From an uncultured Opitutia bacterium (GTDB lineage Bacteria > Verrucomicrobiota > Verrucomicrobiia > Opitutales > Opitutaceae), in assembly GCA_903839035.1 (NCBI GenBank), contig CAIMAQ010000113.1, positions 1 to 64,000 of the forward strand: a stretch of 64,000 nucleotides of DNA, given 5' to 3'. Each line of letters starts with the position of its first letter. Position 1 is the first letter of the stretch. A program made the position numbers and the translations under genes. The notes under the pieces were generated by a model. The model did not search any database. It worked only from the letters and a program-made list of their open reading frames with translations, and was not told the DNA's origin. Shown piece after piece: positions 1 through 64,000 of the stretch.

Positions 1-2937
1 GATCGCGCCATCAAGCACACGATCAAGGGTGCGGACGCCACGTCCGCCCAGGTGACCGCGCTGCTGGCCAGCCTCGGCCAAACCGCCTCGGCCAACGGTG
101 GCGAAGGCCTCGCGTTTCTTGCGGAGGAGTCCAGCTCCCCGACCCGGGCCCGCTTGCTGGGCAAGCTGAAGACCAAGTTTCCCCGGGCCATCTGGGCGGA
201 GTTTGAGCCGGTGCAGGACGAGCCGCCCGCGGCCGCCGCCCGCGCCGCCTTCGGTCGCGACGTCAAGCCCCTCTACCATTTCGCCAAGGCCAAGCGCATC
301 GTCAGCCTCGATGCCGATTTCTTCCACGCCGAGGCCGGCAGTCTCCTGTACGCGCGCGAGTTCGCCCAGGGCCGCCGCGTGAAGTCGCGCGATGACGCGA
401 TGAACCGCCTCTACGTCGTGGAGAGTGGCCTCAGCCTCACCGGCAGCATGGCGGATCACCGCCTGCGCCTCGCCAGCAGCCATATGGCGGCCTTCGCCGC
501 GGCCCTCGCGAGCAAGGTCATGGGTTCGTCATCGCTCGATGCGCTGGCCCAGGGTCTCGATTTCAAGGATCAGGAAAAGTGGCTCACCGCCTGCGCCAAG
601 GACCTGCGGGATCATGCCGGCGAGTGCCTCGTCGTCGCCGGTGCGCACCAGTCCGCCGCGGTCCATGCGATCGTCTACGCGCTGAATTCCGCCCTCGGCA
701 ACGTCGGCAAGACGGTTGATTTCGTCGAAATCGGCGCCAGCAGTGCCTCCACGATTTCCGCCCTCGCCACCGCCATCAAGGGTGGTGCGGTCAAGACCCT
801 CATCGTCCTCGGCGGCAATCCCGCCTATAACGCGCCGGCTGATCTCGAGTGGAGCAGCCTGCAGAAGTCCGTGCCCGAGGTCATCCGTGTCGGTTATTAC
901 GCCGATGAGACCTCCGCGCTGACCGCCACGCAGATCGCGAGCACGCACTATCTCGAGTCGTGGGGCGACGCCCGCACGGTGGACGGCACAATCGTCCCGG
1001 TGCAGCCGATGATCCTGCCGCTGTTCAACGGCCTGACCGAGATCGAGATCCTCAGCCACATCCTGGGCGAGGAAAAGCCCGATGGCTACGCGCAGGTCTA
1101 CGCGACGATCACGGGCCTGAATCCCGGCGCCGATGCCGAGAAAACCTTCCGTCAGTTCCTCCACGACGGCCTGCTGGCCGATTCGGCCTATCCGAAGGTG
1201 GAAGTCCGCTACGACCTCGCCGGTGCCAGCACGCTGTTTGCGACCGCGCCGAAATTTGAGGTCCTGTCCGCCAAGAATCTCGAGGTCCGCTTTGTCACCG
1301 ACCACAAGATGGACGACGGCCGCTTCGCCAACAACGGCTGGCTGCAGGAGTGCCCGGACCCGATCACGAAGATTTCCTGGGACAACGCCATTCTCGTCAG
1401 CCCGAAGCTCGGCAAGGAGCTCGGCATCGACCCCAAGGGCGCGTCGCTGCAGGTGGCGCGCGTCGAGGAAAACGACTTTGAGATCGGCAAGGAAAACGCC
1501 CGCGTCTTCGAGGTCACCGTCGGTGGCCGCAAGATCAAGGGCCCGGTGCATATCCAGCCCGGCCTCTCGAATTACACGCTCGTCATCGCGCTCGGCTACG
1601 GCCGCACCGCGACCGGCCACGTGGGGCAGGGTGCCGGCACCAGTGCCTATCCGCTCCGTACGACGGCGGCGATGAGCTTTGCCACCGGCGCGACGCTGGT
1701 GGACACCGGCGAACGCACGCAGCTCGCCAACGTCCAGGAGCACTGGTCGATGGAAGGCCGCGATCTCGTCCGCGAAGCCAATCTCGACGAAGTCACGAAA
1801 GAGGGCGGTCCCGGCCTGGCCTACGTCAAGGGCATCGGCATGGAGTCCCACAGCCCGTCCGTCCTCGGCGAAGTCGGCACGGCCATGACCCCCGCGCAGC
1901 GCGCGGCGGAGATTCCCCGCGGTGGCTCGCTTTACTCGACCCCGAAGTTCGACGGCATCCACCAGTGGGGCATGTCGATCGACCTCAACACCTGCATCGG
2001 CTGCAACGCCTGCGTCGTCGCCTGCCAGGCCGAGAACAACATCCCGATCGTCGGCAAGGACCAGGTCCTCCGCGGCCGCGAGATGCACTGGATCCGCCTC
2101 GACCGCTACTACTCCGATGGCAACGCCGACGCCGGCGCCTTCGGTGGTCCGGGCAACCACGAGCTGCCCGAGGATCCCCAGATTTCGCTCCAGCCCATCG
2201 CCTGCCAGCACTGCGAGCTCGCCCCTTGCGAGACCGTCTGCCCCGTCAACGCCACCGTGCACGACGAGGAAGGCCTGAACACGATGGCCTACAACCGCTG
2301 CATCGGCACCCGGTATTGCGCGAACAACTGTCCGTACAAGGTCCGCCGCTTCAACTTCTTCGACTTCAACCAGCGCCAGCTCGACAGCCTCTACCTCAGC
2401 CAGTTCGGCCCGAAGGGCATGCCCGAGCTCGTGCAGATGGTGAAGAATCCCGAGGTCACGATCCGCATGCGCGGCGTGATGGAGAAGTGCACCTACTGCG
2501 TGCAACGCATCCAGAACGGGAAGATCCGGCACAAGGTGAAGGTCAACCAGGAGCACAACGGCGAGGCGGTTTCGCTCGATGACGTCCGCGTCCCGGACGG
2601 CACCATCAAGACGGCCTGCCAGCAGGTCTGTCCGGTCGAGGCCATCGTCTTCGGCAACATCCTCGATGCGGACAGCGCTGTGTCCCAGGCCAAGGCCCGC
2701 CAGCAGGACTACGCGCTGCTCGGCTACCTCAACATCCGCCCCCGCACCACCTATCTCGGCAAGCTCCGCAACCCGAACCCGTCGATGCCCGACTACGCCG
2801 CGATCTCGATTCCGTACAGCCGCAAGGAATACAACCTCAAGAACCATCCCGGTGGCCAGCACCCGGAACACGAGGAAAAGAAGGAACCCGGCCACGCCAT
2901 GATTGACGCGGTTAAGACCATGGGAGGGCTCAGCTAA
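1..2937 (+). CDS. actB: Alternative complex III subunit ActB, iron-sulfur/molybdopterin-like protein (5' partial)
   Basis: The reading frame is open from base 1, so the start lies upstream and about 978 residues are visible. The first two thirds resemble a molybdopterin oxidoreductase fold; in ActB this part holds no molybdenum cofactor (family knowledge). The C-terminal third is a ferredoxin-type domain with cysteine clusters [11 protein letters not shown] near base 1993, [14 protein letters not shown] near 2210, [12 protein letters not shown] near 2300, CTYC near 2489 and CQQVCP near 2620, enough for several Fe-S clusters. Alternative complex III oxidises menaquinol and passes electrons to cytochrome c or directly to an oxidase. 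The stop overlaps the actC start by one base. The haem subunit gene actA is expected just upstream, outside the window. Confidence 0.93.
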
Positions 2938-4358
2938 TGGCCCACGCCGAATCAGCCGCTGCGCCGGCCATTCTCGAGGAAGTGAAGCCCGCGGTGCTGC
3001 CGCGCGCCGTGCTGGTCGCCAACAACCGCAGCTTCTCGTGGATCACCGAGAAAATCTGCGGCATCATCGAGGGCAAGACCCCGGTTTGGTGGTGGTGGTG
3101 TTTCGCGGTCGCCTGCTTCGTCGCGTCGTTCACCGTCGCCGGCCTGACCTACCTCGTCGCCACGGGCGTCGGCGTCTGGGGCCATGCCAACCCGGTCAAC
3201 TGGGCGTGGGACATCGTCAACTTCGTGTTCTGGATCGGCATCGGCCACGCCGGCACCCTGATCTCGGCCATTCTCTGCCTGCTGCGCCAGAAGTGGCGTA
3301 CGTCCATCAACCGCGCCGCCGAGGCCATGACGATCTTCGCCGTCGTCTGCGCCGCCATCTTCCCGGTCTTCCACGTCGGCCGCATCTGGTACGCGTGGTT
3401 CCTGTTCCCGATCCCGAACTCCAACTACCTCTGGCAGAATTTCCGTTCGCCGCTCGAGTGGGACGTGTTCGCCGTCTCCACGTACGGCACGGTCTCCGTC
3501 CTGTTCTGGTACATCGGCCTGCTCCCCGACCTCGCGGTGCTGCGCGACCGCTTTGAGGCGGCGGGCAACAAGCTCCGCTCGTTCCTCTACGGCTTCTTCG
3601 CCATGGGCTGGCGCGGTTCCAACCGCCACTGGAGCAACTACGAGATGGCGTACCTCATCCTCGCCGGCATCTCCACGCCGCTCGTGCTCTCGGTGCACAC
3701 CATCGTGTCGTTCGACTTCGCGGTGTCGCTGCTCCCGGGCTGGCACACGACCATCTTCCCCCCGTACTTCGTCGCGGGCGCCATCTTCTCCGGCTTCGGC
3801 ATGGTGCTCACGCTCATGCTGCCGCTCCGCGCGGTCTACAAGCTCGAGGACCTGATCACGCAGTATCACATCGACTGCATGTGCAAGATCACGTTGGCGA
3901 CCGGCACGATCGTCGGTTACGCCTACGCGATGGAGTTCTTCATCGCGTGGTACAGCGCGAATCCGTACGAGGGCTTCACCTTCATCAACCGCGCCTTCGG
4001 TCCCTACGCCTGGGCCTACTGGATCATGATCAGCTGCAACGTCATCACGCCGCAGTTCTTCTGGTTCAAGAAGGTCCGCAATTGCACGTGGTTCGTCTGG
4101 ATCCTCTCGATCTTCGTCAACGTCGGCATGTGGTTCGAGCGTTTCGTGATCATCGTCACCTCGCTCGCCCGTGACTTCCTGCCCTCGAGCTGGGGTTACT
4201 ACAGCCCGTCCATCGTCGAGATCTTCACCTTCTTCGGCACCTTCGGCGTGTTCTCGGTGCTTTTCCTCCTCTTCATCCGCTTCCTGCCCATCATGCCGAT
4301 GGCGGAACTCAAGGCCGTCACGCCCCAGGCGGACGTGCACGGCGGCGACCACCCCTAA
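2937..4358 (+). CDS. actC: Alternative complex III subunit ActC, NrfD-like quinol-binding membrane protein
   Basis: A 473-residue polytopic membrane protein of the NrfD/PsrC family, with about ten hydrophobic helices beginning near residue 60. In alternative complex III this subunit receives quinol electrons at the membrane and hands them to the Fe-S clusters of ActB; it may also form half of a proton path (family knowledge). The start ATG overlaps the actB stop (TAATG), so translation is probably coupled. The order ActB, ActC, ActD, ActE, ActF matches the canonical act operon, which makes the call firm. Confidence 0.93.
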
Positions 4359-4369
4359 TCTTCCCGACC

Positions 4370-4903
4370 ATGGCTGCACCCTCCTATGGCCTGATCGCCA
4401 CCTTCGAAACCGCGCCGGAAATCTACCACGCGGCGGAGCAGGTGCGTGACGCCGGCTACAAAAACTGGGACGTTATCGCCCCGTGCCCGCTGCATGGCCT
4501 GGACAAGGCGATGGGCCTGAAGCGCTCCATCGTGCCCCGCATCTCCCTCGCCGGCGGCCTCACCGGCTTCTGCACCGGCATGTCGCTGATCTGGTGGACG
4601 GGCGCCTCCGACTACAAGCTGATCGTCGGCGGCAAGCCGCTGTTCAGCCCGATGTTCGCCTTCCCGGTCTCCTACGAGCTGACGATTCTCTTCACCGCCT
4701 TCGCGACGATCATCGGCATGTTTGTCGTGAACGGCCTGCCGCGGCACTACCACCCGGTCCTGAAGTACGACCAGATCAAGCGGGGCATGGACGACGCCTT
4801 TTTCATCGTGATCGAGGCGCGCGACCCGCGCTTCAACCTCGCCAACACGACCGCGCTGCTCGCCAAGGCCGGCGGCAAGTCGATCAAGGAGCTGGAAGCC
4901 TGA
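4370..4903 (+). CDS. actD: Alternative complex III subunit ActD (DUF3341 protein)
   Basis: 177 residues with two hydrophobic segments, near residues 63-83 and 100-122, and a conserved N-terminus (YGLIATFETAPEIYHAAEQV) typical of DUF3341 proteins. ActD is a small membrane-anchored structural subunit of alternative complex III with no known cofactor. It lies 11 bases after actC and 3 bases before actE, inside the operon. The length is normal for the family. There is no sign of truncation. Confidence 0.9.
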   Translation: MAAPSYGLIATFETAPEIYHAAEQVRDAGYKNWDVIAPCPLHGLDKAMGLKRSIVPRISLAGGLTGFCTGMSLIWWTGASDYKLIVGGKPLFSPMFAFPVSYELTILFTAFATIIGMFVVNGLPRHYHPVLKYDQIKRGMDDAFFIVIEARDPRFNLANTTALLAKAGGKSIKELEA

Positions 4904-4906
4904 GCC

Positions 4907-5545
4907 ATGCGCAACGTCTACCTCATCACAGCGTTCGCGGTCGTGCTGCTCGTTTCCATCTTCGGATTCCGCGGCTCCCTGTTCACGAGCCCGCCGATCG
5001 ACGTCTTCCCGGAATGGGCCTTCCCCGGCATGAAGCGCCAGCCCAAGCCAAAGCCGCAGGGCGAAAGCAAATTCTACGCGGACGGCCGCGCCGACCGCCC
5101 GCTGCCCGTGGGCGTGGTTTCACGCGATCCGCTGCGCAACGACGATGTGCTCTACGCCGGCAAGCAGGCCGACGGCAGCTGGGTCCGTGGCTTCCCGATC
5201 GCGGTTAACGCCCAGCTCATGGCTCGCGGCAAGGACCGTTTCACCATCTATTGCGCGCCCTGCCACGGCGCCGTGGGCGACGGCAATGGCATCACGAAAC
5301 AGTACGGCATGGGCGCCACCCCCACGTACCACGACGACCGCCTGCGCCAGATGGCCGAGGGCGAACTCTTCAACACCATCACGCACGGTTCGCCCAACAA
5401 GAACATGCTGCCCTACGCCGACAAGCTCCTCCCCGAGGACCGCTGGGCCGTCATCCTCTATGTCCGCGCTCTCCAGCGGGCGCAGCTGGGCACCGCGGCG
5501 GATGTCACCGACGCAAAAGCCCGTGAAACCCTTGGCCTGAAATGA
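4907..5545 (+). CDS. actE: Alternative complex III subunit ActE, monohaem cytochrome c
   Basis: 212 residues. An N-terminal hydrophobic helix (residues 5-21) is followed by a cytochrome c domain with one haem-binding motif, C116-A-P-C119-H120, in the context IYCAPCHGAVGDGNG. A likely distal methionine lies in NKNMLPYADKL. ActE is the periplasmic electron-exit haem subunit of alternative complex III. Its stop overlaps the actF start as ATGA, which implies translational coupling. Confidence 0.92.
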   Translation: MRNVYLITAFAVVLLVSIFGFRGSLFTSPPIDVFPEWAFPGMKRQPKPKPQGESKFYADGRADRPLPVGVVSRDPLRNDDVLYAGKQADGSWVRGFPIAVNAQLMARGKDRFTIYCAPCHGAVGDGNGITKQYGMGATPTYHDDRLRQMAEGELFNTITHGSPNKNMLPYADKLLPEDRWAVILYVRALQRAQLGTAADVTDAKARETLGLK

Positions 5546-6786
5546 GCACCCCCGCTAACTCCACCGCCGCCCCGGCCGGCAAGGCGCTCACCATCGGCCT
5601 GATCGGCCTCGCTGTGACCGCCCTGGCGGCGCTGCTCGCGCCCGAGAAGCACGGCGTCGCGCTGTCCTATCTCGTGGGTGTCAGCTACTGGACCGCCATC
5701 GCCATCGGCATGTTGCTGATGATCCTGATCCACCACATCACCGATGCGTCGTGGTCCGTGGTCATCCGCCGCCAGTGGGAACACGGCCTCGCGGCGTTCA
5801 AGTGGCTCTTCGTGCTGTTCCTGCCGCTGCTCATCCTCGCCTGGATCAAGCCCGGCTTCGTCTGGCCCTGGATGGACAAGACCTACGTTCTGCACGGCCA
5901 CGGCACGGTCGGCACCGACATCCTCTATCTGAAGAAGGAGGGCTTCCTGAACATCTACACGTTCACGATCATGACCCTCGTGTTCTTCGCCGCCTGGGTC
6001 TGGCTCTCCGCCCGCCTGCGCAAGGCTTCCTTCACCCAGGATTCCGACGGTGATGTCCAGTGGACCTACAAGAACCGCTTCAACTCCGCCATCGGCCTGC
6101 CCATCGCGGCCCTCACGCTGACGTTCGCCGCCATCTACTGGATCAAGAGCCTGGAGTACCACTGGTTCTCGACGATGTACGGCGTGTGGTTCTTCGCGAA
6201 CTGTGCCCGCGGCGCCCTTTGCGGCGGGGTGCTGATCATGGTCTGGCTCCTTAATCGCGGCGACTACAAGGGCATCATCAATACGAATCACTTCCACAGC
6301 ATCGGCATGCTGATGCTGGCCTTCACGGTTTTCTGGGCCTACGTCACGTTCTCCCAGTACTTCCTGATCTGGAACGCCAACGTTCCCGAGGAAACCTTCT
6401 GGTACAACCTCCGCGAGTTGAACCACGACGGCTCGACCAACCAATGGTGGTACGTCGGCCTCGTCATCCTTTTCGGCCACTTCGTCGTCCCGTTCTGTGC
6501 GTTGCTGTCGTACCGCTTCAAGGTCACGCCGCACATCATCCGCCGCATCGCCTACTGGACACTTGCGATCATCCTGATCGACCTCTGCTACAACATCCTC
6601 CCGGCGTTGAAGGACGAGCACGGCGACTCGCTCCCGTTCCTTTCGCTCAACCTGCTCTGGGTCCTGACCTCGGTCATCGGGGTCGGTGGCGTCTGCATCT
6701 GGGCCTACCTGAAGAGCTTCCCGACGACCAAGCTGATCCCGATCCGCGACCCGCGCGTCGGGGAGAGCCTCACCCACCATGAGTGA
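5542..6786 (+). CDS. actF: Alternative complex III subunit ActF, second NrfD-like membrane protein
   Basis: 414 residues with about ten transmembrane helices, distantly similar in layout to ActC. ActF is the second large membrane subunit of alternative complex III and is thought to provide a proton path or structural pairing for ActC (family knowledge). It begins in an ATGA overlap with actE and ends 8 bases inside the next gene. The length and gene order match the standard operon. Confidence 0.9.
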   Translation: MSTPANSTAAPAGKALTIGLIGLAVTALAALLAPEKHGVALSYLVGVSYWTAIAIGMLLMILIHHITDASWSVVIRRQWEHGLAAFKWLFVLFLPLLILAWIKPGFVWPWMDKTYVLHGHGTVGTDILYLKKEGFLNIYTFTIMTLVFFAAWVWLSARLRKASFTQDSDGDVQWTYKNRFNSAIGLPIAALTLTFAAIYWIKSLEYHWFSTMYGVWFFANCARGALCGGVLIMVWLLNRGDYKGIINTNHFHSIGMLMLAFTVFWAYVTFSQYFLIWNANVPEETFWYNLRELNHDGSTNQWWYVGLVILFGHFVVPFCALLSYRFKVTPHIIRRIAYWTLAIILIDLCYNILPALKDEHGDSLPFLSLNLLWVLTSVIGVGGVCIWAYLKSFPTTKLIPIRDPRVGESLTHHE

Positions 6787-7075
6787 CCAACCTTCCCGTT
6801 CCGCCCCGCTCGTGACCATCCTGACGGTGTTGGCCGGCTTCGCGCTGTTCGCCGCGGTGGTGTACTACATTTATCTGCCGCACCAGACCGGGCCGTTCAC
6901 CGGCGACGGCATTCGCACTGCTGAGCAGCGCAAGCAGAACCTGGCGGATCTCCAGGCCAAGCAGTCGAAGCAGGCCGCGAGCTATGGCTGGGTCGATCAG
7001 AAGGCCGGCGTGGTCCAGCTCCCGCTGGATGTCGCCATGGAACTCACCGTGCAGAAATACGCGGCCAAGAAGTAA
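6779..7075 (+). CDS. Small single-helix membrane protein of the ACIII operon, function unknown
   Basis: 98 residues. One transmembrane helix (about 12-33) is followed by a charged, probably helical stretch (46-68) and a C-terminal segment GWVDQKAGVVQLPLDVAMEL. I recall a similar C-terminal segment from small proteins in respiratory gene clusters, but I cannot name a family. It overlaps the end of actF by 8 bases and ends 23 bases before the CcoN-like gene, so it belongs to this operon. It may be an assembly or linker subunit joining alternative complex III to the downstream module; that is inference. Confidence 0.75.
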   Translation: MSDQPSRSAPLVTILTVLAGFALFAAVVYYIYLPHQTGPFTGDGIRTAEQRKQNLADLQAKQSKQAASYGWVDQKAGVVQLPLDVAMELTVQKYAAKK

Positions 7076-7098
7076 TTGCCCGCACCCACCTTTTTGTA

Positions 7099-8517
7099 AT
7101 GACCACTGCCCCCCAAGCCGCGAATACGGCCGAAGTCACCGAGATCGACACCTCCGCGCGGTGGCCGCTGCTGTTGCTGCTGGGTTCCGCCCTGCTGTGG
7201 CTGGTGCTGAGCGGCATCCTTGCGCTCGTGAATCTCATGCAGTTGCACACCCCGGAATTCCTGGCCGGCTGCTCCGCGATGACTTACGGCCGTTCGTCCG
7301 CCATCCAGGAAACCGCGTTCATCTACGGCTGGGCCGCCAACTCCGGTCTCGCCGTCGCCCTGTGGCTGCTGGCCCGCCTCGGTGGCGCGCCGCTGCGCTC
7401 CCTGAACTGGGTCGTCGCCGGCACGCTGTTCTGGAATTTCGCCCTTGTCCTCGGCATCGCGGGCATCGCCACCGGCGACATGACCTCCAACGCCTGGCTG
7501 CACCTGCCCGGCTACGTCCTCCCGATGCTGCTGGTCGCCTACGGCACGATTGCCGTGCCCGGCGTGCTGGCCTGGATGGGTCGCCGCAAGGAAATGACCT
7601 TTGCCGCGCAATGGTACGCCGTGGCCGCGCTGTTCCTCTTCCCGTGGCTCTTTTCCATCGCCCAGATGATGCTGGTCTTCGCCCCCGAGCGCGGCGTCCT
7701 GCAGGCGCTGGTGGCCGGGTGGTTTGTGCAGGGCGCGTGGACGCTCTGGCTCGCGCCGCTGGCACTCGCCGCCGCGTATTACCTCGTGCCGAAGGTCACC
7801 GGCCGGATCATCCCCAGCTATGACTTTGCCCAGCTCAGCTTCTGGACGCTGCTCTTTGTCGGCGCCTGGACGGGCGGTCGCCACCTGATCGGTGGACCGG
7901 TGCCGGCGTGGGTCGCGACAATTGCCGTGGTGTCCTGCGCGCTGCTGCTGTTCCACTACATCGTGGTCGCGGTGAATCTCCGCGGGGCGTTTTGCGGTGG
8001 CGGCAGCACGGTGTTGAAATTTGTCGCCTTTGGCCTCGTGGCTTACGTGGTCGGCGGGTTTCTCGACGCCTACACCGCCATGCGCGGCGTGGCGGTGCAC
8101 ACCCAGTTCACCCACTTCAGCGAGGGCCAGTCCCAACTGGCGCTTAACGGCGCCTTCTCGATGCTGATGTACGGCGCCATCTACTTCCTCGCCCCGCGCA
8201 TCACCGGTCTGGCGTGGCCGTCGGTCCCGATGATTCGCGCACATTACGCCGCCGCGCTCACCGGCACGGTCATCCTGGTGGTGACGCTGATTGGCGCCGG
8301 CTGTGTGCAAGGACACGATTTGAACACCGCCACGATCCCGTTCGCGGACATCGCCGGCCACGTCCGTCCCTGGCTGCTCGCGGCCACTGCCGGGCAGGCC
8401 ATCCTGCTGCTCGGTAATCTTTTGCTCGCCACCCATCTCTTCTGGCTCGCCGCTGCCAAAGCGGCGACTCCCGCGGTCTTCAACCCGGCTCCGACGATGG
8501 AGGCGTCCGTGTCATGA
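7099..8517 (+). CDS. CcoN-like cbb3 oxidase subunit I homologue lacking haem and copper ligands
   Basis: 472 residues with about 12 transmembrane helices, the normal length and layout of CcoN. By eye the usual ligand sites align, but the residues are wrong. The low-spin haem His site is Q70 (GRSSAIQET). The first CuB His is Q211 (WFVQG). The His-His pair is R261-H262 (TGGRHLI). The GHVH haem pair is Q344-S-Q346. The active-site Tyr position is G255. The 50-residue spacing from Q211 to R261 equals the spacing of the corresponding ligands in Pseudomonas CcoN, which supports the alignment. The protein should therefore not bind the binuclear centre, and it is probably a structural partner of the neighbouring cytochromes and alternative complex III. 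The stop overlaps the next gene as ATGA. Confidence 0.85.
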   Translation: MTTAPQAANTAEVTEIDTSARWPLLLLLGSALLWLVLSGILALVNLMQLHTPEFLAGCSAMTYGRSSAIQETAFIYGWAANSGLAVALWLLARLGGAPLRSLNWVVAGTLFWNFALVLGIAGIATGDMTSNAWLHLPGYVLPMLLVAYGTIAVPGVLAWMGRRKEMTFAAQWYAVAALFLFPWLFSIAQMMLVFAPERGVLQALVAGWFVQGAWTLWLAPLALAAAYYLVPKVTGRIIPSYDFAQLSFWTLLFVGAWTGGRHLIGGPVPAWVATIAVVSCALLLFHYIVVAVNLRGAFCGGGSTVLKFVAFGLVAYVVGGFLDAYTAMRGVAVHTQFTHFSEGQSQLALNGAFSMLMYGAIYFLAPRITGLAWPSVPMIRAHYAAALTGTVILVVTLIGAGCVQGHDLNTATIPFADIAGHVRPWLLAATAGQAILLLGNLLLATHLFWLAAAKAATPAVFNPAPTMEASVS

Positions 8518-9143
8518 AAAACGGCTTCACCTTTTTCCTGGGACTTTTCCTCGCGGTGGCGCTGGCTTGGGCCGGCATCGTGATGGGTTCCCATGTCCAA
8601 CTCGGCCAACTCGCGCCTTACTTTGACGAGAACGAGGGCAAGGCCTTCCCCGAGCGCATGCCCGGCATCGCCGCGCAGGGCCAGCTCGTCTACCAGGACC
8701 TCGGCTGTGCCGCATGCCACACCCAGCAGGTGCGCCGCCCGGACTTCGGCAGCGACAAGGCCCGCGGGTGGGGTGACCGCCAGAGCGTGGCCCGTGATTA
8801 TGTCAGCCAGGCCCACGTGCAGCTCGGCGAGAGCCGGGTCGGCCCGGATCTCGCGACGTTTGGCGCCCGGCCCCTCGCCGTGGATGCGACCCGCCTGACC
8901 CAGTACCTTTACGAGCCGCATGGCGGCATGCCGGCCTACCGTTTCCTTTTTGAGGAACGGAAGATCACCGGTGAACGCTCGGCGGATGCGCTCAAGGCCG
9001 CCGCCCCGGCGGGCTACGAGATCATCCCCACGCACCGCGCCGTGTCCCTGGTCGCCTATTTGCAGAGCCTGAACAACGTCTACGAATATCCTGAGGCCCG
9101 GCCGGTTGAGCCGGCCGCCGCCAAGGAGGGTGAATCCAAATGA
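8514..9143 (+). CDS. CcoO-like membrane-anchored monohaem cytochrome c
   Basis: 209 residues. An N-terminal membrane anchor (about 5-25) is followed by a cytochrome domain with the haem motif C65-A-A-C68-H69 and the CcoO-like context GPDLATFG, then a likely distal Met139 in GGMPAYRF. Unlike the upstream CcoN-like protein, its haem ligands are intact. In cbb3 oxidases CcoO passes electrons to CcoN; here it probably carries electrons from alternative complex III within a modified complex. It overlaps both neighbours by 4 bases. Confidence 0.87.
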   Translation: MKNGFTFFLGLFLAVALAWAGIVMGSHVQLGQLAPYFDENEGKAFPERMPGIAAQGQLVYQDLGCAACHTQQVRRPDFGSDKARGWGDRQSVARDYVSQAHVQLGESRVGPDLATFGARPLAVDATRLTQYLYEPHGGMPAYRFLFEERKITGERSADALKAAAPAGYEIIPTHRAVSLVAYLQSLNNVYEYPEARPVEPAAAKEGESK

Positions 9144-9805
9144 GCGACCTGACGCCCAAAGATCCGCGCGTGGAGCAAGCCGGCGCCTCGGATGAAAGCC
9201 TGCAGGCCGCGCACGAGAAGCTGCTGGGCCGCAAGCCCGACGACGGCGCGCACTACAAGATGCTGCCGCTCGTGCTGCTGTTCGTGTTCAGCGGACTCAT
9301 TTTCTACGCCGGCACCTACCTGAATCACTACTCGGCCCGCTACGATGCGACCGTGTTCGACGAGAATGGCCACTCCACCAAGGGCGTGACCGCAATGGCG
9401 AAGGTCGATCCGATGGTGCTGGGTAAAAAGAATTTCGAGCTCGTCTGCGCCACCTGCCACCAGGTCACCGGCCTGGGTGTGCCCGGCGTTTATCCGCCGC
9501 TCGCCGAGTCCGAGTGGGTCAATGGCTCCGAGGAGCGGTTGATCCGCATCGTGTTGCACGGCCTGAAGGGCCCCGTGTCCGTCAAGGGCACCGTGTACAG
9601 CGCCGCCGCCATGCCCGTGTTCGGCAAGGTCGCCGGTTCCGGTTACAATTGGAGCGATGACAAGATCGCCGCTGTGCTGACTTACATCCGCGCGTCGTTC
9701 GGCAACAAGGCTCCCGCCGTCACGTCCGAGCAGGTCGCCGCCATCCACGCGAAGGAAGGCGACCGCAAGGAATGGTCCGCGGAAGAGCTTTCCAAGCTTC
9801 CCTGA
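9140..9805 (+). CDS. Membrane-anchored monohaem cytochrome c, in CcoP position
   Basis: 221 residues. A cytoplasmic N-terminus is followed by one transmembrane helix (about 41-60) and a class I cytochrome c domain with C103-A-T-C106-H107 and a probable distal Met158 (AAAMPVFG). The position after the CcoO-like gene suggests the role of CcoP, but CcoP normally carries two haems and this protein has one. It is the last gene of the operon, followed 23 bases later by a strong terminator. It probably delivers electrons to or from a soluble carrier. Confidence 0.85.
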   Translation: MSDLTPKDPRVEQAGASDESLQAAHEKLLGRKPDDGAHYKMLPLVLLFVFSGLIFYAGTYLNHYSARYDATVFDENGHSTKGVTAMAKVDPMVLGKKNFELVCATCHQVTGLGVPGVYPPLAESEWVNGSEERLIRIVLHGLKGPVSVKGTVYSAAAMPVFGKVAGSGYNWSDDKIAAVLTYIRASFGNKAPAVTSEQVAAIHAKEGDRKEWSAEELSKLP

Positions 9806-9827
9806 GGCGATCGCCAAGTTCGCAACG

Positions 9828-9857
9828 AAGCCGCGCTGACCAGCGCGGCTTTTTTAT
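9828..9857 (+). terminator. Rho-independent terminator of the ACIII operon
   Basis: Perfect 9-bp stem AGCCGCGCT / AGCGCGGCT with a GACC loop, followed by six T residues. It ends the + strand respiratory operon. Confidence 0.92.
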
Positions 9858-9873
9858 TTCTCCCCCGCCGCCA

Positions 9874-10905
9874 TCACTCGCCCAGCTTCTTGCGCGGCAC
9901 GAGGTAGTCCTGCACGTAGTCGCGCACGGCCTCGGGGAGAGGGGTCATCGCCCGGTCGTAGCCGGTGGCGCGGAGCTTTCCGACCTCGGCTTGGGTGAAA
10001 TACTGGTACTTCCCGCGCAGGATTTCGGGCATTGCAATGAAATCGATCGCTGGTTCGCGGCCCAGCGCGGCGAAGATGGCGCGGGTGAGGGTGAGCCAGG
10101 TGTTGGCCTGACCGGAGCCGAGGTTGTAGAGGCCGCCCGCCGTGGGCGCCTGCTCGGCGAAGTGGAGCGTCATCTCGACGGCATCCTTCACGTAGAGGAA
10201 GTCCCGCATCTGTTCGCCATCCTTGAAGTCGGGCCGGTGGCTCTTGAAGAGCTGCACGCGTCCCGTCGCCTGGATCTGCTGGTAGGCCTTGTTCACGAGC
10301 GAGCGCATGTCGCCCTTGTGGTCTTCGTTCGGGCCGAAGACGTTGAAATACTTCACGCCGACGATACGCGGCAGCCAGCCCTGCTTCTGCGCCAGCAGGT
10401 CGAAGTTATGCTTCGAGTCGCCGTAGAGGTTGAGCGGGTGCAGCCGGGTGAGGTTGTCATCCTGGTCGTCCATTCCCTGCGTGCCGTCGCCATAGGTGGC
10501 GGCCGAAGAGGCGTAGATGAACCGGGCGCCGTGCCGGAGGGACCATTCGGCGAGCTCGCGGGTGTAGGCGAGGTTGTTGTCGTCGAGGTAGGCCGCGTCG
10601 TTCTCGGTGGTGGAGGAGCAGGCCCCGAGGTGAAAGATCGCCGTGAAGCGACCAAAGGCGAGCGGGTCCTTGGCCAGGCGCCGGCGGAAGGCGTCGGCCT
10701 CGACGTACTCGGCATATTTCAGCGGCCGCAGGTTTTTGCGCTTCTCGTCGAGGTCGGCGAGTGTGCTGGTGCGCTTGTTCTCCGGGGCGAGGAAGTCGGC
10801 GATGACGATGTCGGTGTAGCCGCGCTGGTTGAGCGCCCAGACGATGGCGCTGCCGATGAAACCGGCGCCGCCGGTGACCAGGATCCGGCCGTGCAGGGGG
10901 CTCAT
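9874..10905 (-). CDS. hldD: ADP-L-glycero-D-manno-heptose 6-epimerase
   Basis: 343 residues, an extended short-chain dehydrogenase/epimerase. The N-terminal Rossmann motif GGAGFIGSAI binds NADP, and the active site shows SSAATYG and YGDSKHNFD (Tyr and Lys). The family segments SSTTENDAAYL and KYFNVFGPNE are present. The enzyme converts ADP-D-glycero- to ADP-L-glycero-manno-heptose for the lipopolysaccharide inner core in the cytoplasm. The start ATG overlaps the proC stop (ATGA), so the two are co-translated. The length is slightly above the usual 310-330. Confidence 0.9.
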   Translation of the reverse strand: MSPLHGRILVTGGAGFIGSAIVWALNQRGYTDIVIADFLAPENKRTSTLADLDEKRKNLRPLKYAEYVEADAFRRRLAKDPLAFGRFTAIFHLGACSSTTENDAAYLDDNNLAYTRELAEWSLRHGARFIYASSAATYGDGTQGMDDQDDNLTRLHPLNLYGDSKHNFDLLAQKQGWLPRIVGVKYFNVFGPNEDHKGDMRSLVNKAYQQIQATGRVQLFKSHRPDFKDGEQMRDFLYVKDAVEMTLHFAEQAPTAGGLYNLGSGQANTWLTLTRAIFAALGREPAIDFIAMPEILRGKYQYFTQAEVGKLRATGYDRAMTPLPEAVRDYVQDYLVPRKKLGE

Positions 10906-11711
10906 GGGGCGTCCTTGGCCATTTCCTCCGAACGCGCCTTGGCGGCCAGGATGGTTTCCTTCATCAGGCCGCGAAAATCGCGCGCCTCCATGCGCTGCAG
11001 CCCGGCGAGCGTCATGCCCTTGGGCGAAGTCACCTGGCGGCGTAGCTCCTCCGGGTCAGTGCCGGAACGGGCGAGCAGGCGGGCGGCGCCGAGCACGGTT
11101 TCGACGGCAAGGGTCTTGGCCGTCTCCGGCGGCAGACCGCCGGCGATACCGCCGTCGCGCAGGGCGGCGGCAAATTCGAAAAGAAACGCGGGGCCGCTGG
11201 CGCTGACCGCCGCGGCGACATCCATGAGACCCTCATCCACCTCGACGGCGTTGCCGAGAGCCGCGAGCAGGGCATCCACGGTCGCCCGGTCCGCCGCGCT
11301 CAGCGGCGTGCGGCTGCACCATGCGGTCATGCCGGCGCCGATGCGGGCGGGCGTGTTGGGCATGGCCCAGACCAGATTGCGTGCGGCGGGGAAGGTGGTG
11401 GCGAGCCGGGCGAGGCGTTTGCCGGCGAGGACGGAGATCACGAGCTTGCCGGCCGTGAGCGTCGCGAGCTGCGGATTGGCGCCGGCGAGCTGCTGGGGCT
11501 TGAAGGCGATGACGAGCACGTCGGTCGCGCCGGTGAGTTCCTCGATCGAGGTGGCGAGGCGAATGCCGGTGCGCGCTGCGAGCGTGGCGGCGCTTTGGCC
11601 GCTGCCGCCGAGGCAAATCAAGTCGGGCGGGGTGACCGTGCCCTTGGCGAGCAGGCCATCTACCATGGCGGACGCCATGTTGCCGGCACCGAGGAAGGCG
11701 AATTTAGGCAT
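10902..11711 (-). CDS. proC: Pyrroline-5-carboxylate reductase
   Basis: 269 residues. The N-terminus FAFLGAGNMASAMVDGLL is the NAD(P)-binding motif, VWAMPNTPARIGAGM is characteristic of ProC, and the C-terminal helical domain carries the family segment QVTSPKGMTLAGLQ. It catalyses the last step of proline synthesis in the cytoplasm. It overlaps the histidine kinase gene upstream by 8 bases and hldD downstream by 4, so it sits inside a tight operon. Confidence 0.93.
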   Translation of the reverse strand: MPKFAFLGAGNMASAMVDGLLAKGTVTPPDLICLGGSGQSAATLAARTGIRLATSIEELTGATDVLVIAFKPQQLAGANPQLATLTAGKLVISVLAGKRLARLATTFPAARNLVWAMPNTPARIGAGMTAWCSRTPLSAADRATVDALLAALGNAVEVDEGLMDVAAAVSASGPAFLFEFAAALRDGGIAGGLPPETAKTLAVETVLGAARLLARSGTDPEELRRQVTSPKGMTLAGLQRMEARDFRGLMKETILAAKARSEEMAKDAP

Positions 11712-12837
11712 CGCTGCGTTTGCGCGGCTTTTGCTCGAGCGGATGGTGGAGGACCGCGCTCGTGCCGCCGCCCTCGCGCGCGTTCAGCATCACTTCGCCA
11801 TCGAGGTTGCGGAGCGCATGGCGCGCGATGGTCAGGCCCATGCCGACGCCGACGGTGTGCTTCGTGCTCACGAAAGGTTCAAATACGCGGTCGCGGATCT
11901 CGGGGTCAATGCCGTGTCCTTCGTCGTAGATCTGGATCTCGATGAATTTGTCCTTGCCGGGCTTGTCGACGTACTTCGTGTGGATGGAGATGGGTCGCGG
12001 GGTGGCCGGCGGGGTGTCGTAGGACTCCCAGGCGTTGATCAGCACCTTCGAGACGACCTCCTCGAACACCTCGTAGTTGGTGTCGATCTGCAGCTCGCCA
12101 AGCGGGTTGTCGATGGTCACGGGGGCGGTGAGCTTGTTGTCGGTCTGGAACCGCAGGACGCTGCCCTCGAGCAGCGTCTGCAGGTTGCCCTTGGTGAACG
12201 GGGGATAGGTGCGCACCACCAACAGGCTGAGCTGCTTGATGATCGAGACGATGCGGGCGATGGCGTTGTCGATTTGCGCCGCGTTCTTCTTCACCTGCTC
12301 GGGCTTGTCGTAATAGGCCTTGATCAGGTCGAGGTGGCCGATAACGACGCCCAGGAGATTGTTGAGATTGTGGGCGATGCCCTGCGTCACCGCGCCGATG
12401 GTCGCGGCTCGGCGGGCATCCACGAGCCGGCGCTGGAGGTCGAGCATCTCCCGGTTGACGGAGAGGAACCGGAGCTGGGTCTGGACGCGGGCCAGCGTTT
12501 CGTCGAGGTCGATGGGCTTGGTGATGTAATCGACCGCACCCACGCTGAGGCCCTCGATTTTGCCCTCTTTGGAGGTGCGGGCCGTGACAAAGATAACAGG
12601 GATGGAGCGCGTGTCGGTCGAGGCCTGGAGCCGGCGGCAGACCTCAATACCGTCCATGTCCGGCATCATCACGTCCAGGAGGATCAGGTCGGGCTTGGAC
12701 TTCGCGATAAGGTCCAAGGCCTCGATTCCGCTGTAGGCGGGCACCCCGCGCAGGCCCTCGCGCTCCAGCTTGCGTTTGAGCAGCTGAACGTTGATCGGCT
12801 GATCGTCGACAATCAGGATGGTGGGAGCGGCGGTCAT
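11704..12837 (-). CDS. Receiver domain-histidine kinase fusion
   Basis: 377 residues. The N-terminal receiver domain (about 5-122) has acidic residues D11-D12, phosphorylatable D55 (LLDVMMPDMDG) and K107. A linker helix leads to a dimerisation/phosphoacceptor segment with H156 (GIAHNLNNLLG), then an ATPase domain with N-box (INAWES), DEGHGIDPE and GVGMGLTIARHAL. There are no membrane helices and no sensor domain, so it is probably a cytoplasmic relay controlled by another kinase. The substrate is unknown. Its stop lies within the start of proC. Confidence 0.87.
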   Translation of the reverse strand: MTAAPTILIVDDQPINVQLLKRKLEREGLRGVPAYSGIEALDLIAKSKPDLILLDVMMPDMDGIEVCRRLQASTDTRSIPVIFVTARTSKEGKIEGLSVGAVDYITKPIDLDETLARVQTQLRFLSVNREMLDLQRRLVDARRAATIGAVTQGIAHNLNNLLGVVIGHLDLIKAYYDKPEQVKKNAAQIDNAIARIVSIIKQLSLLVVRTYPPFTKGNLQTLLEGSVLRFQTDNKLTAPVTIDNPLGELQIDTNYEVFEEVVSKVLINAWESYDTPPATPRPISIHTKYVDKPGKDKFIEIQIYDEGHGIDPEIRDRVFEPFVSTKHTVGVGMGLTIARHALRNLDGEVMLNAREGGGTSAVLHHPLEQKPRKRSDA

Positions 12838-12878
12838 TTACGGGCGAAAGCCAAGGGGCAGAAATGCCCAAGCGCAAG

Positions 12879-13754
12879 CTAGTGCGCGGTTTGGAGACGA
12901 AACGCCTTGACGGTGTTCTTCATCAGCATCGCCACCGTCATGGGCCCAACCCCGCCCGGAACCGGTGTGATCTTGCTGGCCAAGGCGGAAACCGAGGGGA
13001 AATGCACGTCACCCACGAGGCGGAAACCGCTTTTCTTGGTGGCGTCGGGCACGCGGTTGATCCCGACATCGATGACCACGGCGCCGGGCTTGACCATGTC
13101 GGCGGTGATGAACTCAGGCCGGCCGATGGCGGCGACGAGCACGTCGGCCTGGCGGACCATCGCGGGCAGGTTGGACGTGCCGGAATGGCAGATGGTGACC
13201 GTGGCGTTGGCGCCGGCCTTTTTCTGGAGCGCGAGCAGTGCGATGGGCTTGCCCACGATCAGCGAGCGGCCGACGACCACCACGTGCTTGCCCTTCAAGT
13301 CCACCTTGCTGCGCGCCAGCAGTTCCATGATGCCGGCGGGAGTGCAGGCGGCGAAGCCGGTCTCGTCCTCCTGGGCGATCTTGCCGAGATTGAGCGTGTT
13401 GAACCCATCCACGTCCTTGGCGGCCGACACCCGCCCGAAGACCGCCACCTCGTTGATGTGTTTGGGCAGGGGCGACTGGACGAGGATGCCGTCCACGGTC
13501 GGGTCGGCGTTGAGCTGGTCGATGAGGGCGAACAACTCGGGCTGGGAAATCGTGACGGGCGGCAGGATGATGCGGCTGGTGAGGCCGATCTCCGCGGCAG
13601 ACTTCTCCTTCTTGGTCACGTAGGAGAGCGAGGCGGGATCATCGCCAATGCGGATGAGGGCGATGCAGGGCTTGCGGCCGCTGATCGCGTTAACCTCGGT
13701 CTTGAGCTCGGCGATGAGCGCCGCCGCAATTTGATTTCCGTCGATGAGTTCCAT
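12879..13754 (-). CDS. folD: Bifunctional methylenetetrahydrofolate dehydrogenase/cyclohydrolase
   Basis: 291 residues. Family segments are [14 protein letters not shown] (catalytic Lys region), [11 protein letters not shown] and [17 protein letters not shown] (NADP binding), with the ending [14 protein letters not shown]. FolD interconverts 5,10-methylene-, methenyl- and 10-formyl-tetrahydrofolate in one-carbon metabolism. It starts just after a terminator, so it probably has its own promoter in the short gap, and lies 41 bases upstream of the histidine kinase gene. Confidence 0.95.
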
Positions 13755-13759
13755 GGGAT

Positions 13760-13794
13760 GAAAAAAAAGGCCGGCCGGCGGGTGCGGCCGGCCG
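13760..13794 (-). terminator. Rho-independent terminator between the SH3-like gene and folD
   Basis: On the - strand a 9-bp stem GGCCGGCCG / CGGCCGGCC with a 7-base loop is followed by eight U residues (A run at 13761-13768 on +). It separates the upstream pseudouridine synthase/SH3 unit from folD. Confidence 0.88.
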
Positions 13795-13807
13795 GGGGAA
13801 GGCGAAA

Positions 13808-14659
13808 TTACCTGAGCTGCAGGCTCTCAACCACGATCACGATGTCCTTGCGGCCGGCCATGGACTTGGCGGCGCCGTAAACGACGACGTGGCGGTCGAT
13901 ATATTTGTCGAGCTGCTCGGTCAGCAGCAGCTTGCTCATGTCGAGGTAGGCGTAGCGCTCGCCGCTGTCGTCATCGAGCGCCCAGTCGAACGGGCGGCGG
14001 GGCTTGAAGGTGCTGCGCGTGGAGACAAATTTGCCCTGGAACAGGCGGGGCAGGGTGCTGGAGCCGCCGTCGCCGAGGTTGATCATGGGCGCGGGGCGGC
14101 CGGCGGTGGTCACACCGTAGGCGATGGGCGTCAGGGGCGCGGGGGAGACCGGGGCGTATTGGGCGCTGGGCGCGTTGTTGGAGTCGCGGAGGGCCATGGC
14201 CGGCTGGGCCGGGGCGACGGGCGCCACATAGCTGCCCTCGCCGGTGAGGCGGATGTAACCGGTGAGCTTTTTCTGGAGGCTGATCTGGGTCCACTTCCCG
14301 TGGAGGCCGGTGATGTTGCTCTTGTCGCCCTTTTCCATCGTGGCGAGGACGCCGGCCTCGGGCTTGGGCGCGAGGTAGATGGCGGCGCCGTCGCGCACAT
14401 CGAGGCTCTTGGTGATGTCGCGGTTCTGCACGTAGCCGTCAAACGGGCCCGGCAACTCGACGGCCATCCAGCCGGCGGGCGTATTGGCCATGGTGCTACC
14501 CAGCGTCGGCACCGGTTCGCTGCCCGCTCTGAGGACGGTGATGGTGGGTGCGGCCTCGTCGGGCTTGGTGTGGACCGCGGTGGTCGCAGCCAGGGGCGCG
14601 GCCAGCGCGGAGGCGGCGGTGGCCAGCAGCACGGACAGGAGTCGGAGGATGGTCTTCAT
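13808..14659 (-). CDS. Secreted SH3-like domain protein
   Basis: 283 residues. A signal peptide (about 1-20, [16 protein letters not shown]) is followed by two SH3-like repeats (about 22-85 and 87-140), the second with [16 protein letters not shown], then a Pro/Ala-rich linker and a C-terminal domain of about 90 residues ending in [14 protein letters not shown]3-like repeats in exported proteins often bind cell-wall peptides, but no enzyme domain is visible here. It lies 2 bases after the pseudouridine synthase gene and ends at a terminator. The function is not known. Confidence 0.78.
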
Positions 14660-14661
14660 GA

Positions 14662-15450
14662 TCAGGATTCGACAGGAGTGGAGGAGGCTTCGAGGGCGGC
14701 GCGCGGGGTGCGCGGTGATTGAAAGAGCAATTCGATCTCTTTCGTAGAAAGGACTTTCATGGCGTGCAACGGGATTCCCTTCAGTTGCAGCGCGCCGATC
14801 TGGTAGCGGCGGAGGCGTTTCACATCGTAGCCGAGGGTCGTGAACAGCAGGCGAATCTCGCGCTTTTTGCCGTGGTGCATGTGCACGTCGAGGCTGGTCG
14901 AGGACTTGGAGGCGTTGGGGCTGATAAGTGCGCCGCGCTCGACCTTGAGACGCTCGCCTTCCAGCACAATGCCCTTGACGAGCAGCGGCAGGCGCGCGGC
15001 GGGGAAGGGCTGTTTGAGGATCACATGGTAGCGCTTCACCACCACGTTGGACGGGTGCATCAGGCGGTGGGCGAGGTCGCCATCAGTCGTGAGGATGACG
15101 AGCCCCTCGCTGTCGAGGTCGAGGCGACCGGCGCAGAAAAAGCGGTACTTGGCCAGCTCGCGCGGGAGGACGCTGAAGATCGTCTGGGAGTGAAGCGGGT
15201 CGTCGTTGGAACAGATGAGCCCGCGCGGCTTGTTCATCGCGAGGGTGATTTTCGGCTGGGCGACGGTGCGCACGGGTTTGCCGCTGACCGTGACCTTGTC
15301 GACGCCGGGGGTGATCTTCTGGCCGACGGTGGCCTTGGTGCTATTAACCCAGACCTCGCCCTGGTAGATGAGCGCCTCCGCGGTGCGCCGGGAGCACACG
15401 CCGGCGTCAGCGATATATTTTTGGAGGCGGATGGGTTCGGCGACGGACAT
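14662..15450 (-). CDS. rRNA pseudouridine synthase, RsuA/RluB/RluE/RluF family
   Basis: 262 residues with start at MSVAEPIRLQKY; an in-frame extension upstream has no family content. The N-terminal S4 RNA-binding domain (IRLQKYIADAGVCSRR) is followed by the catalytic domain with the aspartate motif AGRLDLDSEGLVILT and the C-terminal KREIRLLFTTLGYDVKRL. It isomerises uridine to pseudouridine in ribosomal RNA; which site cannot be told from sequence. It leads a two-gene unit with the SH3-like gene. Confidence 0.9.
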   Translation of the reverse strand: MSVAEPIRLQKYIADAGVCSRRTAEALIYQGEVWVNSTKATVGQKITPGVDKVTVSGKPVRTVAQPKITLAMNKPRGLICSNDDPLHSQTIFSVLPRELAKYRFFCAGRLDLDSEGLVILTTDGDLAHRLMHPSNVVVKRYHVILKQPFPAARLPLLVKGIVLEGERLKVERGALISPNASKSSTSLDVHMHHGKKREIRLLFTTLGYDVKRLRRYQIGALQLKGIPLHAMKVLSTKEIELLFQSPRTPRAALEASSTPVES

Positions 15451-15544
15451 AAAGTGACTGCCAGTTGGCGGGAGATTTTGGGACGTAGCAAGCCTGCGCA
15501 CCGGGCGAAACCGTGCTTGCCAGCGCCAACGGTGCGCCGTTTTC

Positions 15545-16726
15545 ATGCGCACAGCCATGTCTGCTTCCGTTGACCCCACCGCCTACTCCAAGGACCGTCC
15601 GTTTTCCGCCCGGATCGTCGAGAACCGGCTGCTGAACAAGCCGGGATCGGCGAAGGAAACCCGGCACTTCGCCGTCAGTCTCGCCGGTAGCGGGCTGCAC
15701 TACAAGGCGGGTGACTCGCTCGGCGTGTTTGGCGAGAACCGGTCATCCGAGGTGTCCGAGATTCTGTCCCAGCTGGGGGCCACGGGTGAGGAGCCCGTTT
15801 CGCCGGTGATGCTCAAGCTGCCGGCGCCGATTCCGGTGCGGGAAGCCCTGACCAACCGGCTGGCGCTGGCGGGACCAACGAGGAAAATTGTCGAGACCCT
15901 CGCCGCCAAGGCGACCCACGCCGACGAAAAGAGCCGGCTGGCTGGCCTGCTGCTGCCGGAGGCGAAGGAGGTGCTGGTGTCCTATCTCGAGGCGCGGGAA
16001 TTCGTGGACCTGCTGGCGGAATACCCGAGCGCGAAGCTCACCCCGCAGGAACTGGTGGACCACATGCGCCGGCTGATGCCGCGGCTCTATTCGATTGCGT
16101 CCTCCCCAAAACTTTACCCGGAGGAGATCCATCTCACGGTGGCGGTGGTGCGCTATGAGACGAATCACCGCGAACGGGTGGGGGTATGCACGACGTTTCT
16201 CGCAGACCGGGTGCAGCCGGGCTCGACCCCGACGCCAGTCTTTGTCTCGCACTCGCATTTCGGCCTGCCGGACGACGGCACGAAGGATGTCATCATGGTC
16301 GGGCCGGGCACAGGCATCGCGCCCTTCCGGGCGTTTGTGCAGGACCGGATCGCGAGCGGCGCGAGCGGACGCAACTGGGTCTTCTACGGCGACCAGCACC
16401 GGGCGACGGATTTCCTGTACGAGGAGGAGTGGACCGCCTGGCTGGCGCAGGGCCGGTTGGCGCGCCTCGACACGGCTTTTTCCCGCGACCAGATACTCAA
16501 AGTCTATGTTCAGGACCGGATGCGCGAAAACGCGGCTGAGCTCTGGTCCTGGATCAAGGGAGGCGCCTATTTCTACGTCTGCGGCGACGCCAAGCGGATG
16601 GCCAAGGACGTGGACACGGCGCTGCTCGATGTGATCGCCCAGCAGGGAGGCATGGAGGCCCCGGCCGCGGCGGAATTCATCAAACAGCTCAAGAAGGACA
16701 AGCGCTACCAGCGCGACGTGTATTGA
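15545..16726 (+). CDS. CysJ-type sulfite reductase flavoprotein, FAD/NADPH part only
   Basis: 393 residues; a second ATG at 15557 is an equally likely start. The FAD-binding motif MPRLYSIASSP is followed by the NADPH-binding signatures MVGPGTGIAPFRAF, FYGDQHRATDFLY and YFYVCGDAKRMA, ending in KRYQRDVY as in CysJ. The flavodoxin (FMN) domain of normal CysJ is absent, so electrons must leave through another carrier or go directly to a partner. No hemoprotein gene lies next to it. The gene is monocistronic and ends at a terminator. Confidence 0.85.
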   Translation: MRTAMSASVDPTAYSKDRPFSARIVENRLLNKPGSAKETRHFAVSLAGSGLHYKAGDSLGVFGENRSSEVSEILSQLGATGEEPVSPVMLKLPAPIPVREALTNRLALAGPTRKIVETLAAKATHADEKSRLAGLLLPEAKEVLVSYLEAREFVDLLAEYPSAKLTPQELVDHMRRLMPRLYSIASSPKLYPEEIHLTVAVVRYETNHRERVGVCTTFLADRVQPGSTPTPVFVSHSHFGLPDDGTKDVIMVGPGTGIAPFRAFVQDRIASGASGRNWVFYGDQHRATDFLYEEEWTAWLAQGRLARLDTAFSRDQILKVYVQDRMRENAAELWSWIKGGAYFYVCGDAKRMAKDVDTALLDVIAQQGGMEAPAAAEFIKQLKKDKRYQRDVY

Positions 16727-16740
16727 TTCGCAGGAGCGAC

Positions 16741-16786
16741 GGGTGCGTCGCGGGGAACGAGTTTTCAACCCCTCCGCACCCTTTTT
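16741..16786 (+). terminator. Terminator after the CysJ-type gene
   Basis: Stem GGGTGCG (16741-16747) with CGCACCC (16775-16781), an inner GGGG/CCCC pairing, then five T residues. It closes the CysJ-type transcript before fabG. Confidence 0.72.
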
Positions 16787-16805
16787 CCCGGCAATTTTCT
16801 ACTCG

Positions 16806-16828
16806 CTACCCGCTGCGCACTACCCGCT
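16806..16828. repeat. Short direct repeat upstream of fabG
   Basis: CTACCCGCT occurs at 16806-16814 and again at 16820-16828 (period 14), within a degenerate CTAC/CGCT-rich stretch from 16800 to 16831. It lies 12 bases before the fabG start. Its role is unknown. Confidence 0.6.
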
Positions 16829-16840
16829 ACTTTCCACCCC

Positions 16841-17590
16841 ATGCTCACGTTTAATCAACGCACCGCCTTGGTCACCGGCGCCGGTCGCGGCATCGGCAAG
16901 GCCATCGCTGAAACCCTGGCCCGACACGGCGTGACCGTTATCTGTGTCTCCAAGTCCGCCGATTCCTGTGGCGCCGTGGCCGCCGCCATCACCGCGTCCG
17001 GCGGCAAGGCGAAGGCCCTCGCCGTGGATGTGGCGGATGGCGCGGCGGTCGCGAAGGCGGCCGAGACCCTGCTCGCCGAGTTCCCCACGATCGACATTCT
17101 GGTGAACAACGCCGGCATCACCAAGGACGGCCTGCTTTTCCGCATGAGCGAGGCCGATTGGAACGACGTCATCACGACCAATCTCACGAGCTGCTTCCAC
17201 TGGACCAAGCACCTCGCCCGTCCGATGACGCGCGCCCGTTGGGGCCGGATCGTCAACATCACCTCGGTCAGCGGCATCATGGGCAACGCCGGCCAGGCCA
17301 ACTATTCCGCCGCCAAGGCGGGCATGATCGGCCTGACCAAGACCCTCGCCCGCGAATTCGCCGGCCGGAGTGTGACCGTCAACGCCGTGGCGCCGGGGTT
17401 CATCAAGACCGATATGACGACCGAATTCGTCAATAATCCTGAGGTTTCGGCCAAAATTCTCGAAGCTGTGCCCCTGAAACGCTTTGGGGAAGCCGCTGAT
17501 ATCGCGAATATGACCGCTTTTCTATGCGCGGAAGAGGCCGGTTACATCACGGGCCAAGTTTTTGCCGTTGACGGCGGCATGGCGATGTGA
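16841..17590 (+). CDS. fabG: 3-oxoacyl-ACP reductase
   Basis: 249 residues, a classical short-chain dehydrogenase. It has the NADPH motif [22 protein letters not shown], a catalytic Ser in ITSVSGIMG and Tyr-Lys in YSAAKAG, and the C-terminus [12 protein letters not shown] typical of FabG. It reduces 3-oxoacyl-ACP in fatty-acid elongation. acpP follows 28 bases later in the same direction, supporting FabG over other dehydrogenases of the family. Confidence 0.93.
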
Positions 17591-17618
17591 ACCCTCTAAA
17601 TCACCCGAATTTATCATC

Positions 17619-17882
17619 ATGGCAGACCAAAAAACCATCGAACAACGCGTCAAAGAGATCATCGTTAATCAGCTCAACGTGAACGAAGAGCAGATTACAC
17701 CGACGGCCTCATTTCTTGACGATCTCGGGGCTGACTCGCTCGACACCGTCGAGCTGATCATGGCTTTCGAAGAGGAATTTAAGGACGAAATCAAAGGCGA
17801 GATTCCGGAGTCGGACGCCGAGAAGCTCCAGACGGTCGGCCAAGTCATCGACTACATCAAAGCCAAAGCCGGCAAAGCCTGA
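17619..17882 (+). CDS. acpP: Acyl carrier protein
   Basis: 87 residues from ATG at 17619; an upstream in-frame extension would run into fabG and lacks family content. The phosphopantetheine attachment serine is in [10 protein letters not shown], within an acidic four-helix protein. It carries growing acyl chains for FabG and FabF. It is followed 22 bases later by a strong terminator, which separates it from fabF. Confidence 0.95.
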
Positions 17883-17904
17883 GCCTTCGCTTCGTCAAAT
17901 CTCT

Positions 17905-17952
17905 GGCGTTCTGCCTGTTTCCCGACGGAAATTTTCGCAGAACGCCTTTTTT
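17905..17952 (+). terminator. Terminator between acpP and fabF
   Basis: A 10-bp perfect stem GGCGTTCTGC (17905-17914) / GCAGAACGCC (17937-17946) is followed by six T residues. The loop contains a minor inner hairpin. Confidence 0.9.
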
Positions 17953-17985
17953 GTTTCTGGACGACAGGAAGTAGACCCCGCCCGC

Positions 17986-19239
17986 ATGGAACCGCCCCCT
18001 CTTTTGCAGCGCCGGGTTGTGATCACGGGCTTGGGGGTGGTCGCCTCCATCGGGCACAATGTGACTGATTTCTGGGCCAGCCTGCTAGCCGGGCGGTGCG
18101 GCATCGAACGGGTCACGCATTTCGACCCGACCGCCTATGCCAGCCAGATCGGCGCCGAGGTGCGCGACTGGGATCCGGCACTGCACATGGATCCCAAGGA
18201 GGCCCGCCGCAACGACCGTTACACCCACTTTGCCTTCGTGGCCGCCCGGCAGGCCGTGGCGGACTCCCAGCTCGATGTGAACCATGAAAACGGCGACCGC
18301 GTCGGGGTCATCATCGGTTCCGGCATTGGCGGCATGCAGACAATTGAAACGCAGCATGACGTGCTGCGCGAACGCGGCCCGCGCCGGGTTTCACCGTTCA
18401 TGATCCCCGCCCTCATCGGCAACATGGCCAGCGGCCTGGTCGCCATTGACCTGGGGGCGCGCGGACCGAATTTCGGCATTGTCTCCGCCTGTGCCACCGG
18501 CACGCACGCGATCGGCGAGGCGTTCCACGCCATCCGGCGCGGCGATGCGGATGTGATGGTGGCGGGTGGCAGCGAGGCGGCCATCACGCAGCAGTCGTAC
18601 GCAGGTTTCTGCTCGATGAAGGCAATGAGCACGCGCAACGACGCGCCGCAGAAGGCCTGCCGGCCCTTTGACAAGAACCGCGACGGCTTTATCATGGGCG
18701 AGGGCTCGGGCATCCTGATTCTGGAATCGCTCGAGCATGCCCAGGCCCGGGGCGCGCGGATATACTGCGAGTTGGTCGGTTATGCCGCCACCTGCGATGC
18801 CTTTCACATCACCCAGCCGGACCCGGAAGGGAAAGGCCTCTCGCTCGCCATGAAGCGGGCCTTGGCCTGTGGCGGGGTGCGACCCGAGGAGGTGGACTAC
18901 ATCAACGCCCACGGCACCTCCACGCCGTACAACGACAAGTTTGAGACCCTCGCCATCAAGAAGCTCTTTGGCGACCACGCCCGCAAACTTGCTGTCAGCT
19001 CGACGAAGTCGATGACCGGCCACCTGCTTGGCGCCGCGGGGGGCATTGAGTCGGTCATCTCGGTCAAGACCATCCAGACCGGCATGATTGCGCCGACTAT
19101 CAATCTCGAGGAGCCCGATCCCGACTGTGACCTCGATTACGTGCCGAATGTCGCCCGCGCCGCGAAGGTGCGCACCGTGCTGAGCAACAACCTTGGTTTC
19201 GGCGGCCAGAATGCCGCGGTGGTCTTCCGCGCCCTGTAG
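17986..19239 (+). CDS. fabF: 3-oxoacyl-ACP synthase II
   Basis: 417 residues with a thiolase-fold condensing-enzyme domain. The catalytic triad is visible as Cys in SACATGTH, His in [11 protein letters not shown] and His in [11 protein letters not shown]. The N-terminus [11 protein letters not shown] and the C-terminus [11 protein letters not shown] are typical of FabF. It elongates acyl-ACP with malonyl-ACP. Although next to fabG-acpP, it lies beyond a terminator and so probably has its own promoter or depends on read-through. Confidence 0.95.
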
Positions 19240-19250
19240 CGGGCGGCACG

Positions 19251-19766
19251 ATGAGGGCGATCTGCGTCACCCTGATCGTGCTCGGGTTAACTGCTTCCTG
19301 CAGCCGGAGCGGGTCTGGCGGGATAGAAAATGCCCGGCCGCCGACGCGGTCCGAGGTCTGGGTGGCGATCCAGCCGCTGGCGGCGCGGTACCGGTTGGAG
19401 CCGGCCTTTATTTACGCCCTGGTTGCCGCGGAATCGAATTTTGACCCGGCGGCGCGCAACGGTGACGCCCGCGGTCTGCTGCAGCTCAAGCCCGGGGCGT
19501 GGCGCGCCGTGTCTGCCCAGCCCTACGAGCCCGCGGTGTGGAACTGGCGCAGCAACCTCGAGGCCGGCGTCGACTACCTCGCGTACTCCCGGGCCTATCT
19601 CCACAAGAAAACGGAGTTCTCCTATCCGCTGCTGCTGGCGGCATTTCACTACGGCCTGGAATACGTTGCGGAGCGCAAATTCAACGCGGAGGGCATTCCG
19701 ATCCCAGACAGCCCGATCTACCGTCAGCTCTGGGCCGGCAACTTGTCGCCGGTGCCACCGCCCTGA
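19251..19766 (+). CDS. Lytic transglycosylase lipoprotein (SLT domain)
   Basis: 171 residues. The signal peptide ends in a lipobox LTASC, so it should be lipid-anchored. The transglycosylase domain starts near residue 40 with the catalytic Glu in LVAAESNFDP and the GLLQLKPGA segment, and ends near 155. It cleaves peptidoglycan glycan strands in the periplasm. It is short for the group, with only the catalytic domain present. It begins 11 bases after fabF. Confidence 0.88.
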   Translation: MRAICVTLIVLGLTASCSRSGSGGIENARPPTRSEVWVAIQPLAARYRLEPAFIYALVAAESNFDPAARNGDARGLLQLKPGAWRAVSAQPYEPAVWNWRSNLEAGVDYLAYSRAYLHKKTEFSYPLLLAAFHYGLEYVAERKFNAEGIPIPDSPIYRQLWAGNLSPVPPP

Positions 19767-20222
19767 TCAGGGCTGGCGGGGGGCGAGCCATTTTTTCAGG
19801 CAGGCGTAGAGGTCGGCGCGTTTCACGGGCTTGGGCAGGAAGTCATCCATGCCGGCGGCGGCGCAGTCGGCGCGGTCTTCCGGTTGCACATTGGCCGTGA
19901 GGGCGACGATCGGCAGCGGCCGGCCGTTGAGCCCGGCGCGGATCGCACGGGTGGCGGCGAATCCATCGATGCCCGGCAGCAGGCAATCCATCAACACCAC
20001 GTCCCACGGATCGCGCAACGCGGTCTCGACCGCGGCTTCACCGGTGCCCACGACCGTGATTTTCAGGCCGTGTTTTTCGAGCATGCGGCGGATGAGGTGC
20101 TGGTTCAGCAGATCGTCCTCCACGACGAGCACGCGGCCGGACAACAGTTCAAAGGGTCCCGCGCTCAAGCTCGGAACGACGGCGGGGACCTGGGGTGTCT
20201 GGGCGGGGTCGGACGGGTCCAT
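19767..20222 (-). CDS. Single-domain response regulator (receiver)
   Basis: 151 residues from ATG at 20222; a TTG at 20273 is possible but less likely. A Pro-rich N-terminal tail of about 28 residues precedes a receiver domain with D36-D37, phosphorylatable D79 (VLMDCLLPGIDG), and K131 (LPKPVKR). There is no output domain. It resembles receiver domains of hybrid kinases and may signal by protein contact. Its stop adjoins that of the transglycosylase gene (convergent). The partner kinase is unknown. Confidence 0.85.
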   Translation of the reverse strand: MDPSDPAQTPQVPAVVPSLSAGPFELLSGRVLVVEDDLLNQHLIRRMLEKHGLKITVVGTGEAAVETALRDPWDVVLMDCLLPGIDGFAATRAIRAGLNGRPLPIVALTANVQPEDRADCAAAGMDDFLPKPVKRADLYACLKKWLAPRQP

Positions 20223-20292
20223 TGAAGCGGTCAATGTGTGACGAAAAGGGACGGGCGAAAGCGAATTGGGCAAGGATGCGTAGTTCCACTTA

Positions 20293-20323
20293 TAAAAAAA
20301 CCCGCGGCCGGTGGGCCGCGGGG
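20293..20323 (-). terminator. Terminator of rpmB
   Basis: On the - strand a 9-bp stem CCCGCGGCC / GGCCGCGGG with a 4-base loop is followed by seven U residues. Confidence 0.92.
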
Positions 20324-20348
20324 TTGGAAAGAAAAGGGCCGGAAGGAC

Positions 20349-20579
20349 TTAGGCCTTCTGGACGAGACCGGCCTTGATGGCCTTGACGGAGACCAGCATG
20401 CGCTTGGTGCCGCCATTGGCGAGGCGCACGCGGATGCGCTGCAGGTTCGGGCGGAATTTGCGCTTCGTGATGCTGGTCACGTGCGTGCCGATGCCGCCGC
20501 TCTTTTTCGACTGACCCTTGCGGTTGATGATCGAGCCCTTGACGGGGCGGCGACCGGTGATTGCACAGATTCTGGCCAT
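20349..20579 (-). CDS. rpmB: 50S ribosomal protein L28
   Basis: 76 residues: MARICAITGRRPVKGSIINR at the N-terminus and basic throughout, with RVRLANGGTKRMLVSVKAIK near the end, as in bacterial L28. It has no CxxC zinc-binding pairs, so it is the zinc-independent form. It is a large ribosomal subunit component. It is monocistronic, with a strong terminator 25 bases downstream. Confidence 0.95.
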   Translation of the reverse strand: MARICAITGRRPVKGSIINRKGQSKKSGGIGTHVTSITKRKFRPNLQRIRVRLANGGTKRMLVSVKAIKAGLVQKA

Positions 20580-20644
20580 GGTGGTTTTGAGTTGGTTAAA
20601 GGGTTAGGAGTAAAGGTTGGGTCGGAGGCGAGGCAAGGGGAATT

Positions 20645-21640
20645 TTACCGGTCGCGCCAGGCATGCAAAACCTGAAATTTCTGACCCAAGTGGGAGGGAT
20701 GGAGCAGTTGGAGCAGGGAGAGTTTCTTCTGGCTGAAGTGAGCAGCCTCCGCGGCGGTGGTGGTGGCGATGTAGGGGGCGGCGTGATGGATGAAAAACGC
20801 CTCCTGCGACTCCAGGGTCGGAGTGGCAAAGCCGTGAGCCGAGAGTGAATCGGCCAGCCAGTCCCAGCAGATATGGCAGGTGAGATCCTGTTCGCCGGGG
20901 CGGGCGAGGAGATCGTTGGACTGTTGATGGCGGTGGTAGGCGCGGGCGGTGCCGGCGGGGCAGGCCTCCGTCAGCTCCCGCCAGGACTTGCCGTAATCGA
21001 AGGCGACAAAGAGCCCGGTCCACGGCTGGGAGGCGAGTTCGCCGGCCAGCGTGGCGGCGGCGAGCGGGGCGTCGATGACGTACCCCTCGGGCGCCACGGC
21101 CGGCAGGCCGGCCGGCGGGGCGGTGGGTTGTTCGAGGAGGACAAGCGCAGCATCGCGCAGGGCCACATTGACCTCGAGCCAGGCACCCCGGCGGAAAACG
21201 AATCGCCGGAACGGCTGGGCATCGAAGAGCTCGTTGGAGAAAACAATGCACGGGCCGGAGAGCGACGGGGGCTCGCCGACCTGTACGGTGCGCGTGGTGG
21301 CAAACGGGTGGGAAACGCCAGCCAGGACCCCGCCGCCGGGCTCGGCGCCGATCTCCACGAAGGAGAAATCACCGGGGTTGCGGTCCGCCAGCAGGGTGCC
21401 GATCGCGGCCGTGAGGAGTTCGCCAAAGACCGGGCCGCTGGTGCTCGCGGTGAAAAAATCGGTGCCGGCGCCATAACCCACGCGAGCCCGGTCCCGCCGG
21501 TAATAGCCGAGCGTGGGGTGGTACAGCGCGAGTTGCATGAACTGGGCAAACGTCAGGCTCCCGCCAGCGCCGGCGGTGGCGCGGAAGGCGGCAAGGAATT
21601 CCGCGGCGGGCGCGGGGGAGGACGGAAGCGACGAACCCAT
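20645..21640 (-). CDS. MidA/NDUFAF7-family SAM-dependent methyltransferase
   Basis: 331 residues. The N-terminal segment FMQLALYHPTLGYY and GTDFFTASTSGPVFGELL are characteristic of the family (DUF185). The SAM site is FVEIGAEPGGG, followed by FSNELFDAQPFRR. Mitochondrial NDUFAF7 methylates an arginine of respiratory complex I; the bacterial substrate is not established. The 5' end faces ctpA with a gap of only 16-34 bases, so the two promoters must overlap coding sequence. Confidence 0.85.
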   Translation of the reverse strand: MGSSLPSSPAPAAEFLAAFRATAGAGGSLTFAQFMQLALYHPTLGYYRRDRARVGYGAGTDFFTASTSGPVFGELLTAAIGTLLADRNPGDFSFVEIGAEPGGGVLAGVSHPFATTRTVQVGEPPSLSGPCIVFSNELFDAQPFRRFVFRRGAWLEVNVALRDAALVLLEQPTAPPAGLPAVAPEGYVIDAPLAAATLAGELASQPWTGLFVAFDYGKSWRELTEACPAGTARAYHRHQQSNDLLARPGEQDLTCHICWDWLADSLSAHGFATPTLESQEAFFIHHAAPYIATTTAAEAAHFSQKKLSLLQLLHPSHLGQKFQVLHAWRDR

Positions 21641-21656
21641 TTACAAACCGAAGCAG

Positions 21657-22958
21657 ATGCACACAGTCGCCTGCATGCTCAAACGGATTCTCATCATCGC
21701 GGCGGGCCTGGTGCTCGGCCTGGTGCTGTCGCTGGGCGCGGCCCGGCTGGCACTGGCCTGGGGGCTGTTTCCCAACCGCGAACTCGACCACTCCGCGTCG
21801 TACATGCGCGAGGTGATGCAGCTGGTGAATGAGAACTACTTTGACGCCAAGTCCTCGGACTATGACCACCTCGCGAAGTCGGCCATCCACGGGATGGTGG
21901 AGTCGCTGGACCCGCACTCGGAGTTTCTGGAATCGAAGGATTACAACCAGCTCGAGGAAGAGCTGAGCGGGGATTTCAGCGGCATCGGCGTGCAGGTGGA
22001 GATGCGCAAGGGCCACGTGATTGTCATCGCGCCCATTGCCGGCTCGCCCGGCGAAAAGGCGGGCATCCTGCGCGGCGATGAACTCGTCAGCGTCAATGGC
22101 AAGGTGCTGGAGCGCGGACTGTCGATGGATGGCGTGATCGACCGGCTGCGCGGCAAGCCGCACACCAAGGTGGCCGTGAGTCTGCTGCGGCCGAGCACGG
22201 GCAAGACGATTGACCTCACGCTGGAGCGCGAGCTGATCAAGCTCGAGAGTGTGCGCGATGTGCACGTGCTGGCGGATCACACCGGCTACATCCAGCTGAC
22301 CGAGTTTTCCGACCACACGGCCGAGGAATTCGACCAGGCTCTCAACCGGCTGCTGAAGGAAGGCATCGACAGCCTCGTCATTGACCTCCGCAACAATCCC
22401 GGCGGGTTGCTCGACGCCGCGGTGGACGTGGCGGAGCCGTTTTTCAAGAAAGGTGAGTTGATCGTCTATACGCAGGGCCGCAAGGCGGCGGACCGCGAGG
22501 AGTACCGGGCGAGCGCCGACGGCGATCCGCTCCGGCTGCCGGTCGCGCTCCTGATCAATTCCGGCAGCGCCAGTGCGGCCGAGGTGGTCACGGGGGCGCT
22601 CAAGGACACCGGTCGCGCGGTGGTCGTGGGCGAGCGTTCCTTCGGCAAGGGTTCCGTGCAGTCCATCTTCAAGCTCAAGAATGGCGAGGGGCTGCGCCTG
22701 ACCACCGCCCGTTATTTCACCCCGGGCGGCGTGAGCATCCACGAGAAGGGGATCACCCCGCAGGTGGAGGTCGTGATGACGCCGGAAGAGGACAGCCGGC
22801 TGCGGCTGCAGCGCCTGCGGCCCGACGTCGCGGACCCGAAGGAATTCAAGGACCGGTTTGGCTTTGCGCCGATCGAGGACCGCCAGCTGCAGGCCGCGCT
22901 CGACGTCCTCAAGGGCATCACCCTGCTGCGGGAGCGGTCCGCGCCGCTTGAACCCTGA
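21657..22958 (+). CDS. ctpA: C-terminal processing peptidase, S41 family
   Basis: 433 residues from ATG 21657, or 427 from ATG 21675 (MLKRILIIAAG). An N-terminal signal anchor (about 8-35) is followed by a PDZ domain (GIGVQVEMRKGHVIVIAP) and a protease core with the catalytic Ser in INSGSASAAEVV and Lys in GERSFGKGSVQ. It degrades or trims periplasmic proteins from their C-termini. It lies 6 bases upstream of tsaD, so the two probably share a transcript. Confidence 0.92.
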   Translation: MHTVACMLKRILIIAAGLVLGLVLSLGAARLALAWGLFPNRELDHSASYMREVMQLVNENYFDAKSSDYDHLAKSAIHGMVESLDPHSEFLESKDYNQLEEELSGDFSGIGVQVEMRKGHVIVIAPIAGSPGEKAGILRGDELVSVNGKVLERGLSMDGVIDRLRGKPHTKVAVSLLRPSTGKTIDLTLERELIKLESVRDVHVLADHTGYIQLTEFSDHTAEEFDQALNRLLKEGIDSLVIDLRNNPGGLLDAAVDVAEPFFKKGELIVYTQGRKAADREEYRASADGDPLRLPVALLINSGSASAAEVVTGALKDTGRAVVVGERSFGKGSVQSIFKLKNGEGLRLTTARYFTPGGVSIHEKGITPQVEVVMTPEEDSRLRLQRLRPDVADPKEFKDRFGFAPIEDRQLQAALDVLKGITLLRERSAPLEP

Positions 22959-22964
22959 CCGCCC

Positions 22965-24002
22965 ATGATCCTGGCGCTCGAAAGCTCGTGCGACGAGACC
23001 GCCGTCGCGTTGTTTGACCCCGCCCGGGGACTGACGGGCGAGTGGGTGCACAGCCAGATCGCGCTGCACGAGCGGCATGGCGGGGTGGTGCCCGACCTCG
23101 CGACGCGGGAGCACCTGCGGCATTTCGGGCCGCTGCTGGCGTGCGCCAAGGCGGAGGTGGGTTTTGACCGGGTGACGCAGGTCGCGGTGACAAACGGCCC
23201 CGGCCTGGCGGCCTGCCTGGCCATTGGCGGGGCGGCGGCGAAATCGCTCGCGTTCACGCTCAAGGTACCGGTGGCGGGGGTGAATCACCTGCGCGGCCAC
23301 GTCTGGTCGCCGTTCATCGCCCTGCACGCGGAGGGACCGGGAAATTTCGACGCGCGCCTGGCGGAGCTCCTGCCGCATCTCGGGCTGATTGTCTCGGGCG
23401 GCAACACGATCCTCTTTACGCTCAGTGCCGACTGCCGGGTCACGGTGCTGTCGTCCACGCGGGACGACGCGGCGGGCGAGGCGCTGGACAAGGGCGCGAA
23501 GCTGCTGGGCCTGGGTTATCCCGGCGGCCCGCTGATCGAGCAGCGGGCGTTGCACGGCCGGCCGGCTGCGTTCGATTTTCCGCGCGGCATCGGCCGGCGG
23601 GACGAGCTGGATTTCAGCTTTTCCGGCGTGAAGACAAGCCTGCGCTACCAGATTGAGAAGATGACTCCGGCGGACGTACAGGCGCGGCTGCCGGATCTCT
23701 GCGCCAGTTATCAGCAGGCGGTGCTCGACGCACTGGCGCGGAAGACGCGCGCGGCGCTGGAGCAGGGCGCGGGATCATTTCGCAGCCTCGGGTTGTCCGG
23801 TGGCGTGGCGAACAACCGTGCGCTGCGGACGGCGCTGCAAGCGGAGGCGAACCGCCAGCGGGTTCCGTTTCTGGCGGCGCAGCCCCAGCACACGGGCGAC
23901 AACGCCGGGATGATCGCGTTTGCCGCGTGGGCGGATGCGGCCGGGACGGAGCGCGCTGCGGGCCTCGGCCTGCGGGTGGAGCCGAGCGCGGGGCTGGCCT
24001 AG
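22965..24002 (+). CDS. tsaD: tRNA N6-threonylcarbamoyladenosine transferase
   Basis: 345 residues. ILALESSCDETAVAL at the N-terminus is diagnostic; the metal ligands are His residues in HLRGHVWSPF and the late Asp in HTGDNAGMIA; LSGGVANNRALR is also present. TsaD transfers the threonylcarbamoyl group to A37 of ANN-decoding tRNAs. It overlaps nothing and ends convergently with rpoN, 5 bases apart. Confidence 0.95.
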   Translation: MILALESSCDETAVALFDPARGLTGEWVHSQIALHERHGGVVPDLATREHLRHFGPLLACAKAEVGFDRVTQVAVTNGPGLAACLAIGGAAAKSLAFTLKVPVAGVNHLRGHVWSPFIALHAEGPGNFDARLAELLPHLGLIVSGGNTILFTLSADCRVTVLSSTRDDAAGEALDKGAKLLGLGYPGGPLIEQRALHGRPAAFDFPRGIGRRDELDFSFSGVKTSLRYQIEKMTPADVQARLPDLCASYQQAVLDALARKTRAALEQGAGSFRSLGLSGGVANNRALRTALQAEANRQRVPFLAAQPQHTGDNAGMIAFAAWADAAGTERAAGLGLRVEPSAGLA

Positions 24003-24007
24003 CGCCC

Positions 24008-25486
24008 CTACTTGTAGTCGCGGCGGAGATTACTCGGCAGGATGCCGAGCTCCTCGCGGTACTTGGCGACGGTGCGGCGGGCGAGGCTGAGGCCCTTTTC
24101 TTGGAGCTTCACGACGAGTTCCTGGTCGCTCAGCGGTGCGGTCTTGTCCTCGACGGCGACGATGTCGGCCAGCATTTCCTTCACGCTGGTGTTGGAGACG
24201 GCGGCGCCGCTGTCGGCCTGGTAGCCGGTGGTGAAGAAGAACTTGAATTCGAAGATGCCGTGCGGCGTCTTCATGTACTTGTTCGCAATCGCCCGGCTGA
24301 CGGTCGTTTCGTGGACGCCGACGATATCGGCGATCTGTGTCATGGTGAGCGGCTGCAGCTGCGAGACGCCGTGCTCGAAGAACGGGGTCTGCGCCTTGAT
24401 GATCTCGCGGGTGATGCGCTCGATGGTCCGCTGGCGCTGCTCGATCGAGTCGATCAGGAACTTGCCCGAGCGCATGCGTTCGCGGAGATACTCGCGCTCA
24501 TCCTTCGACAGGGTGCCCTTGGCGATGAGGTCGCGGTAGGTACTGGAGATGCGCAGGCGCGGGATGTAGTCGCTGTTGAGGTGGATCTTCCACTCGTCGC
24601 CGTCCTTCTCGACGGTGACGTCGGCGACAACGACGCGGTTGTTGTCCTCGGCGAACCGGCGGCCGGGTGCGGGGTCGAGCTTGCTGATCTCCTCGATGGC
24701 GGCCTGCACGTCGTCGGCGGGCGCGCCGAGCTTGCGGGCGAGCTCGGGAATGCGGCGGCGCGAGAGCAGCTCAAAGTGATCACGCAGCATGCGGGCCGCA
24801 AGCGACTCGCCCCGGCCGCGGGCGGTCAGCTGCGCGAGCAGGCACTCGGCGAGGGTCTGGCTGCCAATGCCGGGCGGGTCGAAGCTCTGGAGGAGCTTGA
24901 GCGCCTCGAGCATGGTGTCATAGGGCAGGTTGGTCTGCAGCGCGATGTCCGCGGGCGGCTGGGCTAGGTAGCCGCGGTCATCGAGGCTGCCAACGAGCTG
25001 GCGCAGCGCCTCGAGTACCGGGGGGGCGAGCTCGTCGAGCGCCACCTGCTGCATCAGGTGCTCCTGCAGGGAGGTTTCCGAGACGAGGGAGTCGAAGAAA
25101 TGCTGCCGTTTCTCGGCGTCCTCCGCCGTGTACGACTGGGTGCCGCCGGCACTGGACAGGTGGTCCTTCCAGTCCTGGTCGAGCTTCCCGAGGATTTCGA
25201 ATTCCTTGCTGAAATCCATTTCCTCGCGGTGGTCGCCCTGCTCGGCCGAGGCGGCATCCGTGGCGGGTTCGTCGGGGGAGTCGGTCGCCGCGGTCTTGTC
25301 GATGCTCTCGCCGTCCATCGGTAGCTCCTCGAGCGTAGGATTGGCCTGAAGCTCCTCCTGGATAACCGAACGCAAATCAAGCGCAGCGACCTGCAGGATC
25401 TTCAGGGAATGCCGAAGCTGCGGCGCAAGAACGAGGGACTGAGTCTGGCGCTGGCGAAGATCGTGGCTAAATCCGGGCCCGCTCAT
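24008..25486 (-). CDS. rpoN: RNA polymerase sigma-54 factor
   Basis: 492 residues. The N-terminal Gln/Leu-rich region I (RQRQTQSLVLAPQLRHSLKI) binds activator and core, an acidic region II lies near residues 65-110, the core-binding and DNA-binding domains follow, and the RpoN box ARRTVAKYREELGI lies near the C-terminus. It directs polymerase to -24/-12 promoters that need an ATP-dependent activator. It lies 24 bases downstream of the protein kinase gene on the same strand, and the two are probably cotranscribed. Confidence 0.96.
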   Translation of the reverse strand: MSGPGFSHDLRQRQTQSLVLAPQLRHSLKILQVAALDLRSVIQEELQANPTLEELPMDGESIDKTAATDSPDEPATDAASAEQGDHREEMDFSKEFEILGKLDQDWKDHLSSAGGTQSYTAEDAEKRQHFFDSLVSETSLQEHLMQQVALDELAPPVLEALRQLVGSLDDRGYLAQPPADIALQTNLPYDTMLEALKLLQSFDPPGIGSQTLAECLLAQLTARGRGESLAARMLRDHFELLSRRRIPELARKLGAPADDVQAAIEEISKLDPAPGRRFAEDNNRVVVADVTVEKDGDEWKIHLNSDYIPRLRISSTYRDLIAKGTLSKDEREYLRERMRSGKFLIDSIEQRQRTIERITREIIKAQTPFFEHGVSQLQPLTMTQIADIVGVHETTVSRAIANKYMKTPHGIFEFKFFFTTGYQADSGAAVSNTSVKEMLADIVAVEDKTAPLSDQELVVKLQEKGLSLARRTVAKYREELGILPSNLRRDYK

Positions 25487-25510
25487 GTACTGGATGAATG
25501 CTGTAGGTTA

Positions 25511-26545
25511 TCATCGCAGGGGCGTGGGGTAGGGGGGACGGGAAGAAACCGAGGTGCCGCCGAGTTCGGTCACGCCGAAGATATCCTTCAGGTAGACGCC
25601 GAGCTTTTCGTTGGTGGGGCCGTAGCCGTCGCTGTAGAGGTACATTTCCAGGTCCGTCAGCATGGCGAACGCGGACTGGTAGCGCTGGTCGCGATCACGC
25701 GTGAGCGCCTTCTGGATGATGGCCTCGAGCTTGGGGTTGATGTCCGGGCGCAGGGTGGAGAACTGCGGGATGGGCATCGTGAGGATGTTCCGGCGCGACT
25801 GGGCTCGGTCCGCGGAGCGGAAGATGTTTTTGCCCAGCAGCAGTTCGGTGAGGACGATGCCGAGGGGGAAGAGGTCGGCGCGGGCGTCGGTCACGGCGTA
25901 GTTGGCCTGCTCGGGTGAGAGATACTCGTCCTTGCCCGCGATGACCTTGCCTTCCTCATTGTACATCAGGTCGAGGGCCTTCGCGATGCCGAAGTCCGTG
26001 AGCTTCACGTCGCCCTCGTGAGCCATGAGGACGTTCTTCGGGCCGATGTCCCGGTGGACGATGTTGAGGTGGCGGCCCTCGCGGTCGTTCTTCTGGTGGG
26101 CGTAGGCGAGGCCGCGCGCGACGCGCGAGACGATGAAGGCGGCGAGATCGACGGGGATCTGCTTCCGGAGCTCGCGGTGCTTGTCGATGAACATCTCGAG
26201 GTGCACGCCGCGGACAAACTCCATGACCATGAAATACTGTCCGCCGACCTGGCCGAGGTGGTAGGTCTGGACGATGTTGGTATGGATGAGGTCGGCCACG
26301 AGCCGGGCCTCGCCGATGAAGTTCTTCTGGAACTCCTCGATGGCGGAGAACTCCTCGCGGATGAGCTTCACTGCGACGGTCTTCCGGAAATTTCCGGCGC
26401 CAAGCTGCACGGCCTCGTACACCACGCCCATGCCGCCCTCGGCCAGCTTGTGCAGCATCTCATAGTGGATCTCGTTGAAAAGATGTTTGATGGACGACAC
26501 GACGGGTGAGGAAAGGGCCCGTTGCGGTGACTGGCAAGTGTTCAA
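25511..26545 (-). CDS. Cytoplasmic Ser/Thr protein kinase
   Basis: About 344 residues from a TTG at 26545; a GTG at 26500 (MSSIKHLF) is a good alternative. The Gly-rich loop is [12 protein letters not shown], the ATP Lys is in [10 protein letters not shown], the catalytic loop is HRDIGPKN and the metal loop is LTDFGIAK. The Lys usually found two residues after the catalytic Asp is Gly here, a change common in bacterial kinases of this type. There is no membrane helix or sensor domain, unlike most bacterial relatives. It sits just upstream of rpoN. The substrates are unknown. Confidence 0.88.
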
Positions 26546-26613
26546 TCTGAATTAGGCGCGGAATCTGCTTCACCGAAATTTGACACACGGTTTTCCCGAT
26601 CCAGAGTGACGGG

Positions 26614-26931
26614 ATGATCACCCTTTCCAGTCGCGCCGCGGATCGCGTGCGCACCATGCAGGCCGAGCTCAACGCCCCGGCGAAGCGCCTGCGTGTCTTT
26701 GTCGAAACCGGCGGATGCTCGGGATTTCAATACGGCATGTCCTTTGACGAACGGAAGGCCGGCGATGCCGAGTTGGAGAGCGAGGGCGTGAACTTCCTCG
26801 TGGATCCCTCGAGTCTGGCCTACCTGGATGGATCAGCCATCGACTTTGACGACGGACTGCATGGCAAGGGCTTTGCGATCAACAATCCCCAGGCCCAGAG
26901 CACCTGCGGCTGCGGCAAATCCTTCAACTGA
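26614..26931 (+). CDS. HesB/IscA-family iron-sulfur cluster insertion protein
   Basis: 105 residues. The three conserved cysteines are present, in GGCSGFQYGM and the C-terminal CGCGKSFN. It is a carrier that delivers Fe-S clusters to apoproteins such as the many Fe-S enzymes of respiration. It could be an ErpA or IscA type; no isc or suf genes are adjacent to decide. It faces ubiE convergently. Confidence 0.93.
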   Translation: MITLSSRAADRVRTMQAELNAPAKRLRVFVETGGCSGFQYGMSFDERKAGDAELESEGVNFLVDPSSLAYLDGSAIDFDDGLHGKGFAINNPQAQSTCGCGKSFN

Positions 26932-26945
26932 GTTGCCCGCGCGGC

Positions 26946-27647
26946 CTATTTGGCTGCCTCGTGCAACGCCACGGTGCCAAAAGTCAGCCCGCACGCGGTC
27001 ACCCGAGTGAAGCCGGCGGCACTGATTTGCTCCGCCAGTGCTTTGCGCCCGGGAAATTGCTCAATGGTCTCGTTGAGATAGACGTACGCGGCGCGGTCAC
27101 CGGTGACGGCGCCTGCGATCAGCGGCAGCAGCCGGCGCAGGTAAAAGAAATAGAGCGGGCGGAACCAGGCTGACGGCTGGGAAAACTCGAGCACGTACAG
27201 CCGTCCATTCGGCCGCAGCACGCGGTGCATTTCGCGCAGGGATCGATCCCGGTCCGCCATGTTGCGCAGCCCAAAGGAGATGGTGACGGCATCGAAACAG
27301 GCGTCCGGCAGGGGCAGGGCCAGCCCGTCGCCGGGGCGGAAAGTGAGGGTGGCCTGGCGATCGGCCGGAAGTGAGGCCTTTTTGGTGTCGGCCTGGTCCA
27401 GCATGGGCTGGCAGAAGTCCATGCCGGTGATAACCGTTCCGGCGGGCAGTCCGCGACTGAGTGCAAACGCCACATCTCCGCTCCCCGTAGCGAGATCCAG
27501 CACGTCGGCCGGGGCTTGGCGCGCCACGGCTTTCACCAGGCAGCGCCGCCACCAGACGTCCAGCCCGCCGCTGAGCAGATGGTTGGCCAAATCATAGCGC
27601 CCCGCGATGCGGGCGAACATGGAATTGACGGCAGTGGGATCGGGCAT
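26946..27647 (-). CDS. ubiE: Demethylmenaquinone/ubiquinone C-methyltransferase
   Basis: 233 residues. The N-terminal FARIAGRYDLANHLLSGG and the SAM motif VLDLATGSGDVAFAL are followed by the family segment SFGLRNMADRDRSLREMHRVL. It methylates the quinone ring in the last step of menaquinone synthesis (MenG role), which fits a menaquinol-oxidising alternative complex III in the same window. Ubiquinone use cannot be excluded from sequence. Confidence 0.93.
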   Translation of the reverse strand: MPDPTAVNSMFARIAGRYDLANHLLSGGLDVWWRRCLVKAVARQAPADVLDLATGSGDVAFALSRGLPAGTVITGMDFCQPMLDQADTKKASLPADRQATLTFRPGDGLALPLPDACFDAVTISFGLRNMADRDRSLREMHRVLRPNGRLYVLEFSQPSAWFRPLYFFYLRRLLPLIAGAVTGDRAAYVYLNETIEQFPGRKALAEQISAAGFTRVTACGLTFGTVALHEAAK

Positions 27648-27693
27648 GGAAAAGGGCTTTTGTCGGCCAGATAATAAAACTCACCCATATTAG

Positions 27694-27723
27694 TTGACGC
27701 AATTCCACATCTGCGAGTAATTT
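27694..27723 (+). promoter_or_regulatory. Candidate sigma-70 promoter for the HU/IHF gene
   Basis: TTGACG at 27694-27699 and TAATTT at 27718-27723 are separated by 18 bases, in an AT-rich gap 43 bases upstream of the start codon. It was found by eye only. Confidence 0.5.
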
Positions 27724-27765
27724 AGAGGTGTCTGGAACAGGCTTTTACGAAACAAAGGAAAACCC

Positions 27766-28086
27766 ATGTCCACCAACCTCACCAAACGAGAGATCGTCTT
27801 GGAAATCTACAAAAAGACCAGTTTCCCCCAGAAGCAGGTCGTCGAGACCGTTCAGCTCACGCTCGACATCATTCAGAAGGCGCTCGCCGACGGTCGCAAC
27901 GTCGAGTTGCGCAACTTCGGCGTCCTCGAGGTCCAGGTGCGCAAGGCGCGCATCGGCCGCAATCCCAACAAGCCCGAGGCTGAGGTGGTTATTCCCCAGC
28001 GGGCCGTGGTGAAGTTCAAGTCGGGCAAGATTCTCAAGCAACAGCTCAAGAAGCTCGACCTCGCCAAGTTGCAAACGGGTACCTAA
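27766..28086 (+). CDS. HU/IHF-family DNA-binding protein
   Basis: 106 residues. The HU/IHF fold is visible from N-terminal helices (TKREIVLEIYKKT) to the beta arm (GRNPNKPEAEVVIP) and the C-terminal helix region. The conserved ELRNFGVLEV segment precedes the arm. The arm carries the R-N-P motif and the intercalating Pro. It bends and compacts DNA. An extension of about 10 residues at the C-terminus is longer than in typical HU. A Shine-Dalgarno AAAGGA precedes the ATG. The gene stands alone with its own promoter and terminator. Confidence 0.92.
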   Translation: MSTNLTKREIVLEIYKKTSFPQKQVVETVQLTLDIIQKALADGRNVELRNFGVLEVQVRKARIGRNPNKPEAEVVIPQRAVVKFKSGKILKQQLKKLDLAKLQTGT

Positions 28087-28113
28087 GTCCTACCCCAGCA
28101 AGACTCTATTCGA

Positions 28114-28139
28114 AGGCCGGGCCCCGCCCGGCCTTTTTT
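28114..28139 (+). terminator. Terminator of the HU/IHF gene
   Basis: A perfect 9-bp stem AGGCCGGGC / GCCCGGCCT with a 3-base loop, followed by a T run. Confidence 0.9.
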
Positions 28140-28197
28140 GTGGGTGGGCAAAAATTAACATCGCCCTGCCTCGGGCCGGTTCGCCATTTTCCACCCA

Positions 28198-29505
28198 ATG
28201 GCGACGTTTCAGTCACTCCCCGGCTTCCGCGAGTTTTATCCTGAGGACTTCTCGCGCCGTAAGCACATCTTCGATCTCTGGCGGCGCACCGCCCATGTCT
28301 TTGGCTTTGCGGAATATGACGCCCCGGTGCTGGAGCCACTGGAGCTCTACAAGGCCAAGTCGGGCGACGAAATCGAGGGGCAGCTGTTCAGTTTCACGGA
28401 CAAGGGCGGCCGCGAGGTCGCCCTGCGTCCGGAAATGACCCCGACGGTCTGTCGCTTGGTCGGCGCCAAGGCCAATGCGCTCAAGCGGCCGATCAAGTGG
28501 TTCAGCATCGCGGAATTTTACCGGTATGAGCGGATGCAGAAGGGACGCGACCGGGCGTTCCGTCAGCTCAACGTGGATATTTTTGGCGAACCGGGTCCCG
28601 AGGCCGAGATCGAGCTGATCGCGTTCCTGGTGCAGTCATTCTGCGCGTTCGGGCTGACCGAGCAGGACTTTTACGTGCGGCTCAGCGACCGGAACCTGTG
28701 GTTTTATTACCTCGAGGCGCTCGGGCTGGATGAGTCCCGGGTGCGCGCGATGCTCGTGGCGGTGGACAAGCACGAGAAGTATGGCGACGACGCGTTCAAG
28801 GCCTACCAGGAGCAATTTGGGACGCTCGATCCCGACCTGAAGGCGAAGGTGCTGGCGTTTCTGCAGATCAAGACTTTTGCGGCGCTCGAGCTGACTTTTG
28901 CCTCGCTCAACAGCGACAAGCTCACGGCGCGTCTCGCGGATTGGAAAAAACTCCTGGGCGGACTCGAAGCCATGGGGCTGACGCGGTTTATCGAGGTCGA
29001 TCTCGGGGTGGTGCGCGGGCTGGCCTATTACACGGGCTTCGTGTTCGAGGCCTTCGACCGCAAGGGCGAGCTACGCGCGCTGGCGGGCGGCGGTCGTTAT
29101 GACGATTTGGTCGAAAAACTCGGCGGGCCGGCGCTGCCGGCGGTGGGTTTTGCGATTGGCGATGTGACCACGGCACTGCTGCTGGAGCAGCGCGGTCTGG
29201 CGCCGGCGTTCGTGTCGGCGCCGGACGTCTATTGCGTAATCGGCGGCGAGGCGGGACGGAAGGCGGCGTTCGCCGACGTGCAGGCGCTGCGCGCCGCCGG
29301 GCGCCGCGTGGATTACCCGATGAAGGAAGTCGCCTTTGGGAAGCAGTTCAAGCTGGCCGCCGATTCGGGTGCCAAGCTCGCGCTCATTTACGGCGATGAC
29401 GAGCTGGCCAAGGGCGTCGTGAAGATCCGCGACCTCAGTGACCGCACCGAGCACGAGGTGCCGCGCGCGGATATCCAGGCGGTGGTGCGGGATTTTTTCA
29501 TGTGA
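28198..29505 (+). CDS. hisS: Histidyl-tRNA synthetase
   Basis: 435 residues, class II synthetase. Motif 1 region LPGFREFYPEDFSRRKHIFD, the motif 2 segment EFYRYERMQKGRDRAFRQLN, the histidine-specific GLAYYTGFVFE and motif 3 GGGRYDDLVEKLGG are all present. A C-terminal anticodon-binding domain (about 330-430) distinguishes it from the HisZ paralogue. It charges tRNA-His. Its stop overlaps the GTG start of the next gene. Confidence 0.94.
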   Translation: MATFQSLPGFREFYPEDFSRRKHIFDLWRRTAHVFGFAEYDAPVLEPLELYKAKSGDEIEGQLFSFTDKGGREVALRPEMTPTVCRLVGAKANALKRPIKWFSIAEFYRYERMQKGRDRAFRQLNVDIFGEPGPEAEIELIAFLVQSFCAFGLTEQDFYVRLSDRNLWFYYLEALGLDESRVRAMLVAVDKHEKYGDDAFKAYQEQFGTLDPDLKAKVLAFLQIKTFAALELTFASLNSDKLTARLADWKKLLGGLEAMGLTRFIEVDLGVVRGLAYYTGFVFEAFDRKGELRALAGGGRYDDLVEKLGGPALPAVGFAIGDVTTALLLEQRGLAPAFVSAPDVYCVIGGEAGRKAAFADVQALRAAGRRVDYPMKEVAFGKQFKLAADSGAKLALIYGDDELAKGVVKIRDLSDRTEHEVPRADIQAVVRDFFM

Positions 29506-29894
29506 GTGCGGAGTCAGCCGGTCGCGGGTTTATCGTTCTGCCGGGCCTCCATGCGGTCTGCCGGCTGCCTGCGGGCACGCCGGTGCCAGGCTGGGCGGCG
29601 GGCAAATTCGTGAGCATCACGTCCACCGCGGATGAACTCTCGGTCATGTGTCCCGCGGATCGGGTGCCGGGGGAGATCAAGGCGGAGCTGGATTGGCGGG
29701 TGCTAAAGGTGGTCGGACCGTTCCCGTTTTCCACCGTCGGCGTGATGGCGTCGGTCGCGTCGCCGCTGGCTGGCGCGAAGATCAGCCTGCTGGCCGTGGC
29801 CACCTTTGAGACGGATTATCTGCTCGTGAAAGCAGATACACTGGAGCGGACGATTACGGTTCTGACATCTGCGGGACACCGGCAGATGTCGTAG
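29502..29894 (+). CDS. ACT-domain protein coupled to hisS
   Basis: 130 residues from a GTG that overlaps the hisS stop (GTGA), so translation is probably coupled. The pattern LPGLHAVCRLPAG, FVSITSTADELSVMCP, then WRVLKVVGPFPFSTVGVMAS and ISLLAVATFETDYLLVK fits paired ACT-like domains such as those in CASTOR-type amino-acid sensors. No enzyme domain is seen. It could sense an amino acid; which one is unknown. Confidence 0.8.
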   Translation: MSAESAGRGFIVLPGLHAVCRLPAGTPVPGWAAGKFVSITSTADELSVMCPADRVPGEIKAELDWRVLKVVGPFPFSTVGVMASVASPLAGAKISLLAVATFETDYLLVKADTLERTITVLTSAGHRQMS

Positions 29895-29914
29895 CCGGTC
29901 CCGCCGCGAGGAAG

Positions 29915-30343
29915 TCAGCGCTTCTTCGAGGATCGCAAATCCTTCGGGCCGAAGGCGGCAGGCAGCAGGCGATCGAGGGTGGTCGCGGTGCGCTCGGCGG
30001 AATTGCAGACGCTGATGATGAGTGCCGACGGACCAAATTCATTGATGACCTGGCGGCACGCGCCACACGGGGAAGTGGCCTTTTTCGTCGGCGTGTAGAC
30101 GGCGACGACATGGATCGTACGTTCACCCGCGGCGACGGCGGTGAAGATCGCGGTGCGCTCGGCGCAATTGCAGAGGCCATAGGAGGCGTTCTCAACGTTG
30201 GTGCCCGAGTAGATTTTGCCCGAGCCGGCGAGAACGGCGGCACCGACACGAAATTTGGAGTACGGCGAATACGAGGACTGCGCGGCGGTGCGCGCGGCTT
30301 TCTCGAGTTTGCGGCAGAGAGGGGCGGTGATTTTTGCGGCCAT
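29915..30343 (-). CDS. cdd: Cytidine deaminase
   Basis: 142 residues. Substrate and zinc sites are visible: SYSPYSKFRVGAA, the catalytic NCAERTAIF (Cys and Glu) and PCGACRQV with two more zinc cysteines. It converts cytidine and deoxycytidine to uridine forms in pyrimidine salvage. It is the third gene of a tdh-kbl-cdd unit, starting 2 bases after the kbl stop. Confidence 0.94.
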   Translation of the reverse strand: MAAKITAPLCRKLEKAARTAAQSSYSPYSKFRVGAAVLAGSGKIYSGTNVENASYGLCNCAERTAIFTAVAAGERTIHVVAVYTPTKKATSPCGACRQVINEFGPSALIISVCNSAERTATTLDRLLPAAFGPKDLRSSKKR

Positions 30344-30345
30344 AA

Positions 30346-31536
30346 TTAAAGTCCCAGTTCCTGCTTCACATCAGAGAAGGCCTTGATTGCGAAGTCGAGA
30401 TCCTCGCGGCTGTGCGCGGCGCTGACCTGCGTGCGAATGCGCGCTGTGCCCTGCGGCACGACGGGATAGAAAAAGCCGATGACGTACACGCCCTTCTCCA
30501 ACATCTTGGCGGCGAATTGCTGTGAGAGGGCGGCATCCCCGAGCATGACGGGAACGATGGGGTGCGTGCCGGGCCGGAGGGTGAGGCCGGCCTCGGTCAG
30601 GCCCGCGCGGAAGTAGGCCGTGCTGGCCTCCAGTTTGTCACGCAGGGCGGTCGAGCGGGTGATGAGGTCGAGCGTGGTGATCGAGGCGGCGGCGATGACC
30701 GGCGCGAGCGTGTTGGAAAACAGATAGGGGCGGGAACGCTGGCGGAGGAGGTCGATGATTTCCTTTTTGCCGCTGAGGTAACCGCCACTGGCGCCGCCGA
30801 GCGCCTTGCCGAGTGTGCCGGAGATGATGTCCACCCGGCCCATCACGCCGCAGTGTTCGTGCGTGCCACGGCCGGTTTTGCCCATAAAGCCGACGGCATG
30901 GCTGTCGTCCATCATCACGAGCGCGCCGTATTTGTCGGCGAGGTCGCAGATTGCCTTCATGTTGGCGATGTAGCCGTCCATCGAGAAGACCCCGTCGGTC
31001 GCGATGAGCTTGAACCGGGCCTTGGCGGCGTCGGCCTCCTTCAGCTTGGCCTCGAGGTCGGCCATGTCGTTGTTCTTGTAACGGTAGCGCTGGGCCTTGC
31101 AGAGGCGGATGCCGTCGATGATCGAGGCGTGGTTCAGTTCGTCGCTGATGACGGCGTCCTCGGCGGCGAGCATCGTCTCAAACACGCCGCCGTTGGCGTC
31201 GAAGCACGAGCCGTAGAGGATGGTGTCGTCGGTGCCGAGGAACGCGCTGAGCTTGGCCTCAAGTTCCTTGTGGATCTGCTGCGTGCCGCAGATGAAGCGC
31301 ACCGAGGCGAGGCCGTACCCCCAGCGGTCGAGCGTGGCATGGGCGGAGGCGATGATCTCGGGATGATCGGCCAGACCGAGGTAGTTGTTGGCGCAGAAGT
31401 TGAGAACCTGTTTCCCGCCGGTGACGGTGATGTGGGCGCTTTGCGGTGTCGTGATGACGCGCTCGCGCTTGAAGAGACCCGCCGACTCGATGTCGGCGAG
31501 GGTTTTCTGGAGGTGGGCGAGGTAGGCGGGCGTCAT
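30346..31536 (-). CDS. kbl: Glycine C-acetyltransferase (2-amino-3-ketobutyrate CoA ligase)
   Basis: 396 residues, PLP-dependent alpha-oxoamine synthase. [15 protein letters not shown] near the N-terminus, [25 protein letters not shown] and the PLP lysine region [14 protein letters not shown] are visible. With Tdh it breaks threonine down to glycine and acetyl-CoA. It starts 3 bases after the tdh stop. The length is normal. Confidence 0.95.
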
Positions 31537-31539
31537 GGC

Positions 31540-32580
31540 TCAGCTCCAGGTCAGCACGATCTTGCCGCTCTTGCCGGAACGCATCAGGTCGAAGCCCTGC
31601 TGGAACTCCGTGTACGGGAAGCGGTGGGTGATGACAGGGGAAATATCGAGGCCGCTCTGGATCATGGCGGTCATTTTGTACCAGGTCTCGTACATCTCGC
31701 GGCCGTAGATGCCGCGGATCGTCAGCATGTTGAAGACGACCTTGTTCCAATCCACCGCGGCGGCGCCCGGCATGATGCCGAGCAGGGCGATGCGGCCGCC
31801 GTGGGACATGTTGTCGATCATGTCGTTCAGCGCCTGGGGATTGCCGGACATCTCGAGGCCGATGTCGAAGCCCTCCTTCATGCCGATTTCGCGCTGCACG
31901 GCGGGGAGCTTCTCCTTCGAAACATCCACGGTGCGCGTCGCGCCCATTTTCTTGGCGAGGGCGAGGCGGTCGGGATTGACGTCCGTGACGACGATCTTGC
32001 GCGCGCCGGCGTGACGGGCAATGGCGACGGCCATGCAACCGATGGGGCCGGCGCCGGTGATGAGCACGTCCTCGCCGACGAGGTCGTACTGCAGCGCGGT
32101 GTGGGTGGCGTTGCCGAGCGGGTCGAAGCAGGAAAGCACGTCCAGCGAGATGGCGGGGTCGACATGGACGGCGTTGCTGGCGGGGATGCAGAGGTACTCG
32201 GCGAACGCGCCCTGGCGGTTTACGCCGACGCCCTTGGTGTCCTTGCAGAGGTGGCGGCGGCCGGCGAGGCAGTTGCGGCAGACGCCGCAGACGATGTGGC
32301 CTTCGCCATCCACGAGGTCGCCTTTGGTGAAGCCGATCACGTTGCTGCCGACCTCCTCGATGACGCCGACAAATTCATGGCCGATGACCATCGGTGTCTG
32401 GATGGTTTTCTCGGCCCAGGCGTCCCAGTTGTAGATGTGGACATCAGTGCCGCAGATGGACGTCTTGCGGATCTTGATCAGGACGTCGTTGATGCCGGGC
32501 TTGGGCACCGGGACCTCGGTCATCTGGACCCCGGGGCCGGGGGTTAGCTTGGCAATGGCGCGCATCATTTGGGCAGGCAT
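31540..32580 (-). CDS. tdh: L-threonine 3-dehydrogenase
   Basis: 346 residues from ATG at 32580; a GTG at 32598 and ATGs at 32568 and 32565 are alternatives, the last giving the usual MRAIAKL start. It is a zinc alcohol dehydrogenase: [12 protein letters not shown] with catalytic Cys, GHEFVG, four structural zinc cysteines in [15 protein letters not shown], and the NAD site [14 protein letters not shown]. It oxidises threonine to 2-amino-3-ketobutyrate, the substrate of the next gene kbl. Confidence 0.95.
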
Positions 32581-32685
32581 GGAGATAAGATTACCCACAG
32601 TGTGGCTGCACTCGTTCGCGAAACAACCCCGAAGCCGAGATTTTCGGGTCTCGTAGCGGGGTTAATGGCCGGCGTTAGCGTCGCG

Positions 32686-33192
32686 TCACTCGGCAAATAA
32701 CTGGGCGCCCTCGAGCGCGAGCAGGCGGAGCTTGGTTTTCACGCCGCCGGGGCCGGTAAAGCCGGTCATTTTTCCTTCGGCGGAGACGATGCGATGACAC
32801 GGCACGAGCAGCGGCCACGGGTTGGCGCCCAGCGCGGTGCCCACGGCCCGGCTCATGCCGGGGGCGTAGCCGAGCACGGCGGCGATCTCGCCGTAGCTGG
32901 CGGTCTGGCCGGCCTTCACGGCGAGCGTGGCGTGGTAGACCTCGCGGGGAAACTCCGGCACGCGGCTCAAATCGTAGCGCACGTCGGTGAAATCCTGCAG
33001 CTCGCCAGTCAGATGGCGCTGCACGCGCGCGATCAAGGCGGCGAGGGCGGCCGGCGGTTGGGCGGTATCGTCGGCCGATCCGGGCGCGTCGGGCAGTTCG
33101 AAGTCGGTGAGGCCGGTATCACTCCAGGAAACGGCACAGGTGCCGAGGGCCGTGGGGAACGTGGCGCGGGGCATGGAATCAAATTGCATCAT
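32686..33192 (-). CDS. ogt: Methylated-DNA-protein cysteine methyltransferase
   Basis: 168 residues with the suicide cysteine in PLLVPCHRIVSAEG and the helix-turn-helix segment TASYGEIAAVLGYAPGMSRAVG. It removes alkyl groups from O6-alkylguanine in DNA. ATGs at 33192, 33189 and 33174 are possible starts. A much longer in-frame upstream extension is antisense to dgt and is not part of the gene. The 5' end lies 33 bases from the divergent dgt start. Confidence 0.92.
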   Translation of the reverse strand: MMQFDSMPRATFPTALGTCAVSWSDTGLTDFELPDAPGSADDTAQPPAALAALIARVQRHLTGELQDFTDVRYDLSRVPEFPREVYHATLAVKAGQTASYGEIAAVLGYAPGMSRAVGTALGANPWPLLVPCHRIVSAEGKMTGFTGPGGVKTKLRLLALEGAQLFAE

Positions 33193-33225
33193 GGGCGCGT
33201 TGGCTTTCGTGTCGAAGCGATTTCC

Positions 33226-34494
33226 ATGCAGAACCGCTTTTACAACGCGTTCGACACCGAGGCCTACGGGGCGGGCCGCACGCCCGACTACCGCAGTGCG
33301 TTCCAGATCGACCGCGACCGCATCATCCATGCGCACGCCTTCCGGAAGCTGCAGTCGAAGACGCAGGTGTTCCTCTCGGGCGAGTATGATTTCTACCGCA
33401 CCCGGCTCACGCACTCGATGGAGGTCGCGCAGATCGGCCGCTCCATCTGCCACTTCCTGCGTTCGCGCGGCGGGCTGTTGCAGGAGGATTTCTTCATCGA
33501 CAGCGACCTCGTCGAGGCCGTGTGCCTGTCGCATGACCTCGGGCACCCGCCGTTCGGCCACTCGGGTGAACGTACGCTGCAGGAGCTGATGGTGAAGTGG
33601 GGCGGGTTCGAGGGCAACGCGCAGACGCTGCACCTGCTCACGGCGACGATTTACCAGAACGAGACAAGCGTCCGCGGCATGCAGCCGACGCGCGCGTTGC
33701 TCGACGGCGTGCTGAAGTACAAGAAGCTCTTCAAGGAGTTCCCGAAGCCGCCGCAAAACCATTTCCTCTACGACCCGCAGGTCGAGGTGCGGGGCTTTGT
33801 GCTCGGCGGGGCGAAGATCCCGAAGGAGCTGCACGCGGATGAGAAGTTGAATTCGTTCAAGAGCGTCGAGTGCCAGATCATGGACTGGGCGGATGACGCG
33901 GCGTACTCGCTCAACGACATCGTGGACGGCGTGAAGGCGGGCGTGCTCTCCTTCGAGAAGATCGAGGCCTGGGCGGCGAACGAGGCGATCGGGCCGCAGC
34001 AGCAGAAGCTGCTCGACGGGCTGTTCGACGCGATGCGCGGCGACCGGCTGGAGAGCGTTTTCTCGCAGAAAATCGGCGCCTTCATCAAGGCGTGCCGGCT
34101 GCGGGAACGGGAAAACTTCATGGCGGCGAAGACCAACCGCTACCGCTTTGAGCTGGTGGTGGAACCGGCGGCGGAGCGCGAGGCGCACTTTTTCAAGAAG
34201 ATGGCGAACGACATCATCTTCGAGAGCCCGCAACTGCAGCAGATCGAGCACAAGGCGCGGCGCGTGTTGTTCGACCTGTGGAATTCCTGCTGGAGCAACT
34301 ACGTCGAGAAGGGTCCGCGCGTGATCAACATCCTGCCGACCCGCGTCGGCAAGCTGATCGACGCCGAGACGACCCATGCCGGCAAGGCACGGCAGATTTG
34401 CGACTACCTGGCCGGACTGACCGACGGGATGATCGTGCGGACTTACCGTCGCTTGTTCGACCCGGAGTTCGGCTCGATCCGCGACCTGAGCTGA
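33226..34494 (+). CDS. dgt: Deoxyguanosinetriphosphate triphosphohydrolase-like protein
   Basis: 422 residues from ATG 33226 (MQNRFYNAFD). It is an HD-domain enzyme: the N-terminal FRKLQSKTQVF, TRLTHSMEVAQIGRS (first His), CLSHDLGHPPFGHSGE (HD pair) and MDWADDAAYSLNDI (metal Asp) are visible. It hydrolyses dNTPs to nucleoside and triphosphate and so controls the nucleotide pool. It converges on the HD hydrolase gene with 2 bases between the stops. Confidence 0.92.
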   Translation: MQNRFYNAFDTEAYGAGRTPDYRSAFQIDRDRIIHAHAFRKLQSKTQVFLSGEYDFYRTRLTHSMEVAQIGRSICHFLRSRGGLLQEDFFIDSDLVEAVCLSHDLGHPPFGHSGERTLQELMVKWGGFEGNAQTLHLLTATIYQNETSVRGMQPTRALLDGVLKYKKLFKEFPKPPQNHFLYDPQVEVRGFVLGGAKIPKELHADEKLNSFKSVECQIMDWADDAAYSLNDIVDGVKAGVLSFEKIEAWAANEAIGPQQQKLLDGLFDAMRGDRLESVFSQKIGAFIKACRLRERENFMAAKTNRYRFELVVEPAAEREAHFFKKMANDIIFESPQLQQIEHKARRVLFDLWNSCWSNYVEKGPRVINILPTRVGKLIDAETTHAGKARQICDYLAGLTDGMIVRTYRRLFDPEFGSIRDLS

Positions 34495-34496
34495 GG

Positions 34497-35114
34497 TCAG
34501 GCAACAGGTTTCGGCTTCAGGTGGCCGGCATCCACGGCCTCCTGCACCATGTTCTCGGCGTAGCGCCAGAGCTCCGCGCAGCCGTCGGCGATGTGTTTGT
34601 TCCGGGCGAGGACGCGGTCCTGCGTGACGCCGTGGCGGTTCCACGCGGCGCCCTCGGTACGGCAGTTGAGCAGCATCGGCTGGAAACGGTCCACGGCGGT
34701 CGCGAACTTGGCCTCGGGGGTCTGCTTTTCCTCGAACTCATCCCACAGCGCGCGGAACTCGCGGGTTTGGTCGGGGGGCAGGAGGCCGAAGATGCGGTCG
34801 GCGGCGCGGGCCTCACGCTCGTGCTGGCCGGCCATGGCGGCGGTGTCGTAGGCGAAGGTGTCACCGGCATCGATTTCCACGAGGTCGTGGAGAATGACCA
34901 TCTTGAGGACGCGCAGCACGTTCAAGTTGGGGAAGTTGGCGTGCTCGGCGAGCGTGATGACGCACAGGCAGAGCGCCCAGGAATGCTCGGCGTCGTTCTC
35001 GGCGCGTCGGCTTCGCGTGTTGATCGTCTGCCGGAAAATCTCCTTCAGCTGGTCCACCTCGAAGATGAACTCGATCTGGCGGGCGAGGCGGGCGGCGGGG
35101 GAGGAAGCATCCAT
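34497..35114 (-). CDS. HD-domain hydrolase, YfbR-like
   Basis: 205 residues from ATG 35114 (MDASSPAARL); an ATG at 35168 would add 18 residues of low family content. It has the HD pattern ENDAEHSWAL, KMVILHDLVEIDAGD and a later Asp in TAVDRFQPML. Relatives include 5'-deoxynucleotidases. Together with dgt and cdd it suggests a nucleotide-pool role, but the substrate is not shown by sequence. Confidence 0.85.
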   Translation of the reverse strand: MDASSPAARLARQIEFIFEVDQLKEIFRQTINTRSRRAENDAEHSWALCLCVITLAEHANFPNLNVLRVLKMVILHDLVEIDAGDTFAYDTAAMAGQHEREARAADRIFGLLPPDQTREFRALWDEFEEKQTPEAKFATAVDRFQPMLLNCRTEGAAWNRHGVTQDRVLARNKHIADGCAELWRYAENMVQEAVDAGHLKPKPVA

Positions 35115-35213
35115 GACCGCCACCAAAACCGCCGGCCGGCCGCGTGGCAACCCGGCGTTGCCGTTCATCGCACTTCACTTGCCACGAAAGGGCGTCGGGC
35201 CAAGGTCAGGTCC

Positions 35214-37361
35214 ATGCGCAAAATGCTTTTGCTCCTGTGGGCCCTCGGCTCGAGTTCACTGGCGGCGGCCCCGGCCCAGTGGATTTATCCGGCCGCCCCG
35301 CGCGGCAACGTCGTCGATGAATATCCCGGCGGCGCGAAGGTCGCCGACCCGTATCGCTGGATGGAGGCGATTGACTCGCCCGAGACGTCGGCATGGATCG
35401 CCGCCGAGCGGGCGCTGACCGCGAGTGCGCTCGCGCAGCTGCCGGAGCGCGCAGCAATCAGGGCGCGGCTCACACAGCTGTGGAACTACCCGCGGCTCAG
35501 CCTGCCGGGCAAGGAGGGCGGGCACTATTTTTTCACCAAGAATGACGGCCTGCAAAACCAGGCCGTGCTCTACGTGCAGGAATCGCTGACGGGTCCGCCG
35601 CGCGTGCTGATCGACCCGAACACCCTGTCGAAAGACGGCACGGTGGCGCTCGGGGCCGCCTCGGCTTCGCCGGATGGCAAGTGGCTGGGTTACGCGCTGA
35701 AGGCGTCGGGCTCGGACTGGGAAGAGCTTTTCGTGCGCGACATCGCGACCGGGAAGGATACCGCGGACCACCTCAAGTGGGCGAAGTTTTCCAACCTGAG
35801 CTGGACGAAGGACAGCCGGGGCTTTTTTTACGGGCGCTATCCCGAGGTGGCGAAGGGCGACAAGCTGTTCGGCAAGCTGCTCAACGGAAAAATTTATTAT
35901 CACCGCCTGGGGACGGACCAGAGCGGGGACCAGCTGGTGTATGAGCAGCCGGAGCACCCCGAGTGGTTTCTAGGTGCCGGCGTGACCGAGGACGGACGTT
36001 ACTTGGTGATCTACCTGAACCCGCCGGGGGCGACGCACAATGGAATCTATTATCGCGACCTGGGAAATCCGTTGCAGCCCAGACTCGATGGCCCGGTCAT
36101 CAAGTTGCTCGGCAATTTTGACGCCGACTACATCGTGGTGGGGAACCGGCAAGACACCTTCTTCGTTTCCACGACCCTCGGCGCGGGCCGGGGCCGGATC
36201 GTGGCCCTCGACCTGAAGTCGCCGGCGCCGGCGGACTGGAGAACACTGATCCCGGAGTCGGCGGACAATTTCAACGTGGCTCACTTTTATGGCGGGCGGT
36301 TCATTCTCGAGTATCTGCACGAGGCCCAGAGCCGCCTGGCGGTGTTCGGCGCGGACGGCAAGCCGCTCGGCGAGATTGCGCTTCCGGGCATTGGGAGCGT
36401 GACCGGCATGAGCGGGCGTGATGATGAGGCGGAGATCTTCTACGGCTTCTCGTCCTATCTCGTGCCGCCCACCATCCTGCGTCACGACTTGGACACCGGC
36501 CGGGGAGAGGTTTTCCAGGCGGCCCAGGTTGCGTTCGACGCCTCGCGCTATGTGACGAAGCAAGTCTGGGTGACGTCGAAGGACGGCACGAAAATCCCCA
36601 TGTTTGTGACGTGCCGCAAAGACCTGGCCTTGGATGGCAAGTCACCTGCGTGGCTATACGGCTATGGCGGTTTCCGGATTTCGCACCAGCCGACCTTTGC
36701 CGTGCCGCCGCTGGTGTGGCTCGAGATGGGCGGCGTCTACGCCGACGTGTGCCTGCGCGGTGGCGGCGAATACGGTGAGGCGTGGCATTTGGCGGGCACG
36801 AAGGCGCGCAAGCAGAACGTGTTCGACGACTACATTGCCGCGGCCGACTGGCTGGTCGCGAAAAAGTACACGAGTCACGAGCGGCTCGTGATCCAGGGCC
36901 GCTCCAACGGCGGCCTGCTCATCGGCGCGGTGCTCAACCAGCGGCCGGATCTCGCGGCGGTGGTGTTCCCGCAGGTCGGCGTGATGGACATGCTGCGCTA
37001 CCATAAATTCACGGTCGGCGCCGCGTGGGCGAGCGACTACGGTACGAGCGACACGGCGGAGGGGTTTGCCTACCTGCGGGCCTATTCGCCCCTGCACACC
37101 ATCCAACCCGGCGCGCCGTATCCAGCGGTGTTCATCACGACGGGCGACCATGACGACCGCGTGTTCCCGGCACATTCCTTCAAATACGCGGCGACGTTGC
37201 AGGCGGCGATGGCCGGCTCGAAGCACCCGGCGTTGATCCGCATCGAGTCCAACGCCGGCCACGGCGGCTCGAGCGGTACGACGCCCGTGTCGAAGACCAT
37301 CAACGAGTGGACGGACATGTACGGCTTCGCCGCGCATGAACTGGGGATGGGCCTGAAGTAA
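35214..37361 (+). CDS. Secreted prolyl oligopeptidase, S9A family
   Basis: 715 residues. A signal peptide (MRKMLLLLWALGSSSLAAAP) is followed by the N-terminal segment DPYRWME typical of the family, a beta-propeller domain (about 85-430) and an alpha/beta hydrolase domain. Catalytic residues are visible as Ser near 564 (GRSNGGLL), Asp near 648 (GDHDDRVFP) and His near 684 (NAGHGG). It cleaves short peptides after proline in the periplasm. The gene is monocistronic and divergent from the HD hydrolase gene. Confidence 0.93.
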   Translation: MRKMLLLLWALGSSSLAAAPAQWIYPAAPRGNVVDEYPGGAKVADPYRWMEAIDSPETSAWIAAERALTASALAQLPERAAIRARLTQLWNYPRLSLPGKEGGHYFFTKNDGLQNQAVLYVQESLTGPPRVLIDPNTLSKDGTVALGAASASPDGKWLGYALKASGSDWEELFVRDIATGKDTADHLKWAKFSNLSWTKDSRGFFYGRYPEVAKGDKLFGKLLNGKIYYHRLGTDQSGDQLVYEQPEHPEWFLGAGVTEDGRYLVIYLNPPGATHNGIYYRDLGNPLQPRLDGPVIKLLGNFDADYIVVGNRQDTFFVSTTLGAGRGRIVALDLKSPAPADWRTLIPESADNFNVAHFYGGRFILEYLHEAQSRLAVFGADGKPLGEIALPGIGSVTGMSGRDDEAEIFYGFSSYLVPPTILRHDLDTGRGEVFQAAQVAFDASRYVTKQVWVTSKDGTKIPMFVTCRKDLALDGKSPAWLYGYGGFRISHQPTFAVPPLVWLEMGGVYADVCLRGGGEYGEAWHLAGTKARKQNVFDDYIAAADWLVAKKYTSHERLVIQGRSNGGLLIGAVLNQRPDLAAVVFPQVGVMDMLRYHKFTVGAAWASDYGTSDTAEGFAYLRAYSPLHTIQPGAPYPAVFITTGDHDDRVFPAHSFKYAATLQAAMAGSKHPALIRIESNAGHGGSSGTTPVSKTINEWTDMYGFAAHELGMGLK

Positions 37362-37369
37362 TTCCAGGG

Positions 37370-37396
37370 CGGGGTCGGGGCAGCCTCCCGACCCCG
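37370..37396 (+). terminator. Possible terminator after the prolyl oligopeptidase gene
   Basis: A 10-bp stem CGGGGTCGGG / CCCGACCCCG with a 7-base loop lies 9 bases after the stop. No T run follows, so termination would be weak or Rho-dependent. Confidence 0.45.
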
Positions 37397-37545
37397 CTCG
37401 GTCCCCGGATCCGGCCGAGCGGGCAAGCCTCAGCCCCTGAGTGATTTATCTGCGCCCAGGCGAACCGTGTCATAGGCCGGACAGACTTTGGTTAGCATTG
37501 CGTTTCGAAGACCCGCGCTCTTCGCTAATGGCCAAATTTGTCCCT

Positions 37546-39135
37546 ATGAAAGTCCTCGTTGCTGACAAGATCTCACCCAAGGGCGTCGCTTATCTGCGCC
37601 AGCAGCCGGGTTTTGACGTGGTGGAGGCCTACGGCGCCACCCCGGAGAAGCTGCTGGAGCTGGTCAAAGACGTCCACGCCATCGCCGTCCGCTCGGAAAC
37701 GAAGATCACCGCCGAGGTGTTCGCCGCCGCGCCGTTGCTGAAGGTCGTGGGCCGCGCGGGCGTCGGCGTGGACAATGTGGACGTCGAGGCCGCCACGGAG
37801 CGCGGCGTGATCGTGATGAACACCCCGTCGGGCAACACCATCGCGACGGCGGAGCTGACCTTCACGCACATCCTCTGCGGCGCCCGGCCGGTGCCCCAGG
37901 CCGCGGCGTCCATGCGCGCGGGCCAGTGGGACCGCAAGAGCTTCTCGGGCAGCGAACTTTTCCGGAAGACCCTCGGCATCGTCGGCCTCGGCCGCATCGG
38001 GTCCGAGGTGGCGAAGCGCGCCCAGGCCTTCGGCATGCGCGTGCTGGCCTACGATCCGTACCTCGCCCCCAGCCGGGCCAAGGCCATGCAGGTTGAGGCG
38101 GTAACGCTGGACGAGCTGCTTGCGCAGTCGGACTACATCACTGTGCACATGCCGCTGACGGATGCGACGCAGTACCTGATCGACGAAGCCGCGCTGGCGA
38201 AGTGCAAGAAGGGCGTGCGCCTCTTTAATTGCGCCCGCGGGGGCATCATCAAGGAAACCGCGCTGCTGGCCGCGCTCAAGTCCGGCCAGGTCGCTGCGGC
38301 CGGCCTCGACGTGTACGAGGACGAGCCCCTGGCTAAGGAGAGCGAATTCCGCGCGTTGCCCACTGTCGTGCTGACGCCGCACCTCGGCGCGTCGACGGCC
38401 GAGGCGCAGGACGCGGTGGGGCTCGAGATTGCCGAGCAGATCACCGACGTGCTCGCCGGCGGCATCATCCGCAACGCCGTCAACATGCCCAGCATGGACG
38501 CCGCCGCGCTCAAGATTCTCGGGCCGTACCTCGCCCTGGGCGACAAGCTCGGCACCCTCGTGCAGCAGGTGGCGCCGGCGCAGGTCGCGTCGCTCCGCAT
38601 CACCTACTGGGGCAAGATGGTGGACCTCGACGCCAACGCCGTCACGCGCTCGATCCAGCGCGGCTGGCTGCGCCGCATCAGCGGCGAGTCCGTGAATTTC
38701 GTGAACGCCCCGGTCGCGCTGCAGCGCCTCGGCGTGCAGCTCGAGGTGGTGAAGTCCACCGACGAGACCGACTACACCGAGCTTATCGCCGTCGAGGCGA
38801 CGGCCGGCGACGGCAGCGTGCATTCCGCGATGGGCACGCTCATCGGCAAGGCCGGGGCGCCGCGCCTGGTGGAGCTCAACGGCCGCGGCGTCGAGGCCGA
38901 GGCGCAGGGCAAGCTGCTAATCATCGAGAACCATGACGAACCCGGCATGATTGGCTACGTCGGCACGCTGCTCGGCAAGGACAAGGTGAACATCGCCAAC
39001 ATGTCGCTCAGCCGCCAGCAGCCCGGGGAAACGGCGCTGATGGTCATCAATCTCGACAGCGAGCCGAGCGCTGCCGCGCGGAAGGAATTAAAGTCGCACC
39101 CCGCGATCAAACTCGCGAAATTTGTGCAGCTGTAA
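37546..39135 (+). CDS. serA: D-3-phosphoglycerate dehydrogenase
   Basis: 529 residues from ATG 37546 (MKVLVADKISPKG), the long form of the enzyme; an ATG at 37528 is also possible. The catalytic and NAD domains show VGRAGVGVDNVDV, GIVGLGRIGSEVA, NCARGGIIKE and the active-site His in LTPHLGAST. An allosteric domain (about 315-450) and a C-terminal ACT domain (LLIIENHDEPGMIG) follow. It commits 3-phosphoglycerate to serine synthesis and is probably inhibited by serine through the ACT domain. Confidence 0.94.
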   Translation: MKVLVADKISPKGVAYLRQQPGFDVVEAYGATPEKLLELVKDVHAIAVRSETKITAEVFAAAPLLKVVGRAGVGVDNVDVEAATERGVIVMNTPSGNTIATAELTFTHILCGARPVPQAAASMRAGQWDRKSFSGSELFRKTLGIVGLGRIGSEVAKRAQAFGMRVLAYDPYLAPSRAKAMQVEAVTLDELLAQSDYITVHMPLTDATQYLIDEAALAKCKKGVRLFNCARGGIIKETALLAALKSGQVAAAGLDVYEDEPLAKESEFRALPTVVLTPHLGASTAEAQDAVGLEIAEQITDVLAGGIIRNAVNMPSMDAAALKILGPYLALGDKLGTLVQQVAPAQVASLRITYWGKMVDLDANAVTRSIQRGWLRRISGESVNFVNAPVALQRLGVQLEVVKSTDETDYTELIAVEATAGDGSVHSAMGTLIGKAGAPRLVELNGRGVEAEAQGKLLIIENHDEPGMIGYVGTLLGKDKVNIANMSLSRQQPGETALMVINLDSEPSAAARKELKSHPAIKLAKFVQL

Positions 39136-39144
39136 GTTGCCGCC

Positions 39145-39771
39145 ATGTTCGTCCCCCTCCTCATCGCTGCGATTGTCGGATACCTGCTGGGCTCGCTGCC
39201 CTTCGGTTACCTCGTCGCGCGGGCGAAGGGCGTGAACATCTTCGAGGTCGGCAGCAAAAATCCCGGTGCGACCAACGTCCGCCGCGTGCTCGGCCATGGG
39301 CCGGGCAACCTCGTGCTGGCCCTGGACGGGCTGAAGGGCTCGGTCGCCGCCGGCTGGCCGTTGCTCGCGACGGGCCTGCCCATGCCGGCCTGGCCCCTGA
39401 TGTCCGTGGTCGGGCTCACTGCCGCGCTGCTCGGCCACAGTTTCTCGTGCTTCACCCAGTTCCGTGGCGGCAAGGGCGTGGCGACCGCCGCCGGCGGATT
39501 TTTCGTGCTGTTTCCGCTGGGCGCGCTGACCGCGGCGGTTACCTGGGGCGTGGTCCTCGCCCTCACGCGTTATGTCTCGCTCGCCTCGATGCTGGCGGGG
39601 GTGGCGTTGACGGTCGCCGCCGTGATGGGGCACGTCGCACCGCTCATTCTGGGGGCCTCCGCCCTCGTCATGATTTTTGTGATCATCCGCCACCGCTCCA
39701 ACATCTCCCGGCTGCTCGCCGGCACGGAAAACAAGGTCGGCAAACCCACGTCGGATCCCATCGCGCGATGA
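39145..39771 (+). CDS. plsY: Glycerol-3-phosphate acyltransferase PlsY
   Basis: 208 residues and about five transmembrane helices. The family motifs GSLPFGYLVAR, GSKNPGATNVRR and FRGGKGVATAAGG are present. It acylates glycerol-3-phosphate with acyl-phosphate, the first step of phospholipid synthesis, at the inner membrane. It lies 9 bases after serA, and its stop overlaps the hom start (ATGA). Confidence 0.94.
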   Translation: MFVPLLIAAIVGYLLGSLPFGYLVARAKGVNIFEVGSKNPGATNVRRVLGHGPGNLVLALDGLKGSVAAGWPLLATGLPMPAWPLMSVVGLTAALLGHSFSCFTQFRGGKGVATAAGGFFVLFPLGALTAAVTWGVVLALTRYVSLASMLAGVALTVAAVMGHVAPLILGASALVMIFVIIRHRSNISRLLAGTENKVGKPTSDPIAR

Positions 39772-41099
39772 ATACTCCCATGGTCATTCGCATCGGCATC
39801 TGCGGCCTCGGCACGGTGGGGCAGGGCGTCTGGAAGCACCTCTCGCGCATCCGGCCGGAGCTCGAGGCTCGCCTCGGCGTGAAGCTCGAACTCACCCGCG
39901 CGTCCGTCCGCGACCGGCGGAAAAAGCGCGGCGTCACGGTTCCCGCCGGCAAGCTCACGACGGACTCCCTCGCGGTCGCGACCGACCCGAGCATCGACAT
40001 CGTTTGCGAACTGATCGGCGGCACGACGGTGGCGCGCGACGTCACGCTCGGGGCGCTGGCGTGCGGCAAGGTGGTCGTGTCGGCCAACAAGGCGCTCATC
40101 TGCAAGCACGGCGCGGAAATCTTCGAGACGGCGCGCCGGCACGGCGGGCATTTCCTCTTTGAGGCGAGCGTCGCCGGCGGCATCCCGCTCATCAAGGCGC
40201 TGCGCGAGGGCCTCGTGGCCAACCGCTTTCCCCTCATCTACGGCATCCTCAACGGCACGTGTAACTACATCCTCACCCAGATGGAGGAACAGGACGCGCC
40301 TTACTCCTCCATCCTCGGCGAGGCCAAGCGGCTGGGTTATGCCGAGGCCGATGAGTCGCTCGACGTGCTGGGTTGGGACACCGCGCACAAGGCCTCCGTC
40401 CTGACCTTCCTCGCCCATGGCACTTGGGTGAAACCCGAGCAGATGATCGTCGAGGGCATCGACCGCATCACGCCCGGCGATTTCAAGAACGCCTCCGCGC
40501 TCGGCTACGGCATCAAGCTGCTCGCGGTCATCACCCGTGATTTTGCGACTGGCGAGCTCAGCGTCCGCGTGCATCCGACGCTGCTGCCCGAGAGCCACGT
40601 CGTCGCGAAGGTCAGCGGCGTCTTCAACGCCGTCTCCGTGCAGGGCGACGTTGCCGGCACCACGCTCTACATCGGCCGCGGCGCGGGGCAGGACGCGACG
40701 GCGAGTGCGGTCATCAGCGATTTGGTGGACGCGGTATCCCTGCTGAAGAACGACCGCCGGGCCTTCATCACGGCGCGCAAGCGGCCCGGCCCGGCCCGGC
40801 CGGCGCTGGCCTGCCGCCTCGCCCCGCCGGAGCACATCCGCGGCCGTTATTACCTGCGCCTGACGGTCAGTGACGAACCCGGCGTGCTGGCGAAGATCGC
40901 CACCGCCCTGGCCGCCCAGCACGTGAGCATCGCCAGCGTGATCCAGAGCGCCCAGGAACCCGCCGGCGCGGCGTCGCTGGTCCTGACCACCCACCAGAGC
41001 GACGAGCGCGCCATCGGCACGACCCTGCGCCGGCTCTCGCGGCTGAGCTGCGTGCTGGAGAAGCCGCTCCTCCTCCGCATCGGCGACTTCTCCGAGTAA
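39768..41099 (+). CDS. hom: Homoserine dehydrogenase
   Basis: 443 residues from ATG 39768, overlapping the plsY stop. The Rossmann motif ICGLGTVGQGVW, the ANKALICKHG segment, FEASVAGGIPLIK, GILNGTCNYIL and GYAEADESLDVLGWD are diagnostic. A C-terminal ACT domain begins near residue 360 (LRLTVSDEPGVLAKIATAL) and gives probable feedback by threonine. It reduces aspartate semialdehyde to homoserine. lysC follows after 11 bases. Confidence 0.95.
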   Translation: MNTPMVIRIGICGLGTVGQGVWKHLSRIRPELEARLGVKLELTRASVRDRRKKRGVTVPAGKLTTDSLAVATDPSIDIVCELIGGTTVARDVTLGALACGKVVVSANKALICKHGAEIFETARRHGGHFLFEASVAGGIPLIKALREGLVANRFPLIYGILNGTCNYILTQMEEQDAPYSSILGEAKRLGYAEADESLDVLGWDTAHKASVLTFLAHGTWVKPEQMIVEGIDRITPGDFKNASALGYGIKLLAVITRDFATGELSVRVHPTLLPESHVVAKVSGVFNAVSVQGDVAGTTLYIGRGAGQDATASAVISDLVDAVSLLKNDRRAFITARKRPGPARPALACRLAPPEHIRGRYYLRLTVSDEPGVLAKIATALAAQHVSIASVIQSAQEPAGAASLVLTTHQSDERAIGTTLRRLSRLSCVLEKPLLLRIGDFSE

Positions 41100-41110
41100 A
41101 AATTTCCATC

Positions 41111-42328
41111 ATGGCACGTATCGTTCAAAAATATGGCGGCACCTCCGTGGGTGACATCGACCGCATCAAGATTGTCGCAAAGCGCATCAAGGCGACGTGC
41201 GATGAGGGCCACGAGGTGGTCGCGGTCGTCTCGGCGCGCTCGGGCGTGACGAACGAGCTGATCGCCAAGGCGAAGTCGATCGCCGAGATCCCCAGCGAGC
41301 GGGAACTCGACCAGCTCCTCGCGATCGGCGAGCAGGAAACGTCGGCGCTCACCGCCATGGCGCTGCACGCGCTGGGTCTCGGGGCCGTGAGCTACACCGG
41401 CGCGCAGGCGGGCATTTTTACCGACACGGTGCACACCAAGGCGAAGATCCGGACGATCAACGCGAAGCCCATCGAGAAGGACCTGAAGAAGGGCAACGTC
41501 GTCATCGTGGCCGGCTTTCAGGGCATCAACGAGGAGGGCAACGTCACGACCTTCGGCCGGGGCGCCTCCGACCTCACGGCCATCGCCCTCGCGGCTGCGC
41601 TGAAGGCCGACAAGTGCGAGATCTACACCGACGTGGACGGGGTTTACACCGCCGATCCGCGCGTGGTGAAGCAGGCCCGCAAGCTGGCCGAGATCTCGTA
41701 CGACGAGATGCTCGAACTCGCCTCGTCGGGCTCGAAGGTGATGATGTCGCGCTCCGTCGAGTTCGCCAAGAAGTATGGCGTCGTTTTCGAAGTCCGCTCC
41801 AGTTTTAACCATAACCCAGGAACCATCGTGAAAGAAGAAGTCGCCTACATGGAAAAGGTCGTCGTCCGCGGCGTGGCCGTGGACAAGGACCAGGCCAAGG
41901 TCATCGTCAGCAACATCCCGGACAAGCCGGGCTCGGCCGCGAAGGTGTTCCGGGCGCTGTCGGACTCCAATATCAACGTCGACATGATCGTGCAGAACGT
42001 CGGCCGGCAGGGCGTGGCGAACCTCACGTTCACCGTGCCGCAGACCGAGACGGCCAAGGCGGTCAAGGCGCTTAAGCCCGTGCTCGCGGCGATCGGCGGC
42101 GGACAGGTCACCATTCACGAGCACATTGCCAAGCTCTCGGTCGTGGGCGTCGGCATGAAGACGCACTCCGGCGTCGCCGCCACGCTCTTCCAGGCGCTGG
42201 CCGACGTGGACATCAACATCGAGCTGATCAGCACCTCGGAGATCAAGATCTCGATCGTCATCGACCAGGCCCGGGCCGACGAGGCCGCGCGCGTGGCGCA
42301 CACCGCGTTTCAGCTGGATAAGGCCTGA
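41111..42328 (+). CDS. lysC: Aspartate kinase
   Basis: 405 residues. The N-terminal VQKYGGTSVGDIDRI, GRGASDLTAIALAAAL and CEIYTDVDGVYTADPR mark the kinase domain, and two C-terminal ACT domains (about 265-405) carry SNIPDKPGSAAKVFRAL and VGVGMKTHSGVAATLF. It phosphorylates aspartate, the entry step to threonine, methionine and lysine, and is normally inhibited by end products through the ACT domains. It sits between hom and thrC. Confidence 0.95.
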   Translation: MARIVQKYGGTSVGDIDRIKIVAKRIKATCDEGHEVVAVVSARSGVTNELIAKAKSIAEIPSERELDQLLAIGEQETSALTAMALHALGLGAVSYTGAQAGIFTDTVHTKAKIRTINAKPIEKDLKKGNVVIVAGFQGINEEGNVTTFGRGASDLTAIALAAALKADKCEIYTDVDGVYTADPRVVKQARKLAEISYDEMLELASSGSKVMMSRSVEFAKKYGVVFEVRSSFNHNPGTIVKEEVAYMEKVVVRGVAVDKDQAKVIVSNIPDKPGSAAKVFRALSDSNINVDMIVQNVGRQGVANLTFTVPQTETAKAVKALKPVLAAIGGGQVTIHEHIAKLSVVGVGMKTHSGVAATLFQALADVDINIELISTSEIKISIVIDQARADEAARVAHTAFQLDKA

Positions 42329-42404
42329 GAAGCTGACGCGCAGTGGGCAGAAATCCGATGTCAGCCGTCAGCCGGGCCCATCCTGAATCCTGCGCCTGAC
42401 CTCC

Positions 42405-43763
42405 ATGAATTTCCTCTCCACCCGCGGCCAGACGCCGGCGCTCGGCTTTTCCGATGCCGTGGCGACGGGGCTGGCGCCGGACGGGGGGCTGTTTTTGCCG
42501 GTCGCACTGCCTGATTTTTCGGCCGACCTGCCGCGGCTCGCGAAGCTGGGCTACGCCGATCTGTGCTTTGAGTTCATGCGGGCGTTCGCGACGGATATCC
42601 CGCTCACGACGCTCCGGGCGATCGTCGCGAAATCCTACACGACCTTCTCGGCGGCCGAGATCGCCCCCCTGAAAAAACTCGGGCCGGACCTGTATGTGCT
42701 CGAGCTGTTCCACGGTCCCACGCTCGCGTTCAAGGACTTTGCGCTGCAGCTCCTGGGCAACCTCTACGAGTACCAGTGCACGGTGCGCGGGGAGACAATC
42801 AATGTGCTGGGCGCGACCTCCGGCGACACGGGTGCGGCGGCGATCCACGGGCTGCTGGGCAAGCCCGGCACCGCGATCTTTATCCTCTATCCCGACGGCC
42901 GCGTTTCGCCGCTGCAGGAACGGCAGATGACCTGCACGGGGGCGGAGAACGTGTTCGCGCTCGCGCTGGACGGCACGTTTGACGACGCACAGGCGGCGCT
43001 GAAGGTGATTTTCTCCAACCAGGCCTTCCGCACCGGCCACCGGCTCTCGGCGGTCAACTCCATCAACCTGGCCCGGGTGCTGGCGCAGTGCGTGTACTAT
43101 CTCTATGCTTGGCTGAGGCTGCCCGAGAGCGAGCGGAGCCGCGTCGAGTTTGTCGTACCGACGGGCAATTTCGGCAACGTGCTCGCCGGCTGGCTGCTCC
43201 AGCAGATGGGTGTCCCGATCCCCGGCTTCAAGGTCGCGACCAACCAGAACGACATCCTCTACCGGTTTTTCACCACCGGAGAATATCGCGTTGGCGCCGT
43301 CGCCCCGAGCCTCGCGCCCTCGATGGACATCCAGGTCGCCTCGAACTTTGAGCGCTTGCTGTACTACCGCGTGGGCCGCGACCCGGAGCGGTTGCTCGCG
43401 CTGATGGACGAGTTCAAGGCCACGGGCCGCTGCCGGGTGGAAGGGTGGGACCGGGGCGGGTTCACGGCCTCGCGCTGCACCGACGCGGATATTCCCGGCA
43501 TCATCCGCCGCGTGCACCGCGAACTCGGCTACATCGTCGATCCGCACACGGCGTGCGGGTTCAAGGCGCTTTCGCCCGGCCGGGTGAGCGTGGTGCTGGC
43601 GACGGCGAGTCCGGCGAAATTCCCGGACACCATCCGCGCGGCGATCGGCCTCGAGCCGACGGATCCCTCGCTGGACGCACTGAAGGTCCGGCCGGTGATC
43701 AAGCACCGCCTCCGGGCCGATCCGGCGACGATTATGCGGTTCATCGCGCAGCACGCCGTCTGA
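42405..43763 (+). CDS. thrC: Threonine synthase
   Basis: 452 residues, PLP-dependent fold type II, of the long ThrC class. The N-terminus MNFLSTRGQTPALGFSDAV, the PLP Lys in HGPTLAFKDFALQLLGN, GATSGDTGAAAIHGL and the phosphate-binding PTGNFGNVLAGW are present. It converts O-phosphohomoserine to threonine. No thrB (homoserine kinase) is in the window; it must lie elsewhere. The TMTC-like array starts 10 bases later. Confidence 0.94.
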   Translation: MNFLSTRGQTPALGFSDAVATGLAPDGGLFLPVALPDFSADLPRLAKLGYADLCFEFMRAFATDIPLTTLRAIVAKSYTTFSAAEIAPLKKLGPDLYVLELFHGPTLAFKDFALQLLGNLYEYQCTVRGETINVLGATSGDTGAAAIHGLLGKPGTAIFILYPDGRVSPLQERQMTCTGAENVFALALDGTFDDAQAALKVIFSNQAFRTGHRLSAVNSINLARVLAQCVYYLYAWLRLPESERSRVEFVVPTGNFGNVLAGWLLQQMGVPIPGFKVATNQNDILYRFFTTGEYRVGAVAPSLAPSMDIQVASNFERLLYYRVGRDPERLLALMDEFKATGRCRVEGWDRGGFTASRCTDADIPGIIRRVHRELGYIVDPHTACGFKALSPGRVSVVLATASPAKFPDTIRAAIGLEPTDPSLDALKVRPVIKHRLRADPATIMRFIAQHAV

Positions 43764-43773
43764 GCCGGAGGTT

Positions 43774-45645
43774 ATGCCGAAAGTGCTCCCCGCGCCCGAG
43801 CCCGCCCCTGGCCAGGAGGGCCCTCTTTCCGCGCTGCTGTCCCGCGGGAGCGGATGGCTGCCTGTGGCGGTGATCGTGCTCACAGTGTGGGCGGCGTATG
43901 CCAACAGTTTTTCGGCCCCGTTCATATTCGATGACCTGAAGTCGGTCATTCAAAACCCGACAATCCGCCACCTGTGGCCGCTGACGGATGTGCTGGCACC
44001 GCCGAACCATGCCACCGGGGCCGGGGGACGTCCCATGGTGAACCTCAGCCTCGCCCTCAACTACGCCCTCGGTGGCCTCGATGGGCGCGGTTATCATGTG
44101 ATGAACACGCTGATCCACGCGCTGGCGGCGCTGACGCTGTTTGGCATCGTGCGGCGGACGCTGCTGCGCCCCAGGTTGCGGGTACGATTTGGGTCCGCGG
44201 CCGTGCCTCTCGCACTCGGGGTGGCGCTGCTGTGGGCGCTGCATCCGCTGCAAACGGAGTCGGTGACCTGCGTGGTCCAACGCTCGGAGTCGCTGATGGG
44301 GCTGTTTTACCTGCACACACTGGATGGCTTCATTCGCATGGTGGACGATCCGGCCCGGCGAGGATGGCAGGTCTTCACGGTAATGGTCTGCCTGCTCGGC
44401 ATGGCGACGAAGGAAGTGATGGTCTCGGCGCCCTTGCTGGTGCTGCTCTACGACCGCACGTTTGTGGCCGGGACGTTTCGTGCCGCGTGGCAGCAGCGCC
44501 GGTCGTTTTATCTTTGGCTGGCGGGCACCTGGTTGCTGCTGGCCTGGCTGAGCCTGCAGAACGGCCAGCGCGGCGGAGTCGCCGGATTCGGCCTGGGGGT
44601 GAGCGCGTGGGAGTATGCCCTGACGCAATGCCGGGCGATCATCCTCTACCTGCGCCTCGCGCTTTGGCCGAATCCGCAGGTCGTCGACTATGGCACCGGC
44701 GTCGTCCAAGCCGCGGGGGACGTCTGGCCGCAGGCGCTGCTCTTGCTCGCACTGCTGGCCGGCACCGTAGTGGCCTTGGTCCGGCGGCCGGTGCTGGGAT
44801 TCCTCGGGTTCTGGTTTTTTGCCATCCTGGCCCCCAGCTCCAGTTTCGTGCCGCTGACGTCCCAGACCATGGCCGAGCACCGGATGTACCTTTCGCTGGC
44901 GGCGGTGGTGAGCGTGGTGGTACTCGGCGGTTATCGCTGGCTGGGTGCGCGCACGCTGCCGGTATGGTTGGCCTTGGCCGCGGGTGCGGGCGCGCTCACG
45001 ATGGTGCGCAACCAGGATTATCGCGACGCGATCACGCTCTGGAGTGTGACGGTGGCGCAACAGCCCGACAATTTACGGGTGCACATGAACCTGGGCACGG
45101 CGCTGGCGGAAGCCCGCCGGCTGGAGGAAGCGCGCGGGCACTTTGCCTTCGTGGTGGCGCACGATCCGGACGATGACGCCGCCCGCTGCAACCTCGGCAA
45201 CGTGCTGCTCGAGCTGGGGAGGCCGGCGGAGGCTCTGTCCCAGTGTGAGGCGGCGGTGCGGCTCAAGCCGGATTCCGTTGATGCCCGCATCGCACTCGGC
45301 AGCACGCTGGCCCAGGTGGACCGGCTCGAGGAAGCGGTGGCTCAATTGCAGGCGGCGGTGCGGATCGATCCGGATTCGCTGCCGGGACACTACAACCTCG
45401 CCACGGCGCTCACGCAGCTGCGGCGCTGGCCGGAAGCGGCGCAACACTACGCGACGACTCTGCGGCTCCAGCCGAAATTCGTGCGCGCCCACAACGACCT
45501 CGGCGAGGCCCTGGTCCACCTGGGTCGGCTCGACGAGGCGAGGGACGAGTTCGAGACGGCGCTGCGGCAGTGGCCTAGCTATGCGCAGGCCCGGGATAAT
45601 CTGCACCGGCTGGCGGCCCGCCCGCCGCAGACCGCGGGTCATTAA
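43774..45645 (+). CDS. TMTC-like membrane glycosyltransferase with TPR repeats, copy 1
   Basis: 623 residues. The N-terminal half has about nine to ten transmembrane helices with an early acidic pair D53-D54 (FIFDDLKSVIQN), as in GT-C glycosyltransferases, and the TMTC-like segment MAEHRMYLSLAAV near residue 370. The C-terminal part has about five TPR repeats (from 430), probably periplasmic. Eukaryotic TMTC proteins O-mannosylate proteins; the bacterial acceptor is unknown. CCGGAGG lies before the ATG. It is the shortest of three tandem copies. Confidence 0.82.
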   Translation: MPKVLPAPEPAPGQEGPLSALLSRGSGWLPVAVIVLTVWAAYANSFSAPFIFDDLKSVIQNPTIRHLWPLTDVLAPPNHATGAGGRPMVNLSLALNYALGGLDGRGYHVMNTLIHALAALTLFGIVRRTLLRPRLRVRFGSAAVPLALGVALLWALHPLQTESVTCVVQRSESLMGLFYLHTLDGFIRMVDDPARRGWQVFTVMVCLLGMATKEVMVSAPLLVLLYDRTFVAGTFRAAWQQRRSFYLWLAGTWLLLAWLSLQNGQRGGVAGFGLGVSAWEYALTQCRAIILYLRLALWPNPQVVDYGTGVVQAAGDVWPQALLLLALLAGTVVALVRRPVLGFLGFWFFAILAPSSSFVPLTSQTMAEHRMYLSLAAVVSVVVLGGYRWLGARTLPVWLALAAGAGALTMVRNQDYRDAITLWSVTVAQQPDNLRVHMNLGTALAEARRLEEARGHFAFVVAHDPDDDAARCNLGNVLLELGRPAEALSQCEAAVRLKPDSVDARIALGSTLAQVDRLEEAVAQLQAAVRIDPDSLPGHYNLATALTQLRRWPEAAQHYATTLRLQPKFVRAHNDLGEALVHLGRLDEARDEFETALRQWPSYAQARDNLHRLAARPPQTAGH

Positions 45646-45695
45646 GTGTGCCTTGCCTGCCTGCGGGCGGCCGCCAACGCTGACGGCAATCATCC

Positions 45696-47864
45696 ATGGC
45701 CAAGCCGCGCGCGATTTCCGGGTCCCCGTTGACTCCGCCCAACCCCACCGGGCCAACCGCGCGCCGGGGCGTTGTCCTGGCCGGCACGGTTATCGCGCTC
45801 GCGGTCTGGGGCGTCTATGCGAACAGCTGGTCCGCGCCGTTCGTCTTCGATGATTTCATGGCGATCACGCAGAACCCGACCATCCGGCACCTCAGCCGGC
45901 TGGGCGATGTGCTGTCCTCGCCGATGTTTGCAACGGGTGCGACGGGCCGGCCGGTGGTGAGCCTCTCGCTGGCGCTCAATTACGCCCTCGGGGGCTACAA
46001 CGTCACGGGCTACCACGTGGCCAACACCCTGTTTCACACGCTGGCGGCGCTGGTGCTTTTCGGGATTGTGCGACGCACGCTGCTGCGGCCGGCGCTGCGG
46101 GAAAGATTCGGGGCCGCGGCGCTGCCGCTGGCCCTGACGGTGGCGCTGCTCTGGGCGGTGCATCCGCTGCTGACCGAGTCGGTGACGTTTGTCATCCAGC
46201 GCTCGGAGTCCCTGATGGGATTGTTTTATCTGTTGACGCTGTACGGTTTCATCCGCGCGGTGGAATCAGCGGCCCCACGGCGCTGGGAGATCTTCACCGT
46301 GAGCGTTTGTCTGCTCGGCATGGCGACGAAGGAAGTCATGGTGACGGCGCCGGTGCTGGCACTGCTTTATGACCGCATGTTCGTGGCCGGCACCTTCCGG
46401 GCAGCGTGGCAGGCGCGGTGGAAACTGTATGCGGGCTTGGCGGCGACCTGGCTGCTGCTCGCGTACCTCGTGGCCGGTTCGCACCAGCGCGGCGGGAGTT
46501 CGGGCGGCGGGGTAAGCTCGTGGGAGTATCTGCTGACCTCATGCCGCGCGCTCGTGATGTACCTGCGGCTCGCATTCTGGCCGAGCCCGCTCGTCGTGGA
46601 CTACGGCACGACGGTGGTGCGCAGCCTGGCGGACGTCTGGCTGCAGGCCGGCCTGCTGGTGCTGCTCGCCGTGGGCACGGGCATCGCGCTGCGCCGGCGG
46701 CAGGCCGCCGGCTTCCTGGGCTTTGGATTTTTTGCCATCCTGGCGCCGAGTTCGAGCGTTGTGCCGCTCATTACGCAGACGATGGCCGAGCACCGGATGT
46801 ACCTGCCGCTGGCGGCGGTGGTCGCGCTGGTTGTGCTCGGGGCGTATCGCTGGATGGGGCGTTACACGCTGCCGACGGGGCTGGCACTCGCCGTGGCCGT
46901 GGGTGCGCTTACCGTGGCGCGAAACCGGGACTATGAGAGCAACGTTAAGCTCTGGACCGTCACGGTGACGGCGCAGCCGGGGAACGCGCGGGCGCAATCG
47001 AGCCTCGGCTGCGCGCTCATGCTCACGGGCCGGAATGACGAGGCCCTGATCCATCTGGCCGAGGCGGTGCGGCTCAATCCGGGCTATGCCGAGGCGCGCT
47101 ACAACCTGGGCAATTTCCTCTTCCGCGCGTACCGGCCGGCGGAGGCGCTGGAACACCTCGAGGCGGCGGTGCGGCTGCGTCCGCCGTATTTCGAGGCGCA
47201 TTTCGTGCTCGCCGGCGTGCTGCTCCGGCTGAATCAGACCGCGGCGGCGCTGGAGCATTTCGAGACCACGCTCAAGATCCGGCCGGATTATGTGGAGGCC
47301 CGGCAGATGTACGCAGAAACCCTCGCGTCCGCGGGCCGCGTCCCCGAGGCGCGGGAGCAGTTCGAGCAGGCCGTGCGCCAGGCGCCGGGCAATCCCGGGC
47401 TGCAGGCCAGCTTCGGGAATGTGCTGGCGGCGCAGCAGCGCTGGGCGGAGGCCGTGCCGCATTATGCGGCGGTGGTGGAGCTCAAGCCGGAGTCCGCCGA
47501 GGCACAGACCGCCCTGGGCGCCGCGCTCGGCCGGCTCGGGCGGGTGGAGGAGGCGGCGGGGCATTTTGAGGCGGCGGCCCGGCTCGATCCCGAATCCATC
47601 CCGGCGCATTTCAATTTCGGCAATGCGCTCTTCGCCCTGCGGCGCTTTGCCGAGGCGGCCGAGCAGTATGGCGAAGTCGCGCGGTTGCGGCCGGACTTCG
47701 CCGAGGTGCACAATAATCTCGGCAACACGCTGATGCAGCTCGGCCGGCTCGACGAGGCGCAGGCACAGTACGAGGCGACCCTGCGGCTGAAGCCGGATTA
47801 CCTGCCGGCGCGCAACAACCTCGCCCGTCTCGAGGCGATCCGGGCCGGCCGGGCTCCGCGTTGA
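45696..47864 (+). CDS. TMTC-like membrane glycosyltransferase with TPR repeats, copy 2
   Basis: 722 residues. The architecture is as in the first copy: multi-helix GT-C domain with D52-D53 (FVFDDFMAITQN), the MAEHRMYLPLAAV segment, and about eight TPR repeats, the longest array of the three. Its N-terminal half is the most divergent copy, while its last TPR repeats closely match copy 3 (shared HFNFGNALFAL and HNNLGNTL segments). It lies 50 bases after copy 1 and 21 bases before copy 3. Confidence 0.82.
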   Translation: MAKPRAISGSPLTPPNPTGPTARRGVVLAGTVIALAVWGVYANSWSAPFVFDDFMAITQNPTIRHLSRLGDVLSSPMFATGATGRPVVSLSLALNYALGGYNVTGYHVANTLFHTLAALVLFGIVRRTLLRPALRERFGAAALPLALTVALLWAVHPLLTESVTFVIQRSESLMGLFYLLTLYGFIRAVESAAPRRWEIFTVSVCLLGMATKEVMVTAPVLALLYDRMFVAGTFRAAWQARWKLYAGLAATWLLLAYLVAGSHQRGGSSGGGVSSWEYLLTSCRALVMYLRLAFWPSPLVVDYGTTVVRSLADVWLQAGLLVLLAVGTGIALRRRQAAGFLGFGFFAILAPSSSVVPLITQTMAEHRMYLPLAAVVALVVLGAYRWMGRYTLPTGLALAVAVGALTVARNRDYESNVKLWTVTVTAQPGNARAQSSLGCALMLTGRNDEALIHLAEAVRLNPGYAEARYNLGNFLFRAYRPAEALEHLEAAVRLRPPYFEAHFVLAGVLLRLNQTAAALEHFETTLKIRPDYVEARQMYAETLASAGRVPEAREQFEQAVRQAPGNPGLQASFGNVLAAQQRWAEAVPHYAAVVELKPESAEAQTALGAALGRLGRVEEAAGHFEAAARLDPESIPAHFNFGNALFALRRFAEAAEQYGEVARLRPDFAEVHNNLGNTLMQLGRLDEAQAQYEATLRLKPDYLPARNNLARLEAIRAGRAPR

Positions 47865-47885
47865 ACCGCTGAAATTTTACCGAAC

Positions 47886-49946
47886 ATGAGCGCGACACCC
47901 AACCGGACACCTGAAGCGGGAGAACCACCCGGATTCCTCGCGCGCTGGGGCAACACCACCGCGGCGGTCGTGATCGTGCTCGCGGTGTGGGCGGCGTATG
48001 CGAACAGCTGGTCCGCGCCGTTCGTGTTCGATGACCTGAAATCGGTCGTCCAAAACGTGACGATCCGCCACCTGTGGCCGCTGACGGATGTGCTGTCGCC
48101 CCCCGGTGACGCCACCGGCGCCGTGGGCCGTCCGCTGGTGAATCTCTCGTTGGCGGTCAATTACGCCCTGGGTGGTATCAACGTCCGTGGCTATCACGTG
48201 ATGAACACGCTGATCCACGCGCTGGCGGCGCTGACGCTGTTCAGCCTCGTGCGGCGAACACTCCTCCGTCCGGTCCTGCGGGAGCGGTTCGGCGCGCAGG
48301 CGCAACCTCTGGCGTTCGTCGTGGCGCTGCTGTGGGCGCTGCATCCGCTGCAGACCGAGTCGGTGACCTGCGTGGTGCAGCGCTCGGAGTCGCTGGTGGG
48401 TTTGTTTTATTTGCTGACGCTCTACGGTTTTATCCGTGCGGCGGAGTCGTCCGCGCCGCGCCGCTGGGAAATCTTCACCGTGGTGGCCTGCCTGTTCGGC
48501 ATGGCGGCGAAGGAGCTGATGGTCTCGGCCCCGGTGCTGGTCCTGTTGTACGACCGGACCTTCGTGGCGGGCACTTTCCGGGCCGCGTGGCAGGCGCGGT
48601 GGAGGTTGTACGCGGGGCTGGCGGCGACCTGGCTGCTGCTTTCCTGGCTGGCCACGCACTCGGGGCAGCGCGCCGGCATGGCCGGATTTGGTCTGGGCAT
48701 GAGTTCGTGGGATTATGCGGTGACCCAGTGTCGCGCGATCATCCTGTATCTGCGGCTCTCGATCTGGCCGAATCCACTCGTGGTGGACTACGGGGTCGGC
48801 GTGGCGCGGCTCGGAGACGTCTGGCCGCAGGGGCTGCTGCTGCTGGCGCTGGTGACGGGGACCTTTGTCACGCTGGCACGCAAACCGGTGGTTGGGTTCA
48901 TGGCTTTCTGGTTTTTTGCGATCTTGGCGCCGAGTTCGAGCTTTGTGCCGCTCATCTCCCAGACGATGGCCGAACACCGCATGTACCTGCCGTTGGCGGC
49001 GGTGTTGGCCCTGGGGGTGCTGGGCAGCTATCGCTGGCTGGGAATGCGCGCCCTGCCGGTGGGGCTGGCGCTGGCGGTGGCGGCGGGGGTGGGGACGGTG
49101 GTGCGCAACCGGGATTACCGTGACGCGGTGACGCTCTGGGGGGTGACCGTGGTCGCGCAGCCGGACAACGTCCGCGCGCAGATGAACCTTGGCACGGCGC
49201 TGTCCGCCGCAGGCCGGTTCGAGGAGGCGGCCGGCCATTTCGCCGCGGCGGCGCGGCTCTCGCCCGGATTTGCGGAGGCACATTACAGCCTCGCGGGCGT
49301 GCTGGTTCAATTGCACCGGCCGGCGGAGGCCCAGGCGGCCGCGGAGCAGGCGGTACGGCTGAAACCGGACCAGGCCGAGGCGCATTACGTGCTCGGGACG
49401 ACCCTGCTGCAGCAGCATCAGGTGGAGGCGGCGGTGGAGCAGTACGAAACGGCGCTGCGGTTGCGGCCGGATTTTGCCGACGTGCAGCACACGCTGGCGG
49501 GGACCCTGGCGATGAACGGGCGGACGGTCGAGGCGCTGGAGCATTACGAGGCCGCGTTGCGGCTGCAGCCGGACAGCCCGCTGCTGCACGGGGAAATGGG
49601 CGGCGTGCTCGCGCGGGCCGGCCGGGTCGAGGAGGCGGCCGGGCATTTTGAGGCGGCGGTGCGGCTCGATCCCGGGTCCATCCCGGCGCACTTCAATTTT
49701 GGCAATGCGCTCTTCGCGCTGCACCGCTTTGCCGACGCGGCGGAGCAGTACGCTGAGGTCGTGCGGCTGCGGCCGGACTTCGCGGAGGCGCACAACAACC
49801 TGGGCAACACCCTGCGGCAGCTCGGCCGGCTCGACGAGGCGCAGGCGCAGTACGAGGAGACCTTGCGGCTGAAGCCCGATTATGCGCCGGCGCGCAACAA
49901 TCTCGCCCGGCTCGAGGCGATACGCGCCGCGGGTACTGCGCATTGA
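47886..49946 (+). CDS. TMTC-like membrane glycosyltransferase with TPR repeats, copy 3
   Basis: 686 residues, with a GT-C domain with D49-D50 (FVFDDLKSVVQN) and about seven TPR repeats. The membrane half is most like copy 1 (shared TIRHLWPLTDVL and YHVMNTLIHALAALTLF, the latter nearly identical at DNA level) but the C-terminal TPR half is most like copy 2. This mosaic suggests recombination between copies. The role is probably protein or surface-sugar glycosylation at the inner membrane, which is inferred only. Confidence 0.82.
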   Translation: MSATPNRTPEAGEPPGFLARWGNTTAAVVIVLAVWAAYANSWSAPFVFDDLKSVVQNVTIRHLWPLTDVLSPPGDATGAVGRPLVNLSLAVNYALGGINVRGYHVMNTLIHALAALTLFSLVRRTLLRPVLRERFGAQAQPLAFVVALLWALHPLQTESVTCVVQRSESLVGLFYLLTLYGFIRAAESSAPRRWEIFTVVACLFGMAAKELMVSAPVLVLLYDRTFVAGTFRAAWQARWRLYAGLAATWLLLSWLATHSGQRAGMAGFGLGMSSWDYAVTQCRAIILYLRLSIWPNPLVVDYGVGVARLGDVWPQGLLLLALVTGTFVTLARKPVVGFMAFWFFAILAPSSSFVPLISQTMAEHRMYLPLAAVLALGVLGSYRWLGMRALPVGLALAVAAGVGTVVRNRDYRDAVTLWGVTVVAQPDNVRAQMNLGTALSAAGRFEEAAGHFAAAARLSPGFAEAHYSLAGVLVQLHRPAEAQAAAEQAVRLKPDQAEAHYVLGTTLLQQHQVEAAVEQYETALRLRPDFADVQHTLAGTLAMNGRTVEALEHYEAALRLQPDSPLLHGEMGGVLARAGRVEEAAGHFEAAVRLDPGSIPAHFNFGNALFALHRFADAAEQYAEVVRLRPDFAEAHNNLGNTLRQLGRLDEAQAQYEETLRLKPDYAPARNNLARLEAIRAAGTAH

Positions 49947-50018
49947 TTGCCTGCAGTTACGGAAGTTTTTAACGGAGATTCCCATTGCCCCGGCGCGACT
50001 ATTGGGGTCCCCTGAGTC

Positions 50019-51134
50019 GTGCCATTCCGCCTACCTGCCGCTCGTATCAACTGGACCAACAGTGCGTTCCTGATCGGGACCGCCGTCATCACCATTACAG
50101 CGGTTCCGCTGTATCTCTGGCGCTTCCATGTGGATGCGTTTCAGCTCGGGATGTTCGCCTTTTTCTGCATCGCCACGGGCCTGAGCATCACGCTCGGCTA
50201 CCACCGGCTGTTTGCGCACAAGGCCTTTGAGGCGCGCTGGCCCGTGCGGCTGCTCACGCTGCTGTTCGGCGCGGCCGCCTTCGAGAACGCCGCCCTGGCC
50301 TGGGTCTCCGACCACCGCCGGCATCACAAGCATGTCGACGGCAAGGATGACCCGTATGACATCACGCAGGGTTTCTGGTACGCCCACATGGGCTGGATCC
50401 TCTTCAAGCTCGATCCCGAGCCGCCGCAGGACAACGTCGCCGACCTCCGCAAGGACCCGCTGGTGCGTTTCCAGATGGATTATTATGTCCCGATTGCAGT
50501 GGTGATCGGCTTCCTGATTCCCGCCGGCCTCGGCTACTGGCATGCCGGCTGGGCGGGTGCGCTCGGCGGTTTCCTGCTCGCCGGCGTGGCCCGAGTGACC
50601 GTGGTGCAGCACATGACGTTTTTCATCAACTCCCTCTGCCACACCGTCGGCGACCGGCCGTACTCGGACCGCTGCAGCGCCCGGGACAGCTGGTTCATGG
50701 CGTTTTTCACCTTTGGTGAGGGCTATCACAACTATCACCACGAGTTTCAGCACGACTATCGCAACGGCGTGAAATGGTGGCACTGGGATCCGACGAAGTG
50801 GTCCATCTGGACCCTCGAAAAACTCCGCCTGGTCACTGGCCTGCGCCGCGTGACGGAGGAGAAAATCCTCCTCCTGCAGCTGGCCGAGGCCAGCCGCCGG
50901 TTGGACGAGCGTCTCGCCTGCCAGGTGACACCGCTGCAGGGCCGCATGCGCCTGCTGCTGCAAAATTCCGGCGCCAAGCTGCACCGCCTCGGCGATCGCT
51001 GGGTGTTGCTCAAGGCCGAGTACGCCGAGAAGAAGGATGTCCAGGTGGAACACGCCCGCGCGGCCCTGGCCGAGATCCGGCGTGAGGTCAGCCACGCGTT
51101 CGACCTGCTCGAGCTGGCCAGCGTGACGGCTTGA
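50019..51134 (+). CDS. Acyl-CoA/acyl-lipid delta-9 desaturase
   Basis: 371 residues from a GTG start (a GGGG run lies about 10 bases before it; no earlier ATG in frame). The three histidine boxes are HRLFAH, HRRHH and HNYHH, the di-iron site of membrane desaturases, and four hydrophobic helices are present. It introduces a cis double bond into fatty acids to adjust membrane fluidity. The C-terminal 90 residues after the last box are a charged helical extension not present in minimal desaturases. Confidence 0.9.
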   Translation: MPFRLPAARINWTNSAFLIGTAVITITAVPLYLWRFHVDAFQLGMFAFFCIATGLSITLGYHRLFAHKAFEARWPVRLLTLLFGAAAFENAALAWVSDHRRHHKHVDGKDDPYDITQGFWYAHMGWILFKLDPEPPQDNVADLRKDPLVRFQMDYYVPIAVVIGFLIPAGLGYWHAGWAGALGGFLLAGVARVTVVQHMTFFINSLCHTVGDRPYSDRCSARDSWFMAFFTFGEGYHNYHHEFQHDYRNGVKWWHWDPTKWSIWTLEKLRLVTGLRRVTEEKILLLQLAEASRRLDERLACQVTPLQGRMRLLLQNSGAKLHRLGDRWVLLKAEYAEKKDVQVEHARAALAEIRREVSHAFDLLELASVTA

Positions 51135-51227
51135 GGCCGGTTAGGTGGGCGGGTACGTCCCTGTGCCCGCATGACCGCTTTTTGGGGCTGGGTCTTGAAT
51201 GCAGGCACCGGACGTGCCGGCCCGTCC

Positions 51228-52673
51228 TTAGAGCAGCGGAGCGAGCAGGCGGCTGAAATCCTCGAGCAGGCCCGACCACAGGCGGTGTGGGCGCTTCCGG
51301 TTGACGAATTCCCGGCAGCACTCGGCCTGCGTGCGGGCCCACGCCTTGATCGCGAGCGCATCCGCCTTCGTGTGGACCACCACGCCGATCTCAAAGTTCA
51401 CGAACAGGCTGCGCAGGTCGAAATTGGCCGAGCCCAGCAGGCCGATGCGGTCGTCCACGATGACGGCCTTGCTGTGCATCATGCCGGGCTGGAAGAGGAG
51501 CACACGGCCGCCGGCCAGGCAGAGTTCCCGGATATAGTGCCGGCGCGCGAAGTCCGTGACCGGGTGGTTGGAATGCTCGGGGACAATCAGGGTGACCTCG
51601 CGACCCGCGCGGGCCTTGACGATGAGGGAGCGCAGCAGGACGTCGTCGGGGATGAAATACGGGGTGACGATCCAGATGCTGTGCTCGGCCTCCTGGATCA
51701 TGGAGATGATGCCCTCGTACAGCGGGTCACCGGGCACGTCGGGGCCACTGGCGACCACCTGCAGCTCGGCCTTGCCGCGGCTGGGCGCCGTTTCCGGCGT
51801 GACGCCGGGACGGATCTTTTCCGGCGACTGGCGGCTCGCGAAGCACCAGTCCGCGATGAAGACCTCGTTCAGGAGGGTGGCGGCGGGACCGTCGATGAGG
51901 GCGCCGAGGTCGCGAAAGCGCTTCCGGAAAGGGGTCGGCCCCATGTATTCATTGGCGAGATTGTGGCCGCCGACGATGGCGGTGGCATGGTCAAAGACGG
52001 CGATCTTGCGGTGATTGCGCAGGTTGGCCGAGCCGCGGGACGTGAACGGCAGCACGGGCATGAAGGTGACGACCTCGCCGCCGGCCGCGCGGAGGGCGGC
52101 GTGAAAACTCCGGCGGACGAACATGCAGCCCACGGCGTCGAGGAGGAGCCGGACCTTGACGCCCTCGCGGGCGCGCTCGGTCAGCAGCTGGATCAGGCGC
52201 CGGCCGGTGTCATCGCGTCCCAGGATGAAGGTGCTGAGGTGGATGGTCTCGCGGGCGGCGTGGATCTGGCTTTCCAGCGCGGCAAAGGTCTCCTCGCCCG
52301 TGGTGAGCAGTTGGAGGCGGTTGCCCGCGACCGGGGCGCCCGCGCCACTGGACATGATGGTGTGGGCGACCGGCCGGTCGGCGTAAACGGAGGCGGATTC
52401 CGGTGGATTGAGTAAGTGGGGCGTAAGGGGCGCCTTGCGGGCGGCGAGTCGGCGCAGCTTGCGGCCGCCGAAGATCAGGTACAGCGGGACCCCCACGTAG
52501 GGCAGGAGGATGATGACCAGGAGCCAGGCGAAGGTGTTCGCCGGGGCCTTCTTTTGGCTCATCAGGCGGGCGAGGAGGAGCAAGGCGAGGACGAAACCGC
52601 CGATGGTGAGCAGGTCGTTCAGCAGCCCCCGGGCGACGAAGTCCGAGAACAGTTCTTTCGCATCAATGAGCAT
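51228..52673 (-). CDS. cls: Cardiolipin synthase
   Basis: 481 residues. Two N-terminal transmembrane helices (about 15-35 and 45-65) precede two phospholipase D domains, each with an HxKxxxxD motif: NHRKIAVFDHATAIVGGHN near 215 and MHSKAVIVDDRIGLLGSAN near 395. It condenses two phosphatidylglycerols to cardiolipin at the inner membrane. It converges on the desaturase gene with a 93-base gap that holds only weak hairpins. Confidence 0.93.
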   Translation of the reverse strand: MLIDAKELFSDFVARGLLNDLLTIGGFVLALLLLARLMSQKKAPANTFAWLLVIILLPYVGVPLYLIFGGRKLRRLAARKAPLTPHLLNPPESASVYADRPVAHTIMSSGAGAPVAGNRLQLLTTGEETFAALESQIHAARETIHLSTFILGRDDTGRRLIQLLTERAREGVKVRLLLDAVGCMFVRRSFHAALRAAGGEVVTFMPVLPFTSRGSANLRNHRKIAVFDHATAIVGGHNLANEYMGPTPFRKRFRDLGALIDGPAATLLNEVFIADWCFASRQSPEKIRPGVTPETAPSRGKAELQVVASGPDVPGDPLYEGIISMIQEAEHSIWIVTPYFIPDDVLLRSLIVKARAGREVTLIVPEHSNHPVTDFARRHYIRELCLAGGRVLLFQPGMMHSKAVIVDDRIGLLGSANFDLRSLFVNFEIGVVVHTKADALAIKAWARTQAECCREFVNRKRPHRLWSGLLEDFSRLLAPLL

Positions 52674-52776
52674 GGCCTGAGGGTGAAGTCAGGAAGCCAT
52701 AACGGAGATGCAAGGCGACGCTGAAAAAAGCCTTGAACTACCGGGGGCGAGCCGAGAGCGTTCGCGCTCCCCATTT

Positions 52777-52862
<86 letters not shown>

Positions 52863-53038
52863 CTTCGCCGAGGCTTCGGGTGGCACGGCCATTCTTCTAA
52901 ACGAAGGGGCCCCACTGGGCTGGGCAGGGCGACAGACGCGAAGTGGTGCCCTTTGAAGTCCCACCATGGCGGGATGAAGTAGGGCGCATACCCTGAGGCC
53001 ATCTTGGCTCAATTGACCTATTTCCAGCCCATATCGCC

Positions 53039-53764
53039 TCAAATCAGCCCCGCCTCCCTGAAACTATAGTACCCGCGCCCTGCCGGGTCGGCATTTGGCC
53101 GCCCCAGGATGACATGGTCCAGCAGGTCAATATCCACGGCCTTGGCGGCCTCGCGGAGCTGGCGGGTGATCTGGAGGTCAGCGGCGCTGGGCGCGGGGTC
53201 GCCGCTGGGGTGGTTGTGGGCGCAAACGACGGCCGTGGCGGCCTCCCGGATGGCTTCGCGGAATACCTCGCGCGGGTGGGCAAGGGCGGAGGTGGCGGTG
53301 CCGGAGCTGACCTCCACCTTTTTGAGCAGGCGGTTTTTTCGGTTCAGGCAGAGCACCCAGAATTTCTCCACCTCGAGCCCGAAAATGGCGGGCTGGAAAA
53401 ACTCCGCCACGCGGTCGGCGCGGTTGAGCAGGGGTGAGTCCTCCGCCTTCTGGCCCACCACCCGCCGGGCGATTTCAACCACCGCCATGAGCTGCAGGGC
53501 TTTCACCCGGCCGATCCCTTTCAGTTTGCGGAACTCCGGTTCCCGCCAGGCCATCAGGCCTGCGAGCGCCCCCGCCTCGGCCAGCAGCCGGGCGGCGAGG
53601 GTGATCACGTCGTGCCCGCGCGTGCCGTTGCGCAGGAGCATGGCGAGCAGTTCGGTATCGCTCAGCGCACCGGGGCCGAGCCGCACGAGCCGCTCCTGCG
53701 GCCGCTCGCCGGCGGCCAGTTCGCGCAGGCGGTTGGGGGCGGAATATTCGGCGGAATCGGCCAC
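53039..53764 (-). CDS. radC: DNA repair protein RadC
   Basis: 241 residues from a GTG start. A helical N-terminal region ([15 protein letters not shown]; the helix-hairpin-helix segment is near [12 protein letters not shown]) leads to a JAB/MPN metalloprotease-like domain with the metal site [14 protein letters not shown] and an upstream catalytic Glu. The name is historical; the true role of RadC proteins is uncertain. The divergent ThuA-like gene starts 54 bases away. Confidence 0.9.
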
Positions 53765-53818
53765 CGGATTGTCTTGGACAGGATTTTCCTAATCTGCGTA
53801 TTCGTGGATGTAACTTTT

Positions 53819-54559
53819 ATGCAACCACTCCGCGTCACCATCTGGGGCGAGAATGTCCACGAGCACAAGAATCCCAAGGTCGGCGCGATCTACCCGCGCG
53901 GCATGCACAGCGCGATCGCCGAGGGCGTACGCGAGCTGATCCCCGGCGCCGTGGTCACGACGGCCACGCTGCAGGAGCCGGAGCACGGTCTGACGACGGA
54001 GAAGCTGGCGGCGACGGACGTGCTGACCTGGTGGGGTCACATGGCCCACAACGACGTGAGTGACGCGATCGTGGACCGCGTCCAGAAGCGCGTGCTCGAG
54101 GGCATGGGCCTGATCGTGCTGCACTCGGGTCACTACTCGAAGATCTTCAAGCGCCTGCTGGGCACGACGTGCTCGCTGACGTGGCGCGAAGCCGATGAGA
54201 AGGAGCGCCTCTGGGTCTGCAACCCGGGTCATCCGATCGCGCAGGGGCTCGGCACCTATTTTGAGCTTCCGCAGGAGGAGATGTACGGCGAGCCGTTTGC
54301 GATCCCCGCGCCGGAGGAACAGGTGTTCATCTCGTGGTTTGAGGGCGGCGAGGTGTTCCGCAGCGGCTGCTGCTGGCGGCGCGGCAACGGGAAGATTTTC
54401 TATTTCCGCCCCGGCCACGAGACTTACCCGACCTACCTCGACAAGAACGTCCGCAAGGTCATCGCCAACGCGGTGGAGTGGGCGCGCCCCGAAGGCGTCT
54501 GGATTGACTCGTGCCCGAACGCGAAGAACCCGCCGGAGAAGATCGGGGTCAAAAAGTAA
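53819..54559 (+). CDS. ThuA-like protein
   Basis: 246 residues. [14 protein letters not shown] at the N-terminus, [26 protein letters not shown] and the C-terminal [11 protein letters not shown] fit the ThuA group (glutamine-amidotransferase-like fold). ThuA proteins take part in trehalose or related sugar use, with uncertain biochemical activity. It is a single gene, opposite in direction to both neighbours. Confidence 0.85.
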
Positions 54560-54586
54560 CCGGCCACCGCTCAGCGGCTACGCCGC

Positions 54587-55579
54587 TCAGAAGTGCTTCA
54601 CGTACCCGTTGCGGCGGAGGCGCTCCAGCCACTTTTCCTGGCTGATCTGCCCCATCTGCTGCACGAGGAGGCGCTCGATCTGGTCGCGGACGTCATCCAG
54701 CTGCTGGATGCCGGCGAACTTGCGGTCCTGCACGTAGAGGAGGAAGACGCCCTCAGGAAGGACGACCGGGTCGGAGCACTGGTCCTTCTTCATGTTGAAG
54801 ACGATGTCGGTAAATTCCTTGCGGAAATCGGAGCGTTTGACCCAGCCCCAGTCGCCACCCTTGTTGCGGCGGGAGTCCTGGCTGAACTCCTTGGCGAGGT
54901 CCTCGAACTTCACGCCGGCCTTCATGCGAGCGAGGACGATGTCGGCCTTGGCCTTCAGATCGGCATCGGTTTCGCCGTTGGCGTGGGTGAACTGCATCAG
55001 GCGCAGGTGGACGCTGTCCTCCTGGTAAAAGCGGTCCTTGTTCTCCTTATAGAAAGTCTCGATGCGCACGGGGCTGACGACGCTCTGGGACTTGCGCTGC
55101 TGCTGGCGCATGTACTGGTAAATGGTGTCCTCCTCGACCTCGCGGTGGTAGTCGCGCAGCGTGATGCCGCGGCCGCGCAGGTAGGCGAGGAACTTGGAGC
55201 GGTCGTTGTCGAACTGCTCGCTCTGGATCTCGGCGATGCGGTTCTCGACGAAGCTGGCGGGGATGTGTCGTTTCTCGTCCTTGCGGAACTCCTTCACGAT
55301 CAACACGCGGTCAATGAGCTGCTGGATGACGTCATCCTGCAGGGCCTCGAGCTTCTCGTTGAATTCCTTCTCGTTCTTGGCCTCGCGCTGCAGTTGGGGG
55401 ATCAACGGGGAGATTTCGCGGCGGACGTCGTCCACGGTGATGACCTTCTCCTCGGCGATGGCCGCGATGCCGTTGGCAAAGCGCAGGTTCAGCCCGTCGT
55501 TGGGGGCGGATTGCGCGAAACCGGTCGAAATGAGTCCGGTGGCAAGGAGGGTGAGGGCAAGGCGGCGGCCTAACATCAT
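54587..55579 (-). CDS. Periplasmic peptidyl-prolyl isomerase, SurA-like
   Basis: 330 residues. The signal peptide (MMLGRRLALTLLATGLIS) is followed by a SurA-type N-terminal chaperone region (about 30-190, helical and charged) and one parvulin domain (about 195-285, with RLMQFTHAN and GGDWGWVKRSDF). It assists folding of outer-membrane and periplasmic proteins. It starts in an ATGA overlap with the stop of mfd, so the two share translation. SurA of E. coli has two parvulin domains; here there is one. Confidence 0.88.
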   Translation of the reverse strand: MMLGRRLALTLLATGLISTGFAQSAPNDGLNLRFANGIAAIAEEKVITVDDVRREISPLIPQLQREAKNEKEFNEKLEALQDDVIQQLIDRVLIVKEFRKDEKRHIPASFVENRIAEIQSEQFDNDRSKFLAYLRGRGITLRDYHREVEEDTIYQYMRQQQRKSQSVVSPVRIETFYKENKDRFYQEDSVHLRLMQFTHANGETDADLKAKADIVLARMKAGVKFEDLAKEFSQDSRRNKGGDWGWVKRSDFRKEFTDIVFNMKKDQCSDPVVLPEGVFLLYVQDRKFAGIQQLDDVRDQIERLLVQQMGQISQEKWLERLRRNGYVKHF

Positions 55580-58500
55580 GGCGTGGGCAGGTTGTTCAAA
55601 AAAGAGACGATTTCACTTAACCGTAGAAGGGGGCGGGGGGCGGTCAACCTTGGAAACCGGGTGCCCACCTGGACCCAGTCGTCCCGGCGACCGCTGTTAC
55701 GCAGACACTTCAAACGGGTGGACTCCGTTTCGACGGAAACGATGCCTTTTTGTTCCGCCCGAATGCGGATTTCCGTGACCAGCAGGAGGGCCTTCACCTC
55801 GTCGCCAAACTTGCCAAACCGGTCCTTCAGATCGCTGCTGATTTGCTTCAACGCGGGCAAGGTGTCAGCCAGGGCCAGTTTACGATAGAAATCGATGCGC
55901 AGCCGCGTCTCGCCGAGGTAGCTGGAGGGGATGCGGGCCTGGATGCGGGCGACTTCCGGGGCGCCGCACTGGTTTTCGGCGTCCTTGATGGCCGTGTAGC
56001 TGTCCTCGTGGCGTCCGCGGACCGGGGCTCCGCCGGTGCCGCCGCTCTCGCCGACGAAAACAAAATCAAGTTTCACATTCGCGCGGATGGCGGCGGCGGT
56101 CTTTTCGCCCTTCAACCGGGCCACGGACTGGCGGAGGAGCTGGCAGTAGAGCTCGAAGCCGACGCCGACAATGTGGCCGCTTTGCTCGGCCCCGAGGAGA
56201 TTGCCCGCGCCGCGCAGTTCGAGGTCGCGCATCGCGATGCGGAAGCCGGCGCCGAGCTGGGTGTGCTGGCGCATGGCAGTGAGCCGCTGGCGGGCGATGT
56301 CGAGCAGGCGGGTGTGGCGGTGGAGCAGGAGGTAGGCGTAGGCCTGGTGCTTGAACCGGCCGACGCGGCCGCGGAGCTGGTAGAGCTGCGAGAGGCCGAA
56401 GCGGTCCGCGCCCTCGATGATGATCGTGTTGCAGTTCGGGATATCGAGTCCGCTCTCGATGATGGTCGTGCACACCAGTACCTGGTAGCGGCCGGCGACG
56501 AACTCCGTCATCATCTCTTCGAGCTGGTCGGCGTTCATCTGTCCGTGGCCGACGCCGATGGTGATGCCGGGGAGAAGCGTGCGCAGCTGCGAGGCGACAA
56601 TATCAATGGTCTGTACGCGATTGTGCAGGTAGAACACCTGGCCGCCGCGGCGGATTTCGTGGTGGATGGCGTCCACGACGATCTTTTCCTCGTAGGTTTT
56701 GACGATGGTCTGGATCGGGTGGCGGTTGGTGGGCGCGGTCTCGATCACGCTCAGGTCGCGCGCGCCGGTGAGGGCGAGGTAGAGCGTGCGGGGGATGGGC
56801 GTGGCGCTCATCGAGAGCACGTCCACGGTGGCGCGCATGGCCTTGAAGCGCTCCTTGTGCTTCACGCCGAAGCGCTGCTCCTCGTCGATCACGACGAGTC
56901 CGAGCTCCTGGAAAACGACATCGCGCTGCAGCAGCCGGTGCGTGCCGATCAGGATGTCAACCTGCCCGGCGGCGGTGGCGGTGAGGATTTTCTTCTGCTC
57001 GGCGAGGGTGCGGAAACGGCTGAGCATTTCCACGGCGACGGGGTAGCCGGCCATGCGCTCGCGGAAGGTGTTGAGGTGCTGCTGGGCGAGGACGGTGGTG
57101 GGGACGAGGACGGCAACCTGCCGTCCGCCCTGGACGGCCTTGAACGCGGCGCGGATGGCGACCTCGGTCTTGCCGAAACCGACGTCGCCGCAGATCAGCC
57201 GGTCCATCGGCCGGGTGTTTTCCATGTCGGTCTTGGTCTCGCCGATGGCCTTGAGCTGGTCGCGGGTCTCAGTAAACGGAAACGACGCCTCAAATTCCTT
57301 CTGCCACGTGGTGTCGGGCGGGAACTGGTGTCCCGGCTGGGCCTCGCGGGCGGCGTGGATCCGCAGCAGCTCGGCGGCAAGGTCAATGGTGGCGAGCTCG
57401 GCGGCCTTGCGGGCCTTTTCCCAGCGGCCGGAGCCGATGCGGCCCAGCTGGGGCTTGGTCTTGCTGAGGCCGACGTAGCGGCTGATGAGGTGCGACTCCT
57501 GCAGTGGCACGTGCAGGGTGACGTGGTCGTCAAACTCGAGCGAGATGACCTCGCGCAGGCCCTGGGCGGTGTCGAGTTTCGTGAGCCCGCGGTAGAGCGC
57601 GATGCCGTGCTGCAGATGCACCACGAAGTCGCCCTCGACCAGCTCGGAGAAGTCCAGCAGCTGGTCGATCTGGGCGCGCTGGGCGATGGCGCGGGGGTTG
57701 AGAGCGGGGCGCCGCTGGCGCTGGCGGCCGAAGATTTCGGTCTCGGTGACGACCACCAGGCCGGTGGCGCCGGAATCGATCCGGCCGAGGGCGGCGGCGG
57801 CGCGGCCGGTGAGGCGGAAGCCCTCGTTCAGGGTGCCGCGGAGAAAACGCGGGCGGATGGATTTGAGGGCCGCGCTTTCGGCGAGGATTTCCTTGATGCG
57901 CTGTTCCTCGCCCTCCTTGCCGGTGACCAGCGCGATGTCATAGCCGGCCTTGCGCCAGGCGGCGACCTGCAGGAGGAACTTCAGCCGGGCCTCCTCCTCG
58001 ACCTGTAGCCGTTCCTGCGCGACGAGGGCGCCCTCGGGGTAGGTGCGGTGGTGGGCGAGGCTTTCGGTGTCCCAGGTCGCCTCGGCGCTGCCGGCATCAA
58101 AGAGGGCGCTGGCCTCGTCGAGGTCGCTGATGCCGAACGCCGCGGCGCAGCGCGCGAGCAGGGGCGTCAGGCCGTTCGTGCCCTCGCGGGCGAACGAGCT
58201 AAATTCCTCCTCGAGCGAGGCGGGCTCGATGAAGGCGAGCTGGGTGCGGGTGGAGAGATAGTCGGCGATGCCGGTGGTCGACTCGGCCAAACGGACACGC
58301 GGCGACGCGGAGAGCGTGATGCTGCCGACGCTGGCGCCGGAGCGCTGGGTGACGGGGTCGAACTCGCGGATTTCCTCGAGTTCGTCGCCAAAGAAGTCAA
58401 GCCGGTAGGGCTGGTTGGCGGTCACCGGGTAAACGTCAATAATGCCGCCGCGGATGGCGTAGTGGCCGGGGGCCTCGCAGACGGCCTCGGAGTCGTAGTC

Positions 58501-58959
58501 GAGCGACTGGAGCTGCTCGAGCAGGCCCTGGAAAGATTGTTTCTGGCCGCGGGCTAGGGTGAATTCGCGGGCCGTGAATTCCTCGAGTGCGGGCACAGGC
58601 TGGAGGAGGGCGGCGGGCGTGGTGACGACCACGAGCGTGTCGGGTGCGGCCGTGAGCGCGCGCGTGGCGCGGAGGCGGGAGAGCACAGTGACGCGTTCAC
58701 TCGACGCGGCGAAGGCCTCGCGCATGTCGCGGCTGTCGCGCATGGACTCGGGGAAAACGAGCGCGTGCAGCGGCCGCAGACTGCCGGAAGCGGCGGAGAA
58801 AAACGCAATGTCCTCGGCAAGCTGCTCGGCGGCCTTCAGGTCCTCGGCCACGACGAGCCACACGGGCGCGGCATGGGTGCGCGCAAGTTCCGCGACGACC
58901 GCGCCGCGGGCCGGCGGGCAGACGCCGGTCAGCTTGTGACGCGGGGGGACGGAAGACAT
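55576..58959 (-). CDS. mfd: Transcription-repair coupling factor
   Basis: 1127 residues. A UvrB-homology region (about 1-350), the RNA polymerase interacting domain (about 440-510, FVVHLQHGIALYRGL), then a RecG-like motor with Walker A (CGDVGFGKTEVAIRAA), VIDEEQRFGVKHKE and SATPIPRTLY, and the C-terminal TRCF domain (about 960-1090) are visible. It frees stalled RNA polymerase and recruits UvrA to the lesion. Coupled downstream to the isomerase gene. Confidence 0.95.
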   Translation of the reverse strand: MSSVPPRHKLTGVCPPARGAVVAELARTHAAPVWLVVAEDLKAAEQLAEDIAFFSAASGSLRPLHALVFPESMRDSRDMREAFAASSERVTVLSRLRATRALTAAPDTLVVVTTPAALLQPVPALEEFTAREFTLARGQKQSFQGLLEQLQSLDYDSEAVCEAPGHYAIRGGIIDVYPVTANQPYRLDFFGDELEEIREFDPVTQRSGASVGSITLSASPRVRLAESTTGIADYLSTRTQLAFIEPASLEEEFSSFAREGTNGLTPLLARCAAAFGISDLDEASALFDAGSAEATWDTESLAHHRTYPEGALVAQERLQVEEEARLKFLLQVAAWRKAGYDIALVTGKEGEEQRIKEILAESAALKSIRPRFLRGTLNEGFRLTGRAAAALGRIDSGATGLVVVTETEIFGRQRQRRPALNPRAIAQRAQIDQLLDFSELVEGDFVVHLQHGIALYRGLTKLDTAQGLREVISLEFDDHVTLHVPLQESHLISRYVGLSKTKPQLGRIGSGRWEKARKAAELATIDLAAELLRIHAAREAQPGHQFPPDTTWQKEFEASFPFTETRDQLKAIGETKTDMENTRPMDRLICGDVGFGKTEVAIRAAFKAVQGGRQVAVLVPTTVLAQQHLNTFRERMAGYPVAVEMLSRFRTLAEQKKILTATAAGQVDILIGTHRLLQRDVVFQELGLVVIDEEQRFGVKHKERFKAMRATVDVLSMSATPIPRTLYLALTGARDLSVIETAPTNRHPIQTIVKTYEEKIVVDAIHHEIRRGGQVFYLHNRVQTIDIVASQLRTLLPGITIGVGHGQMNADQLEEMMTEFVAGRYQVLVCTTIIESGLDIPNCNTIIIEGADRFGLSQLYQLRGRVGRFKHQAYAYLLLHRHTRLLDIARQRLTAMRQHTQLGAGFRIAMRDLELRGAGNLLGAEQSGHIVGVGFELYCQLLRQSVARLKGEKTAAAIRANVKLDFVFVGESGGTGGAPVRGRHEDSYTAIKDAENQCGAPEVARIQARIPSSYLGETRLRIDFYRKLALADTLPALKQISSDLKDRFGKFGDEVKALLLVTEIRIRAEQKGIVSVETESTRLKCLRNSGRRDDWVQVGTRFPRLTAPRPLLRLSEIVSFLNNLPTP

Positions 58960-58964
58960 CGGAC

Positions 58965-59039
58965 GAGTGTTATGTGTTAAGTGTTACGGGAAGAAGAAAT
59001 AATGCAAAAACACGTAACACCTAAAACGTAGCACCTAAC
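58965..59039. repeat. AT-rich imperfect inverted repeat between mfd and rnc
   Basis: Left arm of heptads (GTGTTAT, GTGTTAA, GTGTTAC) from about 58967, right arm CGTAACACCTAAAACGTAGC from 59013, with about 18 of 22 positions complementary. It forms a long RNA hairpin if transcribed. Confidence 0.7.
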
Positions 59040-59041
59040 CC

Positions 59042-59059
59042 GGGCCGCTTTCGCGGCCC
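59042..59059 (-). terminator. GAAA-tetraloop hairpin after rnc
   Basis: On the - strand a perfect 7-bp stem GGGCCGC-GAAA-GCGGCCC begins directly after the rnc stop. No U run follows, so it may stabilise the 3' end rather than terminate. Confidence 0.5.
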
Positions 59060-59749
59060 TCAGGTGCCGAGGGTTTTCAGCGCCTCGTGGGCGGCGGCTT
59101 CCTCGGCGAGTTTCTTCGAGGTGCCGCGGCCGGTGCCGAGGTGGCGGGTGAGCAAAAAGACGCTGACCTCGTAGGCGCGCGCGTGGTCGGCGCCCTCGGT
59201 GCGGGTGACTTCGTAGCGGAGCGCGTCGTTGCCATGGCGGGGCTGCACGAGCTCCTGCAGCCGGCCTTTGGGATTGTCGGCAGTCGCGTAGGAGAGCCGT
59301 TCGGCCAGCGGGCCGTAGATGCCCAGTACGACGCGGCGGGCGGTGGGCAGGTCGCTGTCGAGGTAGAGCGCGCCGATGACGGCCTCAAACGCATCCTCCA
59401 ACGCCGCCGCGCGGGTGCGGCCGCCGCCTGATTCCTCGCTGCGGCCGAGGCGCAGGCAGGCATCGAGCCCGAGTTCGCGCGCGAGTTGGAAGAGAAACAC
59501 GCCCTTCGTCAGCGAGGCGCGGCGCTGGCTGAGCTCCCCTTCGCGATCGGCGGGAAAATGTTGGAAGAGCGCCTCGGTCAGCACGAGCTGCAGCACGGCG
59601 TCACCGAGGAACTCGAGCCGCTGGTTGGTCTCGGTTTCGCCGGGGTGGTCCTGCAACCAGGACGGGTGCGTGACGGCAGTAGCCAGCAGCGCCGCGTCGC
59701 GAAACGTGTAGCCGATCCGGTCCTGGAGCTGAATCAACGCGGCGCTCAT
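59060..59749 (-). CDS. rnc: Ribonuclease III
   Basis: 229 residues. The RNase III signature NQRLEFLGDAVLQLVLTEAL with catalytic Glu and Asp lies near residue 45, the second catalytic acidic cluster is in ALEDAFEAVIGALYLD, and a C-terminal double-stranded RNA-binding domain (about 160-228) ends in KKLAEEAAAHEALKTL. It processes rRNA and other structured RNAs. Its start overlaps the stop of the upstream permease gene. Confidence 0.95.
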   Translation of the reverse strand: MSAALIQLQDRIGYTFRDAALLATAVTHPSWLQDHPGETETNQRLEFLGDAVLQLVLTEALFQHFPADREGELSQRRASLTKGVFLFQLARELGLDACLRLGRSEESGGGRTRAAALEDAFEAVIGALYLDSDLPTARRVVLGIYGPLAERLSYATADNPKGRLQELVQPRHGNDALRYEVTRTEGADHARAYEVSVFLLTRHLGTGRGTSKKLAEEAAAHEALKTLGT

Positions 59750-60534
59750 GAGCTGGCGCTGGAGTAGCGCTTGAGTCCGCGGTTGAAGACGAAGATGGCC
59801 GCGCTGAGCCAGAGGGACGCCGCCGCGACCAAGGCGAGCACCCAGCGCGGCTCGATGCCGTGCAGGAGGGTGCGGGCGGGGGCGTTGCTGACGACGACGA
59901 CGGGCAGGAGCCAGACAAACGCGAGGCTGGCGAGGCCCTTGAACGCCTCGCGGGGCAGGCGCGAAAACTCCGACAGCGTGAAATAGATGCCCTCCATGCC
60001 CTGGGCGCTGGTGATCCAGAAGGCCAGTGAGATGGAGAGCACGAGCATGCTGTAGTGAATGGCGAGGCCGCAGACGATCATCAGCGCGTACGCCACGAGG
60101 TCCCAGGCCGAGGGATGGAGTCCGAGCTTATGCGCGGCGTAGGCGACGACTCCCATGGCGACCAGCGAGTTGGCCAGGCCGTCGAGGTCGACCTTCCGCG
60201 TGGACGCCATGAACAGGATGTTGCCGGGCTGGGCGAGGAAGTAGTCGAAGTGCCCGCTGCGGATGTTGCGGCCCATCTCGAAGATGCTGCTCCAGAAGAA
60301 ACCCATGAGGAAGCGCTGGACCAGCAGCGAGGTGCCGACGAGGAGGAGCATCTCGTACTTGGTCCAGCCGGCGATGGAGGTGGTGTGCGCGTAGATGACC
60401 GAGATCAGGAGCAGGTTCACGCTCATCCAGAAGAGCTCCACGGTGGCCCAGAGGAAAAAATCGAAGCGGAACATCAGGGTGCGCGTGACCGAGTAGCGCG
60501 CGCTGGCCAGCCAGATTTGCAGGTAGTGGGTCAT
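59746..60534 (-). CDS. ABC-2 type transporter permease, second
   Basis: 262 residues and six transmembrane helices. An N-terminal cytoplasmic segment is followed by the helix-rich pattern FFWSSIFEMGRNIRSGHFDYFL, typical of ABC-2 permeases of the DUF990-like group. It would export a substrate with an ABC ATPase and the partner permease upstream. No ATPase gene lies nearby. The stop overlaps rnc by 4 bases. The substrate is unknown. Confidence 0.85.
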   Translation of the reverse strand: MTHYLQIWLASARYSVTRTLMFRFDFFLWATVELFWMSVNLLLISVIYAHTTSIAGWTKYEMLLLVGTSLLVQRFLMGFFWSSIFEMGRNIRSGHFDYFLAQPGNILFMASTRKVDLDGLANSLVAMGVVAYAAHKLGLHPSAWDLVAYALMIVCGLAIHYSMLVLSISLAFWITSAQGMEGIYFTLSEFSRLPREAFKGLASLAFVWLLPVVVVSNAPARTLLHGIEPRWVLALVAAASLWLSAAIFVFNRGLKRYSSASS

Positions 60535-60550
60535 CGAATTTTCGAATTTT

Positions 60551-60626
60551 GATTTTCGATTTTCGATTGGTCAGGACAGCGGGCGATCACGGTGGCGGAG
60601 GGGATTTGAATCGAGAATCGAAAATT
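60551..60626. repeat. AT-rich inverted repeat between the permease genes
   Basis: GATTTTCGATTTTCGATT (60551-60568) is nearly the reverse complement of AATCGAGAATCGAAAATT (60609-60626): 16 of 18 positions pair plus one G-U. The loop is 40 bases. It falls in the only gap of the operon. Confidence 0.72.
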
Positions 60627-60629
60627 TCC

Positions 60630-61442
60630 TTAGCCGCCGACGGCAGTGTGGCGGCGCAGGCCGCGGGTCCAGAGAATCTGGTTGAGCCCGAGCAGCAGAA
60701 GCACCCAGCCGAGCTGGATGCCGAGGCCCTGCCAGACGACCGCAATGTCGTGGATGCGGCCCGTGAGGATCGCGACGGGGAAGTAGGTCTGGTAGTAAAA
60801 CGGCAGGAACTGTGCGACCCGGAAGACCCCGGCGGGCAGCAGGTCGAGCGGGAACATCTGGCCACCGAGGATGGATTCCACGGCCATGGAGAGGATGACG
60901 AAGCCCTGGATGTCGAGGAACCAGAACGTCAGCATCCCGAAGCAGTAGGCGATGCTGAACTGGATCACGGCGGAGAGGGCCATCGCGGGGACGCCGAGGG
61001 CGATCCGCCACAGGTCATGCGGCAGGGTGAGGTAGTCGTGCAGCAGGGGCACGGCGACGAGCAGCGGCAGCAGGATGAGCACGCCGGTGACGAGGCGGGC
61101 GGCGACGAAGATGCTGAAGCGGTAGAGGAAGTAGTTGATGGGCTTCAGCAGGAACTGGTTGATGAGGCCGTTGCGGATTTCCTCGCTGATCTGGTAGTCC
61201 TCGTTGAACGCCCCGACGAAGAACTGCATGACGAGCATCACGAGAAAGTAGGTGAGCGTCTGCCCGAAGCTGAAGCCGCCGATGCTGGGCGAGCCGGCGT
61301 AGGCGGCGCCCCAGAGGATGAAGACGACCGTGAGGTGAAACAGGGAGAAGAAGCCGCGCACCGCGAAGTTCGCGCGGTAGACGAGGTTGCTCTGCAGCCC
61401 CAGCAGGAAGGCGTGCCGGTATTTGGTCAGGGAGGCGAACAT
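60630..61442 (-). CDS. ABC-2 type transporter permease, first
   Basis: 270 residues and about six transmembrane helices. The family pattern GFSFGQTLTYFLVMLVMQFF and QISEEIRNGLINQFLLKPIN resembles COG4587-type permeases. It should pair with the second permease of the operon. Its start overlaps the parA stop by one base, so translation is coupled to parA. The expected ABC ATPase is absent from the window. Confidence 0.85.
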   Translation of the reverse strand: MFASLTKYRHAFLLGLQSNLVYRANFAVRGFFSLFHLTVVFILWGAAYAGSPSIGGFSFGQTLTYFLVMLVMQFFVGAFNEDYQISEEIRNGLINQFLLKPINYFLYRFSIFVAARLVTGVLILLPLLVAVPLLHDYLTLPHDLWRIALGVPAMALSAVIQFSIAYCFGMLTFWFLDIQGFVILSMAVESILGGQMFPLDLLPAGVFRVAQFLPFYYQTYFPVAILTGRIHDIAVVWQGLGIQLGWVLLLLGLNQILWTRGLRRHTAVGG

Positions 61443-62227
61443 CAGGAAGCCTGCAGGCCGAAACGCTCGATCACTTCCAGCGCGAGGGCGCGGTACGCGG
61501 TGGCACCGGGGCCGTGGGGGTCGTAGGCGAAGATCGGCTTGCCGAAGCTCGGGGCCTCGCTAAGGCGCACGGTGCGCGGAATCACGGTCTTGAAGATCTT
61601 GTCGGGCAGGTGCTGCTTCACCTCGTCCACGACCTGTTTTGCGAGGTTGGTGCGCGAGTCGAACATCGTCATGACGACGCCGCCGAGCTGGAGGCCGTCG
61701 TTGACGTGGGCGGACTTGAGCCGCTCGACGTTGCGGAGGATCTGGCCGAGGCCCTCGAGGGCCATGTACTCGCACTGGAGGGTGATGAGCAGCCAGTCGG
61801 CGGCGGCGAGGCTGTTCATCGAGAGCATGCCGAGGGCGGGCGGGCAGTCGATGATGATGGCGCGGTAGCCGTTGGAGGCGCGGATGGTCTCCAGCACGGT
61901 GCGGAGCCTCATCAGATAATTCTCCGTCTGCGCGAGCTCGATCTCGGCGGCGGCGAGGTCCTCCTCGCTCGGGATGAGCGCGAGGTGCTCGTAGGCGGTG
62001 GGCGTGATCATCTCGAGCGCGGTGCCCTCGCCCCGGAGCGGGCCGTAGAGGCTCTTACCGGCCTGCTTCTCGACGCCGATGGCGCTGGTGGCGTTGGCCT
62101 GGGGATCCAGGTCAATCAGCAGCGTGTGGATCTTCTTCTCGGCCAGCGCGGCGGCCAGGTTGACCGCAGTGGTGGTCTTGCCGACGCCGCCCTTTTGATT
62201 GGCGATGGTGAAAACGGTGGTGGCCAT
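61442..62227 (-). CDS. parA: ParA/Soj-family ATPase
   Basis: 261 residues from ATG 62227 (MATTVFTIANQKGG); a longer start at 62266 adds low-content sequence. The deviant Walker A NQKGGVGKTTTAVNLA, the DLDPQANAT motif and CPPALGMLSMNSL mark a chromosome-partition ParA. It normally works with ParB at parS sites, but no parB is adjacent. It is translated with the first ABC-2 permease. Confidence 0.92.
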   Translation of the reverse strand: MATTVFTIANQKGGVGKTTTAVNLAAALAEKKIHTLLIDLDPQANATSAIGVEKQAGKSLYGPLRGEGTALEMITPTAYEHLALIPSEEDLAAAEIELAQTENYLMRLRTVLETIRASNGYRAIIIDCPPALGMLSMNSLAAADWLLITLQCEYMALEGLGQILRNVERLKSAHVNDGLQLGGVVMTMFDSRTNLAKQVVDEVKQHLPDKIFKTVIPRTVRLSEAPSFGKPIFAYDPHGPGATAYRALALEVIERFGLQAS

Positions 62228-62294
62228 GAATCCGCCTGAGTAAGGGCGAATCGGGCGGCGCCGCAAGCGTCACGTCGCTTTGGCCACAAAGCCA

Positions 62295-62321
62295 ACGGGG
62301 CGGCCGGAAAGGCCGCCCCGT
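62295..62321. terminator. GC-rich hairpin between the di-iron gene and parA
   Basis: An 11-bp perfect stem ACGGGGCGGCC / GGCCGCCCCGT with a GGAAA loop lies 29 bases after the ferritin-like gene (- strand). It has no U run, so its terminator role is uncertain. Confidence 0.5.
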
Positions 62322-62350
62322 GGGAACTTGCGGGGAAAGCAGGCCGGGGC

Positions 62351-63754
62351 CTACTCGCCGACGAGGTGCTCGATCTCCTCGCGGGTGAGGGTCTTCATGT
62401 CGATGTCGTTCTTGATCGCGCCGAGGCTGACGAGACACTCGGTGAACAGCTCGCGGGTGCGCAGCTCCAGCGCCTTGGCGTCGAGGTTGGTCATGATCTC
62501 GATGATGCGCGTGCCCTTGCGGACATGGGTACGCTCGTCGGCCCGGATGTAGTCCGAGATATGGCGGAGCAGCTCGTCGTTGCGGCTGGCGGCGGTGTCG
62601 ATGAGGTCGTTGATGGTCTTGAGCACGCCGACCTCGCCAAAGAGGTTGATCTCGGCCATCGCAAACGCCGGGTCCATCGGGCCGCGGCAGGTGGAACTCG
62701 TGAGCCGGTTGCGCAGCTCGTAGGGATCGTAGCCCGACGCGAGCATGGCGCGGTGGCCGATCTCGGTGTGGCGGGCCTCGTCCCAGGTGATGCGCGCGAG
62801 GTCGTACTCGGCGTTGAAGTCCTTGAAGCGGATGTCCCAGACGAAGGTGCCGAAGGCCTCGATGGCGTCCACTTCGTCGCGCTGGGTGCGGATGAAGCGC
62901 AGGCGGAGGGCCTCGTAGGAATCCTTGTCGAAACGCTTGGCCCCGTCGGCGACCTCGTAGTCGCCGGTGTGGCGGAAGGTGTCGAACCGCGAGTCGCGCC
63001 GCGGCACCGTGCCGCGCTCGTAGGGCTGGGTGTCGATGCGGAGGGGCTTGGGCGCCTCGGCGCGGGGGTCGGCGCCGGTGATGCCGCCGATGGAGGCGAG
63101 CAGGCGGGAGAGGTGCCAGCGCCAGGTGGAGAGGCCGGCCTCGTCCACGCCGCCGGCGATGTACGCCTCGACCGCGCTATCCGCCCACGCGAGCATGGGT
63201 TCGTAATCGGTGAGGATGCGGCGCAGGCAGCGGATGGTCGGGACGTCGGTCACCTGGTCGGTGTCGTCAATGTGGTGGCGGTAGGTCGTGGCGATGGCCT
63301 GGCCGACGACCTGATGCACGCCGACCAGCAGCTCGGCGGGGGAGCTCGCGCTGAGCAGTTCGTCAATGAAGCGGTCGATCTCGGGATCGCGGTACCCGTC
63401 AATGGCCTTGGGGCGGTATTCCTGCTCGGTGAGGCGCTCGCGGAGGGCCCGGGCGGCGTCGGCGTGGTAGAAAATATGGCGGCCGGTCTCGAGTTTCACC
63501 TCATAGTCCGGGATGGTGAGCGTCCACGAGCCGAGACCGTGCATCAGCCGGCGCTCGAGGTAGAAAAAGCGCAGCAGGCGGCGGCTGTTTTCCTTCACGG
63601 TGAATTTGCCGCCAAGCTGGCGGCGGTCCGTGGGGAAACGGTAGGGGTACTGGGCGCGGCGCGCGGCGGCGGCTTCACGCTGACCGGTGAGGCTGAGGGG
63701 ATCGAGGGTGGGCGAACCGGCGGTGCCGGGGGTGGAGGCGGAGGGGGATTTCAT
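62351..63754 (-). CDS. Di-iron ferritin-like protein of unknown function
   Basis: 467 residues. The N-terminal 280 residues match nothing I recognise. The C-terminal helical part has the full di-iron carboxylate pattern: E299 (DAIEAF), E326-x-x-H329 (EARH), E374 (LFGEVG) and E407-x-x-H410 (ERTH). It is cytoplasmic, without a signal peptide. Ferritin-like enzymes of this type bind two metals and act as oxidases or oxygenases. It lies just upstream of parA and next to a sugar ABC permease gene on the same strand, 143 bases away. The role is unknown. Confidence 0.8.
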   Translation of the reverse strand: MKSPSASTPGTAGSPTLDPLSLTGQREAAAARRAQYPYRFPTDRRQLGGKFTVKENSRRLLRFFYLERRLMHGLGSWTLTIPDYEVKLETGRHIFYHADAARALRERLTEQEYRPKAIDGYRDPEIDRFIDELLSASSPAELLVGVHQVVGQAIATTYRHHIDDTDQVTDVPTIRCLRRILTDYEPMLAWADSAVEAYIAGGVDEAGLSTWRWHLSRLLASIGGITGADPRAEAPKPLRIDTQPYERGTVPRRDSRFDTFRHTGDYEVADGAKRFDKDSYEALRLRFIRTQRDEVDAIEAFGTFVWDIRFKDFNAEYDLARITWDEARHTEIGHRAMLASGYDPYELRNRLTSSTCRGPMDPAFAMAEINLFGEVGVLKTINDLIDTAASRNDELLRHISDYIRADERTHVRKGTRIIEIMTNLDAKALELRTRELFTECLVSLGAIKNDIDMKTLTREEIEHLVGE

Positions 63755-63897
63755 GGGTAAAGCGGTTGGTGGTTGGGGCGGGGAGGAAAGATTCCGGGGC
63801 GCGTCATCTTAGACGGCGGGGCCGGGGGCAGCGTTCAGATTATTGCCGGGAAAGGTGCAGAATGTTGCGCCGGGGCCAATCACGCACACGGGCCGGC

Positions 63898-64000
63898 TCA
63901 GCCCTTCACCGCGCCGCTGGTGAGGCCGGAGATGAATTCACGCTGGAGCAGGAAGAACAGGAGCATGACCGGGGCGATCGACACGAGGGTGCCGGCCAGC
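63898..64000 (-). CDS. Carbohydrate ABC transporter permease, C-terminus (partial)
   Basis: Only the last 34 codons are in the window. They end in QREFISGLTSGAVKG, the standard C-terminus of MalG/UgpE-type inner-membrane sugar permeases, preceded by the hydrophobic IAPVMLLFFLL. The 5' part lies beyond base 64000. The substrate cannot be told. Confidence 0.8.
   Translation of the reverse strand, partial: LAGTLVSIAPVMLLFFLLQREFISGLTSGAVKG

Follow-up and report, generated by a model that had tools for sequence, protein, structure and literature searches.

Three adjacent genes in the window (the whole stretch of 64,000 nucleotides analysed here) probably encode TMTC-like periplasmic protein glycosyltransferases of the GT-C type, with a lipid-linked sugar donor, TPR arms for the acceptor and separate copies probably for different acceptors. 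The open reading frames proposed at 43774–49946 are present and lie on one strand (Table 1), separated by gaps of 50 bp (T1/T2) and 21 bp (T2/T3), and T1 begins 10 bp past thrC. The best Pfam TPR model matched the TPR halves with E-values of 1.2e-30 (T1), 2e-44 (T2) and 6.6e-44 (T3). The repeat numbers given in the original prediction (about 5, 8 and 7) agree with the AlphaFold model of copy 3, which has 7 TPR helix pairs and a cap, and with the length left after the membrane part in copies 1 and 2. T1, T2 and T3 group in one 12-row clade of the tree (SH-aLRT 99), and matches to the triplet proteins, some of them in the TPRs only, were found in 35 of 38 genomes searched, the window's own genome counted. 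Because of these matches, and because catalytic residues are kept in 105–113 of 113 domains, the triplet reading frames are not chance.

Table 1. Features of the triplet and its flanks (positions in the window).
Feature	Position	Strand	Remarks
thrC	42405..43763	+	Upstream edge of conserved locus; outside the system
Copy 1 (T1), 623 aa	43774..45645	+	GT-C membrane domain to about residue 413, then about 5 TPRs
Asp53-Asp54 of copy 1, motif M1	43930..43935	+	First predicted periplasmic loop
Copy 2 (T2), 722 aa	45696..47864	+	GT-C domain, then about 8 TPRs
Asp52-Asp53 of copy 2, motif M1	45849..45854	+	
Copy 3 (T3), 686 aa	47886..49946	+	GT-C domain about residues 16-411, then 7 TPRs and cap (429-684)
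Asp49-Asp50 of copy 3, motif M1	48030..48035	+	D49 in 113/113, D50 in 112/113 domains
Lys209-Glu210 of copy 3, motif M4	48510..48515	+	113/113 domains
Asp301-Tyr302 of copy 3, motif M5	48786..48791	+	DW in TMTC; D in 105/113, E in 8/113
Glu363-His-Arg365-Met-Tyr367 of copy 3, motif M7	48972..48986	+	E-H-R-x-Y; E-R-x-x-Y in TMTC
TPR array of copy 3	49170..49937	+	Last 140 aa: 78% identity to copy 2, 51% to copy 1
Fatty acid desaturase	50019..51134	+	Downstream edge of conserved locus; outside the system

The GT-C halves of the three window copies had no Pfam match of their own at E 0.1, and PMT_2 was matched by 17 of 69 GT-C domains of the family (best 1.2e-8). AlphaFold modelled copy 3 with high confidence, both at full length (pLDDT 94.2, pTM 0.89) and as the GT-C part alone (pLDDT 92). 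Compared with solved structures, the GT-C model matched ArnT (5ezm; Z 19.8, 316 residues, 4.2 Å), Pmt4 (9i5l_A; Z 19.6), AglB (3waj; Z 19.2) and chain B of the Pmt1–Pmt2 complex (6p25_B; Z 19.1), and all four alignments span the model from its first to its last residue. Z was at least 8 for 57 of the 1000 chains compared; the 50 entries listed were all GT-C enzymes, OST-containing complexes or GPI transamidase, and the arabinosyltransferases AftD, AftB, AftA and EmbB were also among the matches listed, ranked lower. Sequence searches of solved structures with the GT-C part gave one chance match (E 0.78) from the single sequence and none from a profile. A full-length profile gave 516 matches, of which the 60 listed align in the TPR half only. 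With the full model, the 50 Foldseek matches listed were likewise TPR proteins, judged by their titles; with the GT-C part there was no match at E 0.001, and the first 18 were GT-C enzymes or an OST-containing complex. By modelled fold, the triplet belongs to the GT-C superfamily, as had been predicted: the two copy 3 models both resemble GT-C enzymes of solved structure.

PMT/POMT enzymes (GT39; Pmt1, Pmt2 and Pmt4) resemble the GT-C model across the whole domain (Z 18.9–19.6) and share its outer acidic pair, but identity is 10–12%, and the triplet has TPRs and no MIR domain that we could see. The OST catalytic subunits STT3, AglB and PglB (GT66) have the GT-C fold (Z up to 19.2), an outer acceptor site and, like the triplet, a C-terminal outer domain; they differ in transferring an oligosaccharide to Asn, in the kind of C-terminal domain and in sequence (8–13% identity). 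The fold by itself leaves the acceptor unsettled, because ArnT, a GT83 aminoarabinose transferase of the same fold, acts on lipid A rather than on protein. ArnT is bacterial and uses an undecaprenyl-phosphate-linked donor; unlike the triplet, it is without TPRs, and it has 13 membrane helices (PMC7801869, excerpts) against about 11. The top fold match of copy 3, ArnT is also the best reported template for the human TMTCs in the excerpts of PMC7801869 available.

TMTC1–4 (CAZy GT105), the animal ER O-mannosyltransferases of cadherins, share with the triplet a GT-C domain followed by TPRs that face the secretory side (in the triplet, by prediction), a DD pair in the first outer loop, and the positions of the K-E, D and E..Y motifs. 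Motifs were scored in 113 non-redundant domains, among them those of T1, T2 and T3; the set was drawn from 151 distinct matches by requiring at least 500 aa, a complete domain and less than 90% identity. D49, R82, P83, R166, E168, K209, E210, E363 and R365 (copy 3 numbering) were each found in 113/113. Both M1 (DD) and M4 (KE) of TMTC are present in the family; in published TMTC models the K-E, D and E/R residues are assigned to donor and metal, with M4 at the donor phosphate and metal (PMC7801869 Table 4, excerpts). M3 reads RxE in 113/113 domains, where TMTC has RxD; M5 has Tyr in place of Trp in 112/113; and M7 keeps the E/Y spacing with the Arg shifted one residue later. A profile search of the own genome with PF08409 (TMTC_DUF1736) returned nothing at E ≤ 1, and 5 of 69 family domains matched this profile (best 0.0069). 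The TMTC-like plan of the original prediction thus holds for the GT-C/TPR layout, M1 and M4, and fails for the PF08409 profile, M3 and M7. Given the missing PF08409 and the departures from some of the seven TMTC motifs published, we prefer the more cautious 'TMTC-like' to 'TMTC'; the triplet is also bacterial and has several tandem copies.

The charge pattern of the loops places the DD pair and the TPRs outside. In all three copies, loops assigned to the inside hold 15–17 K+R per 81–85 residues and those assigned to the outside 11–13 per 201–203, counted with helix ends from the copy 3 model and 11 helices assumed throughout. The acidic pair predicted for the periplasmic face is accordingly present in all three copies, on the predicted periplasmic side. 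Copy 3 has nine clear membrane helices and a final 43-residue segment (369–411) that AlphaFold models as one helix; this segment has two hydrophobic stretches separated by arginines, and the charge pattern fits 11 helices, the number in TMTC, where the N-terminus is inside. The side of the TPRs is less certain than the rest, because AlphaFold merges these last two helices.

From the computed fold, motif conservation, charge pattern, locus history and TPR/catalytic discordance, we infer the following scheme for sugar, donor, catalysis, acceptors and TPR role. At the periplasmic face, the domain in the inner membrane would transfer a single sugar from a donor linked to polyprenyl phosphate onto a hydroxyl group of an exported protein. 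Of the conserved residues, the Asp-Asp pair would work on the acceptor side, while Lys-Glu, Asp and the last-loop Glu/Arg would hold the donor phosphate and metal, and the C-terminal TPR superhelix would extend into the periplasm and bind the acceptor. One GtrA-type protein is encoded in the own genome and does not establish the donor; its 3.3-kb locus contains no obvious mannosyl-donor operon, and nothing found here points to mannose as the sugar. A scan of 24 other ORFs in the window gave no pointer to glycosylation.

The window genome and five relatives of the same genus share the order thrC–(1, 2 or 3 copies)–desaturase–cls–radC; the gene before lysC we take, from its sequence, to be hom. 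The expanded family originally suggested is seen in the own genome as four close TMTC-like copies and two remote ones, and copies range from 0 to 21 per genome among 80 family genomes (scoring stopped at 23 candidates per genome, so that high counts are possibly too low); the phylum-wide count, with at most 6 candidates scored in nearly all genomes, is read as presence only. The GT-C part of T3 is 73% identical to that of T1 and 70% to that of T2, whereas its TPR array is closest to copy 2 (Table 1). TPR and catalytic parts differ in their ancestry: copy 3 probably took its arm from copy 2 by a swap. In our reading, copy number grew at one locus, with divergence and exchange of the TPR arms, so that the copies are likely to have different acceptors among exported or outer-membrane proteins. 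Several acceptors, with TPR number suited to acceptor recognition, had been proposed beforehand; this would fit the TPR/catalytic discordance and an outer-membrane-protein neighbour found in relatives (absent at the triplet). For the TMTC-related TMEM260, recruitment of substrates by the TPRs has been proposed (PMC11292533, excerpts).

That neighbour is an Oar-type outer-membrane transporter gene. Among loci of the best relatives, 27 of 79 hold a gene of the OMP_b-brl_4 or Plug group, 23 of these 27 at most 600 bp from a TMTC-like gene. Because the neighbour family was chosen for its recurrence, this count is treated as discovery and counts of PF25183 genes as the test. In 48 family genomes, 15 of 64 PF25183 genes lay within 600 bp of a TMTC-like gene (0.09 expected) and 18 within 5 kb (0.79 expected); weak or partial matches (G319:C507, G351:C122, G330:C106) were left out, discovery loci and test windows overlap at least three times, going by position or by the length of the contig (L056/L178, L066/L148, L057/L150), and several of 61 windows stop at contig ends, with some neighbours possibly missed. 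That TMTC-like genes of the family often have an Oar-type gene directly beside them is an observation new here. All seven complete OMP_b-brl_4 proteins scanned (L053, L061, L066, L074, L092, L135, L150; L198 is partial) carry a CarboxypepD_reg (PF13620) N-terminal extension, and a Plug domain was listed in one of them (L053, 1.6e-4, under its cut-off); Pfam scans of neighbours took in 6, 8 and 5 proteins. The CarboxypepD_reg domain is a beta-sandwich. The Ser/Thr targets of TMTCs lie in beta-strands of Ig-like domains (PMC11292533, excerpts). The transporter encoded beside some close relatives may be a protein modified by TMTC-like enzymes. Oar of Myxococcus xanthus, a counterpart of this partner rather than of the enzyme, likewise combines a CarboxypepD_reg N-terminal extension with an outer-membrane barrel. 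It is needed for PopC secretion, and the stem 'glycosyl' is absent from the available text of that paper (PMC6434023).

It is possible, if somewhat unlikely, that the Opitutaceae family chiefly matures CarboxypepD_reg-bearing TonB-dependent outer-membrane proteins, glycosylating or escorting them in the periplasm, with the triplet as paralogues serving such proteins from a distance. Besides the proximity in both sets, this would be consistent with co-occurrence in 80 genomes (41 with both, 7 with the transporter only, 13 with TMTC-like genes only, 19 with neither; Fisher 5.9e-5) and with gene order, since 7 of 18 pairs are on the same strand and the outer-membrane gene comes first in all 7. 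Linkage was also gained or lost repeatedly: on the tree it takes 15 changes, and supported branches force 7 of these. The tree combines the discovery and test sets and is therefore richer in linked rows than a random sample would be. The co-occurrence and linkage tests overstate independence, however, because the genomes are related. Moreover, the flanks retrieved for 46 of the 64 PF25183 genes contain no TMTC-like gene, the genomes of 8 of the 64 lack one at E 1e-25, and the triplet itself has no Oar-type neighbour: in the own genome that gene sits by the fourth copy. The own-genome Oar-type copy has N bases upstream. As a control, 20 exosortase windows from genomes with TMTC-like genes contained neither gene, a small set in which few matches were expected anyway. 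An exosortase/PEP-CTERM link had been rejected as a lead, exosortase being found in 219 of 288 phylum genomes, and was reused for this control; co-occurrence with exosortase is uninformative because every one of the 26 genomes that represent the window's family in the phylum sample has it, and 18 of them have TMTC-like matches. Finally, a Ser/Thr scan over 1036 columns of outer-membrane proteins (25 linked, 45 unlinked) gave a best p of 2.8e-7, for a column with Ser/Thr in 14/25 linked and 1/45 unlinked proteins. Linked proteins are 45% identical among themselves and 38% to unlinked ones, and closer kinship may explain such columns, from which we draw no acceptor site.

Glycosylation of lipid A, O-antigen or another surface glycan, in the manner of ArnT or the mycobacterial arabinosyltransferases and with TPRs that merely tether partners, seems improbable: ArnT is the top fold match, tied with Pmt4, and arabinosyltransferases are listed lower, but genes for lipid A, O-antigen or capsule are absent from the 24 other window ORFs and the six recurrent neighbour families scanned, and a long TPR superhelix is typical of protein-binding proteins such as OGT. 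A redundant tandem duplication of drifting copy number, with no separate acceptors, would suit the 1–3 copies at the same place within the genus and the spread across the family, but is equally improbable, because all three copies keep the motifs looked for and have GT-C parts 92% identical to their G002 counterparts and 27–32% different from each other, which makes them old and maintained.

Protein glycosylation by TMTC-like enzymes with divergent TPR arms thus remains our preferred reading. Prokaryotic TMTC homologues are mentioned in print (PMC7801869, excerpts); the literature searched gave no account of what they do, and no paper joining TMTC, TonB and tetratricopeptide. More speculatively, and with considerable doubt, Opitutaceae might hold a prokaryotic counterpart of the TMTC–cadherin system, in which many-copy periplasmic GT-C/TPR enzymes are each paired with beta-rich domains of outer-membrane proteins, CarboxypepD_reg of Oar-type transporters being the most visible partner, and TPR arms are swapped to change acceptor. 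The rare, recurrent gene neighbour provides a concrete acceptor candidate that can be co-expressed with the enzyme in bacteria. Free recombination between TPR arms and catalytic parts, if it occurs, would make the family a natural experiment on TMTC-type acceptor choice.

Three adjacent ORFs were located, each encoding a hydrophobic N-terminal part of about 410 residues followed by a C-terminal TPR array, which confirms the tandem array of TMTC-like GT-C/TPR genes described in the original prediction. The repeat numbers proposed there, about 5, 8 and 7 in gene order, were also borne out: the AlphaFold2 model of copy 3 contains seven TPR helix pairs and a cap, and arithmetic on ORF length gives tails of about 5 repeats in copy 1 and about 8 in copy 2. 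The genome comprises 3.39 Mb in 126 contigs, and the closest named records to copy 3 are metagenome-assembled genomes: Verrucomicrobia bacterium isolate Opi-474, at 94% protein identity, and an uncultured Opitutae bacterium, at 93%. Two remote GT-C/TPR proteins of the same genome, encoded at G000:C42:18825-20405 and G000:C43:5182-7008 and respectively 33% and 29% identical to copy 3, are separate lineages. TMTC-like matches number from 0 to at least 21 per genome in 80 family genomes.

Coordinates of the tandem TMTC-like genes in the window
Gene	Position	Strand	Remark
copy 1	43774-45645	+	ORF; triplet starts directly 3' of thrC
copy 2	45696-47864	+	ORF
copy 3	47886-49946	+	ORF

Elsewhere in the window, at its start, an iron-sulfur subunit domain frame adjoins a weakly DsrP-like membrane subunit (52-4358, below curated cut-offs), a pair suggestive of a respiratory complex. 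At 7099-8514 there is a cbb3-like oxidase subunit, which also scored below cut-off. A 651-aa frame on the minus strand (32686-34641) has a methylated-DNA-cysteine methyltransferase domain solely at its end (residues 563-644), and may reflect a misplaced start or a fusion.

The model of full-length copy 3 reached a pLDDT of 94.2 (alignment of 75 sequences), and that of the GT-C part alone 92.0 (69 sequences). With VIA-align, the GT-C part matched ArnT best (5ezm; Z 19.8, 316 residues, 4.2 A), followed by Pmt4 (9i5l, Z 19.6), AglB (3waj, 19.2), yeast STT3 (6ezn, 19.2) and the Pmt1-Pmt2 complex (6p25_B, 19.1). All five alignments cover the model from end to end, and these matches at Z 19-20 uphold the GT-C fold. 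Assuming an 11-helix topology, Lys and Arg concentrate in the predicted inner loops of the window proteins (15-17 per 81-85 residues, versus 11-13 per 201-203 residues in predicted outer loops); the Asp pair should therefore face the periplasm, in support of the proposed acidic pair on that face. In both models, however, the final two membrane helices are fused into a single long one, which, if real, would place the TPRs on the opposite side. Because the final membrane segment contains two hydrophobic stretches separated by arginines, and the Pmt and ArnT alignments continue through all of it, we favour 11 helices and periplasmic TPRs over a fused last helix.

The conservation analysis covered 113 non-redundant domains, including the three from the window. 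D49, R82, P83, R166, E168, K209, E210, E363 and R365 (copy 3 numbering) are invariant, D50 (112/113), Tyr302 (112/113) and Tyr367 (111/113) nearly so, while position 301 holds D in 105 domains and E in the other 8. These positions coincide with the published TMTC motifs M1, M2 (R-P part), M3, M4, M5 and M7, and Table 4 of Eisenhaber and colleagues assigns the human motifs to catalysis, donor phosphate and metal (PMC7801869). The existence of prokaryotic TMTC homologues is already in print in the same paper. The resemblance to TMTCs holds for fold, motif positions and TPR plan, but not in several details. Whereas TMTCs have RxD in M3 and DW in M5, all or nearly all of the 113 domains have RxE and DY or EY, with the last-loop Arg one residue later (E-H-R-x-Y). 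PF08409, the loop profile marking TMTCs, had no match in the window's genome at E 1 and matched 5 of 69 family domains (best E 0.0069); PMT_2 matched 17 of the 69 (best E 1.2e-8). On paper, the window proteins resemble TMTC in working plan, yet they are not classed as TMTC; that they are TMTC-like putative protein glycosyltransferases is the best-supported reading, and a fairly probable one.

Members of the genus share the gene order plsY-hom-lysC-thrC-(TMTC-like)-desaturase-cls-radC, the gene before lysC being, from its sequence, presumably hom. TMTC-like copies at this locus number three in the window genome, G002 (where the stretch covered ends at lysC) and G009, two in G011, and one in G008 and G004. 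The window's copies fall in one 12-row clade (SH-aLRT 99). In G009, by contrast, the first gene sits in a different clade, which indicates that genes at this site have also undergone replacement. The catalytic and TPR parts of copy 3 differ in ancestry: its identity to copies 1 and 2 is 73% and 70% over the first 415 residues, but 51% and 78% over the last 140 (in G002, 76% and 70%, then 50% and 73%). These identities are most simply read as a recombination in which copy 3 would have acquired its C-terminal TPRs from copy 2.

Clustering of genes around TMTC-like genes at 79 loci revealed two recurrent groups of outer-membrane neighbours, one combining an OMP_b-brl_4 barrel with a CarboxypepD_reg extension, the other, also TonB-dependent, carrying a Plug domain; 23 of 27 such genes lie no more than 600 bp from a TMTC-like gene. 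A reverse count covered 61 windows with 64 Oar-type genes matching PF25183, own-genome stretch included. TMTC-like genes lay within 600 bp of 15 of these and within 5 kb of 18, whereas copy number and genome size predict 0.09 and 0.79; 46 had none within the flank examined. Neither gene type was found in 20 exosortase-gene windows, a small control in which few were expected anyway. Seven of the 18 pairs are same-strand (outer-membrane gene first in all seven), 5 convergent and 6 divergent. PF25183 is present in 48 of the 80 family genomes: 41 have both genes, 7 the outer-membrane gene only, 13 the TMTC-like gene only and 19 neither (Fisher 5.9e-5, too small a value owing to relatedness of the genomes). 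Of the 156 TMTC-like domains placed on a tree, 38 are linked (either outer-membrane group within 1 kb); there, linkage needs 15 changes, 7 forced by supported branches, versus 34.2 with shuffled labels; the pairing is clustered on the tree but was gained or lost several times. Kinship overstates the significance, yet with several orientations and several origins it does not explain the pairing away.

Genes for both ribonucleotide reductase chains also recur (small chain in 9/79 loci, large chain in 8/79), the small chain 300-700 bp away in five of nine (L066, L074, L083, L085, L092), probably as inherited synteny. At five of nine Myxococcales records (L055, L060, L069, L116, L124), a sensor-kinase-cluster gene lies directly upstream of the TMTC-like gene, overlapping it or lying <=76 bp away. 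The one such protein scanned (L069) is a hybrid kinase whose sensor domain is sugar-binding-protein-like; in Myxococcota, sugar sensing may therefore control the enzyme.

A single PF25183 gene was detected in the window's genome (C6; 3' end at L129:7350), not beside the triplet but convergent with a fourth TMTC-like gene (L129:7485-9734), 135 bp apart; tblastn with one protein per outer-membrane group gave no match within the window. The evidence from this pairing thus concerns the family as a whole and bears on the triplet solely by analogy. The neighbour's CarboxypepD_reg extension, which we take to be a beta-sandwich, is by analogy a plausible candidate acceptor. The reasons are that this extension marks the Oar transporter subclass (PMC6434023) and that human TMTCs modify Ser/Thr residues on the beta-strands in Ig-like domains (PMC11292533). 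No Ser/Thr position separating linked from unlinked transporters could be distinguished from an effect of kinship. What is new is the association between this family and Oar-type transporters, which also offers the most promising starting point for a test.
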